Origin: Jiella mangrovi
GTDB lineage: Bacteria; Pseudomonadota; Alphaproteobacteria; Rhizobiales; Rhizobiaceae
Assembly (NCBI RefSeq): GCF_017815135.1
Contig: NZ_JAGJCF010000007.1
Span: 124,001-188,000 of the forward strand
Direction: 5' to 3'
Length of the DNA: 64,000 nucleotides
Shown here: positions 1 through 64,000 of the stretch, one piece after another
Layout: the number at the start of each line of letters is the position of its first letter
Position numbering within the stretch: position 1 is the stretch's first letter
Translations under genes and position numbers: made by a program
The notes under the pieces: model-generated
What the model was told of the DNA's origin: nothing
The model's database searches: none
What the model saw: the letters and a program-made list of their open reading frames with translations, nothing else

Positions 1-401
1 GGTTCGATCTCGAGGATCTCGTGCAGGAGGTTCTTCTGGCGGTTCATACCAAGCGGCACACCTGGCGGGTGGGTGAGCCGGTCACCCCCTGGCTTCTGGC
101 GATTGCCCGCTACAAGGCCATCGACGCCTATCGCAGGCGCGGCAAGCGGGTGGAGATCGACATCGACGCGATGGGCGATGTCTTTGAGGATCCTTCGGCG
201 ATGCCGACAGCCACCGGCCACGATGTCGGACGGGCGGTCGCCTCGCTCGGCGGGAGACAACAGGCGGTCGTCTCGGCCCTATCGGTCGAGGGAAAGTCGA
301 TCAGCCAGACGGCCCGCGACCTCGATATGAGCGAGGGGGCCGTCAGGGTGGCGTTTCACCGGGGTCTCTCGACGATCGCCAGAAAATTCGGAAGGACCTG
401 A
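1..401 (+). CDS. ECF-family RNA polymerase sigma factor, C-terminal part (5' end outside window)
   Basis: The frame is open from base 3 with no start in the window, so the gene begins upstream. The first visible residues, FDLEDLVQEV, are the end of sigma region 2.2. The segment IARYKAIDAYRRRGKR is region 2.3-2.4, which melts and reads the -10 element. The C-terminal part is a region 4 helix-turn-helix (SEGAVRVAFHRGL) for -35 recognition. A GTG at 21 would cut through region 2 and is not the start. The TGA at 399-401 overlaps the ATG of the next gene by one base, so sigma factor and NrsF-type anti-sigma are translationally coupled, as in Caulobacter sigF-nrsF type pairs. It is expected to transcribe a stress regulon when released from its membrane partner. 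The target regulon cannot be told from this window. Confidence 0.93.
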   Translation, partial: FDLEDLVQEVLLAVHTKRHTWRVGEPVTPWLLAIARYKAIDAYRRRGKRVEIDIDAMGDVFEDPSAMPTATGHDVGRAVASLGGRQQAVVSALSVEGKSISQTARDLDMSEGAVRVAFHRGLSTIARKFGRT

Positions 402-1039
402 TGCAGACCGATGATCTGATCGCGCAACTGGCGGAGAGAAACGCGCGGGACGGCGAGAGCTTCGTCTTGCCGCTGTGGCTTGCCGCCCTGTTCGCGCCGG
501 TCATCGGCTTTGCCGGCTTCATGGCGTTGCTCGGCCCGCGGCCGGATTTCCTGGCGTCGCTGTCGACGCTGCGCTTCGACATGAAATTCGTCGAGGCCGG
601 CCTTCTGGCGATCGCCGCGCTCGGCCTTCTGGCTGCGCTGGCCCGGCCGGCCCGGCCATGGCGCAGCCGGGCGAGGATGCTCCTCGTTCCGGCCGCCGTT
701 CTGTCTGCTGCCGTAATGGTCGAACTTGTCGTCGTTCCCGCCGATCTCTGGGGCGCGCAGGCGTTCACCGCCAACGCCTGGACCTGCCTCGTCGCCATTC
801 CGGCGATCGGCGCGCCGGTCCTGGCGCTCTTCGTCGTCGCGCTCTCGCAGCAGGCGCCCACTCGGCCAGGGCTGGCCGGCGGCGTCGCCGGGCTCGCGGC
901 CGCCGGCGTCTCGGCGGTGTTCTACGCGGCCCATTGCCCGAGCGATTCGCCGCTCTTCGTGGCGCTCTGGTATCCGTTGGCGACGCTCATCCTCGTCGCC
1001 GGCGGTGCCGTGGCCGGCAGGATGTTCCTGCGCTGGTAA
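401..1039 (+). CDS. nrsF: NrsF (DUF1109) family membrane anti-sigma factor
   Basis: The 212-residue protein has a short cytosolic N-terminus (MQTDDLIAQLAER) followed by about six hydrophobic helices, the usual NrsF/DUF1109 topology and length. The family signature near the C-terminus is visible as CPSDSPLFVALWY, whose Cys is conserved in this family; a second Cys lies in the WTCL loop. Such cysteines are linked to redox or metal sensing in characterised members. It starts on the stop codon of the ECF sigma gene, which strongly supports a sigma/anti-sigma unit. The inferred role is to hold the sigma factor at the inner membrane until a signal, possibly oxidant or heavy metal, releases it. The function rests on family and context, not on a motif for a specific ligand. 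Confidence 0.9.
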   Translation: MQTDDLIAQLAERNARDGESFVLPLWLAALFAPVIGFAGFMALLGPRPDFLASLSTLRFDMKFVEAGLLAIAALGLLAALARPARPWRSRARMLLVPAAVLSAAVMVELVVVPADLWGAQAFTANAWTCLVAIPAIGAPVLALFVVALSQQAPTRPGLAGGVAGLAAAGVSAVFYAAHCPSDSPLFVALWYPLATLILVAGGAVAGRMFLRW

Positions 1040-1101
1040 GGCGCCGCTCGCCGACGCCGAAGCCCACGAGCGAGCAACGACGGAGCCCTTCGTTGAAGCC
1101 C

Positions 1102-1515
1102 TCAGGCAGTGCCCTCGGGGACCAGCCTTCCGAATGACGGCATCTCGTCGCGAATACGCGACAGAACGCCGACGAAGGCGCGGGCAAATCCGTGGAACCG
1201 GTCGCCGACCTCTTCGCGGTCCGCCACCCGCACCGCATCACCCTCGCCGTTCAAGACGGCGAAGAGGACGCGGCCGCCGCCTTCATTCGCATCGCCGATG
1301 CGGATCGCGGCTATCTCGCGCGCGTCCTCGATCGATCCGTCGGCCGGCATGGCGAACAGAAGTTCCCCGCCGATCATCTCGGCGGCCTGCCGGACGCAAT
1401 CCTCGAAGCTCGTCTCGCCGAGATCGCTCGTGCCGAGCGCGATTTCGAATTCCACCGCCTCGACGCTCTCGCCTGCCTCGAACGGATCGCCCTCGACCGC
1501 CTGATTGATCTGCAT
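1102..1515 (-). CDS. hypothetical acidic protein
   Basis: This 137-residue protein starts MQINQAVEGDPFEAG. The ATG at 1515 is preceded by AGGGGAG at a good distance, so it is preferred to an upstream in-frame ATG at 1635 that adds a low-complexity basic leader. The chain is rich in Glu, Asp and Ala and looks like a small soluble alpha/beta protein with no signal peptide or membrane segment. I do not recognise a family. It points towards the end of the NrsF gene and is divergent from the acyl-CoA ligase, with about 170 bases between their starts. The codon use matches the neighbours, so it is probably a real gene of unknown function. Confidence 0.65.
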   Translation of the reverse strand: MQINQAVEGDPFEAGESVEAVEFEIALGTSDLGETSFEDCVRQAAEMIGGELLFAMPADGSIEDAREIAAIRIGDANEGGGRVLFAVLNGEGDAVRVADREEVGDRFHGFARAFVGVLSRIRDEMPSFGRLVPEGTA

Positions 1516-1683
1516 GACGAACTCCCCTGTGTTGTCGTCCCTTGCACAGGGTTGTGACGGTGGGAAATGTCCAAACTTTGTTCCTCTGCCAAACGGCTGG
1601 ACAAGCCGCGTCCTTTGGCGACACAGTGCGCTCAACGAGAAAACGCGGCGGCCGAACGCCGCTGTGGCGCCAAGGGAGGAACC

Positions 1684-3315
1684 ATGATGCGCGGATTGAT
1701 GCAGGACTGGCCGCTACTGTGCTCGAAGGTGATCGACCATGCGGCACACGAGCATCCGCTGCGCGAGGTCGTCAGCCGCTCGGTCGAGGGGCCGATGCAC
1801 CGCACCAACTACCGCGAGGTGCGCGATCGCGCCCTGAAGATCGCCCAGATGCTCGAGCGCGACGGCTTCCAACCCGGCGACCGGATCGCCACCATGGCCT
1901 GGAACACCTGGCGGCATCTGGAATGCTGGTACGGCATCACCGGCATGGGCGGGATCTATCACACCCTCAACCCGCGGCTCTTCCCCGAGCAGCTCGCCTG
2001 GATCATGAACGACGCGGAAGACAAGCTCATCTTCGTCGACATCACCTTCATGCCGCTGATCGAGGCGCTCGCGCCGAAGGTGCCCAGCCTGAAGACGGTC
2101 GTCGTCCTCACCGACGCCGAGCACATGCCGCAGACCAAGCTCGACAACGTCGTCGCCTATGAGGAATGGCTGAAGGGCGCCGACGGCGATTTTTCCTGGC
2201 GCGAGTTCGACGAAACGACGGCCGCCGGCATGTGCTACACCTCCGGAACGACGGGCAACCCGAAGGGCGTCGTCTACTCCCATCGCTCCAACGTCCTGCA
2301 TTCGATGATCGCCCAGGCGCCGGACGCGATGAACCTGTCGTCGTCCTCTCGCATGCTGCCCATCGTGCCGTTCTTCCATGCCAATGGCTGGGGCATCGCC
2401 CTGACGACGCCGATGACCGGCGCGGCCCTGGTCATGCCGGGGCCGGCCATGGACGGCGCGTCGGTCTACAAGATCCTGACCGAGGAGAGGGTGACCTGCA
2501 CGGCGGCGGTTCCCACCGTCTGGCTGATGCTGCTGCAATATCTCGAGGAGCATGGCGGCGAGTTGCCCGATCTCGAGCGGGTGATCATCGGCGGTTCGGC
2601 CTGCCCGCGCCGGGTGACCGAGGCATTCCAGAACCGCTATGGCGCCCAGGTCGTCCATGCCTGGGGCATGACGGAGATGAGCCCGCTCGGCACGCTCTGT
2701 GCCATCAAGCCGGAATATGCCGATCTGACCGGCGAGGACCTTCTCGCCGTCGAAGACAAGCAGGGCTTTCCACCCTTCGGCGTCGAGATGAAGGTGACCG
2801 ACGACGCCAACGTCACCCTGCCGCGCGACGGCAAGACCTTCGGCCGGCTGAAGGTGCGCGGGCCGGCAGTCGCCAGCTCCTACTACAAGAACCAGGGCGC
2901 CGAACTCTTCGACGACGAAGGCTGGTTCGACACCGGGGACGTCGCCCATATCGACCCGCACGGCTACATGCAGATCACCGACCGCGCGAAGGACGTCATC
3001 AAATCGGGCGGCGAGTGGATCTCCTCGATCGAGATCGAGAACATCGCCGTCGGTCACCCCGATGTGAGCGAGGCCGCCGTCATCGGCCTGCAGCATCCCA
3101 AATGGGACGAGCGGCCGCTTCTGATCTGCGTCAAGAGGGACGGCAGGAACCCGACAAAGGACGATCTCCTCGGCTTCCTGGAGGGCAAGATCGCCAAATG
3201 GTGGATGCCCGACGACGTGGTCTTCGTCGAGGAAATCCCCCATACGGCGGCAGGCAAGATCCGCAAGACGGCATTGCGCGAGGAGTTTGGCGACTATGTT
3301 CTGCCGACGGCGTGA
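1684..3315 (+). CDS. AMP-binding fatty acyl-CoA ligase (FadD/DmdB-like)
   Basis: This 543-residue member of the ANL adenylating superfamily activates a carboxylic acid with ATP and then loads it on CoA. The P-loop [11 protein letters not shown] lies at about residues 186-196. The hinge/adenine-binding motif GWFDTGDVA is near residue 414 and the catalytic lysine sits in AAGKIRKT near the C-terminus. The start at 1684 follows AAGGGAGGA. The N-terminus ([17 protein letters not shown]) resembles the medium/long-chain ligases of alphaproteobacteria, a group that also holds methylmercaptopropionyl-CoA ligases (DmdB) of marine bacteria. The exact chain substrate cannot be read from sequence. No other beta-oxidation gene lies beside it. 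Cytosolic. Confidence 0.93.
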
Positions 3316-3447
3316 GGGAACCCCCGAAGCCGGCCGCGCCGCACCCGGCCCGGGAAGGTTCGAAAGCCGGCCTTTCCCGGCAGCCGCGATTTCGGCTAAG
3401 GTCCGGCCGTGATCGTTCCGTGAGCCCGCTTTCATGAGCCCGTTTTC

Positions 3448-4368
3448 ATGACCATGGCCTTCGCCAACCTCCCGGTCTCCGGCCATTTCGTCCGCAAGCG
3501 CGTGCGGCTTGCCGGCTTCGCCCGCTGGCTCGCCGTGTTCGCGCTTGTTCTGGTGGTGGTTGGTTTCGCGGTCTTCAGAATGCGGGGGATCGAGCCACAG
3601 GCGCTGGCGGGCCTTCTGATCCTGTCGGCGGCGATGGCGGCGATCGCCTTCGTCATCGCTGTCTACGGTCTGGCGCGGGTCTGGTTCGGCGGGCTCCTGG
3701 GCGGTGGCAAGCTGATCGCCGCCTTTGCCTTTTCACTGGTCGCGCTTTCGCCCTTCGCTTTCGCGGCATTCCTGGCAGTGGAAAATCCCCGTGCCAACAC
3801 CGCCTATAGCGAGGGCATGGAGCCTGACGTCGACCCGGGCGTCGTCGATGCGCCGCAGGACACCCTGCCGCGCTGGCAGCGGGCGATCAATGCCGAGGAT
3901 CCGCCGAGCATCGTCACCGGACGGCGGTTTCTGGCTGCCGCACCCGAGATCTACAAGGCGGCTCGCCTGGTTCTCGCAGACAAGGGCTGGAAGATCGACG
4001 ACGTCGTCGTCGGCGATCCCGACGACCAGCCGACCGGTCCCGAGACCGGCGATCTCGGCGTCAGCGGCACGATCGACATTCCCGTCCCGACGTCACGCGC
4101 CGAGGCCGAGCAGCTGAGCGCCGAAGACCTCGCCGGCACCCGCGACAGCGATCAGTACCGCATCGAGGCGACGGCCCGCGACTTTCTGCTCGGCCTGCCG
4201 AGCATCGTCGTCATCCGCATCGTCGAGGATGGCAACGAGACCTTCGTCGATGCCCGCTCGACCTCGCTCCGGATGCAGATCGACTTCGGCCAGAACCGAC
4301 GCTTCCTCGAAGGCTTCTTCGCCGATCTCGACACGGCACTGGCCGGTCAGGTCTCGACAGGCTCGTGA
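3448..4368 (+). CDS. DUF1499 domain membrane protein
   Basis: The 306-residue protein has three hydrophobic segments in roughly the first 115 residues, followed by a soluble DUF1499 domain. The domain is recognisable from the pattern of alternating strands around YRIEATARDFLLGLPSIVVI and the closing VDARSTSLRMQIDFGQNRR. DUF1499 proteins are widespread and of unknown biochemical function. Two ATGs (3448 and 3454) are close together and neither has a clear Shine-Dalgarno sequence, so the exact start is uncertain. The gene lies 130 bases after the acyl-CoA ligase in the same direction and ends 18 bases from the end of the convergent MBL-fold gene. Confidence 0.85.
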   Translation: MTMAFANLPVSGHFVRKRVRLAGFARWLAVFALVLVVVGFAVFRMRGIEPQALAGLLILSAAMAAIAFVIAVYGLARVWFGGLLGGGKLIAAFAFSLVALSPFAFAAFLAVENPRANTAYSEGMEPDVDPGVVDAPQDTLPRWQRAINAEDPPSIVTGRRFLAAAPEIYKAARLVLADKGWKIDDVVVGDPDDQPTGPETGDLGVSGTIDIPVPTSRAEAEQLSAEDLAGTRDSDQYRIEATARDFLLGLPSIVVIRIVEDGNETFVDARSTSLRMQIDFGQNRRFLEGFFADLDTALAGQVSTGS

Positions 4369-4386
4369 CGGTGCGGGCGGCCCGAC

Positions 4387-5334
4387 TTACCCGACCGGCG
4401 AGACCAGCCGGTAGGTCGCCATCCCGTTCGCATCGCCTGCCTTGACGATTTGGCCGCGCTCTTCCAGATCGAGAAGATGCGCCAGGACCGAGAGGCCGGC
4501 GGCGCGGGTCAGTCTCGGATCAAGGCCGGGATAGGTCGCGGCGACGATCTGGTCGATCGTCCCGTCACCGGCCGCAAGGTGCTTGAGGATCGTCGCCTCA
4601 CGCATCAGCCGATGCCGGATCAGCCCACGGACGAAGGGAACCGGCCGCTCCACCGGGCCGCCATGGCCGGGCAGATAGACGTCTTCCGTGCGCCCGAGGA
4701 GCTTTTCGAGCGAGGCCATGTAGTCGCCCATCGCGCCGTCGGGCGGCGCGACGACCGGCGTCGACCAGGCCATGACGTGATCGCCTGAAAACAGGACACC
4801 TGCCTCCGGCAGCGCCAGCGCCAGGTGATCGAAGGCGTGGCCGGGCGTCGCGACGGTCTCGACGGTCCGGCCTGCGAGATCGAGCCTGTCGCCGTCGCCG
4901 AGGTGGCGGGCATAGACGATGTCTTCGGCCGGCGGAACGTCGAGCGGTTTGCCCTCCTCGGCATTCTCTATCGCCCCACGCCCCTTGGCGCCGAAAAGCG
5001 GCGCTGCAACCTTTGCCGAAAAGCGCATCGCCAGCGCGGAGTGGTCCGAATGGGTGTGGGTGAGAAGAACCGCATCGACCCTTCGCCCGGCGACGGCGCC
5101 AAGCAGCGTTTCGAGATGGCGATCGTCCGCCGGCCCCGGATCGATCACGAAACAGCGCGCGTCGTCGCCGACGACATAGCTGTTGGTTCCCGCGAAAGTC
5201 ATGGGCGACGGGTTGTTCGCCGTCACCCGCAAAATGCCGGGGGCGACTTCGACGGCGCGGCCATAGGCGGGATCGAAGCCTTTGGAAAATTGCGGCCCGT
5301 CGGGTTTTTCGGTGGCGGCGTTGGTCATTGGCAC
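4387..5334 (-). CDS. MBL-fold metallohydrolase (LACTB2-like)
   Basis: The 315-residue protein shows the metallo-beta-lactamase fold. The dinuclear metal motif THTHSDHS lies near residue 92, followed by the later ligands GHAFDHLALAL, the Asp in FSGDHVMAW, and GHGGPV. The C-terminal stretch with a winged-helix-like segment (RLTRAAGLSVLAHLLDLEERGQI) is typical of the LACTB2/glyoxalase-II-like subgroup with a C-terminal helical domain. Members include endoribonucleases and thioester hydrolases, so the substrate is open. It is cytosolic, with no signal peptide. It is convergent with the DUF1499 gene and has about 230 bases of apparently empty sequence downstream of the TadG-like gene. Confidence 0.88.
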   Translation of the reverse strand: MPMTNAATEKPDGPQFSKGFDPAYGRAVEVAPGILRVTANNPSPMTFAGTNSYVVGDDARCFVIDPGPADDRHLETLLGAVAGRRVDAVLLTHTHSDHSALAMRFSAKVAAPLFGAKGRGAIENAEEGKPLDVPPAEDIVYARHLGDGDRLDLAGRTVETVATPGHAFDHLALALPEAGVLFSGDHVMAWSTPVVAPPDGAMGDYMASLEKLLGRTEDVYLPGHGGPVERPVPFVRGLIRHRLMREATILKHLAAGDGTIDQIVAATYPGLDPRLTRAAGLSVLAHLLDLEERGQIVKAGDANGMATYRLVSPVG

Positions 5335-5563
5335 TCAGCTGATACCGGTTATCGTCGTCCGTCATGCCTTCTTATCGGCAAGCCCGCCGGATCGGAACCG
5401 CCGGACGACGATCGACCGCACTGGTCCATGCGTCATGCCCCGAAAGTCGGGCGACACGCAGCCGAAGATCCGCCGGTGCGCCGGCGGGCTCGAGCGATCG
5501 ATTGCAAAAGAATCGGGCGCCTCGTTCAAAGGGCAATAGATCAACCGAAGCGGCCCTGCCGCG

Positions 5564-7063
5564 TCAGCTGACGATCCGCAGGCGCTTCACGCGTTCGGCG
5601 ATGTCCTGGAAAACCGCGCTCAGCTCGCTCGCTTGCTTTACCGAATAATAGTGGCCGGCGTCGGTCGCGCAGTTCTGCAGGAGCGTCTCGTTCCCCTCGA
5701 TCACCCGGATCGTGTAGAGTTCGAGGTCGGAGCCGTCGGTGTTGGTCATCGCCTTGGCACTGGAGCAGGCGAGCTCGGTGCGATCGTCGATCGATGCACT
5801 GTCGGAGGAGTTGTACCAGCGGTCCTGCGTGTTGTCGCCATCGGTCAGAACGACCATGATCTTCTTGGTGCGCGTATCGGAATTCGCCCCCTGCAGCGGA
5901 TTGGCGCTGGTCAGCGCCTCCATGCCCCACTGGACGCCGATGGCGATGTTGGTGGTGCCGGACGGGGTGAGCTTGGCGACGGCGGTTCTCAGACCGTCGA
6001 AGTCGTCCGTCAGGCCGACCACCGGCTGCAACGAGCTGCTGCACGCGGCCGAGCGGGTATAGAGGGTCTCGGCGTCGCTGGAGACGGCGACGTCGGGTGT
6101 CGTGTCGTATGGCTGCAGGCGATCCATGATGCAGCCCGAATAATTTCCATAGACCTTCGTCAACGTCTCGTCACGGCTATAGACCAGGGACGCATCGCTG
6201 ATGGTACAATCGCTGTACGTCCTTTTCTTACAGCTATAGGTATACCGCGTGATCTTGAGAACCTGATCGGGCGTATCACTCGCCGTGTAGTAATATTTTA
6301 TATATCTGTGCGACGAACGGTCTCGGCCGGCATAGTAGGTCTCGCCGGTGCCGAGGACGAAGCCGTCATCGCCGGAATTGCAGTAGCCCTTGTCCGGCTC
6401 AGACAGGAAACGGCAATCGGCCTTTGGCGGCTCGAGCATCGTCATGTTGGCGTCGTCGATCCTGATCTGATAGTCGAACGGGATCATTGCCACCTGCACC
6501 TTGGCTTCCTCAGAGACGTCGTCGAAATTGTCGAGGAAGAGGTTCACCGCAGCCTTGAGCTGCGTCATCTTGCCATAATACTCCATCGAGCCGGTCGAAT
6601 CGAGGACCAGCGCAATGTCGAGGGGGGTGTCTGACTGCTTGACCACCGACTGGACCGCCATGTCGAGCTTGTCGATGCTGATCAGGCCCAGAAAGGCCGT
6701 CGGCATGGAGAAGGTCGCGTCATAGACCCAGGACCCGTCGACTTTCTTGAGAGCGGTCGACTGCACTTCGATATCGGGATCGAGATTGGCCTTGAAGTAC
6801 ATGTCGGCGCGCTCGATCCGCGCCTTCTCGTCATTGCCGGAATATTTGGCGGCGGTCAGCGCAGCGGAATCGGCGGCCGCCTGGACACTCGATTTTTCGC
6901 GCAGAGCGTTGGAGTAGTCGACGGCGCCGCCGATACCCAGGATCAGGGGAACGGCCGACAACCCGAAGATCAGCCCGAAATTGCCGCCATTCGCCGCCGC
7001 AAAGCGGCCGAGGCTGTCGAAGATGCCGCCCAAGGCAACCTTGCCGTCGTGACCCGAGATCAT
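5564..7063 (-). CDS. TadE/TadG-like protein with von Willebrand factor A domain
   Basis: The 499-residue protein has a short N-terminal hydrophobic segment (FGLIFGLSAVPLILGIGGAVDYSNA) typical of the TadE/TadG family of Flp-pilus assembly proteins. This is followed by a repeat-free linker and a vWA domain whose MIDAS begins with DSTGSM. The second half has many Tyr and Cys residues and a long insertion (about residues 215-340) between vWA strands, suggesting a surface-exposed, disulfide-bearing domain. The closing vWA motifs VVLTDGDNTQ and IRVIEGNETLL are clear. No other tad gene is nearby, so it is an orphan TadG. Base composition is a little lower in GC than its neighbours. Expected location is the inner membrane or periplasm with the vWA domain outside. 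Confidence 0.88.
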   Translation of the reverse strand: MISGHDGKVALGGIFDSLGRFAAANGGNFGLIFGLSAVPLILGIGGAVDYSNALREKSSVQAAADSAALTAAKYSGNDEKARIERADMYFKANLDPDIEVQSTALKKVDGSWVYDATFSMPTAFLGLISIDKLDMAVQSVVKQSDTPLDIALVLDSTGSMEYYGKMTQLKAAVNLFLDNFDDVSEEAKVQVAMIPFDYQIRIDDANMTMLEPPKADCRFLSEPDKGYCNSGDDGFVLGTGETYYAGRDRSSHRYIKYYYTASDTPDQVLKITRYTYSCKKRTYSDCTISDASLVYSRDETLTKVYGNYSGCIMDRLQPYDTTPDVAVSSDAETLYTRSAACSSSLQPVVGLTDDFDGLRTAVAKLTPSGTTNIAIGVQWGMEALTSANPLQGANSDTRTKKIMVVLTDGDNTQDRWYNSSDSASIDDRTELACSSAKAMTNTDGSDLELYTIRVIEGNETLLQNCATDAGHYYSVKQASELSAVFQDIAERVKRLRIVS

Positions 7064-7185
7064 GTGCGCTTGTTCCGGTGAGACTGATGGTTGCCGGTGA
7101 CAATTGCAAAAATTCCCTAAGGATCACTTTGCAGGATCGCGTCAATGCGACCAACCACGCGCCATACCCCCTTTTTGACGCTCGG

Positions 7186-8511
7186 TCAGGACGCCGTCAG
7201 CCGCGGCAACGGGCGTGCCCCGGCATCGTCGCTCTCCCCATCGCCTCGCCAGCGAACGAGGGGGTCTTCCTCGGCGAGGGGAAAGACCGCACGGCCGCAG
7301 AGATCGTTGAGGATGACGGCGCTGCGCCAGGCCGCCATCGAAAGCTGCGGGTCGATGACGCCATAGGTGCGGCGCCCCTGATTGAGCCCGTAGATCGGAT
7401 TGTCGTCGGGCCCGTCCCAGACGACGCGGTAGTTCGCTCCGAGTGCCAGCGCCCCGTCGGTTTCGAGCGCCAGGCGGCTGCCGAGACCCGCTAGGCAGGA
7501 GGGTGCGGCGGCGCGATATCCCGTGGCAAGAACGACGACATCCGCCTCCAGCGCCTCGCGCATGCCCTCCGCGTTGGAGGAGACGACCGTCTGGCCACAG
7601 CCGCCCGGACGGATGTGAAGGAGATTGCGCCCGGGATGGAGACAAACGTCGTCGCGGCCTTCGAGATGCCGGCGGCGATAAAGATGGCGATAGATCTCGT
7701 CGGCGGTCGCGGGCGTCAGCCCGTCCGAGGCGAATTTCTGCGAGGCGAGCGCCCGCGCCTGAACCTCCAGCGGCATCTCGCGATAGGCCGCGAGATAGCC
7801 GGGGGTGAAGAACTGGTCGACGAGGCCGCCCTCCTGCAGGGTCCAGAAGCCGTCGCGGCGGCTGATCCAGTCGATCGAGGCGGGCGCCGACGGGCCATCT
7901 TGCTGCAAAAGGTTGAGCACCACCTCGGCGCCCGACTGGCCGCCGCCGACGACGGCGACCCGGCGGCCGGCGACCTTCGGCCGGATCTCCAGATAGCGGC
8001 TGGCATGGAAGCAGGCCGGGCCCGTCACGACGCCGGCCGGAATCATCGGCACGCGGCCGGTGCCGATGGCGAGCGCCCGCGCGCGGCACTCCGGGCGGTC
8101 GTCGAAGCCCAGCCGGAAATATCCGTCCTCGTATCTGACCGACTCCACCGATGCGCCGAAATGCGTCGAGGAAAGGCCTTCGGCCGCCCAGGCGAGATAG
8201 GTGCTGAACTCCTGCCGCGAGACCGTCTCGAAACGCGCCGACATGAAGTCGAAGAACCGCCCCTTCTCGACCAGATGGTTGAGGAAGCTCCACGGGCTGG
8301 TCGGGCAGACCGGCGTGACGAGGTCCTTCAGGGGCGAGGTCTGCAGCATCGCATCGGGGAAGCACAGCCCGGGGTGCCAGGCGAAGGTTTCGCGCCGCTC
8401 GAAAAAGGCGGTTGCAACGGCTGGAATGCCGTCGGCCAACGCCGCGAGGCTGAGGTTGAACGGGCCGATGCCGATCCCAGCGAGGTCGACGATTTCAGTA
8501 TCCTGTCTCAT
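7186..8511 (-). CDS. iucD: siderophore amine N-hydroxylase (IucD/RhbE family flavin monooxygenase)
   Basis: The 441-residue protein belongs to the lysine/ornithine N-monooxygenase family, which makes the hydroxamate precursor of aerobactin-type siderophores. Visible motifs are the FAD-binding GIGIGPFNLSLAAL at the N-terminus, the substrate region HPGLCFPDAMLQTSPLKDLV, the NADPH-binding VVGGGQSGAEVVLNLL in the middle, and the family motif VVLATGYR. The frame stays open far upstream, but the ATG at 8511 overlaps the exporter's stop as ATGA and gives the family length. In the window nothing makes 1,3-diaminopropane (no rhbA or rhbB homologue), so L-lysine is the more economical substrate. A diamine made elsewhere in the genome remains possible. 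It is co-transcribed with the exporter. Confidence 0.93.
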   Translation of the reverse strand: MRQDTEIVDLAGIGIGPFNLSLAALADGIPAVATAFFERRETFAWHPGLCFPDAMLQTSPLKDLVTPVCPTSPWSFLNHLVEKGRFFDFMSARFETVSRQEFSTYLAWAAEGLSSTHFGASVESVRYEDGYFRLGFDDRPECRARALAIGTGRVPMIPAGVVTGPACFHASRYLEIRPKVAGRRVAVVGGGQSGAEVVLNLLQQDGPSAPASIDWISRRDGFWTLQEGGLVDQFFTPGYLAAYREMPLEVQARALASQKFASDGLTPATADEIYRHLYRRRHLEGRDDVCLHPGRNLLHIRPGGCGQTVVSSNAEGMREALEADVVVLATGYRAAAPSCLAGLGSRLALETDGALALGANYRVVWDGPDDNPIYGLNQGRRTYGVIDPQLSMAAWRSAVILNDLCGRAVFPLAEEDPLVRWRGDGESDDAGARPLPRLTAS

Positions 8512-9626
8512 GCCGCGGGTTTCCTCGATGACGAAATGGCCAGCATGGCCGAAGCCATGAGGATGGCCGACAAAATGACCGATCGGTCCGGGCCGAAGGT
8601 GAGGACGGCCGAGCCGATCAGGGCGCCGACGGCAAGCCCGCCGGTGGAGACGGTGGCGTTCCAGGCGGCCTGGCTGGCGCCCCGCGCCTGTGACCGGCGA
8701 AGCGCGCCGTGAAGATTGTGGGTGAGCAGCATCGCGCTGGCCCCGCCGACGATGGCCGAAAGCGCGACGACGAGACCAGCTGAGGGCCAGAGCGCCATCC
8801 ACAGCAGCGCTGCTCCGCCGACAAGCGCGGCCAGCCGCAGACCTGCGATCCCCACCTTCGGCGTGACGAACCGATGGGCGACGAGAAGGCCGATATTGGC
8901 CGCGGCGAGCGCGAAGCCGGCCGTTGTCGCGGCGGCGAAATCGCCGGCGCCCGGCTGCGCCGCAAGGAGCGGAGCGAGCGAGACATGGGTGATGCCGAGG
9001 CTCGCCTGAACGACGAAGGGGAGCGCCAGGCTCTTGATGTCGGGCGGCGCGAAACCGAAGATCTCCGGCGTTCGCGGCGGGCCGTCGTGCCGCATGGCCC
9101 AAAGGCTCGACACGCTGCCGGCGATCGCCGGAAGCATCGGCAGGACGACGCTGATCGCGATCATCGGGCCGACCAGAACCGCGCTCGCCGCCCGGCCGAT
9201 CCCGGCGAAGGACTGTGTCGCGGCGAGCCTCTCGCGCGAGCGCGCGCCGCCGGCAAGGCTCAGCGTCTGGGCGTGCACCAGCACCGTCGCGGCCGAGACG
9301 CCCTGAAACAGCCGCAAGCCCAGGAGCCCGATCAGGGCGAGGCCCGGCGTCACCGGCTGGATGAGCAGAAGCGCCAGGCCGATGGAGCAGACGATCATGG
9401 CGACCAGCGAGGGCCGCACGAGGCGCCGGCTGCCGAACAGGCCCATCAGCGGGATGGTCGCCGTGGATGCAGCCATGCCGAGGGCGACCGCCGTCCCAAC
9501 GACAGGGTCGGACAGGCCGAGCCGCCCGGCGATCAATGGCAGCATCGCCATCAACGCCGTTTGCTGGAATGCGTGTCCCATCAGGGCGGGAGCGAGAGGA
9601 GCGTTCATCGAGGCGGCAAAATTCAT
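8508..9626 (-). CDS. MFS transporter, probable siderophore exporter
   Basis: The 372-residue protein has about 11-12 hydrophobic helices and the loop pattern of the major facilitator superfamily (MGLFGSRRLVRPSLVAM resembles the helix 2-3 motif A). It is first in the leftward unit, overlaps iucD by ATGA, and sits back-to-back with iucA across a shared promoter containing an iron operator. The context implies export of the finished siderophore, as MFS proteins do for several hydroxamate siderophores. Two in-frame ATGs (9626 and 9608) are possible and neither has a good Shine-Dalgarno sequence. Transport of siderophore rather than another substrate is inferred from position only. Confidence 0.85.
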   Translation of the reverse strand: MNFAASMNAPLAPALMGHAFQQTALMAMLPLIAGRLGLSDPVVGTAVALGMAASTATIPLMGLFGSRRLVRPSLVAMIVCSIGLALLLIQPVTPGLALIGLLGLRLFQGVSAATVLVHAQTLSLAGGARSRERLAATQSFAGIGRAASAVLVGPMIAISVVLPMLPAIAGSVSSLWAMRHDGPPRTPEIFGFAPPDIKSLALPFVVQASLGITHVSLAPLLAAQPGAGDFAAATTAGFALAAANIGLLVAHRFVTPKVGIAGLRLAALVGGAALLWMALWPSAGLVVALSAIVGGASAMLLTHNLHGALRRSQARGASQAAWNATVSTGGLAVGALIGSAVLTFGPDRSVILSAILMASAMLAISSSRKPAA

Positions 9627-9654
9627 ACGCGGTGACGAGCGTCAAGAAAAATCT

Positions 9655-9669
9655 TGACTGCAATAGTCA
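9655..9669. promoter_or_regulatory. iron-responsive operator (IRO, RirA-type box) in the exporter/iucA divergent promoter
   Basis: The sequence TGA-CTGCAATAG-TCA fits the TGA-N9-TCA form of the iron-responsive operator bound by RirA in rhizobia. It lies 28 bases before the exporter ATG and 48 bases before the iucA ATG, where it can shut both promoters in iron-replete cells. A short AT-rich stretch (GTTTATAGTTT) follows and may hold the iucA -10. A matching site is found before the receptor operon, which makes chance unlikely. Confidence 0.75.
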
Positions 9670-9717
9670 TGTTTATAGTTTGCCGCTCGAAAGCTGCCAG
9701 GGGGAGCCGTTCCTGCG

Positions 9718-11358
9718 ATGACCGAAACTGCCGATATTCCCGCCCTCGACGCCTTCCTGAACGCAGCGCTCAGGGAAAACCGCCTCAAGGGCGCTCACTT
9801 CAACGGGGCGCAGCTTCGCTTCGCTCTCTGCGATGAAAGCCCGGTCACGGTCGCCGTCATCGGGCGCAGCCGGTTCCGCTGTCGATTCGCGCCGCCCTTG
9901 ACGATCGCCGGCAGGCCCGCCCGGATCGAGGAACTGCTGCAACGCCTCACCGAGACGGCCGAACCGGCCTTTTCCGAGCGGGTCGCGGCCAGCCTTCGCG
10001 CCATTCGCGGCACCAGCGACGCAGAAGGCGATCCGCAGGGCTGGAACTTCCGTAAGGCGGAAACCGCCTTGCGCTTCGGCCACGTGCTCCATCCCAATCC
10101 GCGCTCGCGCGACGGCATCACCGCCGAGGAAGCCGCGATCTATGCGCCCGAATCCGGCGGGCGCTTCGCGCTCGAATGGTTTGCCGTCGAGCCCGAGCGC
10201 TGGACGGGCGGCGGCTTCGCCGTCGAAGGCTTTTCACGCCTTGCCCGCGCCGACGGCATCGAGCCGCCGACGAACCGCCGCGTCTTTCCGGTCCATCCGT
10301 TTCAGCTCTCGCGTCTGAAGAACGACTCGCGCTTCGCCGACTTGCGCGCCAAAGGCTCAGTCGAGCCGCTCGGACCCGGTCGGCCGGACTGGAGCGCCAC
10401 GGCCTCGATGCGGGCGGTCCACGGCTTTCACGCCCCCTTCATGGTGAAATTCTCACTCAGCCTTCGCCTGACCAATTCGATGCGGCTGTTGTCCCACCGC
10501 GAGGTTCTGCGCGGGCTGCATGTCACCGACCTTTTGAACAGCGCGGTCGGGGCGGAGATCTCGGCCACCTTTGCGGGCCTCACCATCCTCACCGAACCGG
10601 CCTTCGCCGCGCTGACAAACGAGCGCGGCGCGCTCATCCCCGAGACCATCGCCGTCCTGCGCGACAACCCCTATCGCGACGCCGCAGCGCCCGGCCCGGT
10701 CATCCTCGCGGCTCTCTGCGAGGCGCCGCGAAAGGGCCTCTCGCCGCTCGGCCGCATCGTCACGAGCCTTTCCGATAACGGCGACACGGCACCCATGGCG
10801 ATGCGCTGGTTCGCGGCGTTTCTCGACAAGGCGATCTGGCCGATCCTGGAAATGCGGGCCCGTTTCGGCCTCCTTTTCGGCTCGCACCAGCAGAACATGA
10901 TGCTGAAGCTCGAAGGCGGCTGGCCAAGCGGCGTTGCGATCCGCGACTGCCAGGGAACCGGCCATCTGACGACCTTCCACGAGCGGCTGTCGAGCGTCTG
11001 CCCGGGCATTGGCGAAGGGGCCGAGAACATCGTTCCCCCGGAAGCGGGCGATGCACTCCTCACCTACTACGTCGTCGTCAATTCGGTGATGAACACGCTC
11101 TCGATGATCGTCCTCGACGAGCTTGCCGGGGAGGACGCCCTTCTCGCCCTCTGGCGGAGCTTTCTCGAACGCTGCGCCCGCGAGACACCCGGCGACGCCA
11201 CCCTCTACCGCCGGCTCCTGGAGCGCCCCGGCCTCACCGCCAAGGCCAATTTCGCCACCTCGCTCTCCGGCGTCAACGAGGCCGATGGCGGCGCCGACGG
11301 CCAGCTCGCCAGCTTTCTCGAACTCGACAACCCCATCGCTTTGACAGAGGCCGCATGA
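9718..11358 (+). CDS. iucA: NIS siderophore synthetase, IucA-type
   Basis: The 546-residue protein belongs to the IucA/IucC family of NRPS-independent siderophore synthetases. These join citrate to an N-acyl-N-hydroxy amine using ATP through an acyl-adenylate. The ATP-binding signature appears as GHVLHPNPRSRDGI, followed by EEAAIYAPES. The C-terminal ferric-iron-reductase-like domain carries GSHQQNMMLKLEGGWPSG and RDCQGTGHL. By order (first of three) and sequence it matches IucA, which adds the first hydroxamate arm. GGGGGAG lies 11 bases before the ATG, somewhat long spacing. The stop overlaps the iucB start by ATGA. It is cytosolic and predicted to be iron-repressed through the operator just upstream. 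Confidence 0.93.
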   Translation: MTETADIPALDAFLNAALRENRLKGAHFNGAQLRFALCDESPVTVAVIGRSRFRCRFAPPLTIAGRPARIEELLQRLTETAEPAFSERVAASLRAIRGTSDAEGDPQGWNFRKAETALRFGHVLHPNPRSRDGITAEEAAIYAPESGGRFALEWFAVEPERWTGGGFAVEGFSRLARADGIEPPTNRRVFPVHPFQLSRLKNDSRFADLRAKGSVEPLGPGRPDWSATASMRAVHGFHAPFMVKFSLSLRLTNSMRLLSHREVLRGLHVTDLLNSAVGAEISATFAGLTILTEPAFAALTNERGALIPETIAVLRDNPYRDAAAPGPVILAALCEAPRKGLSPLGRIVTSLSDNGDTAPMAMRWFAAFLDKAIWPILEMRARFGLLFGSHQQNMMLKLEGGWPSGVAIRDCQGTGHLTTFHERLSSVCPGIGEGAENIVPPEAGDALLTYYVVVNSVMNTLSMIVLDELAGEDALLALWRSFLERCARETPGDATLYRRLLERPGLTAKANFATSLSGVNEADGGADGQLASFLELDNPIALTEAA

Positions 11359-12233
11359 CCCTGACATTTCCGCTGCCCGTCTCCGCCGGCTCGAAAGTCT
11401 TCGAGCTTTGGCGCGAACTCGATCGACGCTTCGCCGAGAGCGCGGCCGACCGGCTCGATCTTTCGCCGGCAAGGCTTGCGGAAGACGGCATCAGCCTGCG
11501 CGAGCTTCGCTGCGGCTATGCCGCCGATGGCGCGATCGTCGTCGAGCGCTCGGGCTTCTATCAATCGGCCGGGCTGTGGACGAACAATCCTTCGGCAACG
11601 CACATGTCGGCCGGCCTCATCGCAGGCCCGGACGGCCGCGACCATCCGCGTCGGCCGGCCAAGCCCGTCGGCGGCTTCTACGAGCGCTTCGACCGCGAGG
11701 CGGGAGCGAGCGTCGGCTTCGAGGTCTTGGAACTCGAGCAGCATCTGTCGCTCTTCCACCGCTGGCAGAACGATCCGCGCGTCGCCTTCTTCTGGGAAGA
11801 GGACAAGTCCGAGGCCGAACTCGCCGCCTATCTGACGGCCCGGATCGACAATCCGAGCGTCATACCGGTGATCGCGAGTTTCGACGGCGATCCGGCCGGC
11901 TATCTGGAATTCTACTGGGGCCGCGAGGACCGGCTCGGCGCCTATTACGACGCCCACCCCTTCGATCGCGGCTGGCACGGCCTGATCGGCGAGCGCAGGC
12001 ATCTGGGACGCCGAAAGACCGCGGCGTGGATCCGGTCGCTGACCCACTTTCTCTTCCTCGACTGCCCGATGACCGAGAAGATCGTCGGCGAGCCCCGCGC
12101 CGACAACGTCAAGCTCCTGCGCTATACCGACCCCCTCGCCTACCGGAAGATCCGGGAGTTCGACTTCCCCCACAAGCGCGCCGCGCTGATGCATTGCGAC
12201 CGCGGCGATTTCTTCGCGACCGTGAGGTTCTGA
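11355..12233 (+). CDS. iucB: siderophore N-acetyltransferase, IucB-like
   Basis: The 292-residue protein carries the GNAT-type domain found in siderophore biosynthesis proteins (IucB/RhbD/AlcB) in its second half. The run LSLFHRWQNDPRVAFFWEE and the later FYWGREDRLGAYYDAHPFDRG are diagnostic. It transfers an acetyl group from acetyl-CoA to the hydroxylated amine made by IucD. The extra N-terminal domain of about 120 residues makes it close to the length of E. coli IucB (about 315) and clearly longer than rhizobial RhbD, which supports an aerobactin-like rather than rhizobactin-like arrangement. It overlaps iucA by 4 bases and is followed 2 bases later by iucC. Confidence 0.92.
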   Translation: MTLTFPLPVSAGSKVFELWRELDRRFAESAADRLDLSPARLAEDGISLRELRCGYAADGAIVVERSGFYQSAGLWTNNPSATHMSAGLIAGPDGRDHPRRPAKPVGGFYERFDREAGASVGFEVLELEQHLSLFHRWQNDPRVAFFWEEDKSEAELAAYLTARIDNPSVIPVIASFDGDPAGYLEFYWGREDRLGAYYDAHPFDRGWHGLIGERRHLGRRKTAAWIRSLTHFLFLDCPMTEKIVGEPRADNVKLLRYTDPLAYRKIREFDFPHKRAALMHCDRGDFFATVRF

Positions 12234-12235
12234 AG

Positions 12236-13981
12236 ATGATCGGGAGCGTCACACAGCAGCGCTTCGACGCGGTCGGTCGGCGCTGGCTTGCCAAGGCGAT
12301 CAGCGAACTGTCCTTCGAGGAGGTGTTCGCGCCGGGGGATGGCCGGCTGTCCCTCGCCTCAGGCGCGACCTACAGCTTTGAAGCCACCCGGCGCATCTGG
12401 GGCAATCTCGACATCGACCCGGCGAGCATCAGCCGGAACGGCGAGGCGCCCTCGCCGCTGCAATTCGTCATCGACGCCAGAGCCGAGCTCGCCATGGCGC
12501 CGGCGACGGAGGCGATGTTCCTGAAGGAGCTGAAGAACACGCTTCTTCAGGACTGCGCCATCGACGCGCGCTGGGGCGGCCTTTCGGCCGAAGAGCTCGC
12601 CGATCTTCCGACCGACGCTCTCCATGCCGCGCTCGAGGGCCATCCCAAGGCCGTCGCCAACAAGGGCCGGCTCGGCTGGGGCCTCACCGACCACGCCCTC
12701 TATGCGCCGGAAAGCGCCGAGCCGATCAAGCTGCAATGGCTCGCCCTCGACCCCGCATATGTGCGGCGCGGGAGCGGCGCCGGCATCGAGGATGCCGCAC
12801 TGCTCGACGCGGTGCTCGGCCCGGAGGAGGCGGCCCGCCTCATCGCCGCTGCCGGCAATGGCGCCGAGGCCGGCAAGCCGATCCTGATGCCGGTCCATCC
12901 CTGGCAGTGGGACAATTGCCTCGCCCAGAGCCTCGTCGCCGACATCGCCGCGGGGCGCGCACGCCATCTCGGCACCTTCGGCCCGGAGTTCGTGGCAAGC
13001 CCCAGCCTGCGCACGCTCGTTCCGAAAAATGGCGGGCCCTATGAGGTGAAGCTCGCGCTCGCCATTCTCAACACCTCCGCCTGGCGCGGCATGCCCGGCA
13101 AATACATCGAGCAGGGCGCGGCGATCTCCGACTGGGTCGAGGCGATCCTTGCTGACGATCCGGTGACGGCGGAGACCGTCACGGTGCAGCGTGAGGTGCT
13201 CGGCCTGTGGTGGACCGATCCGATCCTCGCCCAGGCGCCGGACGCGCCCTATCGCTGGCACGAAACCCTCGGCGCGATCTTTCGCGAGCAAGCCGAGGCG
13301 AAGCTTCCCGGCAAGCGCGTCGTGATGGCGGCCGCCCTCTTTCACGAGGGTGCAGACGGTCTGCCGCTGGCGGCGGTCTTTGCCCGGCGCTCGGGGCTTT
13401 CGATCGAGGACTGGCTGACGAGGCTGTTTCAGGTGTCCGTCGTGCCGCTCTGGCACATCTTGTGCCGCACCGGTCTCGGCTTCATCGCCCATGGCCAGAA
13501 CATCAGCGTGGTCCTCGAAGACGACCTGCCGGTCGGCATCACGGTGAAGGACTTTCAGGGCGATCTCGACCTCGTCGATCAGGACTTTCCCGAGACCGCC
13601 AGCCTGCCGGAGGCCGCCCGCGCCGTCCTGCCGCGAAAGCCGCCGGCCTATATCGTCCACAACATCCAGACGGCGCATTTCGTCACCGTGCTGCGCTTCC
13701 TGTCGGCCGGCCTCGCGCGCCATGGCATCCTCGGCGAAGCGCGGTTCTACGGCCTTCTGCGCGACGCGCTCCTCGCCCATGCCGCCGCTCACCCACAGAT
13801 GGCCGAGCGCTTCGCCAAGTTCGATCTCTTCCAGCCGACAATGCCCCGTGTCGCGATCAACCGGGTGCGGTTTCAGATCGGCTACGAGGACGCGGCGCAA
13901 AGGCCGCTGCCGGCCCGCGGAACCGACCTCGACAACCCGCTGGCGCATAAGGCTGGCCATCGCAGCGAAGCGGCGGAGTGA
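12236..13981 (+). CDS. iucC: NIS siderophore synthetase, IucC-type
   Basis: The 581-residue second NIS synthetase closes the siderophore by adding the other hydroxamate arm to the citrate intermediate. The family signatures are better preserved than in IucA: GHPKAVANKGRLGWG (ATP site), HALYAPESAEPIKLQWLA, HPWQWDN, and GFIAHGQNISVVLEDDLPVG with VKDFQGD in the reductase-like domain. The frame is open from 11408, but the ATG at 12236, two bases after the iucB stop, gives the normal length of about 580 residues. The gene ends at an intergenic inverted repeat that separates it from the convergent receptor/uptake operon. Confidence 0.93.
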   Translation: MIGSVTQQRFDAVGRRWLAKAISELSFEEVFAPGDGRLSLASGATYSFEATRRIWGNLDIDPASISRNGEAPSPLQFVIDARAELAMAPATEAMFLKELKNTLLQDCAIDARWGGLSAEELADLPTDALHAALEGHPKAVANKGRLGWGLTDHALYAPESAEPIKLQWLALDPAYVRRGSGAGIEDAALLDAVLGPEEAARLIAAAGNGAEAGKPILMPVHPWQWDNCLAQSLVADIAAGRARHLGTFGPEFVASPSLRTLVPKNGGPYEVKLALAILNTSAWRGMPGKYIEQGAAISDWVEAILADDPVTAETVTVQREVLGLWWTDPILAQAPDAPYRWHETLGAIFREQAEAKLPGKRVVMAAALFHEGADGLPLAAVFARRSGLSIEDWLTRLFQVSVVPLWHILCRTGLGFIAHGQNISVVLEDDLPVGITVKDFQGDLDLVDQDFPETASLPEAARAVLPRKPPAYIVHNIQTAHFVTVLRFLSAGLARHGILGEARFYGLLRDALLAHAAAHPQMAERFAKFDLFQPTMPRVAINRVRFQIGYEDAAQRPLPARGTDLDNPLAHKAGHRSEAAE

Positions 13982-14020
13982 GGAGGCGGTTGCATTGCTC
14001 GGAAAGGCCGCGGCGAGTTA

Positions 14021-14199
14021 CCCCCCCCCCTCTGCCTGCCGGCATCTCCCCCACAAGGGGGGAGATCGATGGCTTCGCCCCCTTGCCGCGCTCCTCTGAC
14101 CGGTCATTTCATTGCTGTTGAAGGACGGGCGCCACCCGGCATCGCGGCCTGATCTCCCCCCTTGTGGGGGAGATGTCCGGCAGGACAGAGGGGGGGCGC
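14021..14199. repeat. paired inverted repeat (rhizobial palindromic element) between convergent genes
   Basis: Two ~47-base arms at 14021-14066 and 14151-14199 are near-perfect reverse complements, differing by two single-base indels, and are separated by 84 bases. Each arm has its own hairpin, CATCTCCCCCAC / AAGGGGGGAGATC. The wording (CCCCCCTCTG, CCTGCCGG, ATCTCCCCC) resembles a repeat seen many times in rhizobial genomes. Its place between two converging operons suggests it also serves as a bidirectional transcription terminator or RNA-stabilising structure. The left arm carries a run of ten C residues, where read errors are possible. Confidence 0.8.
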
Positions 14200-14233
14200 C
14201 TCGCGCTGACGTCGAACCCGTCTCGCCTGCTCC

Positions 14234-15268
14234 TCACCGCGACCAATAGGCCGAGATATAGGCCTCGTCCTGTTTCACACCCATGGTGTCGCGGAAATGC
14301 AGCCGGGCCTTGCGGGCGAGGTCGCGTTCGGCGGAAATCCAGACGAAGCGGCTTTCTGAAGCCTCGGGAAACGGGACGGCGACGATCCGCTCCCAAAGCT
14401 CCGGCCCCTTGCCCCGGGTCAGCCATTCGACCGTCATGCCGGACGGCGCCTTGAGGTCGCAGCGATCGGCCGGGTCGCCGAGCTCGACGAAGACATGGCC
14501 GCGCCGGTCCTTCGGCGAGAGTTCGAGAATGCGCCGGATCGCCGGCAGCGCCGTCTCGTCGCCGCCGATCAGGAGGAAATCGCCCGGCGGCGGTGTGCCG
14601 CCCCCCGGCCCCGCCACGCCGACACGTTCGCCCGCTTGCGCGCCGAGGGCCCAGCCGGTCGCAGCGCCCCCCTCGTGCAGATAGAGATCGAAGGCGAAGC
14701 GGCCGGCCGCCGGATCGACATCGACGAATGTATAGGCCGGGTTATGCAGGGCATCCTCGCCCTTGGGCCATCGTGTGCGGCCGCCGGCATCGAGATGCGG
14801 CCACACCGGGGCACGGCCCTTCGGCGGGATGGCGAGGCGAAAATGCATGCCGTCATCGACGAAGTCCTCGACGTTTTCGGCAGCGAGCGTCATGCGCAGG
14901 AAGTTCGGCGAAACGCTCTTCGTGCCCACCACCGTGGCGACGCGGAAGTTCGGCGGGTACTGGCCCTTCGGCAGGTCTCCGCGCCAGTCCATCCGGTCGG
15001 CAAGGCCCGGCGCGGCATGATCGAGGAGATGCAGAAACGCCTCGCGCATCTGGTGGATCTGCTTCAGATCGCTCGACGCGATCCGCACCGCGAAACCGGC
15101 CTCGGCCGCTTCGGCCTCGACCCGCCCGACGGGAAGCGTGATGGCAAGCTCGGCCCCCTTGCGCGCAACGTCGTAGCCGTGCTCGGCGATTTCGGCGGCG
15201 AGGTCCTCGATCAATGTCGCGGGAAACGGTCCGGCCGCGGTGCCGACAGCATGGGCGGGAAACGTCAT
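14234..15268 (-). CDS. siderophore-interacting protein (FAD-linked ferric-siderophore reductase), DUF2218 fused
   Basis: The 344-residue protein has a roughly 90-residue N-terminal DUF2218-like domain, then a ViuB/SIP ferredoxin-reductase-like module. The SIP part shows RVATVVGTKSVSPNFLRMTL (FAD-binding barrel start), HPAYTFVDVD-like text around HNPAYTFVDVD, and the C-terminal NAD(P)H part with LLIGGDETALPAIRRIL. Such proteins reduce Fe(III)-siderophore in the cytosol to release iron. The ATG at 15268 overlaps the fhuB stop as ATGA and follows AAGGA, so it is the last gene of the receptor-fhuCDB operon. It completes the uptake route: receptor, periplasmic carrier, permease, ATPase, iron release. 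Confidence 0.9.
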   Translation of the reverse strand: MTFPAHAVGTAAGPFPATLIEDLAAEIAEHGYDVARKGAELAITLPVGRVEAEAAEAGFAVRIASSDLKQIHQMREAFLHLLDHAAPGLADRMDWRGDLPKGQYPPNFRVATVVGTKSVSPNFLRMTLAAENVEDFVDDGMHFRLAIPPKGRAPVWPHLDAGGRTRWPKGEDALHNPAYTFVDVDPAAGRFAFDLYLHEGGAATGWALGAQAGERVGVAGPGGGTPPPGDFLLIGGDETALPAIRRILELSPKDRRGHVFVELGDPADRCDLKAPSGMTVEWLTRGKGPELWERIVAVPFPEASESRFVWISAERDLARKARLHFRDTMGVKQDEAYISAYWSR

Positions 15269-17382
15269 GTGCGATGTCCTTGCTTTCGAATGGCATGATG
15301 GCCGAGGTGCGGCAGCGATCGATCGGGGCCGGTCGCTTTGGCTCGCCGCAATCTGGGCGACCACCTCCTTTGCCCTGGCTCTCCCGCCGGCTTGCGGCCG
15401 ATCAACAGGATGAAGCCGAGGCTTCCCAGAAGTCCCGCGACGAGGCCGCCCGGCACCTGCCAGGGCGTCAGGCCGACACGGCCGATCCAGTCGGACAGGG
15501 TCATGACGATGGCGCCGATAAGAACCGTCGCGAGGGTCTGTTCGACGAGCCGCCTTGCCCGGACGAGCCGCGCCAGATGCGGCGCGATCAGCCCGACGAA
15601 GCTGAGCGGGCCGATGACCATGGTCGCCGCGCTCGCGAGCAGCGCGGCCAGAACCAGGCCGAGCGTCTGCGCGACGCGGCCCCGAAGCCCCAGCGCCCGC
15701 GATAGCTCCGCGCCGAGATCGAGCAGCGTCAGGGCCCGGCAAAAGCCGAGGACGATCGCCACCGCGACGGCGAGAAGGAGGCCGAGCGCCAGCGTCTCCG
15801 GCAGGGAGACGAGAACGGTCGAGCCGGACATCCAGGTGAGGAGTGCCGTCGCCTGCATCGAGGCATTCGCGAGCGCGATGCGCACGATGGAATCGAGAAA
15901 CACGCCAAGCGCGATGCCGGCCAGAAGAACCGCGGCGATCTGGTCGCGGTGCCGGCGGGCGAACCACAGGACGAGCAGGGTGGCAAGGCTCGCGCCGGCA
16001 AAGCCGCAGAGGAGAAGAGCGCCGCGCGAAAGAACGCCGAAGGCAAGCGCCGCAAAGACGATCGCCGCCGCCGCGCCGTTGCTGATGCCCAGAAGCTCGG
16101 GGCTGGCAAGCTCGTTGCCGACGATCTTCTGGACGAGCAGCCCGGAAAGCGCGATCGCCCCGCCGGCCAGAAGCGCGCCGAGGACACGCGGCAGCCTTGC
16201 AAGAAACAGGGCGCCGTCAGCGGCCGGATCGAGAATTTCCCACCCCGCGCCGGTGCGGCCGACGAAGAGCGCCGCGGCGGCGACGAGAACGAGGGCCGCT
16301 GCAAGGCCCACCGGCAGCGACTTTCCCGCGTCGGCGAACGTCCCCGCGAAAGATCTCGTCGCCGGGTTCGGGCGGCTGGCAAGGCTCGTGCGCGCCAGAA
16401 GCAGAAACAGCACCGGTGCGCCGAACAGCGCCGTCAAAGCACCGGCCGGAACCAGCCGGCCGCTCATGGTGGACAGGAGCTGCGCCAGGGCGTCGGCGGT
16501 GAACAGCGCCAGCGCGCCGAGGCCGGCGGAGGCAAGAAGCGTCGCCACGACGGAGCGCGGCCGGCAGAGCCTGACGATCGCCGGGATCGCGAGGCCGACG
16601 AAACCGACGACGCCGATCCGGCTGACGACACAGGCGGTGAGGGCGACGGCGACGAGAAGGATCAGGATCCGCGCCGTTTCGGCTCGCAGTCCGACGCTGC
16701 CGGCGATCTGATCGCCGACGGCAAGCAGGCCGATCGCCCGGGACGACATCAGCATCGCCGCGAGCGCCGCCGCGAGGATCGAGGCGATGACGGTCGCGCT
16801 CGTCCAGTCGGACTGGGCGAGATGGCCCGAGCCCCACAGAAACAGGAAGGCCAGCCGCTGCTCGTTGAACAGGACGAGCGCGGCGGCGGCAGCCGAGAGG
16901 AACAGGCTGATCGCCATGCCGCCCAAAGCCAGCCGCGCCGGGTCGAACTGGTGCCTCTTGCCGACGACATAGACGAGCCCGGCGGCGGCAAGAGCCCCGA
17001 GAAAGCTCCAGGCCTCACGCGGCAGGAACGCCGCTGCGGGGCCGGCGAGCGCGGCGAGCGCCAGCGCGAACTGGGCCCCCGAAGCGACACCGAGCGTCGT
17101 CGGCGAGGCCAGCGGATTGCGCAACACCGACTGCATCACCGCCCCGGCAAGCCCCAGCGACGCGCCGGCGACCAGCGCGACGATGATCCGCGGCAGCGTC
17201 GCATAGTGAAACATCACTGCCGCGAAGACGTCGTTTGGCGGATCGAAGAGCCCGAGCCGGACGACGGATGCCGTCACGCGCGGGTCCCAGCCCGCCGCCG
17301 ACGCGCCGATCCCCGCCGCGGCGAGAGCCAGCGCGACGAGGACGATCCTTGCGCCGGGCGCCCGTGTTTCGTCGGCGTTCAG
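15265..17382 (-). CDS. fhuB: double-length hydroxamate siderophore ABC permease FhuB
   Basis: The protein has about 705 residues with two homologous FecCD-type halves, each with about ten transmembrane helices, as in E. coli FhuB (660). Each half shows the coupling region (GVVGFVGLAIPAIVRLCRP and GPLSFVGLIAPHLARLVR). The start is unusual. The reading frame has no ATG, GTG or TTG between the upstream gene and residue ~35, which lies beyond the first helix. A CTG at 17382-17380 overlaps the fhuD stop as CTGA and is preceded by GGGGGAG at 5 bases, so a CTG start is the best fit. The last ~40 residues are an extra basic tail overlapping the next gene's signals. It moves the ferric siderophore across the inner membrane with FhuC and FhuD. 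Confidence 0.88.
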   Translation of the reverse strand: MNADETRAPGARIVLVALALAAAGIGASAAGWDPRVTASVVRLGLFDPPNDVFAAVMFHYATLPRIIVALVAGASLGLAGAVMQSVLRNPLASPTTLGVASGAQFALALAALAGPAAAFLPREAWSFLGALAAAGLVYVVGKRHQFDPARLALGGMAISLFLSAAAAALVLFNEQRLAFLFLWGSGHLAQSDWTSATVIASILAAALAAMLMSSRAIGLLAVGDQIAGSVGLRAETARILILLVAVALTACVVSRIGVVGFVGLAIPAIVRLCRPRSVVATLLASAGLGALALFTADALAQLLSTMSGRLVPAGALTALFGAPVLFLLLARTSLASRPNPATRSFAGTFADAGKSLPVGLAAALVLVAAAALFVGRTGAGWEILDPAADGALFLARLPRVLGALLAGGAIALSGLLVQKIVGNELASPELLGISNGAAAAIVFAALAFGVLSRGALLLCGFAGASLATLLVLWFARRHRDQIAAVLLAGIALGVFLDSIVRIALANASMQATALLTWMSGSTVLVSLPETLALGLLLAVAVAIVLGFCRALTLLDLGAELSRALGLRGRVAQTLGLVLAALLASAATMVIGPLSFVGLIAPHLARLVRARRLVEQTLATVLIGAIVMTLSDWIGRVGLTPWQVPGGLVAGLLGSLGFILLIGRKPAGEPGQRRWSPRLRRAKATGPDRSLPHLGHHAIRKQGHRT

Positions 17383-18305
17383 CGGCTCTCCCCCGCGCTT
17401 TCGCCCGTCAGGGCGTCGGTGATCGCCCCGGCCATGGTGATCGCCGAGGGTATGCCGCCGAAGGTCCACACGACCGGCAGGGCATGGACGCGGCCCGCAC
17501 GCACCGCCGGCAGCGCCTTGCCCAGCGGCGTGTCGAAGACCGAGGCCATTTCCGCGTCGCTGACCGGACCGACGACGAGAATGTCGGCGTCGGGATCTTC
17601 GGCAAGGGCGCTCGGCTCGGCGGTCGCAAAGCCCCAGTCGTTGACCTTGCCCTGATAGGCGTTGACGAGCCCGAGCTTGGCAAGCACCTTGTCGGCGACC
17701 GCGTTCTTGCCGTGGATGCGCAGCGCGTTCGGGCCGATGATGCGCACCACATAGACATGGCGGTCCGACAGGCCGGCCGTGCGCAGCGTCTCGGCGTCCT
17801 TTGCAAAGGCCGTGTCGGCACTCTCGATCAGCGCCTCGGCGGCCTCCGTCTTGCCGGTGAGGGCGCCCACTCTCCGGGTGCCGTCGAGGACAGCCTGATA
17901 GGTGTCGCCGCCGGTGCCGTTGAAGGTCACGTCCTCGACTCGGGCGCTGGCCTCCAGCTTCTCCTTTAACGGCCTCAGATGGGCATGGGACAGGATGAGA
18001 TCGGGCTTCAGCCGGGCGAGCTCCTCCAGATTGGGCTCCTGGCGCGAGCCGATGTCGGCGACGCTCTCGGGCAGCGCCGGTTTGGCCACCCATTCGCGAT
18101 AGCCGCCGGCATCGGCCGCGCCGACGGGCGTGATGCCGAGGGCGAGCAGGGTTTCGAGACCGGCCCATTCCATCGCGACGATCCGCTCCGGGGCCTTGCC
18201 GGAGAGGGGCTCTTCGGCAAAGGCAAGGCTCGGCGGAGCGAGACATGCGAGGAGCAAGAGCGCCGTTGCGAGCGCATTGCGGAAAAAGCGACCCATCGGT
18301 GTCAC
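17379..18305 (-). CDS. fhuD: periplasmic ferric-siderophore binding protein FhuD
   Basis: This 308-residue class III binding protein begins with a signal peptide (MGRFFRNALATALLLLACLAPPSLAFAEE). The body has two lobes joined by a long helix. Recognisable elements are RIVAMEWAGLETLLALGITPVG, EPNLEELARLKPDLIL and the late YQGKVNDWGFATAEPSAL/DADILVVG. It accepts the ferric siderophore from the TonB receptor and delivers it to FhuB. It lies 12 bases after fhuC and its stop overlaps the fhuB CTG start. An ATG at 18296 is a possible alternative start that keeps the signal peptide. Confidence 0.92.
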   Translation of the reverse strand: MTPMGRFFRNALATALLLLACLAPPSLAFAEEPLSGKAPERIVAMEWAGLETLLALGITPVGAADAGGYREWVAKPALPESVADIGSRQEPNLEELARLKPDLILSHAHLRPLKEKLEASARVEDVTFNGTGGDTYQAVLDGTRRVGALTGKTEAAEALIESADTAFAKDAETLRTAGLSDRHVYVVRIIGPNALRIHGKNAVADKVLAKLGLVNAYQGKVNDWGFATAEPSALAEDPDADILVVGPVSDAEMASVFDTPLGKALPAVRAGRVHALPVVWTFGGIPSAITMAGAITDALTGESAGESR

Positions 18306-18317
18306 CTCGATCTGTCG

Positions 18318-19148
18318 TTACAGGGGATAGACGACCGTCGGCCCGGCTTCGCTTGGCCGCACGGTGCCGATCGGAAGATCATAGATGCCGGAGAGGACGT
18401 CGGGCTTTGCCAGCGCTTCGGGAGAGCCGGCGAAGATCGGCCTGCCGGCTTTCAGCGCGACGAGATGATCGCAAAAGCGGATCGCCATGCCGATGTCGTG
18501 GATCGCCATGACGATGGTGAGCTCGTGCTCGCCCCTCAGCCTTTGCAGGAGCTTGAGGACCTCCAGCTGGTGCTTCATGTCGAGAGCGGCCGTCGGCTCG
18601 TCGAGAAGCAGGCAGGCCGGCTGCTGGGCGAGCAGCATCGCCAGCCAGGCGCGCTGGCGCTCGCCGCCCGAAAGGCTGGTCATCGCCCGCTCGCTCATCC
18701 CGGCGAGACCGACCTTCGTCAACGCCTCGGCAACGGCCCGCCGGTCGTCCTCACCATGGCGCATGAAGGCGCCGCGCCAGGGGTAGCGGCCAAGCTTTGC
18801 CACCTCCGCGACCGTCATGTTCGCGGCCGCCGGCGGCTGCTGCGGCAACCAGCCGATCCGCCGCGCGAAGTCGCGCTGGCCGTATGAGACAAGCGATTTG
18901 CCGGCAAATGCGATCTCGCCTTCGCTCGGGACGAGCTGCCGGGCGAGCAGCGACAGAAGCGTCGACTTGCCGGACCCGTTGTGGCCGATCAGGGCGACGA
19001 AACGGCCGGCGGGGATCGCAAGGTCGAGCGGGGCGAGGATGCGTGTGCCCGCGACCGCGTAACCGGCATTCTTCAGCTGAAACGACGCGGCGCCCGCGGC
19101 AGCGGAAGCCACCGGGACGCGCGCGTCGAGAATGGGGGCAAAGGCCAT
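18318..19148 (-). CDS. fhuC: ferric-siderophore ABC transporter ATPase FhuC
   Basis: The 276-residue ABC ATPase shows Walker A GHNGSGKST, Q-loop LPQQPPAAANMTV, signature LSGGERQRAWLAM, Walker B CLLLDEPTAALD and the switch His in MAIHDIGMAIRF. The N-terminal ~25 residues before the ABC core are an Ala-rich extension. It starts 6 bases after the receptor gene, with AAGGAA inside the receptor's last codons, so it belongs to the receptor operon. It hydrolyses ATP to drive FhuB. The C-terminal region SGIYDLPIGTVRP is typical for FhuC/FepC-type ATPases. Confidence 0.94.
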   Translation of the reverse strand: MAFAPILDARVPVASAAAGAASFQLKNAGYAVAGTRILAPLDLAIPAGRFVALIGHNGSGKSTLLSLLARQLVPSEGEIAFAGKSLVSYGQRDFARRIGWLPQQPPAAANMTVAEVAKLGRYPWRGAFMRHGEDDRRAVAEALTKVGLAGMSERAMTSLSGGERQRAWLAMLLAQQPACLLLDEPTAALDMKHQLEVLKLLQRLRGEHELTIVMAIHDIGMAIRFCDHLVALKAGRPIFAGSPEALAKPDVLSGIYDLPIGTVRPSEAGPTVVYPL

Positions 19149-19154
19149 CTGCGA

Positions 19155-21392
19155 TCAGAATTCCTTCGTCATGGAGACCGTGAAGGTCCGGCCACGGCCC
19201 TTGTAGTCGAACACTTCCTCGCTGGCATAGGCGGCGTAGAAGATCTTGGCGCGCTGGCCCCAGATCGTCGTGTAATCCTTGTCGAACAGGTTGAGGACGC
19301 CGAAGTTCACGGTGACGTCGGCGGGCTCGTATTTCCACGAGCCGACGAGATCGAACAGGGTGTAGCCCTCGAGCTCGAGATCGTCACTGTCGGTGTAGTC
19401 GAAGATGTGCTGGCCGTTGAGGGCGATCTTGAAGACGTCGTTCGACCAGCCGATGTGCCCGCCGAGCGTCGAGGTGCTGGCATCGGTGACGCTCGCGGCC
19501 TCCCAGTCGTCATTGTCCTTGACGTCGGTCCGCACATAATGGCCGAGGACACCGGCATCGAAGCCGTGCGGCAGCTTGACGTCGAGCTTGCCCTCGACGC
19601 CGTAGACGCGGCGGTCCTCGTCCTGCAGCGAGATGAGCAGCGAGGTCTTGTCGTAGACGACCGTCTTGTCCGACAGGGAATAATAGGCGGCGACCTGGGC
19701 TTTCACCTGATCGTCGGCGTAGCGATAGCCGAGTTCGTAGGAGTCCGTCTTGATCGCGCCGAGGGCGGACTCGTCGACATTGACCGAGGAGAGCAGCACG
19801 TAGCGACCGGCGGAATAGGCATAATTGCCCTGGCCGTAATATTTCGCCGGATCGGGAAGCTCGAAGCCCTGGCTGAAATTGCCGTAGACCTGGCTGCCGC
19901 CGCCGACGTCGATCGTCGCGCCGATGTTGAAGAGATCGTCGGAATAGTCGACGGAACCGCCGGGGATCGTGTCCGCGCCAGTCGCGAGCCCCAGGGCGAT
20001 GGCCGCCTGCTGGGTCGAGGCGACGAAGTCGTCGATGTCGGTCTTGACGTATTGATGGCGATAGCCGCCAGAGATCGTCAGCCAGTCGGTCGCCTCGTAG
20101 CTCGCCTGGGCGAAGCCGGAAACCGTCGAGACCTTGATGCCGGGATAGCGGCCGATCGTGGCATAGCTTTCCAGATCCATGGCGCCGGTGGCCGCCGACA
20201 ACACCGGATTGAAGATCGTCTGGGTTGCCGAGAAATCGTCGACGTCGCCGTCGGAGCCGAAGGTCACCTTCAGCCCGTCGAGGGGCTCCGTGACGATCGC
20301 GGCCTTGTAGCCGTAAAAATCCGTCTTCTGGCTGGAGGCCGAGAAGAAGCGGCCCGAGGAATCGGGGAACGGGTTGAAGTCAAGAGTTTCGGAGCGCCAG
20401 AAGCCCTGCAGGATCAGCTGTTGTCCGAACAGGTTCTCGTTCGAATAATTCGCCGTGACCATCTTGCGCTCGGTCGCGGGATCGAGGTCGGACTCGTAGC
20501 CGTCGCGGATCTCGATGTCTTCCGGACTGCCGAGGAGACCCGAATAATTGGTCCCGAAGAACAAGCCGTAGGGGCTGTCCTGCTTGCTGTCGTAATATTG
20601 CGCGGTCAGTTCGAGACGCTGATTGGCGTCGATCTGCAGGCCGACATTTCCGAAGACGTCGACGGCGGTGTTGAACTGGGTCGAGGTCTGGGTGATGTCG
20701 GGAACGATCATGTCACCGTTGCCGTCGAAGAACGCCCCGGTATCGGCGCCCGCGACGGACAGGCGCATGTCCCAGGTCTCGTCGTTGTAGGTGACTGCGG
20801 CCGCGCCGTTGAGATCGCGGTCCTCGTCGGAATTGAAGCCGGTGCCGACGCCCGCCGTGACCTCGCCATGAAGGCCCGGCTTGGCGTCCCGGCCCTTCTT
20901 GGTGATGATGTTGATGATGCCGCCGGAGGCGTTGCCGCCATAGATCGCCGTGGCGCCCGAGAGCACCTCGATCCGGGCGATGTTGAACGGATCGATCGAA
21001 TCCAGCTGGCGGCTGATCGCGCGGGCGGAATTCAGCGACACGCCGTCGATCAGAACGAGGGCGCTGCGGCCGCGAAGGTTCTGGCCGTAATTGGTGCGGG
21101 TGCCCCGGCTGCCGGGATCGAAAGCCGGGATCTCCTGGCCGAGAATGTCCTTGAGCGAAAGGCCGGCGCGAGCCTCCTCCTCGATCGTCTCCTGCTCGAC
21201 CACGGTGATCGTGTTGGCGATCTCGGAGATGCGCTGCGGGGCGCGGCTGCCGGTGATCACCACCGTATCGAGCGAGATCGTCTCGCCCTCCTCCTGAGCC
21301 TTTGCCGGCACGGAGACGGCCGCCGCGGCGACGACGGCCAGAGCGCTCGTGCAACGAAGGATCGAACGGAAAGACGAAGCGGATACGCGCAT
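19155..21392 (-). CDS. iutA: TonB-dependent ferric hydroxamate (aerobactin-type) receptor
   Basis: The 745-residue outer-membrane receptor starts with a signal peptide ending around VSVPAKAQEE, followed by the TonB box region SLDTVVITGSR. The plug domain shows SLKDILGQEIPAFD, NLRGRSALVLIDGVSLN and IEVLSGATAIYGGNASGGIINIITKKG (quoted in part). A 22-strand barrel follows and ends in a terminal Phe (SMTKEF). Length is close to IutA (about 730), and the order with fhuCDB and the iuc genes fits a ferric-aerobactin receptor. The ATG at 21392 is chosen because it begins the signal peptide; an upstream ATG at 21485 would add a non-signal leader. An iron operator lies about 150 bases upstream. Confidence 0.92.
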   Translation of the reverse strand: MRVSASSFRSILRCTSALAVVAAAAVSVPAKAQEEGETISLDTVVITGSRAPQRISEIANTITVVEQETIEEEARAGLSLKDILGQEIPAFDPGSRGTRTNYGQNLRGRSALVLIDGVSLNSARAISRQLDSIDPFNIARIEVLSGATAIYGGNASGGIINIITKKGRDAKPGLHGEVTAGVGTGFNSDEDRDLNGAAAVTYNDETWDMRLSVAGADTGAFFDGNGDMIVPDITQTSTQFNTAVDVFGNVGLQIDANQRLELTAQYYDSKQDSPYGLFFGTNYSGLLGSPEDIEIRDGYESDLDPATERKMVTANYSNENLFGQQLILQGFWRSETLDFNPFPDSSGRFFSASSQKTDFYGYKAAIVTEPLDGLKVTFGSDGDVDDFSATQTIFNPVLSAATGAMDLESYATIGRYPGIKVSTVSGFAQASYEATDWLTISGGYRHQYVKTDIDDFVASTQQAAIALGLATGADTIPGGSVDYSDDLFNIGATIDVGGGSQVYGNFSQGFELPDPAKYYGQGNYAYSAGRYVLLSSVNVDESALGAIKTDSYELGYRYADDQVKAQVAAYYSLSDKTVVYDKTSLLISLQDEDRRVYGVEGKLDVKLPHGFDAGVLGHYVRTDVKDNDDWEAASVTDASTSTLGGHIGWSNDVFKIALNGQHIFDYTDSDDLELEGYTLFDLVGSWKYEPADVTVNFGVLNLFDKDYTTIWGQRAKIFYAAYASEEVFDYKGRGRTFTVSMTKEF

Positions 21393-21540
21393 GGTGACGG
21401 CCCATTCTGGCGACGGCCGAAAGCCTCCCGCAAGGGCGGGCACGCCTGGCCGAATACTGAAGTCGGCAGCCGTTTTTATAGACATTCCAAAGAGTTGAAG
21501 AAGTGTCCCGACTGCCTCGCCGGGACAGTGCTATTTATCA

Positions 21541-21555
21541 TGATAATTGGAGTCA
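21541..21555. promoter_or_regulatory. iron-responsive operator (RirA-type box) upstream of the receptor operon
   Basis: TGA-TAATTGGAG-TCA matches TGA-N9-TCA, the same spacing as the site before iucA. It overlaps a perfect 12-base palindrome TTATCATGATAA at 21535-21546, which could be part of the promoter or a second regulator site. It lies about 150 bases before the receptor ATG, implying a long leader. Predicted effect: repression of receptor, fhuCDB and reductase genes when iron is plentiful. Confidence 0.7.
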
Positions 21556-21705
21556 ACTATTAAGCCGCGCCGTTTTTCCGCCGCAATCGGGATGTGGCAC
21601 ATGTGCAACTGCTTTTGGATGAATTCCAAAGTTGCGGGGGATTTCCTCAGCGGCGTCCACCCGGCTTGGCAGGTGGAGGTCCAGTCCCTTCACCCAACAA
21701 CGCCA

Positions 21706-21743
21706 GAGCGTTTCCGGCGAACAAGAGTTCACCCGAAACGCTC
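21706..21743. repeat. short intergenic palindrome (GAGCGTTTC family)
   Basis: GAGCGTTTCCGG at 21706-21717 pairs with CCCGAAACGCTC at 21732-21743 (11 of 12 positions), leaving a 14-base loop. Elements beginning AGAGCGTTT and carrying a TTCACCCGAAACGCT arm are frequent between rhizobial genes. It sits downstream of the haloperoxidase and could act as its terminator. Confidence 0.55.
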
Positions 21744-21845
21744 GATGGCTTTGACGAGTCTTATTGTCCGGGCGTGAAAGCCGAACAGGCTTTCACCGGA
21801 AATGCTCGAGATACGGCCGCGATGTGTCGCGTTTCGAGGCCTTCG

Positions 21846-24023
21846 TCAGTCGACGAAATGGCGCCTCCACCATTCGTCGTAGTCTATTGTCGTATGCGCC
21901 CCGTCATAAGCGTGGCGCTCAATCGTTACGCCGTCGCCGTTGCCTTCCAAAACGATGCGGTCGCCGTCGAAGGATTCAAAGCGCATCGAGACGGGTTCGG
22001 GATAGGTGAGGAGCTGTTCCTCCAGAATGCCGACCGCCACACGCTCGCCCAGCCGCAGGGAGGCGTAGTAGTCGATATAGTAGTGAACGCCTGCGATGTT
22101 GCGGGCAATCGAGATATTCGCGGCAAGCTTGTTGAGCTCACCGATGAGCGTCAAATTATTGTCTTTGTCGATCTTGGTAGCGTGCAGTTTGTCTGTCTTT
22201 GCGTCCGACGGGGGTCGGTAGATGGATTGAAGCTGCTTTTCTTTCGCTCCGATCTTGTCGAGCGTCAGTTTGTCTTTCCACCACCGGGCGTCATGGAAGT
22301 CGGGGGGCACATAGCCTGAGGCCAGCGGGTCGGTTTGATTGCCTTTTCGCGGATCGGCATAGGTCTGGAACACCGCCTTGAGAATGGTGACGCAGGCGCC
22401 GGCGACGGTCGCATGGCCGGCTGCGTAGGACGGGTGCATCGGCGAGCCTTCCGGAAAGGCCTGGGGCAACAGCTTCTGCACGTCCGGCCCGGACGGCGGC
22501 GTGACGCCATTGGGAAGTTTCAGCCATCCGGGCAGCTTACTGTCAATCTTGAGACCGAAAATCCCGGCCTTATCAAGTGCATCGTAGGTCTTCTTTGCGT
22601 CCTCCTGAGCGGAGCCCAGATCGGAAGCTTTGGTGCTCGCCGACAGCGACAGCATCGCCGCCAGATATTCCGGCCGGGCGCGCAGCTGCCACTGGAATTT
22701 CTGCCGCCTCGCCGCCTTCAGGGCTCGGCTCGAGACTTCGGTGAGCAACGTCTGAAAATGCGGCGGCCCGAAGGTGGCAAAGGAGCCACGGGTCGGATGG
22801 AACCCTCCGGACGGCAGGCCGACGTCGAGATCCGCCTTGAAGCCCGTCAGCAGCAGGTAGGCGTTGAGATAGGCCTGATAGAGCGCGTCGAAATGCACAT
22901 AGGTCGCAAGGTCGCGCAGGGTGGTGATGAAGCGCGGCTTGCCGTTCTGCCAATACTTGTCCAGCTCTCTGAAGTCGGCGCCATTCTGGGCGTCGAGCCA
23001 GCTTGCCCAATCGCCGAGATAGTTCAGACCCTCCTCGTGGACGCTGAGACGCTGATTGATCGTCTGGACGCCCCAGAGAATATAGCCGTCCTCGATCTCG
23101 GCGTGGCCGTAATCGCATTTTCCGTCTGCACCGACCTTCATGACGCAGACGGGCGCCGGATTGTTGGCGATCCGCGAGTCGGTCGTCCCAGGCGTCGGGG
23201 CAGCACGCCCCTTATTGCCGATCAGCAGGAACTGCGAGACGAACGGGCCGTCCTTTGCTCCGGGCGCAGAGCCGCGAAAGAGGTTCTTGGTATCGAGCGC
23301 ATAGCTCGTCGGCGCAGCCTGACCGGGATCGACGAAACGCGCGAGATGGCGTCTTGCCTCTTCGTCGCTGAGCCCTGCCGGCTTGCTATTGAACCATTTG
23401 AGCTTGTTCAGCGCTGCCAGCGCTTTCTTCACCTTGGCGTCGGCCGGCGCAGTTTCCTCGAAGTGAATCACCGGCACGTCGCGCAGATATGCCATAGCGT
23501 AAAGTTCGCCCATTTCGGCGATCAGCTCGGATGTGCCGAGTTTCGGGAACGAGGAAATCGCCAGCGCCGCCGCGTCGGGTCCCTCGAGGTCGTAGACGTG
23601 GCCGGCGCGGGGGCTCTCCCAGTTGCGAACCTTCACATCGGCGGTCTCGCCGTTTATCACTTTTCTGAAGCTGAACTTCGTCGGCGAGACCGTTTCCGTA
23701 TAGTATTTGGGCCGATGACTCATCTCGGCATCCTTCGGGCCGATCGGCACGTCGAAGGGATAGGCATCGCCCGCGCTATCGGCGTTATTGATCGCCGCGA
23801 CAAACATTGCGAAGGCGTTCGCATCGACGAGGCCGGTGTCGCCGTGATGCGGCAGACCTTTGCTGTAATTGGTCGGCCAGACGCCGTCATAGGCGTCGAT
23901 TTCGCCATTGACCGGCTGGGGTGGCTGACCGCGCGAAAACGCGGCCTCTGCCGCTGCCAGGCGGCGGTCGCGAGCGATCTTGCGCCGTACTTCGCCGCGA
24001 GGATTGGGGCGTCTCACCAGCAT
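21846..24023 (-). CDS. vanadium-dependent haloperoxidase (bromoperoxidase-like, PAP2 superfamily)
   Basis: The 725-residue protein resembles algal/cyanobacterial vanadium bromoperoxidases, which use H2O2 to oxidise halides. The vanadate-site layout is present: Lys442 and Arg450 in KFQWQLRARPEYLAAM, His530 and His537 in HPSYAAGHATVAG, then Arg641 and His647 in ARNIAGVHYYIDYY. His530 at seven residues before the axial His537 is the bromoperoxidase-type residue. The Ser of the canonical P-S-G-H is Ala535 here. The N-terminus (RRPNPRGEVRRKIARDRR) matches the helical start of this family, and the C-terminal beta segment (PVSMRFESFDGDRIVLEGNG) is also typical. There is no obvious signal peptide. 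GGGAGG precedes the ATG at 24023. GC content is lower than the neighbours, hinting at acquisition. Confidence 0.88.
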   Translation of the reverse strand: MLVRRPNPRGEVRRKIARDRRLAAAEAAFSRGQPPQPVNGEIDAYDGVWPTNYSKGLPHHGDTGLVDANAFAMFVAAINNADSAGDAYPFDVPIGPKDAEMSHRPKYYTETVSPTKFSFRKVINGETADVKVRNWESPRAGHVYDLEGPDAAALAISSFPKLGTSELIAEMGELYAMAYLRDVPVIHFEETAPADAKVKKALAALNKLKWFNSKPAGLSDEEARRHLARFVDPGQAAPTSYALDTKNLFRGSAPGAKDGPFVSQFLLIGNKGRAAPTPGTTDSRIANNPAPVCVMKVGADGKCDYGHAEIEDGYILWGVQTINQRLSVHEEGLNYLGDWASWLDAQNGADFRELDKYWQNGKPRFITTLRDLATYVHFDALYQAYLNAYLLLTGFKADLDVGLPSGGFHPTRGSFATFGPPHFQTLLTEVSSRALKAARRQKFQWQLRARPEYLAAMLSLSASTKASDLGSAQEDAKKTYDALDKAGIFGLKIDSKLPGWLKLPNGVTPPSGPDVQKLLPQAFPEGSPMHPSYAAGHATVAGACVTILKAVFQTYADPRKGNQTDPLASGYVPPDFHDARWWKDKLTLDKIGAKEKQLQSIYRPPSDAKTDKLHATKIDKDNNLTLIGELNKLAANISIARNIAGVHYYIDYYASLRLGERVAVGILEEQLLTYPEPVSMRFESFDGDRIVLEGNGDGVTIERHAYDGAHTTIDYDEWWRRHFVD

Positions 24024-24207
24024 GCATGCCTCCCGAATTTGCGGCGAAATGCCGTTGCAAACTTCACGACGCCATGCGGAAAATCCGCCACGAACCTCAG
24101 AAGGGACAAACCTTTCCTTGCGTCAATTTGAAGTCAACACCGGCTGATTGCCACTGTCAACCTGAACGTGCATTGTGCAAGAATTATCCGCGAAGGTTCG
24201 AACGCGA

Positions 24208-24936
24208 TCAGAGCTCTTCGCGCAGCGCGGCCTGCAGATCCGCCGCGTGGCCGGGCAGGTCCTCGTCCTCGAAGAGGTCGGGAAAGGTCCTGGCGAGGCG
24301 GGGAAGCGCGAGAAGGATCTCGCGCAGATGAAGGCGCACGGCCGCGGATGCCGCCTCCGCATCGCCGGCCCGGATCGCTCTGAGAATGGCGCGATGCTGA
24401 TCGATCAGAAGCGGCATCGGCGAGGCCTCGGGAAGCGACAGATACCGCACCCGGTCCATCTGCGCCTTGCCCATCTCGATGACGCGCCAGGCCTCGCTGC
24501 AGCCCACAGCCTCGGCGAGCCCCTTGTGGAAAGCCTCGTCGAGGGCGAGGAAGCCGGTGTGATCGTCGGTCGCCGCGGCCCGCTCCTGATCGAGGACGAT
24601 CCGCTCCAGCCCATCGAGCGAAAGCGTATCGACCGAAAGACAGCAATGGCGCGCGACGGCGACCTCGACGGCCTCGCGCACGAAACGCGCGTCGGCCACC
24701 TGGCGCGGCGAGACCTTGACCACATAGGTCCCGCGCTGGGGCAGGATGCGCACGAGACCGGCCTCTGCGAGCTTGATGAAGGCTTCGCGCGCCGGCTGCC
24801 GGCTGGAGCCGAAGCTTGCCGCGATTTCCTTTTCCGACAAGGCCTGGCCGGGTTTCAGCGCCATGGTGATGATCGCCTGACGAAGCGCCGCATAGATCTG
24901 CGGCGCGACCGCCCCTCTGTCGTCGATCTTCAGCAT
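24208..24936 (-). CDS. GntR-family (FCD) transcription regulator of the hexuronate genes
   Basis: The 242-residue regulator has an N-terminal winged helix (GQALSEKEIAASFGSSRQPAREAFIKLAEAGLV, in part) and a C-terminal all-helical FCD effector domain. That domain carries the metal/ligand-type His residues in LDEAFHKGL, DQHRAIL and RLHLRE. It is divergent from the TRAP transporter genes and the mannonate dehydratase, so it most likely controls them in response to a hexuronate or its breakdown product, like UxuR/ExuR. It probably also regulates itself from the 112-base shared region. The exact effector is not readable. Confidence 0.9.
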   Translation of the reverse strand: MLKIDDRGAVAPQIYAALRQAIITMALKPGQALSEKEIAASFGSSRQPAREAFIKLAEAGLVRILPQRGTYVVKVSPRQVADARFVREAVEVAVARHCCLSVDTLSLDGLERIVLDQERAAATDDHTGFLALDEAFHKGLAEAVGCSEAWRVIEMGKAQMDRVRYLSLPEASPMPLLIDQHRAILRAIRAGDAEAASAAVRLHLREILLALPRLARTFPDLFEDEDLPGHAADLQAALREEL

Positions 24937-24967
24937 GCCGGAATTTTTCCACTTGCAATCGTAGCGC

Positions 24968-24984
24968 CTAAACTACCATACTAG
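24968..24984. promoter_or_regulatory. possible GntR operator in the divergent regulator/TRAP promoter
   Basis: CTAAACTACCATACTAG lies between the two divergent starts. On the minus strand it reads CTAGTATGGTAG, partly like the TNGTATAC-type sites of FCD regulators. It is only a weak dyad, so the call is tentative. Confidence 0.25.
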
Positions 24985-25048
24985 CCAGATCAGACAAGCG
25001 GCCGCGGGGAGAAACCGGCCGTCGTCTCGAATCGGGAGGTTCATCGAA

Positions 25049-26032
25049 ATGTTTCGCAAGACCCTTGCAGCGGCCGCACTCGTCGGCTGCATGATCGCGG
25101 GCTCCGGGCAGGGCGCCCTTGCCCAGGACTATCAGCTCAACGTCAACACGGCCCTCACCCAGGAAGACCCGATCTACAAGGGTCTCGAAGCCTTCCGCGA
25201 CAAGGTCAAGGAGCGGACCGAGGGCAAGGTCGAGATCCGCCTCTTTCCGAGTTCACAGCTCGGCAAGGACGAGGACGTGCTCGAGCAGGCGCGCGCCGGG
25301 GCGAATGTCGCCGTTCTCGTCGATCCGGGCCGCCTCGCGGTCTTCGTGAAGGATCTCGGCGTCCTTGGCGGGCCCTATCTCGCCTCCGGCTACGAGCAGT
25401 ATCGCAAGATCACCCAGTCCGATCTCTTCAAGGGCTGGGACGACGAGCTCGACAAGACCGCCGGGCTGAAGATCCTCTCCTTCAACTGGTGGCAGGGCGC
25501 GCGCCATCTGGTGACGCAGAACGCCGTCAGCAAGCCGGCCGATCTTGCCGGCGTCAGGATGCGCACACCGGGCGCACCGGTCTGGATCGAGACGATCAAG
25601 GCGATGGGCGCGACGCCGACGCCGATGGGCTGGACCGAGGTCTATCCGGCGCTCCAGCAGAACGCCATCGACGCCGCCGAGGCGCAGGACACCGCCGTCT
25701 ACGGCGCCAAGCTCTTCGAAGTCGCCAAGCACCTGACCAAGACCGCCCATATCGGCCTCCTCACCGGCCTCGTCACCTCCGGCCAGTGGTACGATTCCAT
25801 GCCGCCGGAGCTGCAGACCATCGTCTCGGAGGAAGCGCTCGCTGCCGGCGACGTCGCCTCAAAGGGCACCGAGGATGCGATCGCGAAGGTCGATGCCGAA
25901 ATGGAAAAGGCGGGCATGTCGATCGACGAGATCGACGTGACGCCCTTCAAGGAAGCCACTGCGGGCGTCTACGAGACCCTCGGCTATGGCGACCTGAAGA
26001 AGAAGGTCGACGCCGTTCTCGCCGGCGAATGA
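25049..26032 (+). CDS. dctP: TRAP transporter substrate-binding protein, DctP family
   Basis: The 327-residue periplasmic protein starts with a signal peptide (MFRKTLAAAALVGCMIAGSGQGALAQD, quoted in part). The DctP fold is seen in EAFRDKVKERTEGKVEIRLF, SSQLGKDEDVLEQ and LAGVRMRTPGAPVWIETIK; the Arg in VRMRTP normally binds the substrate carboxylate. GGGAGG precedes the ATG. With the following dctQ, dctM and uxuA, the likely cargo is glucuronate, galacturonate or a related sugar acid. A hairpin follows the gene before dctQ, which often lets the binding protein be made in excess. Confidence 0.93.
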   Translation: MFRKTLAAAALVGCMIAGSGQGALAQDYQLNVNTALTQEDPIYKGLEAFRDKVKERTEGKVEIRLFPSSQLGKDEDVLEQARAGANVAVLVDPGRLAVFVKDLGVLGGPYLASGYEQYRKITQSDLFKGWDDELDKTAGLKILSFNWWQGARHLVTQNAVSKPADLAGVRMRTPGAPVWIETIKAMGATPTPMGWTEVYPALQQNAIDAAEAQDTAVYGAKLFEVAKHLTKTAHIGLLTGLVTSGQWYDSMPPELQTIVSEEALAAGDVASKGTEDAIAKVDAEMEKAGMSIDEIDVTPFKEATAGVYETLGYGDLKKKVDAVLAGE

Positions 26033-26055
26033 CACCGTCCTCCCAGGGATAGGTC

Positions 26056-26082
26056 CCGGCGTCGCCCTCCTGGCGGCGCCGG
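26056..26082 (+). other. stem-loop between dctP and dctQ
   Basis: CCGGCGTCGCC at 26056-26066 pairs with GGCGGCGCCGG at 26072-26082 (11 pairs, one G-U) with a 5-base loop. No T-run follows, so it is more likely an RNA-stabilising or attenuating hairpin than a full terminator. Confidence 0.55.
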
Positions 26083-26098
26083 CCCGTCTGCCGGCCCA

Positions 26099-26710
26099 AT
26101 GGCGATCCCTCCTCAATTCGGCCCATCCCAAATGTCCGCAGTCCTAGCCCGCATCGAAGACGTGATCGGCCGTCTGCTCCTTGCCGCCGTCGTCGTCCTC
26201 GTCTTCATCGGCGCCGTTTCGCGCTCGGTGAATCATCCGATCATCTGGTCGGTGGACATGGCTCAGGCGGTGTTCGTCTGGCTCTGCTTCTTCGGAGCGA
26301 TGCGGGCGATGCGCGCGAAGGCCCATATCGGGGTCGACTATTTCGTCGCCAAGCTGCCCCCCGCCGCGCGCCGCGCGATCGAGCTCTGCCTTGCTGTTCT
26401 CGCCCTTGCCTTCCTTGCCACCATGGGCTGGTTCGGCATCCAGCTGACCATCCTCAATTCCATGCGCATCTTCGGCGACAGCGGCATCTCCTATGCCTGG
26501 GTCACCGCCGCCGTGCCGGCCGGCTGCCTCGCCCTCGGCCTGATGCTTCTCGTCCATCTTTTTCGCGCGCTGCGTTTCGGCGGGCTGGTCTTTTCGCCGG
26601 AGCCCCGCCCCCTCGGCGAAGCCGACACGACCGCATCGCCCGGCAACGCGCCGGCCGACGCCCCGGGCCATGGCGACGCCAGGACCGTGCGCAGCGCCGG
26701 GGAATTGTGA
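26099..26710 (+). CDS. dctQ: TRAP transporter small permease, DctQ family
   Basis: The protein has up to 203 residues and the four transmembrane helices typical of DctQ: LLAAVVVLVFIGAVSR, WSVDMAQAVFVWLCFFGAMRA, the IELCLAVLALAFLATMGWFG segment (in part) and a last helix near VPAGCLALGLML. It pairs with DctM in the inner membrane. The start is uncertain: ATG at 26099 and ATG at 26132 (MSAVLARIED) are both possible and neither has a clear ribosome site; the second gives a more usual N-terminus. The C-terminal ~40 residues are a Pro/Ala-rich cytosolic tail. Confidence 0.88.
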   Translation: MAIPPQFGPSQMSAVLARIEDVIGRLLLAAVVVLVFIGAVSRSVNHPIIWSVDMAQAVFVWLCFFGAMRAMRAKAHIGVDYFVAKLPPAARRAIELCLAVLALAFLATMGWFGIQLTILNSMRIFGDSGISYAWVTAAVPAGCLALGLMLLVHLFRALRFGGLVFSPEPRPLGEADTTASPGNAPADAPGHGDARTVRSAGEL

Positions 26711-26719
26711 GCCGGTTCC

Positions 26720-27997
26720 ATGTTGCTCCCCACGATCCTGTTCTTCGCGCTGATGCTGCTTGGCATGCCGATCGCCTTCGCGATCGGGATCGCGGGCTTC
26801 TCCTTCTTCCTGACCAGCCAGTTCATCCCGGTCTCGATCGGCATCCAGCAGGTGGCTTCCGCCTCCCAGAGCTTTCCGCTGCTCGCCGTTCCCCTGTTCC
26901 TGCTCGCCGGCCACATGATGAACAAGACCGGCATCACCCGCCGGCTGATCGACTGTTCCAACGCCCTCGTCTCGTGGATGGCCGGCGGCCTTGCCCAGGT
27001 CTGCATTCTGCTCTCGACCTTCATGGGCGGCGTGTCCGGCTCGGCCGTCGCGGATGCGGCGATGGAAGCGCGCATTTTAGGGCCGGAGATGATCCGCTCG
27101 GGCTACGACAAGGGCTTCACCGCCGCGACGATCGCCGTCGGCTCGCTGATCACCGCGACGATCCCGCCGAGCCTCGGGCTCATCCTCTACGGCTTCGTCG
27201 GTAATGTCTCGATCGGCCGCCTGTTTCTCGCCGGCGTCATCCCGGGCCTGTTGATGATGGTCGCCCTGATGGCGACGGTCTGGATCGTCGCGAAGAAGCG
27301 CGGCTATGGCGGCGAGGCGCGTTCGCTGCCGGACATCGGCACCGTGGGGCGCACGCTGTGGGACGCCAAATGGGCGCTGATCTTCCCGGTCGCGCTCCTC
27401 GTCTCGATCCGCAGCGGCATCTTCACCGCCTCCGAGGTCGGCGCCTTCGCCGTGGTCTATGCGCTTGTCGTCGGGGTGTTCGCCCATCGCGAGCTGAGCT
27501 GGAAGGACCTGCAGGAAGCGCTCTCGGACAGCGTCGTCGACATCGGCGTCATTACCCTGATCATCCTGTTCTCCGGCATGGTCGGCTATGTCATCGTCTT
27601 CGAGCGGGCGCCGCAGACGATCGCCGAGGCGCTGCTCGGCCTGTCGAGCCAGCCGATCATCGTCGTCTTCCTGATCCTCGTCTTCGTCTTCCTCTGCGGG
27701 CTGTTCATCGAAGCGACGGTCTTGGTGCTCCTTTTGACGCCGATCGTCCTGCCGATCGTCCAGCCGCTGGGCGTCGATCCGGTGCATTTCGGCATCCTGA
27801 TGATGACCATCGTGACGCTCGGCGGCATGACCCCGCCGGTCGGCGTCGCGATGTATGCGGTCTGCTCGATCCTCGACTGTCCGATCGAGGCCTATGTGAA
27901 GGAATCAGTGCCCTTCGTCGTGGCGATCCTGTTGGTCGTCACGATTCTGGCGCTGTTTCCCGGGCTCGTCCTGTTTCTCCCGAATATGTTGATGTAA
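26720..27997 (+). CDS. dctM: TRAP transporter large permease, DctM family
   Basis: The 425-residue permease has about 12 hydrophobic segments and DctM landmarks: GMPIAFAIGIAGFSFF, FPLLAVPLFLLAGHMMNKTGI, STFMGGVSGSAVADAAM and ITATIPPSLGLILYGF (all in part). The Pro-rich ATIPPSLGLI and MTPPVGVAMY loops belong to the two inverted repeats that carry the substrate and Na+ sites. It starts 9 bases after dctQ. Together with DctP and DctQ it performs sodium-driven high-affinity uptake, here most likely of a hexuronate. Confidence 0.94.
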   Translation: MLLPTILFFALMLLGMPIAFAIGIAGFSFFLTSQFIPVSIGIQQVASASQSFPLLAVPLFLLAGHMMNKTGITRRLIDCSNALVSWMAGGLAQVCILLSTFMGGVSGSAVADAAMEARILGPEMIRSGYDKGFTAATIAVGSLITATIPPSLGLILYGFVGNVSIGRLFLAGVIPGLLMMVALMATVWIVAKKRGYGGEARSLPDIGTVGRTLWDAKWALIFPVALLVSIRSGIFTASEVGAFAVVYALVVGVFAHRELSWKDLQEALSDSVVDIGVITLIILFSGMVGYVIVFERAPQTIAEALLGLSSQPIIVVFLILVFVFLCGLFIEATVLVLLLTPIVLPIVQPLGVDPVHFGILMMTIVTLGGMTPPVGVAMYAVCSILDCPIEAYVKESVPFVVAILLVVTILALFPGLVLFLPNMLM

Positions 27998-28025
27998 AGC
28001 CGACCGAGCGCTCGGCGCTGCCCGA

Positions 28026-28070
28026 GCATGATCCCGGCAAGCGCTGACGCGCGACGAAGGATCATCGCAA
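28026..28070. repeat. degenerate GCATGATC-type intergenic palindrome
   Basis: AGCATGATCCCGG near 28026 and AAGGATCATCGC near 28070 form the two arms of a worn copy of the GCATGATC...GATCATGC element seen intact at 41805-41849. It lies between dctM and uxuA and may shape the transcript. Confidence 0.4.
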
Positions 28071-28134
28071 AACCCACAAGATGACGCGGCCGAGCCAGTG
28101 CCGGTCGCTCGACAACGATGAATGAGGAATGACG

Positions 28135-29343
28135 ATGCGGCAGACCTGGCGTTGGTTCGGCCCCAATGATCTCGTCAGCATCGACGACATGCTGCAGGCC
28201 GGTGTCGAGGGTGTCGTCTCGGCCTTGCACCACGTGCCCACCGGCGCCGTCTGGACGCTGGAGGCGATCGAACAGCGCCAGCGCGAGATCGCCTCGCGCC
28301 GGGACGGATCCCCCTCCGGCATTGCCTGGGACGTGGTGGAGAGCCTGCCCGTCTCGGAAGACATCAAGAAGCAGACCGGCGCGTTTCGCGAGCATGTCGA
28401 AAACTACAAGACGAGCCTCAGACATCTGAAGGCCGCCGGCATCGAGACGGTCTGCTACAATTTCATGCCCGTCCTCGACTGGACGCGCACGGACCTTGCC
28501 TACCGGGTCGCCCATGGCGGCACGGCCATGCGTTTCGACCTCGTCGATTTCGCCGCCTTCGACATCTTCATCCTCGAGCGCCCCGGCGCTTCCGAGAGCT
28601 TTGCCGAAGACGTCGCCGCGGCCGCCAAAGAGCGCTTTGCGAAGATGGACGAGACGCGCAAGGAGGCGCTTGCGAGGAACGTCGTCTTCGGCCTTCCCGG
28701 CGCGGCCGAGCATTTCACCCTCGCCGACGTCCGCGCCCATCTCGCCGAATACGGCGCGATCGACGAGACGAAGCTGCGCGCCCATTTTATCGACTTTCTG
28801 TCGGAAGTCGCGCCGCTCGCCGAAGAGCTCGGCGTCAGGCTCTGCTGCCACCCGGACGATCCGCCCTTCCCCCTTCTCGGCCTGCCGCGCATCATGTCGA
28901 CCGAGGCGCAGTACAAGGCGATGATGGAGGCCGTCGACATCCCGGCGAACGGCATCACCCTGTGCTCCGGCTCCCTCGGCGTTCGCCCCGACAACGACCT
29001 TCCTGGCATGATGGCGCGGCTCGGCGACCGGGTCCATTTCCTGCACCTCAGAAACACCACCCGCGAAGGCGCCGGCCTGCCCGTCTCCTTCCACGAGGCC
29101 GAACATCTTGCCGGCGACACCGACATGGTCGCCCTCATCGCCGCCGCCCTGAAGGAAGAGGCGAAGCGCAAGGCCGCCGGCCGCCCCGACGCCTCCATCC
29201 CCTTCCGCCCCGACCACGGCCAGGACATTCTCGACGACCTGTCGAGAAAGGCGCAGCCCGGCTATCCGGCGATCGGGCGGCTGAAGGGACTGGCGGAACT
29301 CAGGGGGGTGATCGCGGGGCTGGGGTATGGCGGCCAGAACTGA
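28135..29343 (+). CDS. uxuA: mannonate dehydratase UxuA
   Basis: The protein of about 402 residues converts D-mannonate to 2-keto-3-deoxygluconate, the step after glucuronate isomerisation and fructuronate reduction. The TIM-barrel metal-site motif CCHPDDPPFPLLGLPRI is intact, as are VCYNFMPVLDWTRTDL and FLHLRNT with the later His in SFHEAEHL. ATG codons occur at 28129 and 28135. GAGGA abuts the first but is 6 bases from the second, so 28135 is chosen. The gene follows the TRAP transporter in the same direction and probably shares its regulation. No uxaC or uxuB lies in this window. Confidence 0.93.
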   Translation: MRQTWRWFGPNDLVSIDDMLQAGVEGVVSALHHVPTGAVWTLEAIEQRQREIASRRDGSPSGIAWDVVESLPVSEDIKKQTGAFREHVENYKTSLRHLKAAGIETVCYNFMPVLDWTRTDLAYRVAHGGTAMRFDLVDFAAFDIFILERPGASESFAEDVAAAAKERFAKMDETRKEALARNVVFGLPGAAEHFTLADVRAHLAEYGAIDETKLRAHFIDFLSEVAPLAEELGVRLCCHPDDPPFPLLGLPRIMSTEAQYKAMMEAVDIPANGITLCSGSLGVRPDNDLPGMMARLGDRVHFLHLRNTTREGAGLPVSFHEAEHLAGDTDMVALIAAALKEEAKRKAAGRPDASIPFRPDHGQDILDDLSRKAQPGYPAIGRLKGLAELRGVIAGLGYGGQN

Positions 29344-29716
29344 GCGCTCTTTATCGCCGCGGGTTCGACGCAAACCCAACCGTGACGCCGAATTCTCCCG
29401 ACCAATCACTCAAACCCGTTGGAGAGGAACGCGGCGAAGGCTGAAGCTCGTCATTCTCGGGCCCCGTCCCGAGAATCCAGGGGCGGCCGCCGCCACGTTT
29501 GCCACGACCGCCTCCACAACTTGAGCCGATTGCGCCCGACGATCGCTGGATTCTCGGGACGGGGCCCGAGAATGACGAAGCGTCGGGCCAATTCCGCACC
29601 GCGGCGCGACATACGCACAGCTCGTCGAGCGGCTTCGGGAAATCGTTGTTGACGAGCATGAGAGCGACCTGCGGAATAGGGGGAACTGAGGGATTTCATC
29701 GCAAGGTTTTTCTGCA
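29344..29716. other. 373-base intergenic region with long inverted repeat
   Basis: There is no gene. The region contains the 32-base inverted repeat described at 29449-29577. The rest is unremarkable, turning AT-richer toward the orphan membrane-protein gene. Confidence 0.7.
29449..29577. repeat. 32-base perfect inverted repeat (core of the dispersed repeat family)
   Basis: The arms at 29449-29480 and 29546-29577 are exact reverse complements separated by 65 bases. Each arm is itself a hairpin, ATTCTCGGG / CCCGAGAAT around ACGG-type loops. The right arm is identical to the right hairpin of the three larger repeats at 36.6, 41.9 and 47.1 kb, but the spacer and outer sequences differ, so this is a shorter relative. 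Confidence 0.85.
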
Positions 29717-30634
29717 ATGCTCAAAAGCAAGCGAGGCAATTTCTATTCCGCTATCGGATACCTATCGGCTTCATTGTTAATTTTTCTATTCCTCGCCGTA
29801 GTTTGGAACGTTTCGTCTGAAACAACGCGAGTTCGCGTCGAAAACGAAGCCGCCGCGAAGCAATACTTAGAGGATACCGAGAAAAAAGTTCGCGCAGCGT
29901 GCGTCATCACTGACACCATCGCATTTACCAAATGCGCTATTGAACAAATTAAGGCCAGCCGCGAGGACCAGCGTGCAGAGCAGGAGCTTATAGCCCAGAC
30001 CGGCATGAATCGGTGGGCCTATTACATGCTATGGGTAGGCGTTGCTAGCGCCGCCATCACAGCACTCGGCGCTTGGTGGGTTAGAGAGACACTCATTGCG
30101 ACGCGCGACATGAATAAGATTGCTCGCGCTGCCATCGGCTACGACAGCCGGGCATGGCTGAGACTTCAAGCGCAACATGTGCGTTTCAGCCGCCTTCCAG
30201 ATCGGCTCCTCATCGTATGGGGCGCCAGTATCGAAAATATAGGAAAATCGGCTGCTACCGACATTCACATTTTTACACGCGTTTTGGTTTATCCAATTGA
30301 ACGCAATCGGTCGCAGGATGCAGCCATCAGGAAGTCCGAACGCGTCCGCAACGGACGAGCTATGGCCCTTTTCCCTCAAGAGCGGCTTCACAATCGTTTA
30401 TGTCCTGCAGATTCTCCCGTTCCTGCAGAGCCATCGATTTATCAAATCGTTGGGACTATTGAATACCGATTGACCTCCGATGGCCCAGGCGACCCCGCCC
30501 ATGTCACCGAGATTACTTTCGATGTCGCCTTTGGTGAGTTCAGAAACGTCTACGGAGACGATCTGCTTGACGAGAGTGGAGGTATTCACGCTACGCTCAC
30601 TCAAAGCAGTGAAGGCCGAGTGCGTATTACATAG
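29717..30634 (+). CDS. orphan hypothetical protein with two transmembrane helices
   Basis: The 305-residue protein begins with a membrane helix (SAIGYLSASLLIFLFLAVVW), has a charged periplasmic stretch of about 60 residues with two Cys (RAACVITDTIAFTKCAIEQ), then a second helix (WAYYMLWVGVASAAITALGAW). A ~180-residue C-terminal beta-rich domain follows, rich in Ile/Val strands (LLIVWGASIENIGKSAATDI). This two-helix-plus-beta layout is common in uncharacterised proteins of accessory regions; I do not recognise a named family. The gene is clearly richer in AT than all its neighbours, lies beside an inverted repeat, and interrupts two metabolic loci. It was probably acquired by transfer. Confidence 0.7.
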   Translation: MLKSKRGNFYSAIGYLSASLLIFLFLAVVWNVSSETTRVRVENEAAAKQYLEDTEKKVRAACVITDTIAFTKCAIEQIKASREDQRAEQELIAQTGMNRWAYYMLWVGVASAAITALGAWWVRETLIATRDMNKIARAAIGYDSRAWLRLQAQHVRFSRLPDRLLIVWGASIENIGKSAATDIHIFTRVLVYPIERNRSQDAAIRKSERVRNGRAMALFPQERLHNRLCPADSPVPAEPSIYQIVGTIEYRLTSDGPGDPAHVTEITFDVAFGEFRNVYGDDLLDESGGIHATLTQSSEGRVRIT

Positions 30635-30751
30635 GAACATAGCCGCCAAACCCGCCGGCGCCGTTATGGCGGCACCTCTGGACCTCGGTGCGTTTGGTAA
30701 ATAAGGGCCTAGAAACGCTCTCATTCTCGCCATAGCGGCACGTGGGCCTTC

Positions 30752-31489
30752 TCACCCCTCCCCCAGCGCGCCCTGCGTCCGCGTCGCGCCGAGTTCGATG
30801 ACGGTGCGCATCGTCGCCCGGGCGCGCTCCTCGTCCTTCGACGCGATGGCCTCGACGATGAGGCGGTGATTGTCGGCGCATTCGCGGATCATGTCGGCGT
30901 CGTCGGCGGGTGACGAGAGCCTGAGGACGATGGCGAGCGCCGTTTCGATCAGGCCGCTCGTCGCGCGCATGAAAGGGTTCTGGGAGATGTCGGCGACAAC
31001 GAGGTGGAATTTCAGGTCGACCCGGGCGATCGAGGTGCGGTCATGACCAAGATCGCCCATCTCCTCGACGATTCCCATCAGCCGCTCGATGTCCGCGGCG
31101 GTCGCCCGGCGGCAGGCGAGCGCGGCGGCTTCCGGCTCGAAGGCGAGGCGCATCGTCGCCAGATCCTCGATGAAGCGGGCGTCGAGGCCGGTCTCGACCC
31201 GCCATCTGAGAACGTCGGGATCGAGGAGATTCCAGCGTTCGCGCTCGAGCACCTTGGTTCCGACCCGCGTCTTCGCCTCGATCAGCCTTTTGGCGGCGAG
31301 CGTCTTCATCGCCTCGCGAAGGACGGTGCGCGAAACGCCGAAGGTCTCGCCGAGGTCCTTGTCGCCGGGCAGGATCGCGCCGGGGGGAAAGGTGCCCCCG
31401 ACGATCTGCCGGCCAAGGGTCGCGACCACATGGGCGTGGCTCGAATGGCCAGACCCCGTGTCGCCCAATGTGGCGAGAAGACCGGTCAT
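30752..31489 (-). CDS. GntR-family (FadR/FCD) regulator of the ytf sugar operon
   Basis: The 245-residue regulator has an N-terminal winged helix (PGDKDLGETFGVSRTVLREAMKTL, in part), a linker and an FCD domain with potential metal-binding residues in ARVDLKFHLVVAD and CADNHRLIVEA. The ATG at 31489 overlaps the stop of the last permease gene as ATGA, so it is the promoter-distal gene of the sugar ABC operon and would set its own level. The likely effector is the transported sugar or a product. The nearest characterised relatives by layout are LldR/DgoR-type regulators, but the ligand is unknown. Confidence 0.9.
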   Translation of the reverse strand: MTGLLATLGDTGSGHSSHAHVVATLGRQIVGGTFPPGAILPGDKDLGETFGVSRTVLREAMKTLAAKRLIEAKTRVGTKVLERERWNLLDPDVLRWRVETGLDARFIEDLATMRLAFEPEAAALACRRATAADIERLMGIVEEMGDLGHDRTSIARVDLKFHLVVADISQNPFMRATSGLIETALAIVLRLSSPADDADMIRECADNHRLIVEAIASKDEERARATMRTVIELGATRTQGALGEG

Positions 31490-32469
31490 GCGGGGATGGC
31501 GGCCGCGCCGCGGCGCCGGGCGCTCAGCCAGACGAGGCCGCGCTGAAGCGCGATGAAGCTGAACAGGAGCAGTCCGATCACAATCTTGGTCCACCAGCTC
31601 GAGAGCGTGCCGTCGAAGACGATATAGGTCTGGATCAGCCCCATGATCAAAATGCCGAGCAGCGTTCCGGCGACATAGCCGGAGCCCCCGGTGAGAAGCG
31701 TGCCGCCGATGACGACGGCGGCGATCGCATCGAGCTCGACGCCGACGGCGGCCAATGAATAGCCGGCTGACGTATAGAGCGAAAAGGCGATGCCGGCGAG
31801 CCCTGCCAGAAAGCTCGACAGCGCGTAGATGAGGATGGTCGTGCGCGCGATCGGAACGCCCATCAGCTCGGCCGACTGGCGGTTGCCGCCGATGGCGTAG
31901 ACGTTGCGGCCGAAGGAAGTGAAATGGGCGATCACGATGCCGGCGACAACGACGGCCAGCATCGCCATGCCGACGAAGGACAGCCGTCCGCCCCCCGGCA
32001 TCCTGAAATAGAGATCCTGCAGCGTATCGTAGAGCTCGACCCTGATCGGCACCGAATCCGTCGAGATCAGGAAGGCCATGCCCCGGGCGAAGAACATGCC
32101 GGCGAGGGTCACGATGAAGGGCGGCATGGCGAGATAGTGGATCATCGCGCCCATCAGCGCGCCGAAGGCCGTGGTGATGGCAAGGACGAGCAGAATCGCG
32201 AAAAGCGGCGGCACGCCTCCTTCGCCCATCGTCACGGCGAGAAACACCCCGGTGAAGGCGATCACCGAGCCGATCGACAGATCGATGCCGCCCGACAGGA
32301 TGACGAAGGTCATGCCCACCGCGGCGATGCCGAGAAAGGCGTTGTCGGTCAAGAGATTGCCGATCACCCGGGTCGACAGCATGTTGGGGAACTGGGCGTA
32401 GCACAATGCATAGGCGAGGATGAAGATGACGAAGGTCGTCGCCAGCGGAAACAGTCTCGACCCGATCAT
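31486..32469 (-). CDS. yjfF: sugar ABC transporter permease, YjfF-like
   Basis: The 327-residue BPD_transp_2 family permease has about 8-10 helices. Typical runs are GMTFVILSGGIDLSIGSV and LGIAAVG near the N-terminus, and AVVIGGTLLTGGSGYVAGT near the C-terminus. With the preceding permease it forms the heterodimeric channel, as E. coli YtfT-YjfF for galactofuranose. Its ATG at 32469 overlaps the ytfT stop as ATGA, and its own stop overlaps the regulator's start. The N-terminus (FPNMLSTRVIGNLLTDNAFLG) is closest to YjfF. Confidence 0.9.
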   Translation of the reverse strand: MIGSRLFPLATTFVIFILAYALCYAQFPNMLSTRVIGNLLTDNAFLGIAAVGMTFVILSGGIDLSIGSVIAFTGVFLAVTMGEGGVPPLFAILLVLAITTAFGALMGAMIHYLAMPPFIVTLAGMFFARGMAFLISTDSVPIRVELYDTLQDLYFRMPGGGRLSFVGMAMLAVVVAGIVIAHFTSFGRNVYAIGGNRQSAELMGVPIARTTILIYALSSFLAGLAGIAFSLYTSAGYSLAAVGVELDAIAAVVIGGTLLTGGSGYVAGTLLGILIMGLIQTYIVFDGTLSSWWTKIVIGLLLFSFIALQRGLVWLSARRRGAAAIPA

Positions 32470-33509
32470 CGCGCGGCCTCCTTCTCGGGTTCGCGGACGG
32501 GCGCGGCAGCGTCCTCTTCGCTGCGCGGCCGCGATTTCATGAAGGCGAAGAGCGTCTGGCTGGCCGGCGACTGGACGACCAGGATGACGACGATGATCGC
32601 CGCCTTGATCACGAGGTTGAACTCCGGCGGAAAGCCGGCGAGCAGGATGCCGGTATTGACCGACTGGATGATCATCGCGCCGATCAGCGAGCCGGCGATG
32701 GAAAACCGCCCGCCCATCAGCGAGTTGCCGCCGACGACGACGGCGAGGATGGCGTCGAGCTCCAGCCACAGGCCGGCATTGTTGGCGTCGGCGCCGCGAA
32801 TGTCGCCGGCCGCGACGATGCCGGCGACGGCGGCGCAAAGCCCCGAGGCCGCGTAGACGGCCAGAAGCAGCGCCGAGGTGCCGATGCCGGCGAGCGAGGA
32901 GGCCCGCCGGTTGATGCCGATCGCCTCGACCAGAAGCCCGAGGGCCGTCGTGCGGAACAGGACGGATGCGGCGATGCCGATGGCCACCCAGAGGATGACG
33001 GGAAAGGGGATGCCGAAGACAGCGCCCGTCCCGACGAAGACGAGGCCCGGATCGTTGAAGGTGAGGATGACGCCTTCGGTGATCAGCTGGGCGATGCCGC
33101 GCCCCGCGACCATCAGGATCAGCGTCGCGATGATCGGCTGGATGCCGAGAAAGGCGACCAGCGCGCCGTTCCACAGCCCGCAGACAATGCCGACGCCGAG
33201 CGTCGCGAGGATCGTCGCGGCGAGCGAGTGATCGCTGGTGATCAGCGCGGCGGCGACCGCGCCGGCGATCGCCATCACCGCCCCGACGGACAAATCGATG
33301 CCCTTCGTCGCGATCACCAGCGTCATGCCGACGGCGAGCAGCGCCACCGGCGCACCGCGATTGAGAATATCGATCAGGCTGCCATAGAACCGGCCATTGG
33401 CGAAGGCGATGTCGAGAAAGCCCGGCGCGATCGCGGTGTTGAGCGCCAGAATGACGAAGAGCGCGACGAGCTGCGGCAGAACCCGCCTGATGGTGGTCGG
33501 GAGTGTCAC
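32466..33509 (-). CDS. ytfT: sugar ABC transporter permease, YtfT-like
   Basis: The 347-residue permease of the ribose/galactofuranose type carries the landmarks GMTLVIATKGIDLSVGAVMA and GRFSIAGSLIGAMIIQ. The family Gly-rich segment near the C-terminus reads AVVVGGNSLMGGRFS. The C-terminal 30 residues (KSRPRSEEDAAAPVREPEKE) form a charged cytosolic tail. It overlaps both the ATPase gene upstream and yjfF downstream by four bases, so all are translated from one message. Confidence 0.9.
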   Translation of the reverse strand: MTLPTTIRRVLPQLVALFVILALNTAIAPGFLDIAFANGRFYGSLIDILNRGAPVALLAVGMTLVIATKGIDLSVGAVMAIAGAVAAALITSDHSLAATILATLGVGIVCGLWNGALVAFLGIQPIIATLILMVAGRGIAQLITEGVILTFNDPGLVFVGTGAVFGIPFPVILWVAIGIAASVLFRTTALGLLVEAIGINRRASSLAGIGTSALLLAVYAASGLCAAVAGIVAAGDIRGADANNAGLWLELDAILAVVVGGNSLMGGRFSIAGSLIGAMIIQSVNTGILLAGFPPEFNLVIKAAIIVVILVVQSPASQTLFAFMKSRPRSEEDAAAPVREPEKEAAR

Positions 33510-35062
33510 GCCGTGCCCTCCCGCAGGATTTCGGCGGCCCGGCCCTCGCCGGCTCCGCCCCCCGACGTCTCGTCCTCGGCCGAGGCGATCGCCCGCATGA
33601 TGGCGTCGGCGCTGATCTCGCCGGCCGGCAGTTCGCCGGTGTGGCGGCGGTCGGCCAGAACCCGCACCCGCGTCGCATAGGCGACGATCTCCTCGAGTTC
33701 CGAGGAGATGACCAGAAGCGACATGCCGCGCTGGCGCAATTCGCCGATCAGCCGGATGATCTCGGCATGGGCGCCGACATCGATGCCCCGCGTCGGCTCG
33801 TCGAGGATCAAAAGCCGGGGATCGGTGGCGAGCCAGCGGGCGAGGATGACCTTCTGCTGGTTGCCGCCAGACAGGAACTTGATCGGCTTTTCCCGGTCGC
33901 TGGTCCGGATGTCGAGGGCTTCGATATAGCGGTCGGCGATCGCCTCCTGCTCCTTTCGCGGCAGGGGTTTGGCCCAGCCGCGCCGGGCCTGGAGCGCAAG
34001 GACGATGTTCTCGCGCACCGACAGATCCTCGACGATGCCGTCCAGCTTGCGGTCCTCCGGGCAGAAGCCGAAGCCGTGGGCAATCGCGTCGCGCGGCGAG
34101 GCGAAGGTCACCGGCTTGCCGTCGACCTCGATCGTGCCGTGATCGGGTTGGTGAATGCCGAACATCAGCTCGGCGGTCTCGGTGCGGCCGGACCCGAGAA
34201 GCCCGGCAACGCCGACGACCTCGCCGGCCCGCATCTCCAGGTCGAAGGGGGCGATCTGCCCATTCTTCGACAAGGCCTTGAAGCTGGCGACGACCGGCTT
34301 TTGCGACCGGTCCACCGGCTCGGCGACATGCGCCTCCTGCTCCTGCAATTCGCGGCCGAGCATCAGCGAGACGAGCTCGATGCGCTTGAGGCCCTCGATC
34401 GGGCGCGTCGCGACCTTGTGGCCATTGCGCAGGATGGTGACACGGTCGGCGATGCGATAGACCTGGTCGAAGAAGTGGGTGATGAAGACGATCCCGAGGC
34501 CGCGCTGCTTGAGACCGTCGAGGATACTGAAAAGCCGGCTAACTTCCGCCGCGTCGAGACTGGCCGTCGGCTCGTCGAGGATCAGCACCTTGCCGGAAAG
34601 ATCGACGGCCCGGGCGATGGCGACGATCTGCCTCACGGCGACCGAATAGGTCGCAAGAAGCGATGTCACATCGATGTCGAGCCCGTACTGGCCCAGGATT
34701 TCGCGCGAACGCCGGTTCGCCTCGCTCCGGTTGGTCAGGCCGAAGCGCTTCGGCTCGCGCCCGAGGAAGAGATTTTCGGCGACCGTCAGATTGGGCAGGA
34801 GGTTGACCTCCTGATAGACCGTGCCGATGCCCAACTCCTGCGCGTCCATCACGTCGGAGGGGTCGATCGGCTTGCCGGCAAGGACGATCCGCCCGCCGTC
34901 GCGGCGATAGGCGCCGGTCAGGATCTTGATGAGGGTGGATTTTCCGGCCCCGTTCTCGCCGACCAGCGCATGGACCTCGCCTGCGGCCAGGTCGAAATCG
35001 ACGTTCGAGAGCGCCGTAACGCCGAGAAATTGCTTGGATATGCCTTCCGCGCGAAGCAGCAT
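33506..35062 (-). CDS. ytfR: sugar ABC transporter ATPase with two ABC domains, YtfR-like
   Basis: The 518-residue duplicated ATPase of the RbsA/YtfR class has a first domain with Walker A GENGAGKST, signature-like YSVAVRQIVAIARA and Walker B LILDEPTASLD. The second domain has a degenerate Walker A (GLLGSGRTE), signature LSGGNQQKVILARWL and LLILDEPTRGIDVGA. ATGs occur at 35155, 35077 and 35062. Only the last has a proper Shine-Dalgarno sequence (GGGAG, 4 bases away) and it gives the family length. The tail carries a Ser/Gly/Glu-rich extension of about 20 residues. It powers YtfT-YjfF. Confidence 0.92.
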   Translation of the reverse strand: MLLRAEGISKQFLGVTALSNVDFDLAAGEVHALVGENGAGKSTLIKILTGAYRRDGGRIVLAGKPIDPSDVMDAQELGIGTVYQEVNLLPNLTVAENLFLGREPKRFGLTNRSEANRRSREILGQYGLDIDVTSLLATYSVAVRQIVAIARAVDLSGKVLILDEPTASLDAAEVSRLFSILDGLKQRGLGIVFITHFFDQVYRIADRVTILRNGHKVATRPIEGLKRIELVSLMLGRELQEQEAHVAEPVDRSQKPVVASFKALSKNGQIAPFDLEMRAGEVVGVAGLLGSGRTETAELMFGIHQPDHGTIEVDGKPVTFASPRDAIAHGFGFCPEDRKLDGIVEDLSVRENIVLALQARRGWAKPLPRKEQEAIADRYIEALDIRTSDREKPIKFLSGGNQQKVILARWLATDPRLLILDEPTRGIDVGAHAEIIRLIGELRQRGMSLLVISSELEEIVAYATRVRVLADRRHTGELPAGEISADAIMRAIASAEDETSGGGAGEGRAAEILREGTA

Positions 35063-35258
35063 TTCGCTCCCGATCATGACCCGTCCCGAAACGAAGCGGC
35101 CCGCGGCGGGCGCAAGCGACCCGTCCTCGGCCCGCATGTTGCCGAACTCAACCACATCCTTGCGCGCAGTGACTGCCTTGCACCGACGTCATCTGCCGAA
35201 GCGTTGCAAATTTCAGGCATCTTGAAACCCGGCGCCGGAACCTGCCGCGGCGATCCAT

Positions 35259-35305
35259 GCGCGTTCCCGGCCGAAGTGTCGAACCGCCTTCGGCCGGGAA
35301 CGCGC
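35259..35305 (-). other. perfect 18-base-pair stem-loop between ytfQ and ytfR
   Basis: GCGCGTTCCCGGCCGAAG at 35259-35276 and its exact complement at 35288-35305 enclose an 11-base loop. It sits in the 306-base ytfQ-ytfR gap, which otherwise holds no gene. No T-run follows on the minus strand, so read-through is expected. Such hairpins after binding-protein genes usually stabilise the upstream mRNA and lower expression of the membrane genes. Confidence 0.8.
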
Positions 35306-35368
35306 CGCGAAGAGAACGCCAGCCTGCGGATCGTCCAGAATCCGGCGGGCTGACGGAACCTTGTGGGC

Positions 35369-36331
35369 TCAGTAACCCTGGTTCTTCTTCTCTTCGTAGA
35401 TGGCCTTGGGATTGTCGGACTGCGTGTAGAGTTTCGATTCGGTCTGAATGAACTTCGGCGGCTCGGTGCCGTCGCTCTTGTAGGCTTCCAGCGCGTCGAA
35501 GGCGGGCCCGGCCATGTTCGGCGTCAGCTCGACAGTGGCGTTCGCCTCGCCGTTCTCCATGGCGAGGAAGATGTCCGGAACCGCGTCGATCGAGACGACG
35601 AGAATATCGGAGCCAGGCTTCAGACCGGCTTCCTTGATCGCCTGGATGGCGCCGACGGCCATGTCGTCATTGTGTGCGTAGAGCGCGCAGATGTCCTGGC
35701 CGCCGTTTTCGGCCTTGAGGAAGCTCTCCATGACCTCCTTGCCCTTGGTGCGGGTGAAATCGCCGGTCTGCGAGCGGACGATCTTCACGTTGTCATGGCC
35801 GGAGATCGCCTTTTCGAAGCCCGCCTTGCGCTTGATGGCCGGCGAGGAGCCGGTCGTGCCCTGCAGCTCGACGACGTTGCAGTCCTTGTCGCCGACTTCC
35901 TTCACCAGCCAGTCGCCGGCGACTTCGCCCTCATGCTCGAGGTCCGAGCCGACGGCGGTCAGATAAAGATCGTCGGACGAATCCACCTGCCGGTCGAGCA
36001 GCACCACCGGGATCTCGGCGTCCTTGGCCTCTTCCAGGACCTGGTCCCAGCCGGTCGCGACGACGGGCGCGAGCAGGATGGCATCCACACCTTGCGCGAT
36101 GAAGGAGCGGATCGCCTTGATCTGGTTTTCCTGCTTCTGCTGCGCATCGGCGAATTTCAGATCGATGCCGCGCTGTTCGGCCTGCTGCTTGGTCAGCGTC
36201 GTCTCGGCCGCACGCCAGCCCGATTCCGAGCCGATCTGCGAGAAGCCGACGGTCATGTCCGCCGCGGCCGCCGAACCCGCCATCAGGGCCGAAAGCGCCA
36301 CTGCGCCCGCGAGCGTCTTCAAATTCTTCAT
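35369..36331 (-). CDS. ytfQ: periplasmic sugar-binding protein, YtfQ-like (galactofuranose type)
   Basis: This 320-residue Peripla_BP_4 protein has a signal peptide (MKNLKTLAGAVALSALMAGSAAAAD, in part). Family landmarks are TVGFSQIGSESGWR, the TTLTKQQAEQRGIDLKFADA run (in part), DAILLAPVVATGWDQVLEEA and CALYAHNDDMAVGAIQAI. The N-terminal SQIGSESGWRAAET motif is characteristic of YtfQ and binds galactofuranose in E. coli. The ATG at 36331 follows GGGAGGA; an upstream ATG at 36454 is not used because it would hide the signal peptide. It is the first gene of the operon. Confidence 0.92.
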   Translation of the reverse strand: MKNLKTLAGAVALSALMAGSAAAADMTVGFSQIGSESGWRAAETTLTKQQAEQRGIDLKFADAQQKQENQIKAIRSFIAQGVDAILLAPVVATGWDQVLEEAKDAEIPVVLLDRQVDSSDDLYLTAVGSDLEHEGEVAGDWLVKEVGDKDCNVVELQGTTGSSPAIKRKAGFEKAISGHDNVKIVRSQTGDFTRTKGKEVMESFLKAENGGQDICALYAHNDDMAVGAIQAIKEAGLKPGSDILVVSIDAVPDIFLAMENGEANATVELTPNMAGPAFDALEAYKSDGTEPPKFIQTESKLYTQSDNPKAIYEEKKNQGY

Positions 36332-36378
36332 GATTTTCCTCCCGAAAACACCCGGCCTCCACACCGGATACGGAAAGG

Positions 36379-36400
36379 ATAATATTATATGATAAATGAT
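36379..36400 (-). promoter_or_regulatory. AT-rich promoter/operator candidate upstream of ytfQ
   Basis: ATAATATTAT at 36379-36388 is a perfect palindrome followed by ATGATAAATGAT, in an otherwise GC-rich region about 48 bases before the ytfQ ATG. It may be the -10 region and binding site of the GntR regulator encoded at the end of the operon. No binding evidence exists; the call rests on position and symmetry. Confidence 0.4.
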
Positions 36401-36476
36401 GTCCAGTGGTGCGCCGGTGGAAATTCGACCAGAGTACGAGAGGGCCGGCCGCAACCGAGGCGGGACCCGGACTACA

Positions 36477-36520
36477 GCATCGGCCCAAAAATCGGAATCG
36501 ATTTTCGGAAAGCACGATGC
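36477..36520. repeat. GCATCG...CGATGC intergenic palindrome
   Basis: The outer arms GCATCG (36477-36482) and CGATGC (36515-36520) enclose AAATCGGAATCGATTT. It is a relative of the element at 41805-41849, sharing the ATTTTCGGAAAG / TTTTCGGAAAA block. Confidence 0.55.
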
Positions 36521-36564
36521 GTGGATTCAATAAGTTAGAGCGTCCTTTGTGCGTCCATGTGGAC

Positions 36565-36798
36565 GCACGACATTCTCGTCGACCGGCGCATATCGAGTGC
36601 CTGACAGTCTGAGATTAGGCGTCCGCTTTTATCGCGCTCGTCATGCTCGGGCTCCGTCCCGAGCATCCAGTGTGCCGTTTAAGCTTCTGTTTCGTCGATA
36701 GTTTCTGGATTCTCGGGACGGGGCCCGAGAATGACGAAGCGTCGAATGGTGCGCCTTCTCGATCAAGTCGTGGCCGGCCCTCGAGGATCGTGTCGTGC
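36565..36798. repeat. ~235-base dispersed repeat, copy 1 (MITE-like)
   Basis: The element has terminal inverted repeats GCACGACA (36565-36572) and TGTCGTGC (36791-36798). Inside are two hairpin arms, at about 36649-36680 (CATGCTCGGG...) and 36705-36738 (CTGGATTCTCGGG...), which are also near-complements of each other. About nine in ten bases match the copies at 41.9 and 47.1 kb, in the same orientation. It is flanked by CGTCCATGTGGACGCACGA (36552-36570) and CGTCCATTCGGACGCACGG (36806-36824), possibly a target duplication, inside a TTAGAG...CTCTAA palindrome. Confidence 0.8.
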
Positions 36799-36891
36799 AC
36801 TGTTTCGTCCATTCGGACGCACGGATACTCTAATCGTCCGGGCGGGCTGCGAGCGGCGGAAACCTCGCCATGCCTGATGGCTGCGACCGGC

Positions 36892-37920
36892 TTACCGGCG
36901 GGGTGCCTGATCGACAAGCCTTGCGGGATCTTTCGCGCCGGTGGGGCCTTGCGGAACGTCGAACTTAACGAGCAGTGGCAGATGGTCGGATGCCGTCGCA
37001 GCCTGGCGCGTGACGCCATGCAGGCGGACGCCTTCGGAACTCAGGATATTGTCGATCGGCAGCCCGAGGAAGGGGCGCAGCGCCCCCGGCAGCCGGGTGG
37101 TCAGCCAGGTCGGGCCGATGCCCGGCGCAGGCGTCGTCGCGGACAGATCGGCATAGCGCTGGACCGTCGCGCTCCAGGGAGCGGCGTTGAAGTCGCCGGC
37201 GACGAGAAGCGGCTTCTTCAGATCCGGCAAGACCGTCGTCAGGCGCGCGATCTGGCGCTTCTGGCGATAGGGCCAGGGCCAGACGAGATGCTCCGAGACG
37301 ACCGTCAGGCCCGTCCCCTGCCCCAGATCGAGGCGCCGTGACAGGAACCCGTCCTCAGCCCGGCAGATCGCATCGTCCTCGCCGAACGGGATCTTCGACA
37401 GGATGGCGAGGCCGCCCTTGAAATCGCCGACGCCGCAAGAGGCGTCATGGGCGTATTTCGAGCGCAGGGGGCCGAGCGCGTCGGCCCAGCGCCGGTTGAT
37501 TTCCTGCAGCGTGACGATGTCGGGATCGAGCCGCGTGATCATCGCGATGGCCGGCGCGGGATCGGCATCGTAGCGCAGGTTCATCTGCAACAGCGTCAGC
37601 GGCCCGCGAGGCCCGGAGGCCGCCGTCGCGACCGCCGGATCGCTCGGGGGCTCTGCCGGTCGCGGCACGATGAAGGCCGAAACCGACAGGACGGCATAGG
37701 CGGCGACGGCCGCCGCCAGGATCGCCGCCAGAACGCGGCGCAGCGAAAGCAGCAACAGGGCGACGGCGAAAAGCGCAACCGTCAGATGAGCGCGAAACTG
37801 GCCGAGCGAATCGAAGAACGGAACCGTCTGCCCGAAGAAGCCGCAGACCAGCGCCGCCCCGAGAAGCAGCGCCAATCCAAGAGCGAGCGTTGCGAACAGG
37901 CGGTGGAGCGAGGTCTTCAA
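36892..37920 (-). CDS. endonuclease/exonuclease/phosphatase (EEP) family membrane protein
   Basis: The 342-residue protein has three or four hydrophobic helices in the first ~90 residues, followed by a DNase I-like EEP domain. Catalytic landmarks are LLQMNLRYDADP (Asn), DPDIVTLQEIN (metal-binding Glu), LLVAGDFNAAPWS (Asp/Asn) and the terminal TASDHLPLLV (Asp-His pair). This architecture places the catalytic domain outside the cytosolic membrane. Members act on phosphodiesters in lipids, nucleotides or DNA; the substrate here is unknown. It lies 16 bases downstream of the AMP nucleosidase stop and may be co-transcribed with it. Confidence 0.87.
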   Translation of the reverse strand: MKTSLHRLFATLALGLALLLGAALVCGFFGQTVPFFDSLGQFRAHLTVALFAVALLLLSLRRVLAAILAAAVAAYAVLSVSAFIVPRPAEPPSDPAVATAASGPRGPLTLLQMNLRYDADPAPAIAMITRLDPDIVTLQEINRRWADALGPLRSKYAHDASCGVGDFKGGLAILSKIPFGEDDAICRAEDGFLSRRLDLGQGTGLTVVSEHLVWPWPYRQKRQIARLTTVLPDLKKPLLVAGDFNAAPWSATVQRYADLSATTPAPGIGPTWLTTRLPGALRPFLGLPIDNILSSEGVRLHGVTRQAATASDHLPLLVKFDVPQGPTGAKDPARLVDQAPRR

Positions 37921-37936
37921 CTGGATGCGCCCGTCG

Positions 37937-39439
37937 TCACTGGAATGCGGTCTCGAAGAACGAGCGGAGCTTTCTCGAATGAACCCGCTCCGACGGCAGT
38001 TCGCTCATCAGTTCGAGGGCCCGCATCCCGATTTTCAGATGCTGCGAAACCTGCCGCCGATAGAATTCGGTCGCCATGCCGGGGAGCTTCAATTCGCCAT
38101 GAAGCGGCTTGTCGGAGACGCAGAGCAGCGTCCCGTAGGGCACCCGGAAGCGAAACCCGTTGGCGGCGATCGTCGCCGATTCCATATCGAGGGCGATCGC
38201 CCGGGATTGCGACAGCCGCTGCACCGGCTCGCGCTGGTCCCGAAGTTCCCAGTTGCGATTGTCGATCGTGGCGACCGTTCCGGTGCGCATGATGCGCTTC
38301 AGATCGTAGCCGGAAAGGCCGGTCACCTCCTCCACCGCCCGCTCCAGCGCCACCTGCACCTCCGCCAGCGCGGGGATCGGCACCCAGAGCGGCAGGTCGG
38401 CATCGAGAACGTGATCCTCGCGCACATAGGCATGGGCGAGAACGTAGTCGCCCAGCGCCTGCGAGTTGCGCAGGCCCGCGCAATGGCCGAGCATCAGCCA
38501 GGCATGGGGCCGCAGGACGGCGACGTGATCGGTGATGGTCTTGGCGTTGGAGGGCCCGACGCCGATGTTGATCATGGTGATGCCGCTGCCGTCGCGGCGG
38601 CACAGGTGATAGGCCGGCATCTGCGGCAGCCGCTGGGGCGCCAGACCCGAAATCGGCTCTTCGGACCAGGCCGGCGTCAAAAGATCGCCCGGTTCGACGA
38701 AGGCGTCGAAGCCCTCGCCGCCCCGGCGCATCATCTCGCGGGCCAGCACGCAGAACTCGTCGACATAGAACTGGTAGTTGGTGAACAGCACGAAGTTCTG
38801 GAAATGCTTCGGCCGCGTCGCCGTGTAATGGGCGAGGCGATGCAGGGAATAATCGACACGCTGGGCGGTGAAGGGGGCAAGCGGAAGCCGTTCGCCGGCC
38901 TTCGGTTCGAAGGTGCCGTTGACGATGCGATCGTCGGTGGCGCCGAGATCGGGCACGTCGAAGTAATCGCGCAAGGGGTGATCGAGCTTGTCGGCGAGCA
39001 CGCCGTCCACATAGACGCCATCGGGCAGCGCGAAATGCAGCGGGATCGGCGTCACGGAATCGCCGATGTGGATGGGCTGTCCGTGATTGCTCAAGAGCAG
39101 TTCGAGCTGCTCGGCGAGATAGCGGTCGAAGAGATCCGGCCGGGTGATCGTCGCGGCATAATCGCCCGGCAGAGGCACATGGCCGAAGGCCAGCCGCGAA
39201 TCGACACGGGCATGGGTGCGGGTGGTCAGCGAGACCTCGGGATAGAACGCCCGGTAGCGACAATCGGCCCGGGCGCTCTGCATGACCTTGTCGAACTTCG
39301 CCGCGACGAAGGCGACCGACCTGTCATAGAGGCGCTTCAGCTCGGCCACCGCCTCTTCGGCATCATGGAACGCCCGCGGCGGTACGGCCTCGGGGGTCTC
39401 GACTGGCAGGTGCTCGGTGGTCGCGTCGAAAGCTGTCAT
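37937..39439 (-). CDS. amn: AMP nucleosidase
   Basis: The 500-residue protein hydrolyses AMP to adenine and ribose 5-phosphate, a step in purine pool control. The N-terminal Amn-specific domain is visible in ADCRYRAFYPEVSLTTRTH. The phosphorylase-like C-terminal domain has ITMINIGVGPSNAKTITDH, WLMLGHCAGLRNSQ, IALDMESATIAANGFRF and LCVSDKPLHGELK. E. coli Amn is 484 residues, so the length fits. Start ATG at 39439. It is cytosolic, with no signal. The downstream EEP protein could act on related phospho-compounds, but that is a guess from position. Confidence 0.93.
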   Translation of the reverse strand: MTAFDATTEHLPVETPEAVPPRAFHDAEEAVAELKRLYDRSVAFVAAKFDKVMQSARADCRYRAFYPEVSLTTRTHARVDSRLAFGHVPLPGDYAATITRPDLFDRYLAEQLELLLSNHGQPIHIGDSVTPIPLHFALPDGVYVDGVLADKLDHPLRDYFDVPDLGATDDRIVNGTFEPKAGERLPLAPFTAQRVDYSLHRLAHYTATRPKHFQNFVLFTNYQFYVDEFCVLAREMMRRGGEGFDAFVEPGDLLTPAWSEEPISGLAPQRLPQMPAYHLCRRDGSGITMINIGVGPSNAKTITDHVAVLRPHAWLMLGHCAGLRNSQALGDYVLAHAYVREDHVLDADLPLWVPIPALAEVQVALERAVEEVTGLSGYDLKRIMRTGTVATIDNRNWELRDQREPVQRLSQSRAIALDMESATIAANGFRFRVPYGTLLCVSDKPLHGELKLPGMATEFYRRQVSQHLKIGMRALELMSELPSERVHSRKLRSFFETAFQ

Positions 39440-39488
39440 GGCCTGCTTGATATCTTCGGTCGATGGCGCCGGTAAGACGACGCTCTGG

Positions 39489-39683
39489 TCAGAAATGCGC
39501 CATCCCCGCCGAACCGCGGCGATTGATCCTGCACACCTTGCCGGAGGAATAGTCGCAGCTTCCGCCGCTGAGCGAGGCGACGAAGCTGGTCGGCGTGCCG
39601 GCCGTCGAGCCCTGAACCAGATAGCTCATCGCGATGCCGAAGAGGGCGATCAGGAGCGTGAGAACGACGAGGCGCTTGTACAT
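39489..39683 (-). CDS. small membrane-anchored hypothetical protein
   Basis: This 64-residue protein starts MYKRLVVLTLLIALFGIAMSYL, a single hydrophobic segment that could be a signal anchor. It is followed by a Ser/Gly-rich tail with two Cys (GGSCDYSSGKVCRINRRG) able to form a disulfide in the periplasm. The frame remains open to 39836, and an ATG at 39779 with AAGGCA nearby is an alternative, but it would bury the hydrophobic segment. It is probably a real small secreted or inner-membrane protein of unknown function. It lies 49 bases upstream of amn in the same direction. Confidence 0.55.
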   Translation of the reverse strand: MYKRLVVLTLLIALFGIAMSYLVQGSTAGTPTSFVASLSGGSCDYSSGKVCRINRRGSAGMAHF

Positions 39684-39880
39684 CTGGCGATCCGCTTTGC
39701 TTTGGCCGTGCCCATGGGCTTCAGCACCGATGATTCGGGATAGGCCATTTTTCGTGGGAATGCGACCTGAACGACACATGTCGTTGCCTTTTTTAGGCCA
39801 AACGGCGGTCGGCCCGCCTTGAAAGCTTCGTCGCATTCGGCTGTGGCGTGTCTTGCAATCGGCTGCTTACGCGAGGATTG

Positions 39881-39921
39881 CGTGTCGTTCGCGCGACACG
39901 AAGAAAGCGTGACGCTCACGC
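39881..39921. repeat. two tandem small palindromes
   Basis: CGTGTCG/CGACACG (39881-39900) and GCGTGA/TCACGC (39907-39921) are adjacent hairpins within similar CGCGACACGAA / CACGCGAAACA text, as if a ~25-base unit had been duplicated. Function unknown. Confidence 0.5.
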
Positions 39922-40135
39922 GAAACAATGCCGCAGACGTGATCGTCGCACCGAGGACGCGCCGAAGTTGGGCGGCGAGGGCGAACGAGCCGCAGCGCCG
40001 CAGGACGCTTCCGTGACCGGCTTTCGGAACTGCATTCGTCGGGAGAGGCTGAAGCGCCGGTCAAACCCGTTGCATTTTCAATCGCCAACCGGTCGCGGGC
40101 CGGTCCCGGAAAGCGCCGGTTTCGGCCGCGCTGCG

Positions 40136-40148
40136 AAAGAAAAAGGGT
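40136..40148 (-). terminator. T-rich end of the SRP RNA transcript
   Basis: Directly after the closing GGGAGG/CCTCCC stem of the RNA, the minus strand reads CCCTTTTTCTTT, so the terminal stem plus this run can act as an intrinsic terminator. Confidence 0.55.
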
Positions 40149-40245
40149 GGGAGGCTGGCACGGCGACCCGTGCCATAGCTCGTTGGGGCTGCTTCCTTCC
40201 GGACCTGACCCGGTTGGCGAGTGGCTCGTCCACCACCAACCTCCC
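40149..40245 (-). ncRNA. ffs: signal recognition particle 4.5S RNA
   Basis: On the minus strand the sequence contains the invariant GGTCAGGTCCGGAAGGAAGC apical region with the GGAA tetraloop and the asymmetric and symmetric internal loops that bind Ffh. The ends pair through GGGAGG and CCTCCC, giving one long hairpin of about 97 bases, the usual size of bacterial small SRP RNA. It binds Ffh to form the particle that targets membrane proteins co-translationally. Confidence 0.95.
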
Positions 40246-40250
40246 GGGGC

Positions 40251-40283
40251 TCCATATCGGGGAAAACGCCTCTAGATGCAAGC
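40251..40283 (-). promoter_or_regulatory. candidate promoter of the SRP RNA
   Basis: On the minus strand CTTGCA and GATATG lie about 18 bases apart, with the second ending a few bases before the RNA's 5' end. Spacing is right for a sigma-70 promoter but the match is only moderate. It overlaps the leader of the opposite-strand HIT gene. Confidence 0.35.
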
Positions 40284-40325
40284 GGGGTGACAAAAAGAAG
40301 ACCGCCGGGGAGGTACGCAACGACG

Positions 40326-40739
40326 ATGCGCCAGTTCAAACTCGATCCGCGCCTTGCGGCGGACACGGTCACGGTCGGAACACTCGGCCTTTGCCGGCTG
40401 CTTCTGATGAACGACCGGCGCTGGCCCTGGCTGATCCTGGTGCCCCAGCGAAGCGACGTCACCGAGGTCCACGACCTCACCCCGCTCGACCAGACGATGC
40501 TGACCTTCGAAACCTGTCTCGTCGCCAAGTCGCTGAAAAGCTTCTGCGGCGCCGACAAGATCAATGTCGGCGCGCTCGGCAACATGGTTGCCATGCTGCA
40601 CATCCATGTCATTGCCCGGCGCACCGGCGACCCAAACTGGCCGGGGCCGGTCTGGGGCTTTGGCCGCGGCGAGCCCTATGACGACCCGTCGCTCGAGAAA
40701 ATGCGAAACGACCTTGCGCAAGCCATCCTTTCGGTTTGA
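40326..40739 (+). CDS. HIT-family protein
   Basis: The 137-residue histidine-triad superfamily protein has the active-site strand LHIHVIARR, where H-x-H-x-x keeps the first two histidines and lacks the third, a form found in many bacterial HIT proteins. LLLMNDRRWPWLILVPQR and INVGALGNMV are also family-typical. Such proteins hydrolyse or bind nucleoside phosphoramidates or dinucleoside polyphosphates; activity with an incomplete triad is uncertain. GGGGAGG is about 12 bases before the ATG, so the spacing is loose. It is 52 bases upstream of nudC in the same direction and probably in one operon with this other nucleotide-cleaving enzyme. Confidence 0.88.
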   Translation: MRQFKLDPRLAADTVTVGTLGLCRLLLMNDRRWPWLILVPQRSDVTEVHDLTPLDQTMLTFETCLVAKSLKSFCGADKINVGALGNMVAMLHIHVIARRTGDPNWPGPVWGFGRGEPYDDPSLEKMRNDLAQAILSV

Positions 40740-40791
40740 AAGCCTTCCCGATGGCAATGACCGGCCTTGGGCCGCGGCAAGGAGAGCTTCG

Positions 40792-41787
40792 ATGAGCGAG
40801 ACCGAGAGGCAGGCGGGGCTGCGGCCGGAGATCAGCCGCAACACGGGCTTTTCGCGCAACGACCTGCGCCGCGACGGGGAGCTGAGGACGGCCGAGAGCC
40901 TATCTGCCGCGCTTGGCCATCCGGGCGCCTCGCTTCACCTCACGGCGGGTGAGAAATGGCTGGTGAAGACGGACGGGCCGGCGCTGTCGGCGGCGTTTTC
41001 GATCCCCGAGGCAAGAGCGCTCGGCGCCGATCTCGATCAGGCGATCCTGCTCGGCTTCGATGCGACCGACCGGCCGGTACTGGCGGCGATCGCCCCCCTG
41101 GAAGAGGACGCTCTGGATCCGGGGCTCGCCGCCATGAACCTGCGCGCCATCGCCATGGAGGCGCGGCTCGACCCGGAGATCGAAGGGCGCCTCGGCCAGG
41201 CCGCCCATCTCATCCAGTGGCATGGCAAGAACCGGTTCTGCGGCACCTGCGGCCAGCCGATGCGATCTGCCGCCGCCGGCTATCGCCGCGAATGCACCGC
41301 CTGCGACGCCGTCGTCTTTCCGCGCACCGATCCGGTCACGATCATGCTCGTGCATGACGGCAGGGATCGCTGCATCCTCGGCCGGCAACCGCGCTTTCCG
41401 GAAAACTTCTGGTCCTGCCTTGCCGGCTTCGTGGAACCGGGCGAGACGCTGGAGGACGCGGTACGCCGCGAGACGATGGAAGAGGCGGGCATCACCGTCG
41501 GCGAGGTGGCGTTCCACGCCTCCCAGCCCTGGCCGTTTCCCTGCAATCTGATGATCGGCTGCCTGGCGCTGGCGACGAGCGAGACGATCCATTTCGACGT
41601 CGACGAACTCGAGGCCTGCCGCTGGTTTTCCCGCGACGAGGTTCGCGCGATGCTCGAGGAACGGCATCCGGACGGGCTGCTGGTGCCCAAACCCTTCGCC
41701 ATCGCCCATCATCTGATCAAGGCCTTCGCCGAGGACGGGCCGCCGGCTGCCGGCTGCCGGCTGAAACCGCTCGACGCTCGGCGATGA
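40792..41787 (+). CDS. nudC: NADH pyrophosphatase / NAD-capped RNA decapping hydrolase NudC
   Basis: This 331-residue Nudix enzyme cleaves NADH or the NAD cap of RNA to NMN and AMP. The zinc ribbon (CGTCGQ and CTAC about 20 residues apart) and the Nudix box GFVEPGETLEDAVRRETMEE (followed by AG) are intact. The NudC-specific SQPWPFPCNLMIG (SQPWPFPxS type, with Asn after Cys here) follows. The ATG at 40792 has AAGGAGAG in front. It works in the cytosol, linked to NAD turnover and RNA decay. Confidence 0.94.
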   Translation: MSETERQAGLRPEISRNTGFSRNDLRRDGELRTAESLSAALGHPGASLHLTAGEKWLVKTDGPALSAAFSIPEARALGADLDQAILLGFDATDRPVLAAIAPLEEDALDPGLAAMNLRAIAMEARLDPEIEGRLGQAAHLIQWHGKNRFCGTCGQPMRSAAAGYRRECTACDAVVFPRTDPVTIMLVHDGRDRCILGRQPRFPENFWSCLAGFVEPGETLEDAVRRETMEEAGITVGEVAFHASQPWPFPCNLMIGCLALATSETIHFDVDELEACRWFSRDEVRAMLEERHPDGLLVPKPFAIAHHLIKAFAEDGPPAAGCRLKPLDARR

Positions 41788-41804
41788 GTGCGACGGCCGC
41801 GAGA

Positions 41805-41849
41805 GCATGATCGCGAAAAGTGAGAACCGGTTTTCGGAAAAGATCATGC
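41805..41849. repeat. GCATGATC...GATCATGC intergenic palindrome
   Basis: GCATGATC at 41805-41812 and GATCATGC at 41842-41849 are exact complements. Inner blocks GCGAAAA and TTTTCGG, and AACC/GGTT, also pair, so the 45 bases fold as one interrupted hairpin. This is a very widespread rhizobial-type intergenic element and may end nudC transcription. Confidence 0.75.
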
Positions 41850-41892
41850 CCCGTCAGAAGGAGAGAGCAGGAGGGTGAGCGAAGCTCCAGTG

Positions 41893-42129
41893 TGCGCGAC
41901 AGTCTCGTCCAGCGGCGCATATCGAGTGCCTGACAGTCTGAGATCAGGCGTCCGGTTTTGTCCCGCTCGTCATGCTCGGGCTCCGTCCCGAGCATCCAGT
42001 GCGCCGTTTAAGCCTCTGTTGTGTCGAACGTTTCTGGATTCTCGGGACGGGGCCCGAGAATGACGAAGCGTCGAATGCTGCGCCTTCTCGATCAAGCCGT
42101 GGCCGGCCATCGAGGATCGTGTCGCGCAC
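41893..42129. repeat. ~235-base dispersed repeat, copy 2 (MITE-like)
   Basis: The ends are GTGCGCGACA (41893-41902) and TGTCGCGCAC (42120-42129), a perfect 10-base terminal inverted repeat. The two internal hairpin arms start near 41968 and 42033. Outside the element, TGAGCCGAAGCTC (41876-41888) and TGAGCGAAGCTC (42132-42143) form a direct repeat with one extra base, as expected for an aged target duplication. Same orientation as copies 1 and 3. Confidence 0.82.
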
Positions 42130-42163
42130 GCTGAGCGAAGCTCATCTCATCCCGCTCTCGAGA

Positions 42164-42784
42164 TCAGCCGCCCTTCTTGGCATCCTTCGCGTCGATCGCC
42201 TCGAGACGCTCCTGCATGCGCTGCAGCTGTTCGCGCATGGATTTGAGGTCGTCGTCCCGGCCATGCGCCGAACTGCCGTTTGCGCGCGAATCGCCGTCGG
42301 AACTCCCCTCCTCGACGTCCCCGAGGGCCCCGGCGACGAAGGGATTGAACATCGTCATGGCGCGGCGGAACATTTCGGTGTTGCGGCGAACCTGCGCTTC
42401 CATCAGCTTGATCGGCGTCTGCGTCATGGCGCCGGTCATCTGCTCGCGAAAGGATTCCTGCTCCTTGGCGAAAGCCGACATGGAATGTTCCAGATAGCCG
42501 GGAATCACCATCTGCATCTGATCGCCGTAAAAGCGGATCAGCTGGCGCAGGAAGGCGATCGGCATCAGGTTCTGCCCGCCCTTGTTCTCCTGCTCGAAGA
42601 TGATCTGGGTGAGCACCGAATGGGTGATGTCCTCGCCCGTCTTGGCGTCCTGAACGGTGAATTCCTCGTTGTTCTTGACCATCGCCGCGAGGTTTTCGAG
42701 CGTGACGTAAGTGCTGGTCCCGGTGTTGTAGAGACGCCGGTTCGCGTATTTCTTGATGACCGTCGTTTCCTCGTTTCTGGCCAT
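42164..42784 (-). CDS. phaR: polyhydroxyalkanoate synthesis repressor PhaR
   Basis: The 206-residue protein has the N-terminal DNA-binding PHB accumulation domain (TVIKKYANRRLYNTGTSTYV, then LENLAAMVK) and the central PHB_acc domain (LMPIAFLRQLIRFYGDQMQM, then VIPGYLEHSMSAFAKEQ). A charged coiled-coil C-terminus (LKSMREQLQRMQERLEAID) is likely to mediate oligomers. It senses PHB granules and represses phasin and biosynthesis genes, and in rhizobia also affects carbon flow (AniA). The ATG at 42784 follows GGGAG; an upstream ATG at 42817 is not needed. It is divergent from phaA. Confidence 0.94.
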   Translation of the reverse strand: MARNEETTVIKKYANRRLYNTGTSTYVTLENLAAMVKNNEEFTVQDAKTGEDITHSVLTQIIFEQENKGGQNLMPIAFLRQLIRFYGDQMQMVIPGYLEHSMSAFAKEQESFREQMTGAMTQTPIKLMEAQVRRNTEMFRRAMTMFNPFVAGALGDVEEGSSDGDSRANGSSAHGRDDDLKSMREQLQRMQERLEAIDAKDAKKGG

Positions 42785-43184
42785 GAAAAACTCCCTGAGA
42801 AACGCCAACCGTTGCAAAGCGCCGCGCTTTTGTGCGACCGCTCATGTGCGGCGCATAAATGATAGGCACAGATCGCAGCAATTTCCAAATCCTTCGCAGT
42901 GTTGCGACAGGGTTTTTGCATTGGCGAAACGGCCGCCTGCTTGAAAGCGTCTGTCGGCGCACCCGGCCTTCGAACGATCGCCCTGCCTCGGCTCGGCCGG
43001 GCCTTCCCGACATCGGCCATGCGCCGCGCTGTCGCACGCCAAAGCCATTGATGCGGCTCTCGAACACACGCAGCGATTTGAAAGGCTTGTGAGAAGCGAC
43101 CGCCGATCTGGCCTGTCGCCCCTTTCGGCGTTGCGCCGAAGCCCTATCTCTTCGCCGAACACGCAAAAGGCGGAGGAAATGACG
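42785..43184. other. 400-base divergent promoter region phaR/phaA
   Basis: No gene is supported. It contains the palindrome at 42816-42830 near phaR, an AT-richer stretch around 42855-42920 and a TTGC-rich segment near 42900 that may bind PhaR, then the phaA leader. Confidence 0.6.
42816..42830. promoter_or_regulatory. palindrome before phaR, candidate PhaR operator
   Basis: AAAGCGC-C-GCGCTTT is a perfect dyad with TTGC just outside its left arm, 32 bases before the phaR ATG. PhaR/AniA regulators act on their own promoters, so autoregulation is plausible. The sequence does not match a single fixed consensus, so the call is tentative. Confidence 0.4.
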
Positions 43185-44369
43185 ATGAGCAACACGCAAT
43201 CCGTGGTGATCGTGGGTGCGGCGCGCACGCCGGTCGGGTCTTTCAACGGCGCTTTCGCGCAGGTGCCCGCCCATCAACTCGGCGCTGCCGCGATCAAGGA
43301 AGCGCTGTCGCGCGCCAAGGTCGACGCCGCCGAGGTCGACGAGGTGATCATGGGCCAGATCCTGACCGCCGCCGAGGGCCAGAACCCGGCGCGCCAGGCG
43401 GCGATGGCCGCCGGCTGCCCCAAGGAGACCACCGCCTGGGCGCTCAACCAGCTCTGCGGCTCCGGCCTTCGCACCGTCGCCATCGGCATGCAGCAGATCG
43501 CCATGGGCGACGCCAACATCATCGTCGCCGGCGGCCAGGAATCCATGTCCATGGCCCCGCACGCCCAGCATCTGCGCGGCGGCCAGAAGATGGGCGACCT
43601 CAAGCTCGTCGACACCATGCTGAAGGACGGCCTGATGGACGCCTTCAACGGCTATCACATGGGCAACACCGCCGAGAACGTCGCCCGCCAATGGCAGCTC
43701 ACCCGCGAGATGCAGGACGAATTCGCGGTGAAGAGCCAGAACAAAGCCGAGGCCGCCCAGAAGGCCGGCAAGTTCCAGGACGAGATCGTGCCCTTCACCG
43801 TCAAGGGCCGCAAGGGCGACACGGTCGTCGACAAGGACGAATACATTAAGCACGGCGTCACCATGGAGAGCGTCGGCAAGCTGCGCCCCGCCTTCGACAA
43901 GGAAGGCTCGGTGACGGCCGCCAACGCGTCGGGCATCAATGACGGCGCCGCCGTGACCGTCCTGATGAGCGAGGCGGAGGCCGAAAAGCGTGGCCTCACC
44001 CCGATGGTGCGCATCGTCTCCTGGGCGACCGCCGGCGTCGATCCGGCGATCATGGGCACCGGCCCGATCCCGGCTTCCAAGAAGGCGCTGGAAAAGGCCG
44101 GCTGGTCGGTCGACGATCTCGATCTCGTCGAAGCCAACGAGGCCTTCGCCGCCCAGGCCTGCGCGGTCAACAAGGATCTCGGCTGGAACCCCGACATCGT
44201 CAACGTCAATGGCGGCGCCATCGCCATCGGCCACCCGATCGGAGCCTCGGGCAACCGCATCCTCAACACCCTCCTGTTCGAGATGCAGCGCCGCGATGCC
44301 AAGAAGGGCCTCGCAACGCTGTGCATCGGCGGTGGCATGGGCGTTGCCATGTGCTTCGAGCGGATGTGA
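43185..44369 (+). CDS. phaA: acetyl-CoA C-acetyltransferase (beta-ketothiolase) PhaA
   Basis: The 394-residue thiolase condenses two acetyl-CoA into acetoacetyl-CoA, the first step of PHB synthesis. The active-site Cys lies in [14 protein letters not shown], with the His in [18 protein letters not shown] and the second Cys in [12 protein letters not shown]. The ATG at 43185 is 8 bases after GGAGG, while the ATG at 43179 is only 2 bases away, so the shorter form MSNTQSVV is chosen and matches PhaA length. It is normally followed directly by phaB. Here two other genes intervene. Confidence 0.95.
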
Positions 44370-44396
44370 TATACCACCTCCAATAGGAGGAATGCG

Positions 44397-45167
44397 GTGG
44401 ACAACCAGATCGGCAGTGAAGGTCTACAGGACGTTCCGGGCTTCGAAATGAACGCCCGGAACAAGCTTTTTTCATACCAGATCCTGAGTGCGGCCTTGGC
44501 AGCGGCCGAACACTACGCCTTTCTTTCGGGTGGGCGGCACATTCGGGATTCCGCCGTCGAGCACTTTATCTCTGTCGAGCTCGCCAAGGCTTTGGTCTCA
44601 TACAAAGCAAAGATCTGGACGCAATTCTCCCTCGAATTGAATGACTTCGATCCTGCCGGTGAGGTGCATTCGGTCGATCATGCCATGCTAGAGGCAGGTG
44701 GGAACACCGTCTTTGGTGATGAAACGGAAAGAAAACGCATTGATATCGGACTGATCAGCGATTTTGGGGAGCGATATGGCCAGATTGGCCGGGATCCTCA
44801 CGAGCTGATTTACGCAGTAGAGGTAAAGCGCAACCTTGCTGACTCGGCAGAGGATATCCTACGCGTTTGCGGCCTGATGGATCGTCATCATGAAAGCGGT
44901 TGGTGTTGTCAGGGCGGGGGTGTTCTAGGGTTCGTTTCGCGCGAAAATGCCGGGAAAAAATCGGTAGCGGAGTTGGTGAAGACGCAGGTGACAAGGTTTG
45001 CGGATCGTGTCTCAGGTCACGGCTCGGAATTCGGCAAGAGGATTTCGTGCTGCTACCTCTCGAGATCGAACCCTCTTACGGAGTTCGAGAACAGCTTTGT
45101 GGCTCACAACAAGAATCAGATCGCGATGTTGACGGCCTGTTTCGTTGCCGTTGAGTTTGAGGGCTGA
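44397..45167 (+). CDS. hypothetical protein with PD-(D/E)XK nuclease-like core
   Basis: The 256-residue protein has a GTG start at 44397, set by AGGAGG six bases upstream. An N-terminal helical part contains Glu55 in AVEHFISVELAK. A pattern like the PD-(D/E)XK nuclease core follows: Asp116 in KRIDIGLIS and Glu142-x-Lys144 in IYAVEVKRN. This suggests a nuclease fold, but no named family is recognised. Composition is visibly more AT-rich than phaA and phaB, so the gene looks inserted into the pha operon. It ends 5 bases before the patatin-like gene. Function could be DNA repair, restriction-like or none; activity is not established. Confidence 0.7.
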   Translation: MDNQIGSEGLQDVPGFEMNARNKLFSYQILSAALAAAEHYAFLSGGRHIRDSAVEHFISVELAKALVSYKAKIWTQFSLELNDFDPAGEVHSVDHAMLEAGGNTVFGDETERKRIDIGLISDFGERYGQIGRDPHELIYAVEVKRNLADSAEDILRVCGLMDRHHESGWCCQGGGVLGFVSRENAGKKSVAELVKTQVTRFADRVSGHGSEFGKRISCCYLSRSNPLTEFENSFVAHNKNQIAMLTACFVAVEFEG

Positions 45168-45172
45168 TCGCG

Positions 45173-46069
45173 GTGCCCGATCATACCGACGCCCCCTTCG
45201 AACAGCTCGTCTTCTCCGGCGGCGGCACGCGATGTTTCTGGCATGGCGGCTTCCTCGAAACGGTGCGCGAGCCGCTGGGCCTGAAGCCGGAGCGCATCGC
45301 CGGCGTCTCCGGCGGCGCGTTGTCGGCCGCATGCTTCATCGGCCATCGCGACCAGAAGCTCCTGGAGGTGATGGGCGCGGCCTTCGACGAGCGCGACACC
45401 AACGTGACCATCAACTGGGACGAGTTCGACCGGAACGGCCTCACCCCGCATCAGCAGATGTATCGCGAGGTCGTGCGCGAGACGCTGGACGACGAGGCGG
45501 TGGCAAAGATCGCCAACGGCCCGAGCTTCGAGGTGCTGCTCGCCCATCCACCCCATTCGGGCTTTCCCAAGCTCACCACCTTTCCGATGATGGCGGCCTA
45601 TCTCGCCGACCTGACGATCCGCTCGACACCCCATGTCGTCTTTCCCGAAAAACTCGGGGCGCGCCAGGAGCTCGTCGATGCGCGGCAGGCGGCGCGTGAC
45701 GGCAAGCTGGTTGATCTCATCTGCAACGCCGCCGTCATCCCGCCGGTGTTCAACCTGCAGGGATGGAACGGCCGCAAGGTGATCGACGGCGGCATGACGT
45801 CCAAGGCGCCGATGCCGAGCGACAATCACGGCCGCACCCTCGTCCTTCTCACCCGCAAGTTCCGAAAGCTGCCGGAGCATCCGGGCCGGGTCTATGTCGA
45901 GCCGTCGCAATCGGTGCCGGCCGACAAGATCGACTTCACCGATCGGGGCAAGATCGTCGCCACCTGGAACGCCGGGGTCGAGGACGGCAGGGCCTTCATG
46001 GCGAGTTTTGCATCCACCGCCCATCTCGTCGCGGCAGATTCCACGAGTGTTCCTGCAAATCCGGTCTAG
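45173..46069 (+). CDS. patatin-like phospholipase/esterase
   Basis: The 298-residue patatin-domain protein has the oxyanion loop FSGGGTRCFWHGG at residues 14-26, the nucleophile elbow GVSGG with Ser46, and the catalytic Asp205 in DGGMTS. These make a Ser-Asp dyad lipid hydrolase. GTG at 45173 is the only start close to the preceding stop. GC content is normal for the genome, unlike the gene before it. There is no signal peptide, so it is cytosolic. Its place between phaA and phaB raises the idea of a role at PHB granules or membrane lipids, but no PHB-binding feature can be seen. Confidence 0.85.
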   Translation: MPDHTDAPFEQLVFSGGGTRCFWHGGFLETVREPLGLKPERIAGVSGGALSAACFIGHRDQKLLEVMGAAFDERDTNVTINWDEFDRNGLTPHQQMYREVVRETLDDEAVAKIANGPSFEVLLAHPPHSGFPKLTTFPMMAAYLADLTIRSTPHVVFPEKLGARQELVDARQAARDGKLVDLICNAAVIPPVFNLQGWNGRKVIDGGMTSKAPMPSDNHGRTLVLLTRKFRKLPEHPGRVYVEPSQSVPADKIDFTDRGKIVATWNAGVEDGRAFMASFASTAHLVAADSTSVPANPV

Positions 46070-46160
46070 TCAGGCACCATAACGGCCCCTACTCTCTTCA
46101 ACGAAGGTTAACCGTCGGCTCGCCCAAATTGTCCGGCGGATCTGTCGAAAGGGAGGAACA

Positions 46161-46886
46161 ATGACCAGAACAGCCATCGTCACCGGCGGAACCCGCGGCA
46201 TCGGCGCTGCGATCGCCAAGGCGCTGAAGGCCGCCGGACACAACGTCGCCGCCACCTACGCTGGCAATGACGAGCGTGCCAACGCCTTCAAGGAGGAAAC
46301 CGGCATCTCCGTCTACAAATGGGACGTCGCCTCCTACGACGCCTGTGTCGAGGGCATTGCCAAGGTCGAGGCCGAGCTCGGCGACATCGGCATTCTGGTC
46401 AACAATGCCGGCATCACCCGCGACGCCATGTTCCACAAGATGACGCCGGAGAACTGGCAGGCGGTGATCAACACCAATCTGAGCGGCCTGTTCAACATGA
46501 CACGGCCTGTCTGGGAGGGCATGCGCGCCCGCTCCTTCGGGCGGATCGTGAACATCTCCTCGATCAACGGCCAGAAAGGCCAGATGGGCCAGGCGAACTA
46601 TTCCGCCGCAAAGGCCGGCGACATCGGCTTCACCAAGGCCCTCGCCCAGGAAGGCGCGCGCAAGAACATCACGGTCAACGCCGTCTGCCCCGGCTACATC
46701 AACACCGACATGATGGCGACCATCCCCCCGGAAGTGATGGAAAAGCAGATCGTCGCCAACATCCCGGTCGGCCGGCTCGGCGAGCCCGAAGAGATCGCCC
46801 GCTGCGTCGCCTTCCTCGTCTCCGACGATGCCGGCTTCATCACCGGCGCGACGATCTCCGCCAATGGCGGCCAGTATCTCGCCTGA
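46161..46886 (+). CDS. phaB: acetoacetyl-CoA reductase PhaB
   Basis: This 241-residue short-chain dehydrogenase uses NADPH to make (R)-3-hydroxybutyryl-CoA for PHB synthase. The cofactor motif is TGGTRGIGAAIA, followed by LVNNAGITRDAMFHKM and the catalytic NISSINGQKGQMGQANYSAAK (Ser, Tyr, Lys; in part), and the PhaB-typical VCPGYINTDMMATI. Length and motifs fit PhaB rather than FabG. GGGAGGA precedes the ATG at 46161. A 91-base gap after the patatin gene may hold its own promoter. phaC is not in this window. Confidence 0.94.
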   Translation: MTRTAIVTGGTRGIGAAIAKALKAAGHNVAATYAGNDERANAFKEETGISVYKWDVASYDACVEGIAKVEAELGDIGILVNNAGITRDAMFHKMTPENWQAVINTNLSGLFNMTRPVWEGMRARSFGRIVNISSINGQKGQMGQANYSAAKAGDIGFTKALAQEGARKNITVNAVCPGYINTDMMATIPPEVMEKQIVANIPVGRLGEPEEIARCVAFLVSDDAGFITGATISANGGQYLA

Positions 46887-46989
46887 CGGCGGGGGCCGTG
46901 AGTAACGTCACGGACGCGCCGCGCGCCAGGATCGCCGAAGGGGCGAGATAGTCCCGGGATCGGATCGACCGGTCCCGGGCTCCGTCGCT

Positions 46990-47008
46990 GTCGCAGCGTT
47001 GCTGCGAC
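46990..47008 (+). terminator. hairpin downstream of phaB
   Basis: GTCGCAGC-GTT-GCTGCGAC is a perfect 8-pair stem with a 3-base loop about 100 bases after phaB. No T-run follows, so it may be a weak or Rho-assisted end. Confidence 0.35.
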
Positions 47009-47054
47009 GTCACGCCGCAGAGCAATGCCGAACCACGTCGCCCGCGACAGTGTC

Positions 47055-47284
47055 GCACGACAGTCTCGTCGAACGGCGCATATCGAGTGCCTAACAGTCT
47101 GAGATCAGGCGTCCGCTTTCATCGCGCTCGTCATGCTCGGGCCCCGTCCCGAGCATCCAGTGCGCCGTTTAAGCTTCTGTTGTGTCGAACATTTCTGGAT
47201 TCTCGGGACGGGGCCCGAGAATGACGAAGCGTCGAATGATGCGCCTTCTCGATCAAGCCGTGGCCGGCCTTCGAGGATCGTGTC
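47055..47284. repeat. ~235-base dispersed repeat, copy 3 (MITE-like)
   Basis: The left end is GCACGACA (47055-47062). The right end, expected as TGTCGTGC, is worn to TGTCAAGC. The inner two hairpin arms and the TATCGAGTGCCT, TCTGAGATCAGGCGTCCG and CTTCTCGATCAAG blocks are conserved with copies 1 and 2. TCGCCCGCGA occurs at 47038-47047 and again at 47294-47303, a perfect 10-base flanking direct repeat. Confidence 0.8.
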
Positions 47285-47398
47285 AAGCTCACCTCGCCCG
47301 CGATAAGAAGCCCGTGGAACCTTTTGCGATTCCACCAGTTTTCTCCCCAACCCAGAAAACGAGACGCCGGCGACGTTTGCCGGTGGAGGAGATCACAC

Positions 47399-47740
47399 AT
47401 GCGTAAGGCCAATTGGACCTACGGTATCATCGCAGCTATGGCCATCGCGACGGCCGCTCCGGCCGCCGCCCAGACCGTCCAGATCGGGCGCGACGGCGTC
47501 AAGATCGTTCCCACCGAGCGCATGCGCGACGATCACCGGCGCGACGAGCGTCACGACAGGCGGAGCGATCGCATTTCCGAGCGCGAGGCGGTCCGGATTG
47601 CCCATCGCCAGGGTCTGCGGGACGTTCGGGAAGTGACCAGGACGCGCAATAGCTACCGCGTCGCCGGTCTCGACCGCCGTGGCCATCGCATTCGTGTCGA
47701 CATCGATCGCAACAGCGGCGCCGTCATCCGCGTCCGCTGA
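47399..47740 (+). CDS. small secreted basic protein with PepSY-like C-terminus
   Basis: The 113-residue protein has a signal peptide (MRKANWTYGIIAAMAIATAAPAAAQ, in part). A very basic and acidic middle (MRDDHRRDERHDRRSDRIS) follows, then a short C-terminal domain AVRIAHRQGLRDVREVTRTR with VDIDRNSGAVIRVR. The ending resembles PepSY-type domains. GGAGGAG lies 8 bases before the ATG at 47399. It is likely periplasmic; function unknown, possibly envelope-stress related or a peptidase inhibitor by family analogy. Confidence 0.8.
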   Translation: MRKANWTYGIIAAMAIATAAPAAAQTVQIGRDGVKIVPTERMRDDHRRDERHDRRSDRISEREAVRIAHRQGLRDVREVTRTRNSYRVAGLDRRGHRIRVDIDRNSGAVIRVR

Positions 47741-47947
47741 GGCACGATCTGATAACATCGGCACCGGTTTTCCGGCGCGATCACGCGGCAGAAACGACAG
47801 CGGCGACGATGCGATCGAAGCGGATCGCGCTCCGCTCTCAAGTGGCGGTCTCGATCCGCACGAAACCGGGCGGTGGGCCATGTGGCCTGCCGCCCGTCTT
47901 CGTTTTCCTCAGACCGTCTTCGGCAAATGCTCGAAAGCGTTCGTCGG

Positions 47948-50443
47948 TCAGATATAGGAGGAGCTGGCGCTCAGGATCGACAGCGCCGGGTCCGTGCCTG
48001 ACGTGTCGTTTTCCAGATCGTACATCGCCAGGAAGCGATTGATCATGCGCTCGACATATTCGGTGTCGCCGAGCTGCTCGACGTCGATCTTCTTTTCCAG
48101 ATTTCGGGCCTGAACGTCGATGTCGCTCGAAGAGAACTCGTCCGGCAGGCCGAGAGTGGTCGTGACGAATTCCAGAAGAGCATCGTCGGCCAGGAACTCG
48201 TAGACGCTGGTGATATCCTCGGCCACGCGCTTGAAATAGAGCGCGAGGCGCACGCCGTTGCTCTCGTCGCCGGCTTCCTCCTCCATCTTCTGGCGAAGAT
48301 AGAGATCCTGCGTCGTCAGCATGTCGGAGACCGTCTGGACGCGTGAGACGTCGCGTTCGATCGTCCCGTCGGTATCGAAGTTGAAGGCGGCGGCAAATTC
48401 CAGATAGCGCGTGTCGTCGTATTTCCCGGCGACGCTGTCGGGATCGGAGAGATCGCTGGTCAGGATCGCCCTCAGCTCGTCCGACGTCAGCTTCTCCCCG
48501 TCGAGCCCGAAGGCCTTCAGCGCGAAGTCGACGAGGGTCGTATTGGCGAGGAAGTCGTCCATCGTGGCGACCTCCGGCACGGCGTAATTATAGGCGAGAA
48601 TGCCCTGCGCCGCTTCGATGAAATCCGTGTTGGCGCTGCCGAGAACCTTGTCGAAATACACGTCGATCATCACGTCAGTCCCGTCATCGCCGGTGGCCAG
48701 GGAAATATTGCCAAAGGCATCGATGTCGAAGGCGGAAGCCAAGGTCTGATACGCCTCGATGCCGAGGGCGTTGGTGAAGCTATCGGGGTCGGACAGATCG
48801 CTGGTCAGGACCTTTCGGATGATGTCCGGATCCTGGGTGTCGGGATTGAAGCCGATCGCCTTCATCGCATACGAGAAAGCATCCGTATCTTCTAGGAACT
48901 CGTCGATGCTCGAGATCGAGGCCATGGCCGACCGGAACGTTTGCGAATCCTGAACGGCCTCCGTGATCGCTTCCTTGTCCTCGTCGTCCTCCAGAAGGTT
49001 CAGATAGCGATCGATCGTGTCGCCCTGTGCGGTCTCGCTCTGCACCCGCCGCACTTCGGCGAGCTCGCCGTCAGAGCCGAAGTTGAAGGCGGCGGCCAGA
49101 CGCACATAGGCTTCATTGCCGAGCTTCGAGGCATAGCTCGACGGATCGGAGGGGTCGGAGCGCAAGACCCGCATAATCGTCGACTTGCTCTCCTCCGCCG
49201 GGTCGAGGCCGACGGCCGTCAGGGCGTATTCATAGACCGTGCTGTTGGCGAGAAACCCGGCGACGGTGGAGATATTCACGATGTTGGCGGCATAAAGCGA
49301 GGCGCTGAGGCTGTCGTCCTCCGCGGCGGCGCCGCCATATTCTTCGAGAAAGGCGTCGGTCAGCGCGGTGACATTCTCGGCCGTCTGGGCGCTGTCACCA
49401 TCAGCAAGGCTCCCATCCGTCTGGAACTGGAACATCTTCGCAAGCTCGATATACTGCTGCTTGCGGGTCGCGTCTGCCGTCGTCGCCTCCGACATCTGGT
49501 TCACGACGCTACCGGAATCTGACAGATCGCTGGTCAGCACATTCCAGACGAAGGCGGAGGTTTCGACCGAGGGATCAAGGCCGACGGCCGTCAGCGCGAC
49601 CGTCAAGAGACGCGGATTCTCGATGAGATCGTCCGCCGACTCGATATTGCCGATCTCGGCCTCGTAATAGGACGCCTGCAGCGCCGCCGCCTGGGGCGAG
49701 GCCTCAAGCCCCTTCTGCTGATAGTAGAGATAGGCGGTCGAATTGATCTCCGACGCGCTCTGCAGCCCGTCCGCCGGCACTCGCCCATTCTCCTCGAAGG
49801 GCAGCATCGCCGCCAGAAGCAGGTAGCGGTCGTCGCCCTTGTCCGACATCTCGTCGGCCTTGGTGCCGGTCAGAACCTCGCGGATGAAGCTCTTCGACGC
49901 CACCGAAGCGTCGATACCGGCAGCTTCCAGCGCGACCGAGAAAAGCTGGTCGTCGGCAAGGAACTGGTCGACGGTGTTGATCTCGCCGATATTCGTGGTG
50001 AAGTAGTTGACGCTGGCGGCCACCGCCTGCGCGGCTTTCACCCGATGTTCCGAGTAGCTGTCGACCATGGCCAGCGTCTGGGCGTCGCTTTGGGCGACTA
50101 GCTCGACCTCTTCGGTCGTGGTGCCGAAGCTGAAGGCCGCGGCGAAGTCGCGATAGCGTTCGTCGGAAAGCTGGTTGGCGAAACTGGACGAATCGGAGAG
50201 GTCGCTCTCCAGCACCTTGCGGATCAGGGCGCGGGAATCGATCTGGTCTTCCAGACCATAGGCCGTCATCGCATAGGAATAGAGCCGGTAGTCGCCCATG
50301 AACTCGTCGATGGTTTCGACCGTGCCGATGTTCTCGCTGTAATAGGTCGCGAGGCGCTGGTTCATGCTGTCGGACGCAATGCGGTCCAGCACCCGCGACT
50401 GATCACGCGTGTAGAGCTGATAGGTCGTGAAGGTCGAAAGCAT
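47948..50443 (-). CDS. large DUF1217 repeat protein (seven units)
   Basis: The 831-residue soluble protein is built from about seven units of ~110 residues, each recognisable by (I)xxIDEFLxDxxLFxYAxxAxGL, (I)RKVLxSDLSDPxS, and an AAAFNFxxDG ending. Ordinary DUF1217 proteins of rhizobia have about 250-300 residues with one or two units and lie near flagellar genes; no flagellar gene lies here. The start at 50443 (MLSTFTTYQLYTRDQS) matches the family N-terminus; the upstream extension to 50509 is poor. There is no signal peptide, so export by a flagellar-type or type I system is only a thought. The protein is acidic and highly regular. Confidence 0.8.
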   Translation of the reverse strand: MLSTFTTYQLYTRDQSRVLDRIASDSMNQRLATYYSENIGTVETIDEFMGDYRLYSYAMTAYGLEDQIDSRALIRKVLESDLSDSSSFANQLSDERYRDFAAAFSFGTTTEEVELVAQSDAQTLAMVDSYSEHRVKAAQAVAASVNYFTTNIGEINTVDQFLADDQLFSVALEAAGIDASVASKSFIREVLTGTKADEMSDKGDDRYLLLAAMLPFEENGRVPADGLQSASEINSTAYLYYQQKGLEASPQAAALQASYYEAEIGNIESADDLIENPRLLTVALTAVGLDPSVETSAFVWNVLTSDLSDSGSVVNQMSEATTADATRKQQYIELAKMFQFQTDGSLADGDSAQTAENVTALTDAFLEEYGGAAAEDDSLSASLYAANIVNISTVAGFLANSTVYEYALTAVGLDPAEESKSTIMRVLRSDPSDPSSYASKLGNEAYVRLAAAFNFGSDGELAEVRRVQSETAQGDTIDRYLNLLEDDEDKEAITEAVQDSQTFRSAMASISSIDEFLEDTDAFSYAMKAIGFNPDTQDPDIIRKVLTSDLSDPDSFTNALGIEAYQTLASAFDIDAFGNISLATGDDGTDVMIDVYFDKVLGSANTDFIEAAQGILAYNYAVPEVATMDDFLANTTLVDFALKAFGLDGEKLTSDELRAILTSDLSDPDSVAGKYDDTRYLEFAAAFNFDTDGTIERDVSRVQTVSDMLTTQDLYLRQKMEEEAGDESNGVRLALYFKRVAEDITSVYEFLADDALLEFVTTTLGLPDEFSSSDIDVQARNLEKKIDVEQLGDTEYVERMINRFLAMYDLENDTSGTDPALSILSASSSYI

Positions 50444-50545
50444 GGCGGTCCCGTAGCAGCGATGCGCGCAACACCCGGCCGGCGGTGGACACATCTCGTC
50501 GAACTGCATGCTACCGTTTTATGCTTAATGACCCGTTAAATCGAA

Positions 50546-50588
50546 ACCGGCGATGGCTAAGATACTTTCCAAAGCATGTATCGCCGGT
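50546..50588 (-). other. stem-loop between the DUF1217 gene start and thuB end
   Basis: ACCGGCGAT (50546-50554) pairs exactly with ATCGCCGGT (50580-50588) around a 25-base loop. It lies 65 bases after the thuB stop and could end the trehalose operon transcript, although no T-run is present. Confidence 0.35.
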
Positions 50589-50652
50589 GGAATTTCAACC
50601 GTAACCACAGCGCGCAATTGCCGGCCCTGCGCTGACGATTGAAGCGGCTTTC

Positions 50653-51759
50653 TCACACCGGCGGAAGGACCACCGGCAGCATCCGCCGCTCCTCGTCGGA
50701 GACGAAGCACAGATCGAGCAGCTTCTGCACCTCGGCCGCGTGGCGGAAATCCGGCTCGCCGTTAACGCCCGACAACAGCGCCAGAACGAAACGGTCGGCA
50801 TTGCGCGGTGTCGGCGGGCACTCGACCCGCCGCCAGCTCTGCGAGTGGATGTCTTCGCCCAGACACACGTCGAGGCTGGATTCGGTGGTGTTCGACCAGA
50901 TCTTGAGGGCGCCCGTGGTGCCATGAATGGTGAGGTCGAGATCGTTGGCCTTGCCGGTGGCATAGCGGCTCATGTGAACGACGCCCAAAGCCCCGTTGTC
51001 GAACTCGACGGTCATCGCGCAGCTGTCATTGGCGTCGAGCCTGTAAGCGCCGATCGCTCCGCCTTCGGCCTTGTCGAAGGTCTTCAGCCGCGCCTGCAGC
51101 GCCGCGATGCCGAGCCCGGTTCCGAAACAGGCGAAATCGAGGATATGGATGCCGATATCGCCGAGAACGCCCTTGGAGCCGTGGCCGGAGGACAACCGCC
51201 AGAGCCAGCGCTCGTCGGTCTGCCAGTCGCCCCAATGGTTGCCGGTGAGCCAGCTCTGGAGGTAGCTCGCTTCGACGTGGCGCACGGTGCCGATCTCGCC
51301 GGCCTCGACCATACGACGGGCGAGCTGGATGGCATGGGCGTTGCGATAGGTGAGGTTGACCATGTTGATCAGCCCCGCCCGCTCTGCGGCGCCGACCATC
51401 TGGAAGGCGTCCTCGGCGTTCAGCGCCAGGGGCTTTTCGCAGAAGATCGCCTTCTTCGCCGCAATCACTTGCAGCGTCGTCGCCTTGTGGACGGCATCGG
51501 GCGTCGCGTTGACGACAGCGTCGAATTCGCCCCAGGAGAGCGCCTCGGCAAGATCGGCGAAAGATTTCTCGATGCCGTGCAGGGTCGCGAAGGCCTGCGA
51601 CCGCTCGGCATTGACGTCGCAGGCGGCGACCACCTTGCAGCCGGGGATCGAGATGAAATGCTCGGCATGGCGATGGGCGATCGCCCCGGTGCCGAGGATC
51701 ATGATGCGTTTTTCGCCGGACGCGCCGAGCCCGGCGGCGGACGGATTGTCGTTCGTCAT
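50653..51759 (-). CDS. thuB: Gfo/Idh/MocA family sugar oxidoreductase, ThuB-like
   Basis: The 368-residue NAD(P)-dependent enzyme has the Rossmann motif ILGTGAIAHRHAEHF near residue 20. The family motif EKPLALNAEDAF (catalytic Lys) and the loop DIGIHILDFACF (catalytic Asp/His) follow. The ATG at 51759 gives the usual length, although no strong Shine-Dalgarno sequence is visible. It lies 13 bases after the ThuA gene. In Sinorhizobium, ThuA and ThuB together turn trehalose or maltitol-type disaccharides into 3-keto derivatives. The pairing and order make that assignment likely here, while the exact sugar remains open. Confidence 0.85.
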   Translation of the reverse strand: MTNDNPSAAGLGASGEKRIMILGTGAIAHRHAEHFISIPGCKVVAACDVNAERSQAFATLHGIEKSFADLAEALSWGEFDAVVNATPDAVHKATTLQVIAAKKAIFCEKPLALNAEDAFQMVGAAERAGLINMVNLTYRNAHAIQLARRMVEAGEIGTVRHVEASYLQSWLTGNHWGDWQTDERWLWRLSSGHGSKGVLGDIGIHILDFACFGTGLGIAALQARLKTFDKAEGGAIGAYRLDANDSCAMTVEFDNGALGVVHMSRYATGKANDLDLTIHGTTGALKIWSNTTESSLDVCLGEDIHSQSWRRVECPPTPRNADRFVLALLSGVNGEPDFRHAAEVQKLLDLCFVSDEERRMLPVVLPPV

Positions 51760-51772
51760 CGTCGTCACCGCC

Positions 51773-52558
51773 TTACCGATAGCCCTGTTCGCCCGGCTTG
51801 TGCAGCGAGCCGCCCTTCTGCTCGATCTTTTCCGGCGCCTTGTCCACCGGCACGTTCGGCGCGGCGGAAACGTCCGTCCAGGCAGGCACGGGGTTGTAGG
51901 CCCAGCGCACGGCATTGACGATCACGCGCTGGATCTCGGGATTGTGGTAGATCGGATAGGTCTCGTGGCCGGGGCGGAAATAGAAGATCCTGCCCGCGCC
52001 ACGCTGATAGGTCAGGCCGGAGCGGAACACCTCGCCGCCCTCGAACCAGGAGATGAACACGGTCTCCATCGGCTCGGGGACCAGGAACGGCTCGCCATAC
52101 ATTTCGGCGTTGGGAAGCTCGATCGACGGGCCGACGCCTTGCACGATCGGGTGCGAGCGGTTCACCGCCCACAGCCGCTCGCGCTCGCCGGCCTCGCGCC
52201 ATCTGAGCGAACAGGGCGTTCCCATCAGCCGTTTGAACGGCTTGGAAAAATGCCCCGAATGCAGAACGATCAGCCCCATGCCCTGATGCACCCGCCCGGC
52301 CACCCGGTCGACGATCGCATCCTCGACGTCGCCGTGCATCTTGTGGCCCCACCACAGAAGCACGTCGGTTTCGTCGAGGCGCGCCTTCGAGAGGCCATGC
52401 TCGGGCTCGGGCAGTGTCGCGGTGGACGCTTCTATGCCGTCCTCGCGGCCGAGAAAACCGGCGATCGCCGCATGGATACCGTCAGGATAGATCTCCTTGA
52501 CGACGTCGTTGTGCTGTTCGTGAAAGAACTCGTTCCAGACGAGCGCGCGAATGGTCAT
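51773..52558 (-). CDS. thuA: ThuA-domain protein
   Basis: The 261-residue ThuA-family protein has a glutamine amidotransferase-like fold: [13 protein letters not shown] at the start, [53 protein letters not shown] and the later NAVRWAYNP. ThuA works with ThuB in the trehalose-utilisation pathway of rhizobia. It begins 67 bases after the treY stop in the same direction, which links it to trehalose synthesis rather than to a thuEFGK uptake system; none is seen here. Confidence 0.88.
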
Positions 52559-52625
52559 CTATCCCTCCCGGGCCGTTTTCCGGCCTTTCCCCGCCTTCAT
52601 CCGGCCGGGCGCTTATTTGCGGGCC

Positions 52626-55331
52626 TCAGATCGCCGTGAGGATCGCCACGGGAAGATCCTTCAAGACCTGTGCGACGGCAAGCTCACTGCCGACATCCAG
52701 CGTTTCACCGGTCAGGATATCACGCCAGCCACGCGTCGCCAGACCCTCCGGGAGCCTGATCGTCGTCCCCTCCCAGCCTTTGGTCGCCGCCGCGATGTCG
52801 TCGCTTCCCTGAAGCAGGGTCAGGGTGAGACGCGGCGCGACGACGAGGGCGGCGTGGCCGTCCTCGCCCTTGCGGGCAAAGGCGACGACATGGGCGGCCC
52901 GCGGGCCGGTCACGGTGAGCGGCAGGTAGTCGGCGGCGGTGAAGACCTCGCGCCTTTGCGAGCGCAGCGCCAGGCCCGCCGCCGTCAGCCGCGCCTTCAG
53001 CGCGCCGGAGCGCCAGTCGGCAAGGTCGCCGGCAAGACTGCCGTCCTTGTCGATCACACGCGCCCGGGCGGCAAAATCCACCGGACGGCGATTGTCGGGA
53101 TCGACCAGCGAGAAGTCGTAGAATTCCGTGCCCTGATAGATGTCCGGCACGCCGGGCGCCATCAGCTTGATCGCCGTCTGGGAGAGCGAATTCAGCGCGC
53201 CGGCGGCGACGAAGGGCTGCACGGCCCGCCAGAAATTGGCGATGAACGAGCCCTCGCCGCCATCCTCCAGCATCGCCCCGACGAAATCGGCGAGCGCCGC
53301 CTCATAGGCCTCGGCCGGCGACGTCCAGCTCGTCCAGCGTTTGGCCTCGCGCACGGCCTTTTCGGCGAAGGCGGCAAGCCGCGCCGCGATCTCGTCGCGC
53401 AGAGCGTCGTCGGCCGGGTCGAAATCGGCCGGGAGAACCCCGAGCAGCGACTGGTAGAGGCCCCATTCGGTCTCCGGATCGGGCGAATCAAGGCTCGGCT
53501 CGACGGAAATCCGGCGATCGGACAGGGTCTGGGCGAAGCCGGCGACGAGTTCCGCCCAGCGCTCGGGCGCTTCGGAGAGCGTGTAAAGCCGCGCCCGCGC
53601 GTCCTCGCCGCGCTTGGTGTCGTGGGTCGAGGTCGCCAGCAACCCTTCCGGCTGGTCCTCCAGCCGGATCTGCATCGCGTCGTGAAACACCGAGACGTCG
53701 GCGCCGTAAAGATCCGGCTCGCCGCCGACCTCGTTCAGCGCGATCAGCCGGTTGTAGCGGTAGAACACCGTGTCCTCGACGGCCTTGGCCATCACCGCGC
53801 CCGTCGTCTGCTGGAACCGCCGGGTGAAGTCGAGCGCGCCGGCAATGTCCGCCCCGTCCTCGAAATCGAGCTTGAGCAGCCGGCCGATGAACTGGATCGG
53901 CTCGTCGGCCTCCACCTCGCGCCAGGTCATGGCGAGATCGACGGCCTCGTCGATGATCGCGATGTCGCGGCTCGGCACGCCGTCGACCGAGACATAGGTG
54001 CGGTAGACCGGCAGCGCTGCGGCCACCTCGACGATCGAGCGCGCCATGGTGTCGGGCCCGAGGTCGCGGGTGGAAAGGCCGAGCGAGGCGACAGACAGGG
54101 CAAGACCCGTCAGCGCCGTCAGCTCGCCGGCGAGATTGCGCTGGAAGATCGAGCGCTTCTGGCGAAGGATCATGCCGCGCAGATCCTGCTCCTCGCCGAC
54201 AAAGGCCTGATAGGCCTCGGTCATCTCGATTTCCCGATCGGAATCGACATAAAGCCCGGCCAGCGCCGTGATGAATTCGTAGCCGGTCGTTCCCTCGATC
54301 TCCCAGGTCGTGCGCAGCCGCTCGTCGCCGGTGAGGATCTTCTCCACATGCACCGACGGGGCGCGCCGGACCGAGTGAAACGCCTGGCGAAGCTGTTCCA
54401 GATAGCCCTTGGGATCGGCGAGGCCGTCGACGTGGTCGATGCGGATGCCGTCGAGACGCCGCTCGCGCGCCAGCCGGATGACGAGCTGGTGCGACTCACG
54501 AAAGACGCGGCGCGACTCCTGCCTGACGCCGATCAGATCGGCGATCTCGAAAAAGCGGCGATAGGTCAGCTTCTCGCGGGCCGTGCGCCACCAGGCGAGA
54601 CGCCAGGCCTGCGCCTCGTGCAGCTCGTGCAGCGCGTCGCGGTCGGCGTTGATCGCGGCGATGGCGGCCTGCAGCGCCTCGCCGAATTCGCCGTCCTGCA
54701 GATGCTCGAGCAGGCGTTCGGTCAGCTCGTCGGCCTCCGCCGGCGTCGCCACCGAGAAGCGGCGCACCAGCCGGTCCTTCTCGGGATGGTCGATCAGGCC
54801 GAAGACGTGGCCGTAGCTGCGCGGATCGACCGGCAGGCCGTAGCCGGCCGCGTCGAAGCGCAGGGCGCCCGCCTTTTCGTCGAGCCGCACCGACAGGTCA
54901 CCCGCCTCCAGCGCCTCGCCATAGGGCTTGCCGAGAACGGGAACGAGGATCTTCTCGGCCTCCCAGGCGATGTCGAAGGTCGGCGCGTAGCGGCTTTCCG
55001 AGCCCCAGCGCAAGACGTCCTCCCACCAGTGATTGGCCGGCGAAACGCCCATATGATTGGGCACAAAATCGAGAACGAGGCCGAGATCGGCGGAAGAGAG
55101 CGCGTCGCTCATCCTGGTGAAGCCACCGACGCCGCCAAGGCTTTCGTCGAGGCTGTTGTAGTCGGTGACGTCGTAGCCGTGGGTGGAGCCGTCGGCCGCC
55201 GCGAAGATCGGCGCGGCGTAGAGATGGCTGACGCCGAGCGCCTTCAGATAGGGCGCGAGGCCGGCGGCCGTTTCGAAGTCCATCCCCTCGCGGAACTGCA
55301 GGCGATAGGTTGCGACGAGCGAGCGGCTCAT
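52626..55331 (-). CDS. treY: malto-oligosyltrehalose synthase TreY
   Basis: This 901-residue GH13 enzyme turns the reducing-end alpha-1,4 link of maltooligosaccharides into an alpha,alpha-1,1 link. The N-terminus ATYRLQFREGMDFETAA is diagnostic. GH13 landmarks are DFVPNHMG (region I), RIDHVDGLADP (region II with the nucleophile Asp), EKILTGDERL (acid/base Glu) and STHDTKRGEDARAR (region IV). The start overlaps the malQ stop as ATGA. It is cytosolic. TreZ then releases trehalose from its product. Confidence 0.95.
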   Translation of the reverse strand: MSRSLVATYRLQFREGMDFETAAGLAPYLKALGVSHLYAAPIFAAADGSTHGYDVTDYNSLDESLGGVGGFTRMSDALSSADLGLVLDFVPNHMGVSPANHWWEDVLRWGSESRYAPTFDIAWEAEKILVPVLGKPYGEALEAGDLSVRLDEKAGALRFDAAGYGLPVDPRSYGHVFGLIDHPEKDRLVRRFSVATPAEADELTERLLEHLQDGEFGEALQAAIAAINADRDALHELHEAQAWRLAWWRTAREKLTYRRFFEIADLIGVRQESRRVFRESHQLVIRLARERRLDGIRIDHVDGLADPKGYLEQLRQAFHSVRRAPSVHVEKILTGDERLRTTWEIEGTTGYEFITALAGLYVDSDREIEMTEAYQAFVGEEQDLRGMILRQKRSIFQRNLAGELTALTGLALSVASLGLSTRDLGPDTMARSIVEVAAALPVYRTYVSVDGVPSRDIAIIDEAVDLAMTWREVEADEPIQFIGRLLKLDFEDGADIAGALDFTRRFQQTTGAVMAKAVEDTVFYRYNRLIALNEVGGEPDLYGADVSVFHDAMQIRLEDQPEGLLATSTHDTKRGEDARARLYTLSEAPERWAELVAGFAQTLSDRRISVEPSLDSPDPETEWGLYQSLLGVLPADFDPADDALRDEIAARLAAFAEKAVREAKRWTSWTSPAEAYEAALADFVGAMLEDGGEGSFIANFWRAVQPFVAAGALNSLSQTAIKLMAPGVPDIYQGTEFYDFSLVDPDNRRPVDFAARARVIDKDGSLAGDLADWRSGALKARLTAAGLALRSQRREVFTAADYLPLTVTGPRAAHVVAFARKGEDGHAALVVAPRLTLTLLQGSDDIAAATKGWEGTTIRLPEGLATRGWRDILTGETLDVGSELAVAQVLKDLPVAILTAI

Positions 55332-57187
55332 GAGGTTTTCGGCCTTTCTTCGCGCATCGCCGCCGCGAGCTCCCGGAAGCGGGCGTTTTCAGCCAGCTCT
55401 TCGAGGGGGACGGAGGTGACGATGCGCCAGTTCGGATATTGATCGGTGGTGCCGGGAAGGTTGGCCTGCCGCTTCGACCCGACCATGTCGTCGAGCTGAA
55501 CGGCCAATAGCAGCGCCGCGCCGCGGGCGATATAGCGATGGATGGCGATGGCGAGCGCATCCGGCAGTTCGGCGGGAAGATCGCTCGTCCCGCCGGGGAC
55601 CCCGGCAAATTCGTCCGGCAGAGCGCCGGCGCCGTCGAGCGCGCGGATCAGCATCGCCTTTTCCTGTTCGCGGGACTTGCGGTCGCGGGTCGTCGCCGCC
55701 TCGTCCTGCGTGCCGGCTTCGAAACGCAGCTCGATGTCGGCGCCCGTCCACCAGCCGGCGAGCGTCGCCAGATCATGGGTGGAAATGCAGGCGAGCGACA
55801 GGCGCGGATAATTGGCGGGGTCGATGAAGCTGCCGTCCTGATGGCGCTCGAAATAAAGCACCCGGTAGGAGAACACGTTCGCCTCCGCCATGGTCTCGCG
55901 AAAACCTTCCGGCACCGTGCCGAGATCCTCGCCGATGACGACACAGCGGTTCTCGTTCGCCGCCGATGCGACGGCGTCGACCATGGCGCCGAGATGATAG
56001 CGCATATAGCCGCCGCCGGCCGAGCGCGCCTCGTTCGGGATCCACCACAGCCGCGCAAGCCCCATCGCGTGGTCGATGCGCACCGCGCCGGCGTGGCGGG
56101 TCAGCGCCGAGAAGGCGTCGAACAGCGGCTTGTGGTCCCGTTCCGCGAGAGCCTTGGGGGAAAGCGGCGCGAGGCCCCAGTCCTGGCCCTGGCTGTTGAA
56201 CATGTCCGGCGGCGAGCCGACGCGGGCGGAATTGACGGTGAGCGCCGGATCGGCCCAGGTCTCCGCCCCGTCCGGCGCGACGCCGACGGCGAGATCGAGA
56301 TAAAGGCCGATCGCCATGCCGGCGGTCTTGGCCCGCGCCTGGGCACTGGCGAGCTGCTCCTCGGCCTCGAATTGCAGCCACAGGTGAAACAGCACGCGCT
56401 CGCGCTTTTCCGTCGCAAAGCGCGCGACGTCCGGCGAGCTGCGGTCTCTCAAGGCCTGCGGCCAGTGATGCCAGCCGGCATGACCGCCCTCGGCCACCTG
56501 ATCTTCCGACAGCGCCTCGAACAACGCAAAGCCCTGAAGCGCCTCGCCGCCGTCCTCGACGAAACGCTGAAACGCCTGCAGGTCTTCCAGCTCGCCTTTG
56601 CGGCTCTCGAAGACCCGGTCGAACAGGGCCCGTTTCAGCCGGCCCATCAGCGGATAGTCGACGAGATCCTTCTTGCGATGGGAGAACAGGCCGGGCGCCT
56701 CGTCCTGCAGCGCCGCGATCGCCTCGGGGCCGCCGTCCATGTGATCGACGGCGATATAGAACGGGTTGAGGAACCGGCGGGTCGAGGGCGAATAGGGGCT
56801 GAAGCGCCCGCCTTCGGCGAGAAACAGGGCATGCAGCGGATTGACGCCGACGAAGTCCGCGCCCTCTTTCGCCGCGATGATCGCCAGCTGCGCCAGATCC
56901 TCGAAATCGCCGATGCCGAGATTGCGCGCCGAGCGCAGCGCGTAGAGCTGGCAGGCGACGCCCCAGTGGCGATGGCCGGCGATTTCGTCCGGCAGCGGGC
57001 AGGCAAGCGTCGGCGCCTCGGTGGCATCCTTGAAATCGCCGAAGCCGCCGCGATCGGGATCGACGCCCAGCACCTCGAGAAGCGCCAGCTTGGAGGCGTC
57101 GTCGATCTTCTTGTCCTCGCCGAGCTCGGAGATGTAGGCCGTCTGAATGCCGTGGCTTTTCGCCAGCCTGTCGAGATAGTCGTTCAT
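55328..57187 (-). CDS. malQ: 4-alpha-glucanotransferase MalQ
   Basis: The 619-residue GH77 amylomaltase transfers glucan units between maltooligosaccharides. GH77 motifs are YALRSARNLGIGDFEDL (near the N-terminus), VRIDHAMGLARLWWIP (nucleophile Asp), VIGEDLGTVPEG (acid/base Glu) and STHDLATLAGWW. The frame is open upstream to 57805, but the ATG at 57187 overlaps the treZ stop (TGATG) and gives the normal start MNDYLDRLAKSHG. Set between treZ and treY, it probably adjusts chain length so that short maltooligosaccharides can be used by TreY. Confidence 0.94.
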   Translation of the reverse strand: MNDYLDRLAKSHGIQTAYISELGEDKKIDDASKLALLEVLGVDPDRGGFGDFKDATEAPTLACPLPDEIAGHRHWGVACQLYALRSARNLGIGDFEDLAQLAIIAAKEGADFVGVNPLHALFLAEGGRFSPYSPSTRRFLNPFYIAVDHMDGGPEAIAALQDEAPGLFSHRKKDLVDYPLMGRLKRALFDRVFESRKGELEDLQAFQRFVEDGGEALQGFALFEALSEDQVAEGGHAGWHHWPQALRDRSSPDVARFATEKRERVLFHLWLQFEAEEQLASAQARAKTAGMAIGLYLDLAVGVAPDGAETWADPALTVNSARVGSPPDMFNSQGQDWGLAPLSPKALAERDHKPLFDAFSALTRHAGAVRIDHAMGLARLWWIPNEARSAGGGYMRYHLGAMVDAVASAANENRCVVIGEDLGTVPEGFRETMAEANVFSYRVLYFERHQDGSFIDPANYPRLSLACISTHDLATLAGWWTGADIELRFEAGTQDEAATTRDRKSREQEKAMLIRALDGAGALPDEFAGVPGGTSDLPAELPDALAIAIHRYIARGAALLLAVQLDDMVGSKRQANLPGTTDQYPNWRIVTSVPLEELAENARFRELAAAMREERPKTS

Positions 57188-59073
57188 CAGGCTTTCCCGG
57201 TAATCAGCTTCTGGCTTTCGAGGCGGAACACCACCGACGGTCCCGGCAAGATGCCGGTCCGCAGAATGTCGTCCGAGCCCTTCGGATAGGCATGGAGGAG
57301 TTCGCCGCAGGTGAGGTCCCCGGTGACGACGTCGGAGGGTATCGCCCAGGGTTCGTCGTCGAGATTGGCGAAGAGATGCAGCGTCGAGCCCTCCTTCAGA
57401 TGCCAGGCGACGACGAAGGTGAGCGTATCGTCGGAGACGTGATATTCGCCGCAATTGCCCGGCAGCGGATCCTTGAGGAGAGGCACGACGAGCCGCAGGC
57501 GCTTGTCGAGGAGCTGCTTCACCATTGCCAGCCGCCGGCGATAGTTCGGCCTTCCGACCATCGACCAATCGAGCTTGGAGGCCTCGAAGGTCGTCTCGGC
57601 ATTCGGATCGGGGATCAGCGCGCGGGCGTCCTCGTCGCGGAAGGCGGCGAACTTCTTGAATTCCGACCGCCGCCCTTCGCGCACGGCCGCCCCGAGTTCG
57701 CCGTCGAAATCGGTGAAGAAGCAGAAGGGGTGGGTGTCGCCATATTCCTCGCCCATGAACAGCAAGGGGATCTGCGGCGACAGGAGGAGGATCGCCTGCA
57801 AACACTCGACCACCCGCCGCGAGGACAGGTCGCTCAGCCGGTCGCCGAAGGCGCGGTTGCCGATCTGGTCGTGGTTCTGCAGGAAATTGACGAAGGCCGT
57901 CGGCGGCAGATGCGCCGAGGAGACGCCGACATCCTTGTCGCGATGGGCCGAATGGTCGCCCTGAAAGACGAAGCCGGTGGCCAGCGCCTTGGCCATCTGC
58001 GCGACGGAGCGGCGGGAATAATCGGCGTAGTATCCCTCTTCCTCATGGGTCGCGAGGACGTGGGCGGTGTGGTGGAAGTCGTCGTTCCATTCGGCCGAGA
58101 CATGGGTCGGCTGGCCGTTCTCGCGCTCGATATGCCAGGTGATGTTGCGGTCGTCCTCGGTGGTGATGTGGACGTGGCGCCCTGGAAAGGCCGCTCGCAC
58201 CCGTTCGGCCAGCTCCGTCACCAGCGGCGTGTCGGTGGTGTCCTTGATGGAATCGATGGCATCGAGCCGCAGTCCGTCGATGCGATATTCCTCCAGCCAG
58301 AACAGCGCATTGTCGATCATGAAGTCGCGCACCGGCTGTTCGTCATAGGCGATCGCAGCGCCCCAGGGGGTGTGGATCTCCTGATGGAAGAACTCCGGCG
58401 CATAGGCGCCGATATAGTTCCCGTCCGGGCCGAAGTGATTGTAGACCGCGTCGAGAAACACCATCAGGCCGCGCTCATGGGCGGCGTCGACGAGGCGTTT
58501 CAGCCCCTCTGACCCGCCATAGGCCTCGTGCGGGCAGTAGAGAAGCACGCCGTCATAGCCCCAACCCCGGCGCCCGCCGAACTGGGCGACGGGAAGAAGC
58601 TCGATGGCGGTGATGCCGGTGTCCTTCAGATAGTCGAGCTTCTCGACGATGCCCTCGAAATCCCCGCTGGGGCTGAAGGTGCCGGTGTGAAGTTCGTAGA
58701 AGACCGTCTCCTCCCAGGGCCGGCCGTTCCAGTCGGCGGTCTTCCATTCAAACGCCGTCGGATCGACCAGCACGGAGAGGCTGTGCACGTCGCCGAACTG
58801 CCGGCGCGAAGCCGGATCGGGCACGACGAGGCCGCTTTCGAGGCGAAAGCCGTAGGCGCCGCCCGGCTTGACCTTGTCGGTGGAGATCAGCCACCAGCCG
58901 CCGCCATCCTTTTCCATCGGCAGGAACCCGGCCGGCTTGCCGGCCGCGTCGCCGATGGCAAGTTCGACCGACGGAGCGGAGGGAGCCCAGAGGCGAAACT
59001 CCGTCCGCCCCCCATCGGCGGCGCGCGGGCCCCAGCTGGTTTCGAATGAAAAGCGATCGGCAGATCGAGCCAT
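57187..59073 (-). CDS. treZ: malto-oligosyltrehalose trehalohydrolase TreZ
   Basis: This 628-residue GH13 enzyme has an N-terminal CBM48-like beta domain (TEFRLWAPSAPSVELAIG) and the catalytic barrel. Landmarks are VFLDAVYNHFGPDG, GLRLDAIDSIKD (nucleophile Asp), HITTEDDRN (acid/base Glu/Asp region) and NFLQNHDQIGNRAFG. It splits trehalose off maltooligosyltrehalose. The ATG at 59073 follows AAGGGACGAGA. It is the first gene of a five-gene leftward unit (treZ, malQ, treY, thuA, thuB). The upstream ~190 bases should hold the promoter; no clear operator was recognised. Confidence 0.94.
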   Translation of the reverse strand: MARSADRFSFETSWGPRAADGGRTEFRLWAPSAPSVELAIGDAAGKPAGFLPMEKDGGGWWLISTDKVKPGGAYGFRLESGLVVPDPASRRQFGDVHSLSVLVDPTAFEWKTADWNGRPWEETVFYELHTGTFSPSGDFEGIVEKLDYLKDTGITAIELLPVAQFGGRRGWGYDGVLLYCPHEAYGGSEGLKRLVDAAHERGLMVFLDAVYNHFGPDGNYIGAYAPEFFHQEIHTPWGAAIAYDEQPVRDFMIDNALFWLEEYRIDGLRLDAIDSIKDTTDTPLVTELAERVRAAFPGRHVHITTEDDRNITWHIERENGQPTHVSAEWNDDFHHTAHVLATHEEEGYYADYSRRSVAQMAKALATGFVFQGDHSAHRDKDVGVSSAHLPPTAFVNFLQNHDQIGNRAFGDRLSDLSSRRVVECLQAILLLSPQIPLLFMGEEYGDTHPFCFFTDFDGELGAAVREGRRSEFKKFAAFRDEDARALIPDPNAETTFEASKLDWSMVGRPNYRRRLAMVKQLLDKRLRLVVPLLKDPLPGNCGEYHVSDDTLTFVVAWHLKEGSTLHLFANLDDEPWAIPSDVVTGDLTCGELLHAYPKGSDDILRTGILPGPSVVFRLESQKLITGKA

Positions 59074-59260
59074 GTGACGTTCTCGTCCCTTCGAGGCATG
59101 TGTTCGTGCCGGCACCCGTCCCACCGGGGCCGCGAGCGCTGGCAATCGGCCGAGCGCTCCCGCACTGCACATTAACTAAAGCGTGCGGCAGAGCGTCCAG
59201 CCCCATAGGACGTTGAATTTTAATTGTCCGGCTGTGGCCCCGCCTCGCGAGGCCGCCGGC

Positions 59261-60334
59261 TCAGGCCTGCCCCGCCCTGCCGCGCACGAGCTCATGGATG
59301 AATCCGAGCTTGCCCTTCACCGTCTCGGAAATCACGAAGGGATAGAGGTCGTTGTGTCCCATCGATCGGTTGAAGGAGTTGAGCGCCGCAGACAGCGCCA
59401 GCCACGCCTCGTCGATGTCGCCGATCGTGGTTTCATCGGCGAAGACGTCGAAATCGATCGTCGTCGTCAAAAGGCCGGAATCGCGCACCCGCGGATCGAC
59501 CGACACGCCCCACCAGTGGCCGGTCTCCAGGCTGTCGACGATGTGGAGGTAATGCGCCCAGGTCTCGGCGAAATCCTCCCAGGCATGGGCCCCGGAATAG
59601 GACGAGACGTATTCGTCCTGCCAGTTCGGCTTCGGGCCGTTCTCGTAATGGCGCTGCAGCGCCTCGCCGTAATCCTCGGTATCGTCGCCGAAGATCGCCC
59701 GGCAGGCTTCCAGCGCGCCGGGATTGCCGTCGCGCACCAGCCGGTCCCAGTACCAGTGGCCGACCTCGTGGCGAAAATGGCCGAGGAGCGTGCGGTATGG
59801 CTCGCCCATCGAGGTGCGGCGCTTTTCGCGCTCGGCGTCGTCGGCCTCGACGAGGGCGATGGTGATGAGGCCGAGATCGTGGCCGGTCATCACCTGCTCT
59901 TCGCCCTTGGTGTCGGCGAGGAAGTCGAAGCCGAGCCCTTCCGGGTGTTCGTCGCGCGTCACCAGCGGCAGTCCCAGCCGGATCAGCTCATAGAACATCC
60001 GCCGCTTGGCGATCTCCATCTTCTGCCAGCGCGCGAGATTCTGCGGATCAGAGACGTCGGGCACGGTGACGTTGTGGCGGCAGGCCATGCAGAACTCGTC
60101 GTCGCTCTCGCCGGCAATCAGCCAGTTGCAGACGCCGTGCGTGTAGTTGGCGCAGTATTTCCAGCTCGCCCCGTCGGAATGGCTTCCGGCGGCGACGAAG
60201 ATGCCGTCCGAGGGCTCCAGCGCCAGCATGCGGTTCGAGGTGGGCTCGTAGCCCAGCGCATGGCCGCAGCGCTCGCAGACGACGTTTTCGAAAAACACGA
60301 CCTGCGAACAGGAAGGGCAGGAGAACAGCTTCAT
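59261..60334 (-). CDS. putative zinc-binding metallopeptidase with zinc ribbons
   Basis: The 357-residue protein begins with a zinc ribbon (CPSC...CERC, Cys at 6, 9, 20 and 23), followed by a second Cys cluster (Cys61, Cys69, Cys82, Cys85). The peptidase-type HEVGH motif lies at residues 189-193 in LLGHFRHEVGHWYWDRL, with downstream acidic residues in HAWEDFAETWAHYLH as the third ligand. This is the family of uncharacterised zinc-binding peptidases often found beside DUF2126 transglutaminases. Start ATG at 60334. It is divergent from the transglutaminase gene, sharing 227 bases of promoter. Confidence 0.86.
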   Translation of the reverse strand: MKLFSCPSCSQVVFFENVVCERCGHALGYEPTSNRMLALEPSDGIFVAAGSHSDGASWKYCANYTHGVCNWLIAGESDDEFCMACRHNVTVPDVSDPQNLARWQKMEIAKRRMFYELIRLGLPLVTRDEHPEGLGFDFLADTKGEEQVMTGHDLGLITIALVEADDAEREKRRTSMGEPYRTLLGHFRHEVGHWYWDRLVRDGNPGALEACRAIFGDDTEDYGEALQRHYENGPKPNWQDEYVSSYSGAHAWEDFAETWAHYLHIVDSLETGHWWGVSVDPRVRDSGLLTTTIDFDVFADETTIGDIDEAWLALSAALNSFNRSMGHNDLYPFVISETVKGKLGFIHELVRGRAGQA

Positions 60335-60561
60335 CTTGTAGGGTCCTTGCGCCGGGCAAGCGCGTCAAAACGATTGCGCGCGTCAATGCTTAGTGCAAAC
60401 GCCGGTTCCGCCGATCGGTCGCACGACCTGAAAAAATATCTTTGCGTCACCCGCACCGGCGGCGACCGCGATAGCGCGCATGGCTTGCCGCATTGCGAGA
60501 TAAGCTTAAGCTTTCGTCTGAAACGAAACGGGACGTCCCGACGGGAGACACGAAAGCGACC

Positions 60562-63500
60562 ATGTCGATCCTTGCCGCGCTCAACCACCTGACGCACTAC
60601 AAATACGACCGCCCCGTCAACCTCGCGCCGCAGATCATCCGGCTGCGCCCGGCGCCGCATTCGCGCACCAAGGTGCCGTCCTACTCGCTGAAGGTGACGC
60701 CGGAAAACCACTTCATCAACTGGCAGCAGGACCCGTTCGGCAATTATCTCGCCCGCTTCGTCTTCCCGGAGAAGGCGACCGAGTTCAAGATCGAGGTCGA
60801 TCTCCTCGCCGACATGACGGTCTACAATCCCTTCGACTTCTTCGTGGAAGAAGCCGCGGAAAGCTGGCCGTTCGAATATGACGCCATCCTGAAGAGCGAT
60901 CTCGCGGCCTATCTCGTGCCCGAGCCGATGGGCCCCCTGGTCGAGACCTTCCTGAAGGATCTCGACCGCTCCGAGACCCACACGGTCAACTTCCTCGTCG
61001 GGCTGAACCAGACGATCGCCAACCATGTCGAATATCTGGTGCGCATGGAGCCCGGCGTGCAGACGCCGGAGGAGACGCTGCAAAAGGGCTCCGGCTCCTG
61101 CCGCGATTCCTCCTGGCTGCTGGTCAATATCATGCGGCATCTGGGCTTTGCCGCCCGCTTCGTCTCCGGCTATCTGATCCAGCTGAAGCCCGACAAGGTG
61201 GCGCTGGACGGGCCCGCCGGCACCGATGTCGACTTCACCGACCTTCACGCCTGGGCCGAGGTCTATCTGCCCGGCGCCGGCTGGATCGGCCTTGACCCGA
61301 CGTCGGGTCTTCTCACCGGCGAAAGCCACGTGCCGCTCGCCGCGACGCCGCATTACCGCTCCGCCGCGCCGATCTCCGGCGCCGTCGATTATGCCGAGGT
61401 CGAGTTCGATTTCGCCATGTCGGTCACCCGCGTCGCCGAGCGCCCGCGCGTCTCCTATCCGTTTTCCGACGAAAGCTGGGAAGAGCTCGACGCCCTCGGG
61501 GCGAAGGTCGACGCAGAACTCCAAGCCGCCGACGTCCGCCTCACCATGGGCGGCGAGCCGACCTTCGTGTCGATCGACGATTTCGAGGCGGCCGAATGGA
61601 ACGCCGACGCCACCGGCCCGACCAAGCGCGGCCTTGCCGACGATCTGATCCGCCGCTTGCGGGATCGCTTCGCGCCCGGCGGCTTCCTCCATTACGGCCA
61701 GGGCAAGTGGTATCCCGGCGAGACCCTGCCGCGCTGGACCTTCTCGCTCTACTGGCGCAAGGACGGCGCGCCGATCTGGAAGAACGAGCGGACGATCGCC
61801 CGGGAAAAGACCGACCGCGAGGTCGGCCCGGCCGAATCCGAGCGCTTCACCAGGGCCATCGCCGGCGCCCTCGGGCTCGCCGACGACTATGTCATGCCGG
61901 CCTTCGAGGACGCGGCCTACTGGATCCTGCGCGAGGCCCAGCTGCCCGAAAACGTCGAGCCGACCGATTCCAAGCTGGAAGACCGGGAGGAGCGCGCCCG
62001 CCTCGCCAAGGTGTTCGAGCGCGGCCTGCCGAAGCCGACGGGCCATGTCCTGCCCGTTCAGGCCTGGCAGGGCCGGGCGCGCAGCGTCAGATGGCTGTCC
62101 GAGCGCTGGAAGACCCGGCGCAAGAACCTCTTCCTCGTGCCCGGTGACAGCGCCATGGGCTATCGCCTGCCGCTGGCGGCCCTGCCGCATCTCGGGCCGG
62201 CGGACTTTCCCTTCATCCATCCCGACGATCCGACCCAGCCCTTCCCGCCGCTGCCGCCGCAGAACCGCCAGCAATGGGGCCGGGTGGAGATGCAGCAGCA
62301 TCTCGGCAGCGCCGGCGCCACGGGCGACGCTGCCCAGTCAGCCGGCGGCATGAGCCAGTCGATCGGCGAAGACGGCCGGATGCGCCAGGACATGCCGCCG
62401 CTGCCGCCACTGCCGGAAGGCGCCGCCGCAGCCGGCCTGATGCCGACCTACGGCTCCTTCGCCCCGGCATCGGGCGAGATCGTCGGCCATGTGCGCACTG
62501 CCCTGTCGATCGAGCCGCGCGACGGCAAGCTTTGCGTCTTCATGCCGCCGCTGGAATCGACCGAGGCCTATCTCGACCTTCTCGGCGCTATCGAGGACAT
62601 CGCCGAGGCACAGGAACTGCCGGTGCAGATCGAGGGCTACGCCCCGCCCAGTGATCCGCGCCTCAATGTCGTGCGCGTCGCCCCGGATCCGGGCGTCATC
62701 GAGGTCAACGTCCATCCGGCGGCGTCCTGGGAAGAAGCCAAAGCCATCACCACCGGCGTCTACGAGGATGCGCGCCAGTCGCGGCTCGGCACCGACAAGT
62801 TCATGATCGACGGCAAGCATGCCGGCACCGGCGGCGGCAACCACGTGGTTGTCGGCGGCGCGACGCCGCTCGATTCCCCCTTCCTGCGCCGGCCGGACCT
62901 CCTGAAGAGCCTCGTTCTCTACTGGCAGCGCCACCCTTCGCTCTCCTACCTCTTCTCGGGCCTGTTCATCGGGCCGACGAGCCAGGCGCCCCGTATCGAC
63001 GAGGGCCGCCACGACCAGCTCTACGAGCTGGAGATCGCCATGGCGCAGGTGACCCGGGATCAGGGCTCGACCCCGCCCTGGATGGTCGACCGGCTGTTCC
63101 GCAATCTCCTGATCGACGTCACCGGCAACACCCACCGGGCCGAGATCTGCATCGACAAGCTCTATTCGCCCGACGGCCCGACCGGCCGGCTCGGCCTCGT
63201 CGAGTTCCGCGGCTTCGAGATGCCGCCCGAGCCGCGGATGAGCCTTGCCCAGCAGCTCCTGATCCGGGCGCTGATCATGAAGTTCTGGAAGGAGCCAGAA
63301 GAGGGCCGGCTGGTGCGCTGGGGCACGCAGCTGCACGACCGCTTCATGCTGCCGGAATTCGTCTGGGCCGATTTCCTCGACGTGCTCGCGGACCTTTCCC
63401 GCTCGGGCTATCCGCTGAAGCCCGAATGGTTCGAGGCCCAGTCGGAGTTCCGCTTCCCCTTCTGCGGCAAGATCGAGCGCGAGGGGATCACGCTGGAGCT

Positions 63501-64000
63501 GCGCCAGGCGCTGGAGCCCTGGAACGTCATGGGCGAGACCGGGGCGATCGGCGGCACGGTGCGTTTCGTCGACTCCTCCGTCGAGCGGCTGCAGGTCAAG
63601 CTGTCGGAGTTCATCCCCGGCCGCCATATCGTCACCTGCAACGGCCGCGAGGTGCCGATGATGGCGACCGGCAAGGGCAAGGAAGCCGTCGCCGGCGTGC
63701 GCTTCAAGGCCTGGCAGCCGGCCTCCGGCCTCCACCCGACGCTTCCCGTCGATGCGCCGCTCACCTTCGACATCTACGATCGCTGGTCGAAGCGCTCGCT
63801 CGGCGGCTGCGTCTATCACGTCGCCCATCCGGGCGGCCGCAGCTACGAGACCTTCCCGGTCAACGCCTACGAAGCCGAGGCGCGGCGCCTCGCGAGGTTC
63901 GAGGACATCGGCCACACCCCCGGCGGCTACACACCGGTTCGTGAGATCCCCGATCCGTCCTTCCCCGCGACGCTCGATCTGCGCCGGCCGGCGGGGCTGG
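60562..64000 (+). CDS. giant transglutaminase-like protein with DUF2126 (3' end outside window)
   Basis: The frame stays open from ATG 60562 to the window end (1146 codons). GGGAG lies about 14 bases before the ATG. The N-terminus is the bacterial transglutaminase N-domain ([20 protein letters not shown]). The papain-like catalytic triad follows: Cys180 in [14 protein letters not shown], His229 in [12 protein letters not shown] and Asp245 in GLDPTSG. From about residue 330 to the end runs DUF2126, with [49 protein letters not shown] and [13 protein letters not shown]-like text. Such proteins are predicted to modify or cleave peptides and are often encoded with circularly permuted ATP-grasp and alpha-E proteins. 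The biochemical role is undemonstrated. Confidence 0.9.

Follow-up and report, generated by a model that had tools for sequence, protein, structure and literature searches.

Trehalose-oxidising genes within a trehalose-making gene cluster of the Aurantimonas group

In the Aurantimonas group, the genes for trehalose oxidation, thuA and thuB, lie inside a trehalose-making cluster, and this suggests that the bacteria may degrade or remodel their own trehalose besides imported trehalose. We analysed a stretch of 64,000 nucleotides from Jiella mangrovi (the window), in which treZ, malQ and treY are followed by thuA and thuB. The reading that we favour, with modest confidence, is a five-gene operon in which ThuAB provides an exit for self-made trehalose, thuAB having moved there from an import cassette, probably repeatedly.

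Results

The five genes are arranged head to tail on the minus strand, and all have full-length family matches (Table 1). The first-pass annotation had reported few-base overlaps and short gaps, and this layout was confirmed: treZ and malQ overlap by 1 base, malQ and treY by 4 bases, and gaps of 67 and 13 bases precede thuA and thuB, respectively. The open frame of treZ reaches position 59172, beyond the proposed start at 59073.

Table 1. Features of the treZ-malQ-treY-thuA-thuB array in the window
Feature	Position	Strand	Remarks
treZ, malto-oligosyltrehalose trehalohydrolase	57187..59073	-	628 aa from proposed start; TIGR02402
malQ, 4-alpha-glucanotransferase GH77	55328..57187	-	619 aa; TIGR00217, PF02446
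treY, malto-oligosyltrehalose synthase	52626..55331	-	901 aa; TIGR02401
treY-thuA gap, 67 bases	52559..52625	-	no terminator-like site, no LacI/ThuR-type motif
thuA, ThuA-family protein	51773..52558	-	261 aa; PF06283
thuB, Gfo/Idh/MocA-family dehydrogenase	50653..51759	-	368 aa; EKP and D-x-G-x-H sequence
treZ upstream region, expected place of the promoter	59074..59260	-	none identified by sequence scans

TreZ (673.6 bits, cut-off 538.8) and TreY (939.7 bits, cut-off 498.65) both scored above the curated cut-offs of their models and lie within one array, as in a TreYZ trehalose synthesis cluster. Among the solved relatives listed for TreZ, 6 of 7 are trehalohydrolases by name, and those of TreY carry the names MTSase or maltooligosyl trehalose synthase. 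MalQ reached 389.3 bits against TIGR00217 (cut-off 205.65) and 378.3 bits against PF02446, and its solved relative is 4s3p. The NCBIfam model NF011077 (1693 positions) was matched by MalQ at positions 164-724 and by TreY at positions 745-1689; the pairing of MalQ and TreY in one protein is thus an architecture already named. The window shares with this known cluster the contiguous treZ-malQ-treY genes but differs in the appended thuAB and in the unlinked glgX, of which two copies are found elsewhere. The first-pass annotation had taken MalQ as a replacement for a debranching enzyme. This inference is weak, because the search for glgX and glgE detected two GlgX as well as GlgE, the genome also has GlgB and TreS-maltokinase, and the MalQ-TreY pairing is a named one.

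ThuA matched PF06283 over positions 1-209 of 209 (118.9 bits, cut-off 33.4) and no NCBIfam model. It has 66-70% identity over 261 aa to plasmid-borne ThuA (best 40 of 234 plasmid records), its solved relative 1t0b spans residues 3-223 (E 5e-98), and it is the single match in the genome, on contig C38. The full-length family match and the high identity to rhizobial proteins are those of a rhizobial ThuA orthologue. ThuB has the Gfo/Idh/MocA N- and C-domains, both above cut-off, adjoins thuA, and did not match any NCBIfam model above its cut-off. In comparison to R. etli, ThuA shows about 66% identity and ThuB 51% over 332 residues, with identical EKP and D-x-G-x-H sequences in ThuB. The names ThuA and ThuB rest on this likeness to rhizobial proteins. 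Since 94 of 263 columns were invariant in an alignment of 28 ThuA proteins, treY-linked and importer-linked, the ThuA reaction is probably the same in both kinds of copies.

The order treZ-malQ-treY-thuA-thuB was conserved in 16 of 80 named loci, from Jiella, Aurantimonas, Fulvimarina and Aureimonas; malQ is split across two frames in one of them (L010). A synteny search for treY and thuA (less than 300 bases apart, same strand) detected thuA downstream of treY in 19 of 297 related genomes with 8 genus codes, with 42-119 bases between the matches, and this supports the operon-like array that had been proposed. ThuA and ThuB are the best-conserved proteins of the array, with median identities to the window of 88% and 86% over the 16 named loci, compared to 83% for TreZ, 77% for MalQ and 82% for TreY. 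The most distant named locus has 61% identity for TreZ, 61% for MalQ and 69% for TreY. Downstream of thuB a DUF1217 gene is present in 12 of the 16 loci and various genes in the others; none of the named loci has a tailoring or export gene attached to the array. The sets of genera carrying thuA and treY overlapped in 30 of 109 cases (Fisher p 7e-7, a p value that ignores relatedness). In none of the 297 genomes did thuA lie less than 300 bases from treY and at the same time less than 15 kb from thuE. In 8 genomes lacking thuAB behind treY, a search for its remnants at this place gave two short matches (E 0.6-0.8), and the idea of such remnants was rejected.

The thuEFGK importer had been described as absent, which is true for the locus but not for the genome. 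Contig C37 harbors ThuEFG-GNAT-GH13-ThuK, with the GNAT and GH13 genes separating ThuG from ThuK, and identities to R. etli of 63% (ThuE), 72% (ThuF), 73% (ThuG) and 55% (ThuK). Its substrate-binding protein (SBP) has 65% identity to ThuE in the thu cluster of Agrobacterium (L051) versus 37% to the next-best SBP there. Judged by its sequence, the importer is therefore a Thu orthologue despite the GH13 gene in the cluster, and an assignment as AglEFGAK was rejected. The first-pass annotation had also named a thuEFGK cluster elsewhere that uses this ThuAB as speaking against its reading, and the importer half of this was found. ThuE is present elsewhere in the genome in 13 of the 19 treY-thuA-linked genomes. 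In the other 6, in which ThuE alone of the importer proteins was searched for, no match was obtained at E<=1e-110, and the linkage therefore persists without that importer.

The thuEFGKAB operon of Sinorhizobium, Rhizobium and Agrobacterium also has thuA followed by thuB. In the window, however, thuAB follows treY instead of thuK and is not joined to thuEFGK genes. Four near relatives (G034, G136, G232, G035) carry thuR-thuA-thuB-thuE-F-G-(GH13 in 3 of 4)-K, with treZ-malQ-treY elsewhere and without thuAB. A strict LacI-type motif, T-N2-AA-N-CG-N-TT-N2-A, was detected between thuR and thuA in three of these four, and G091 has it between thuR and thuE, whereas none of 23 treY-thuA gaps and none of 23 treZ upstream regions contained it. 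With a looser palindrome scan, 2 of 23 loci (L006, L017) had a single site in the treZ upstream region, and none of the 23 gaps had one. No thuR homologue (E<=1e-5) was found in the 23 linked loci or at the importer of the window's genome. The motif does not prove control by ThuR, because its core is also that of PckR, as given in the available part of PMC8877191.

All genes from treZ to thuB are on the same strand with short gaps, and a scan by a simple consensus revealed no terminator-like site between treY and thuA; sites of this kind were no commoner than in shuffled sequence. A simple consensus scan for sigma-70-like promoters within 49500-60500 was also negative. Thus, neither a promoter nor a strong terminator, which had been named as arguments against a joint operon, was found in the gap by these scans. 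An EcfG/RpoE2-like promoter upstream of treZ was rejected, as the motif GGAAC-N-CGTT occurred in 0 of 20 loci, and the tail of the treZ upstream alignment, the part examined, lacked a conserved block.

A single clade for all 23 treY-linked ThuAB was rejected (p-AU 0.013), and was not rejected without G091, a genome removed after the tree was seen (p-AU 0.37). The treY-linked ThuAB of G091 groups with the importer-linked copies of G035 (support 100/98), as does its ThuEFGK (support 99), and both groupings conflict with the TreZ-MalQ-TreY tree. Because the treY-linked thuAB of G091 is closest to importer-linked copies, the linkage probably has more than one origin. The thuR-thuE interval of G091 (369 bases) has 82% identity over 49 bases to the thuR-thuA side of G035 and 77% over 47 bases, partly coding, to the thuB-thuE side. 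Both matches are short, and they fit a loss of thuAB from there.

Searches of the genome for GH37, GH65 and DUF1080 gave no match at E<=0.001. The 3-ketotrehalose hydrolase BT2157 has a DUF1080 domain, as stated in the available part of PMC9007349, and a partner of this kind is not present in the genome. Other possible consumers of trehalose in the genome are TreS-maltokinase/GlgE and a GH15 TreH-like protein, which scored 382 bits (cut-off 820).

Discussion

In the mechanism that we propose, treZ to thuB would be transcribed as one operon. MalQ would rearrange maltodextrins, TreY would make the trehalose end and TreZ would cut trehalose off, with alpha-glucan or maltodextrin as the source. 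ThuAB would then oxidise trehalose to 3-keto-trehalose within the same cell, as an oxidative exit for osmolyte recycling or for draining of glycogen. For this, thuAB would have left an inducible import-and-use cassette (thuR / thuAB-thuEFG-GH13-thuK) and joined the synthesis genes, probably on more than one occasion. We consider it possible, and put it forward tentatively, that in Aurantimonas-type bacteria ThuAB was repurposed through at least two relocations: instead of using disaccharides from outside, it would provide a built-in oxidative exit for the cell's own glucan, through trehalose to 3-keto-trehalose, without substrate-induced control by ThuR.

The first-pass annotation had suggested use of self-made trehalose, and this reading has the better support, as the 6 linked genomes without a ThuE match have retained the array. 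On the other hand, it would seem futile to make and destroy trehalose from a single transcript, unless the enzymes are controlled in another way. ThuAB could also still serve imported trehalose, because the genome has its own importer and ThuE is present in 13 of the 19 linked genomes. The rival reading, in which ThuAB still serves such imports (trehalose, maltitol or sucrose isomers), brought in by the unlinked ThuEFG-K or another importer, and its place behind treY is just a convenient address, appears rather unlikely to us. The importer orthologue and the invariant ThuA columns, pointing to an unchanged reaction, agree with it, but the 6 genomes without ThuE do not, nor does a site that adjoins treY and nowhere else and was probably reached more than once, nor the lack of thuR and of the strict motif at linked loci.

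The first-pass annotation had also considered a modified disaccharide as product. It is very unlikely that ThuAB makes 3-keto-trehalose or a derivative as an end product that serves in protection, in signalling or in the cell envelope: the lack of a DUF1080 protein would agree with this, but nothing positive was found for the idea, genes for tailoring or export are not attached to the array in the named loci (mostly a DUF1217 gene follows), and the available text of PMC3518184 describes rhizobial ThuAB as a catabolic route. A frozen accident, in which one ancestral rearrangement brought the genes together and they are not functionally coupled, is highly improbable; most linked loci belong to one related group that is compatible with one clade once G091 is left out, but the short gaps are kept over 8 genus codes despite the divergence of TreZ, MalQ and TreY, G091 suggests a second joining, and thuA and treY overlap among genera.

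If ThuAB uses self-made trehalose, cells without a GH37 trehalase would possess a hitherto unrecognised route for clearing or remodelling a stress solute, and the intracellular role of 3-keto sugars in bacteria would become testable by simple gene removals. The importer-linked and synthesis-linked thuAB in sister arrangements offer a ready natural comparison.

In the open-access literature, which most subscription journals lie outside, we found no treZ-malQ-treY-thuA-thuB operon and no paper with thuA, thuB and treY together. In the available parts of the sources, trehalose oxidation by rhizobial ThuAB is described jointly with uptake, as a nutrition trait, and the function of thuEFGKAB as uptake and 3-oxidation of trehalose, maltitol and sucrose isomers; maltitol and sucrose isomers are among the substrates according to the title of Ampomah 2013 (10.1128/JB.00478-13), as cited in PMC6515357 and PMC6683767. 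The trehalose genes of R. etli CFN 42, as reported in the available part of PMC3518184, are of the same kinds (OtsA/OtsB, TreS, TreYZ, ThuAB, ThuEFGK) but are scattered, with treY on p42e, treZ on the chromosome and p42f, thuAB and thuEFGK on p42f, and a second thuAB on the chromosome.

Array Structure and Conservation

The genes treZ, malQ, treY, thuA and thuB of the window lie head to tail on one strand. The five-gene order and spacing of the first-pass annotation were borne out, with overlaps of 1 base (treZ/malQ) and 4 bases (malQ/treY) and gaps of 67 bases (treY-thuA) and 13 bases (thuA-thuB). ThuA matched no NCBIfam family at E ≤ 0.001 and ThuB no NCBIfam model above the cut-off; these names therefore rest on identity to rhizobial proteins, which was 66–70% for ThuA (40 best of 234 plasmid records) and 51% for ThuB (R. 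etli). The genome has one ThuA match. Simple scans found no terminator-like site in the treY-thuA gap and no sigma-70-like promoter within 49500–60500.

Coordinates of the array genes and of other features (L, fetched locus; G, related genome; C, contig)
Feature	Location	Strand	Remarks
treZ	window 59073-57187	-	TreZ above NCBI equivalog cut-off
malQ	window 57187-55328	-	MalQ above NCBI equivalog cut-off
treY	window 55331-52626	-	TreY above NCBI equivalog cut-off
thuA	window 52558-51773	-	full-length match above Pfam cut-off
thuB	window 51759-50653	-	Gfo/Idh/MocA domains
Zinc-ribbon + Peptidase_Mx protein	window 59261-60334	-	upstream of treZ in 15 of 16 named linked loci
DUF1217 protein	window 47948-50509	-	six matched stretches; directly after thuB; in 12 of 16 named linked loci
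thiolase + SDR (phaA/phaB-like)	window 43179-46886	+	patatin-like gene between
malQ of L010	L010 5358-7215	+	over two reading frames: sequencing error or broken gene
divergent transglutaminase-like/DUF2126 amidoligase protein, and DUF2252 protein	L112 14563-19661	+	upstream of array; amidoligase protein present in many relatives
thuE-F-G-GNAT-GH13-thuK	L105 6441-13031	+	unlinked importer cluster
GH15 protein, 622 aa	L157 817-2685 (contig C37)	+	archaeal TreH trehalase-like, 382 bits (cut-off 820)
GH13 match	G000:C10:31955-32224 (L090, L108)		no gene found there by codon-based caller

A ThuA relative was encoded by 241 of 271 pattern-matched stretches of genome_contigs; the 80 top-ranked of these were retained. 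The array occurred in identical order in 16 of these (L005-L019, L021; Fulvimarina, Jiella, Aurantimonas and Aureimonas), thuA followed thuE-F-G-K in 26, and neither arrangement lay within the stretches examined for the other 38, 7 of them shortened loci. These counts are not frequencies, because the loci were ranked by likeness to the query. Gene cluster c63, which matches the thiolase/SDR/patatin-like region, was not seen in L011 and L014-L019. A conserved block, inositol (iol)-like by eye, followed thuAB in L032, L039, L053, L058, L063, L076, L078 and L082.

Of 297 genomes drawn evenly from the same family, 123 had ThuA (E ≤ 1e-40), 92 TreY (E ≤ 1e-60) and 73 a ThuE orthologue (E ≤ 1e-110). 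The adjacency of treY and thuA recurred: thuA lay under 300 bases from treY in the same orientation (treY-linked) in 19 genomes of 8 genus codes, the matches being 42–119 bases apart. In 34 genomes thuA lay within 15 kb of thuE, and no genome showed both linkages. Two others had thuA and treY less than 15 kb apart outside this array (G239, opposite strands; G249, 6.9 kb). Of 109 genera, 48 had thuA, 40 had treY and 30 had both (Fisher p 7e-7, uncorrected for relatedness).

Median identity over the 16 named loci was 88% for ThuA and 86% for ThuB versus 77–83% for the synthesis enzymes, and 94 of 263 ThuA alignment columns were invariant (28 proteins, both kinds of locus). This conservation argues that ThuA and ThuB are active and the same in kind as the copies joined to thuEFGK (importer-linked).

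Relation to the ThuEFGK Importer

The importer genes, first taken as absent, are indeed missing beside thuAB but are present elsewhere in the genome. Contig C37 encodes ThuE (63% identity to R. etli), ThuF (72%), ThuG (73%), a GNAT protein, a GH13 protein (NF051899, 890.2 bits, slightly below the cut-off of 900) and ThuK (55%). This ThuE is the orthologue of ThuE from the thu cluster of one Agrobacterium genome (65%; the next SBP of that genome reached 37%). The GNAT gene between thuG and GH13 is common to L105, L135, L150, L151 and L155. ThuE was encoded at another site in 13 of the 19 treY-linked genomes (E ≤ 1e-110). Since the remaining six (G053, G213, G268, G149, G054, G178) had none at this limit, the linkage of thuAB to treY does not depend on a ThuE-type importer.

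Sister Arrangement and ThuR-Type Control

In the near relatives G034, G136, G232 and G035, thuR precedes a continuous thuA-thuB-thuE-F-G-K run, which includes a GH13 gene between G and K in three, and treZ-malQ-treY stands elsewhere without thuAB. A Zn-peptidase gene precedes treZ-malQ-treY in three of them and was not found in the G136 stretch examined. In G205 and G286, thuAB is separate from both the importer genes and treY; the ThuA of G064 is divergent (60%), and no thuB was seen alongside; in G171, treZ-malQ-treY is present and the searches gave no thuA or thuE within their E-value limits.

The thuR-thuA interval of G034, G136 and G035 contained two copies of the motif T-N2-AA-N-CG-N-TT-N2-A, spaced 21 bases; G091 had two copies in its thuR-thuE interval, and R. 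etli had a single one. The motif includes TNNAANCGNTT, which PMC8877191 gives for PckR and describes as overlapping the predicted ThuR motif. The strict motif was absent in G232, which has a 12-of-16 palindrome instead, from the 400 S. medicae bases scanned, from nine other thuE upstream regions (the window's genome included) and before thuA of G205 and G286. None of 23 treY-thuA gaps or 23 treZ upstream regions contained it; with a less strict palindrome criterion, two of the treZ upstream regions (L006, L017) and none of the gaps gave a hit. Neither the 23 linked loci nor the importer locus of the window's genome showed a thuR homologue (E ≤ 1e-5). With motif and thuR missing, treY-linked thuAB lacks the local signature of trehalose-induced control.

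History of the Linkage

The TreZ-MalQ-TreY tree (31 clade rows and 3 outgroup rows from fetched sequences, some linked genomes left out) required five changes between treY-linked and unlinked states, or four without the outgroup. For ThuA+ThuB, a single clade of all 23 treY-linked rows was rejected (p-AU 0.013); one clade fitted 22 of them when G091 was dropped post hoc (p-AU 0.37). The treY-linked ThuA+ThuB of G091 grouped with importer-linked G035 (100/98), as did its ThuEFGK (99, quick tree), and its TreZ-MalQ-TreY grouped with G232, G171 and G286 (100). The simplest history suggested by these trees would be exchange of a thu cassette between lineages and subsequent movement of thuAB behind treY in G091. 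Possibly, an older treY-linked thuAB was instead replaced there through recombination. No thuAB remnant was seen behind treY in eight genomes without thuAB at that site; a pyruvate carboxylase-like gene (by eye) follows treY in G232, G286, G171 and G035. The array joining synthesis and 3-oxidation probably formed more than once.

Proposed Function and Other Trehalose Genes

The genes, their order and conservation, the lack of operator context and the tree conflict are observations; a single transcript, the activities, flux direction and purpose are inferred from them. MalQ, TreY and TreZ would produce trehalose from maltodextrin or the ends of glycogen, and ThuB together with ThuA would convert it to a 3-keto derivative, as papers citing the original work report for rhizobia and Agrobacterium. 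Under a single promoter the trehalose pool would be made and drained together, which may be useful once stress ends or for spending glycogen via trehalose. Each part of the array is already known; no paper in the open-access literature searched described synthesis and 3-oxidation joined in one array and kept across genera.

The genome also encodes OtsA (543.3 bits, slightly below the cut-off of 564.85), OtsB, a TreS-maltokinase fusion, another protein resembling TreS (555.5 bits against a cut-off of 678.35), GlgB and, as the suggested glgX/glgE search revealed, GlgE and two GlgX. GH37, GH65 and DUF1080 gave no match at E ≤ 0.001; the GH15 protein, with its TreH match below the cut-off, is possibly a second trehalose-degrading enzyme. 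With several enzymes for trehalose present, ThuAB is one among several possible trehalose fates. The earlier idea that MalQ replaces a debranching enzyme is weak: debranching enzymes are encoded elsewhere in the genome, and MalQ is an ordinary neighbour of TreY. One NCBIfam model covers both MalQ and TreY. The GH13 stretch of G000:C10 lies near a transposase-like gene (by eye) and is possibly foreign DNA.
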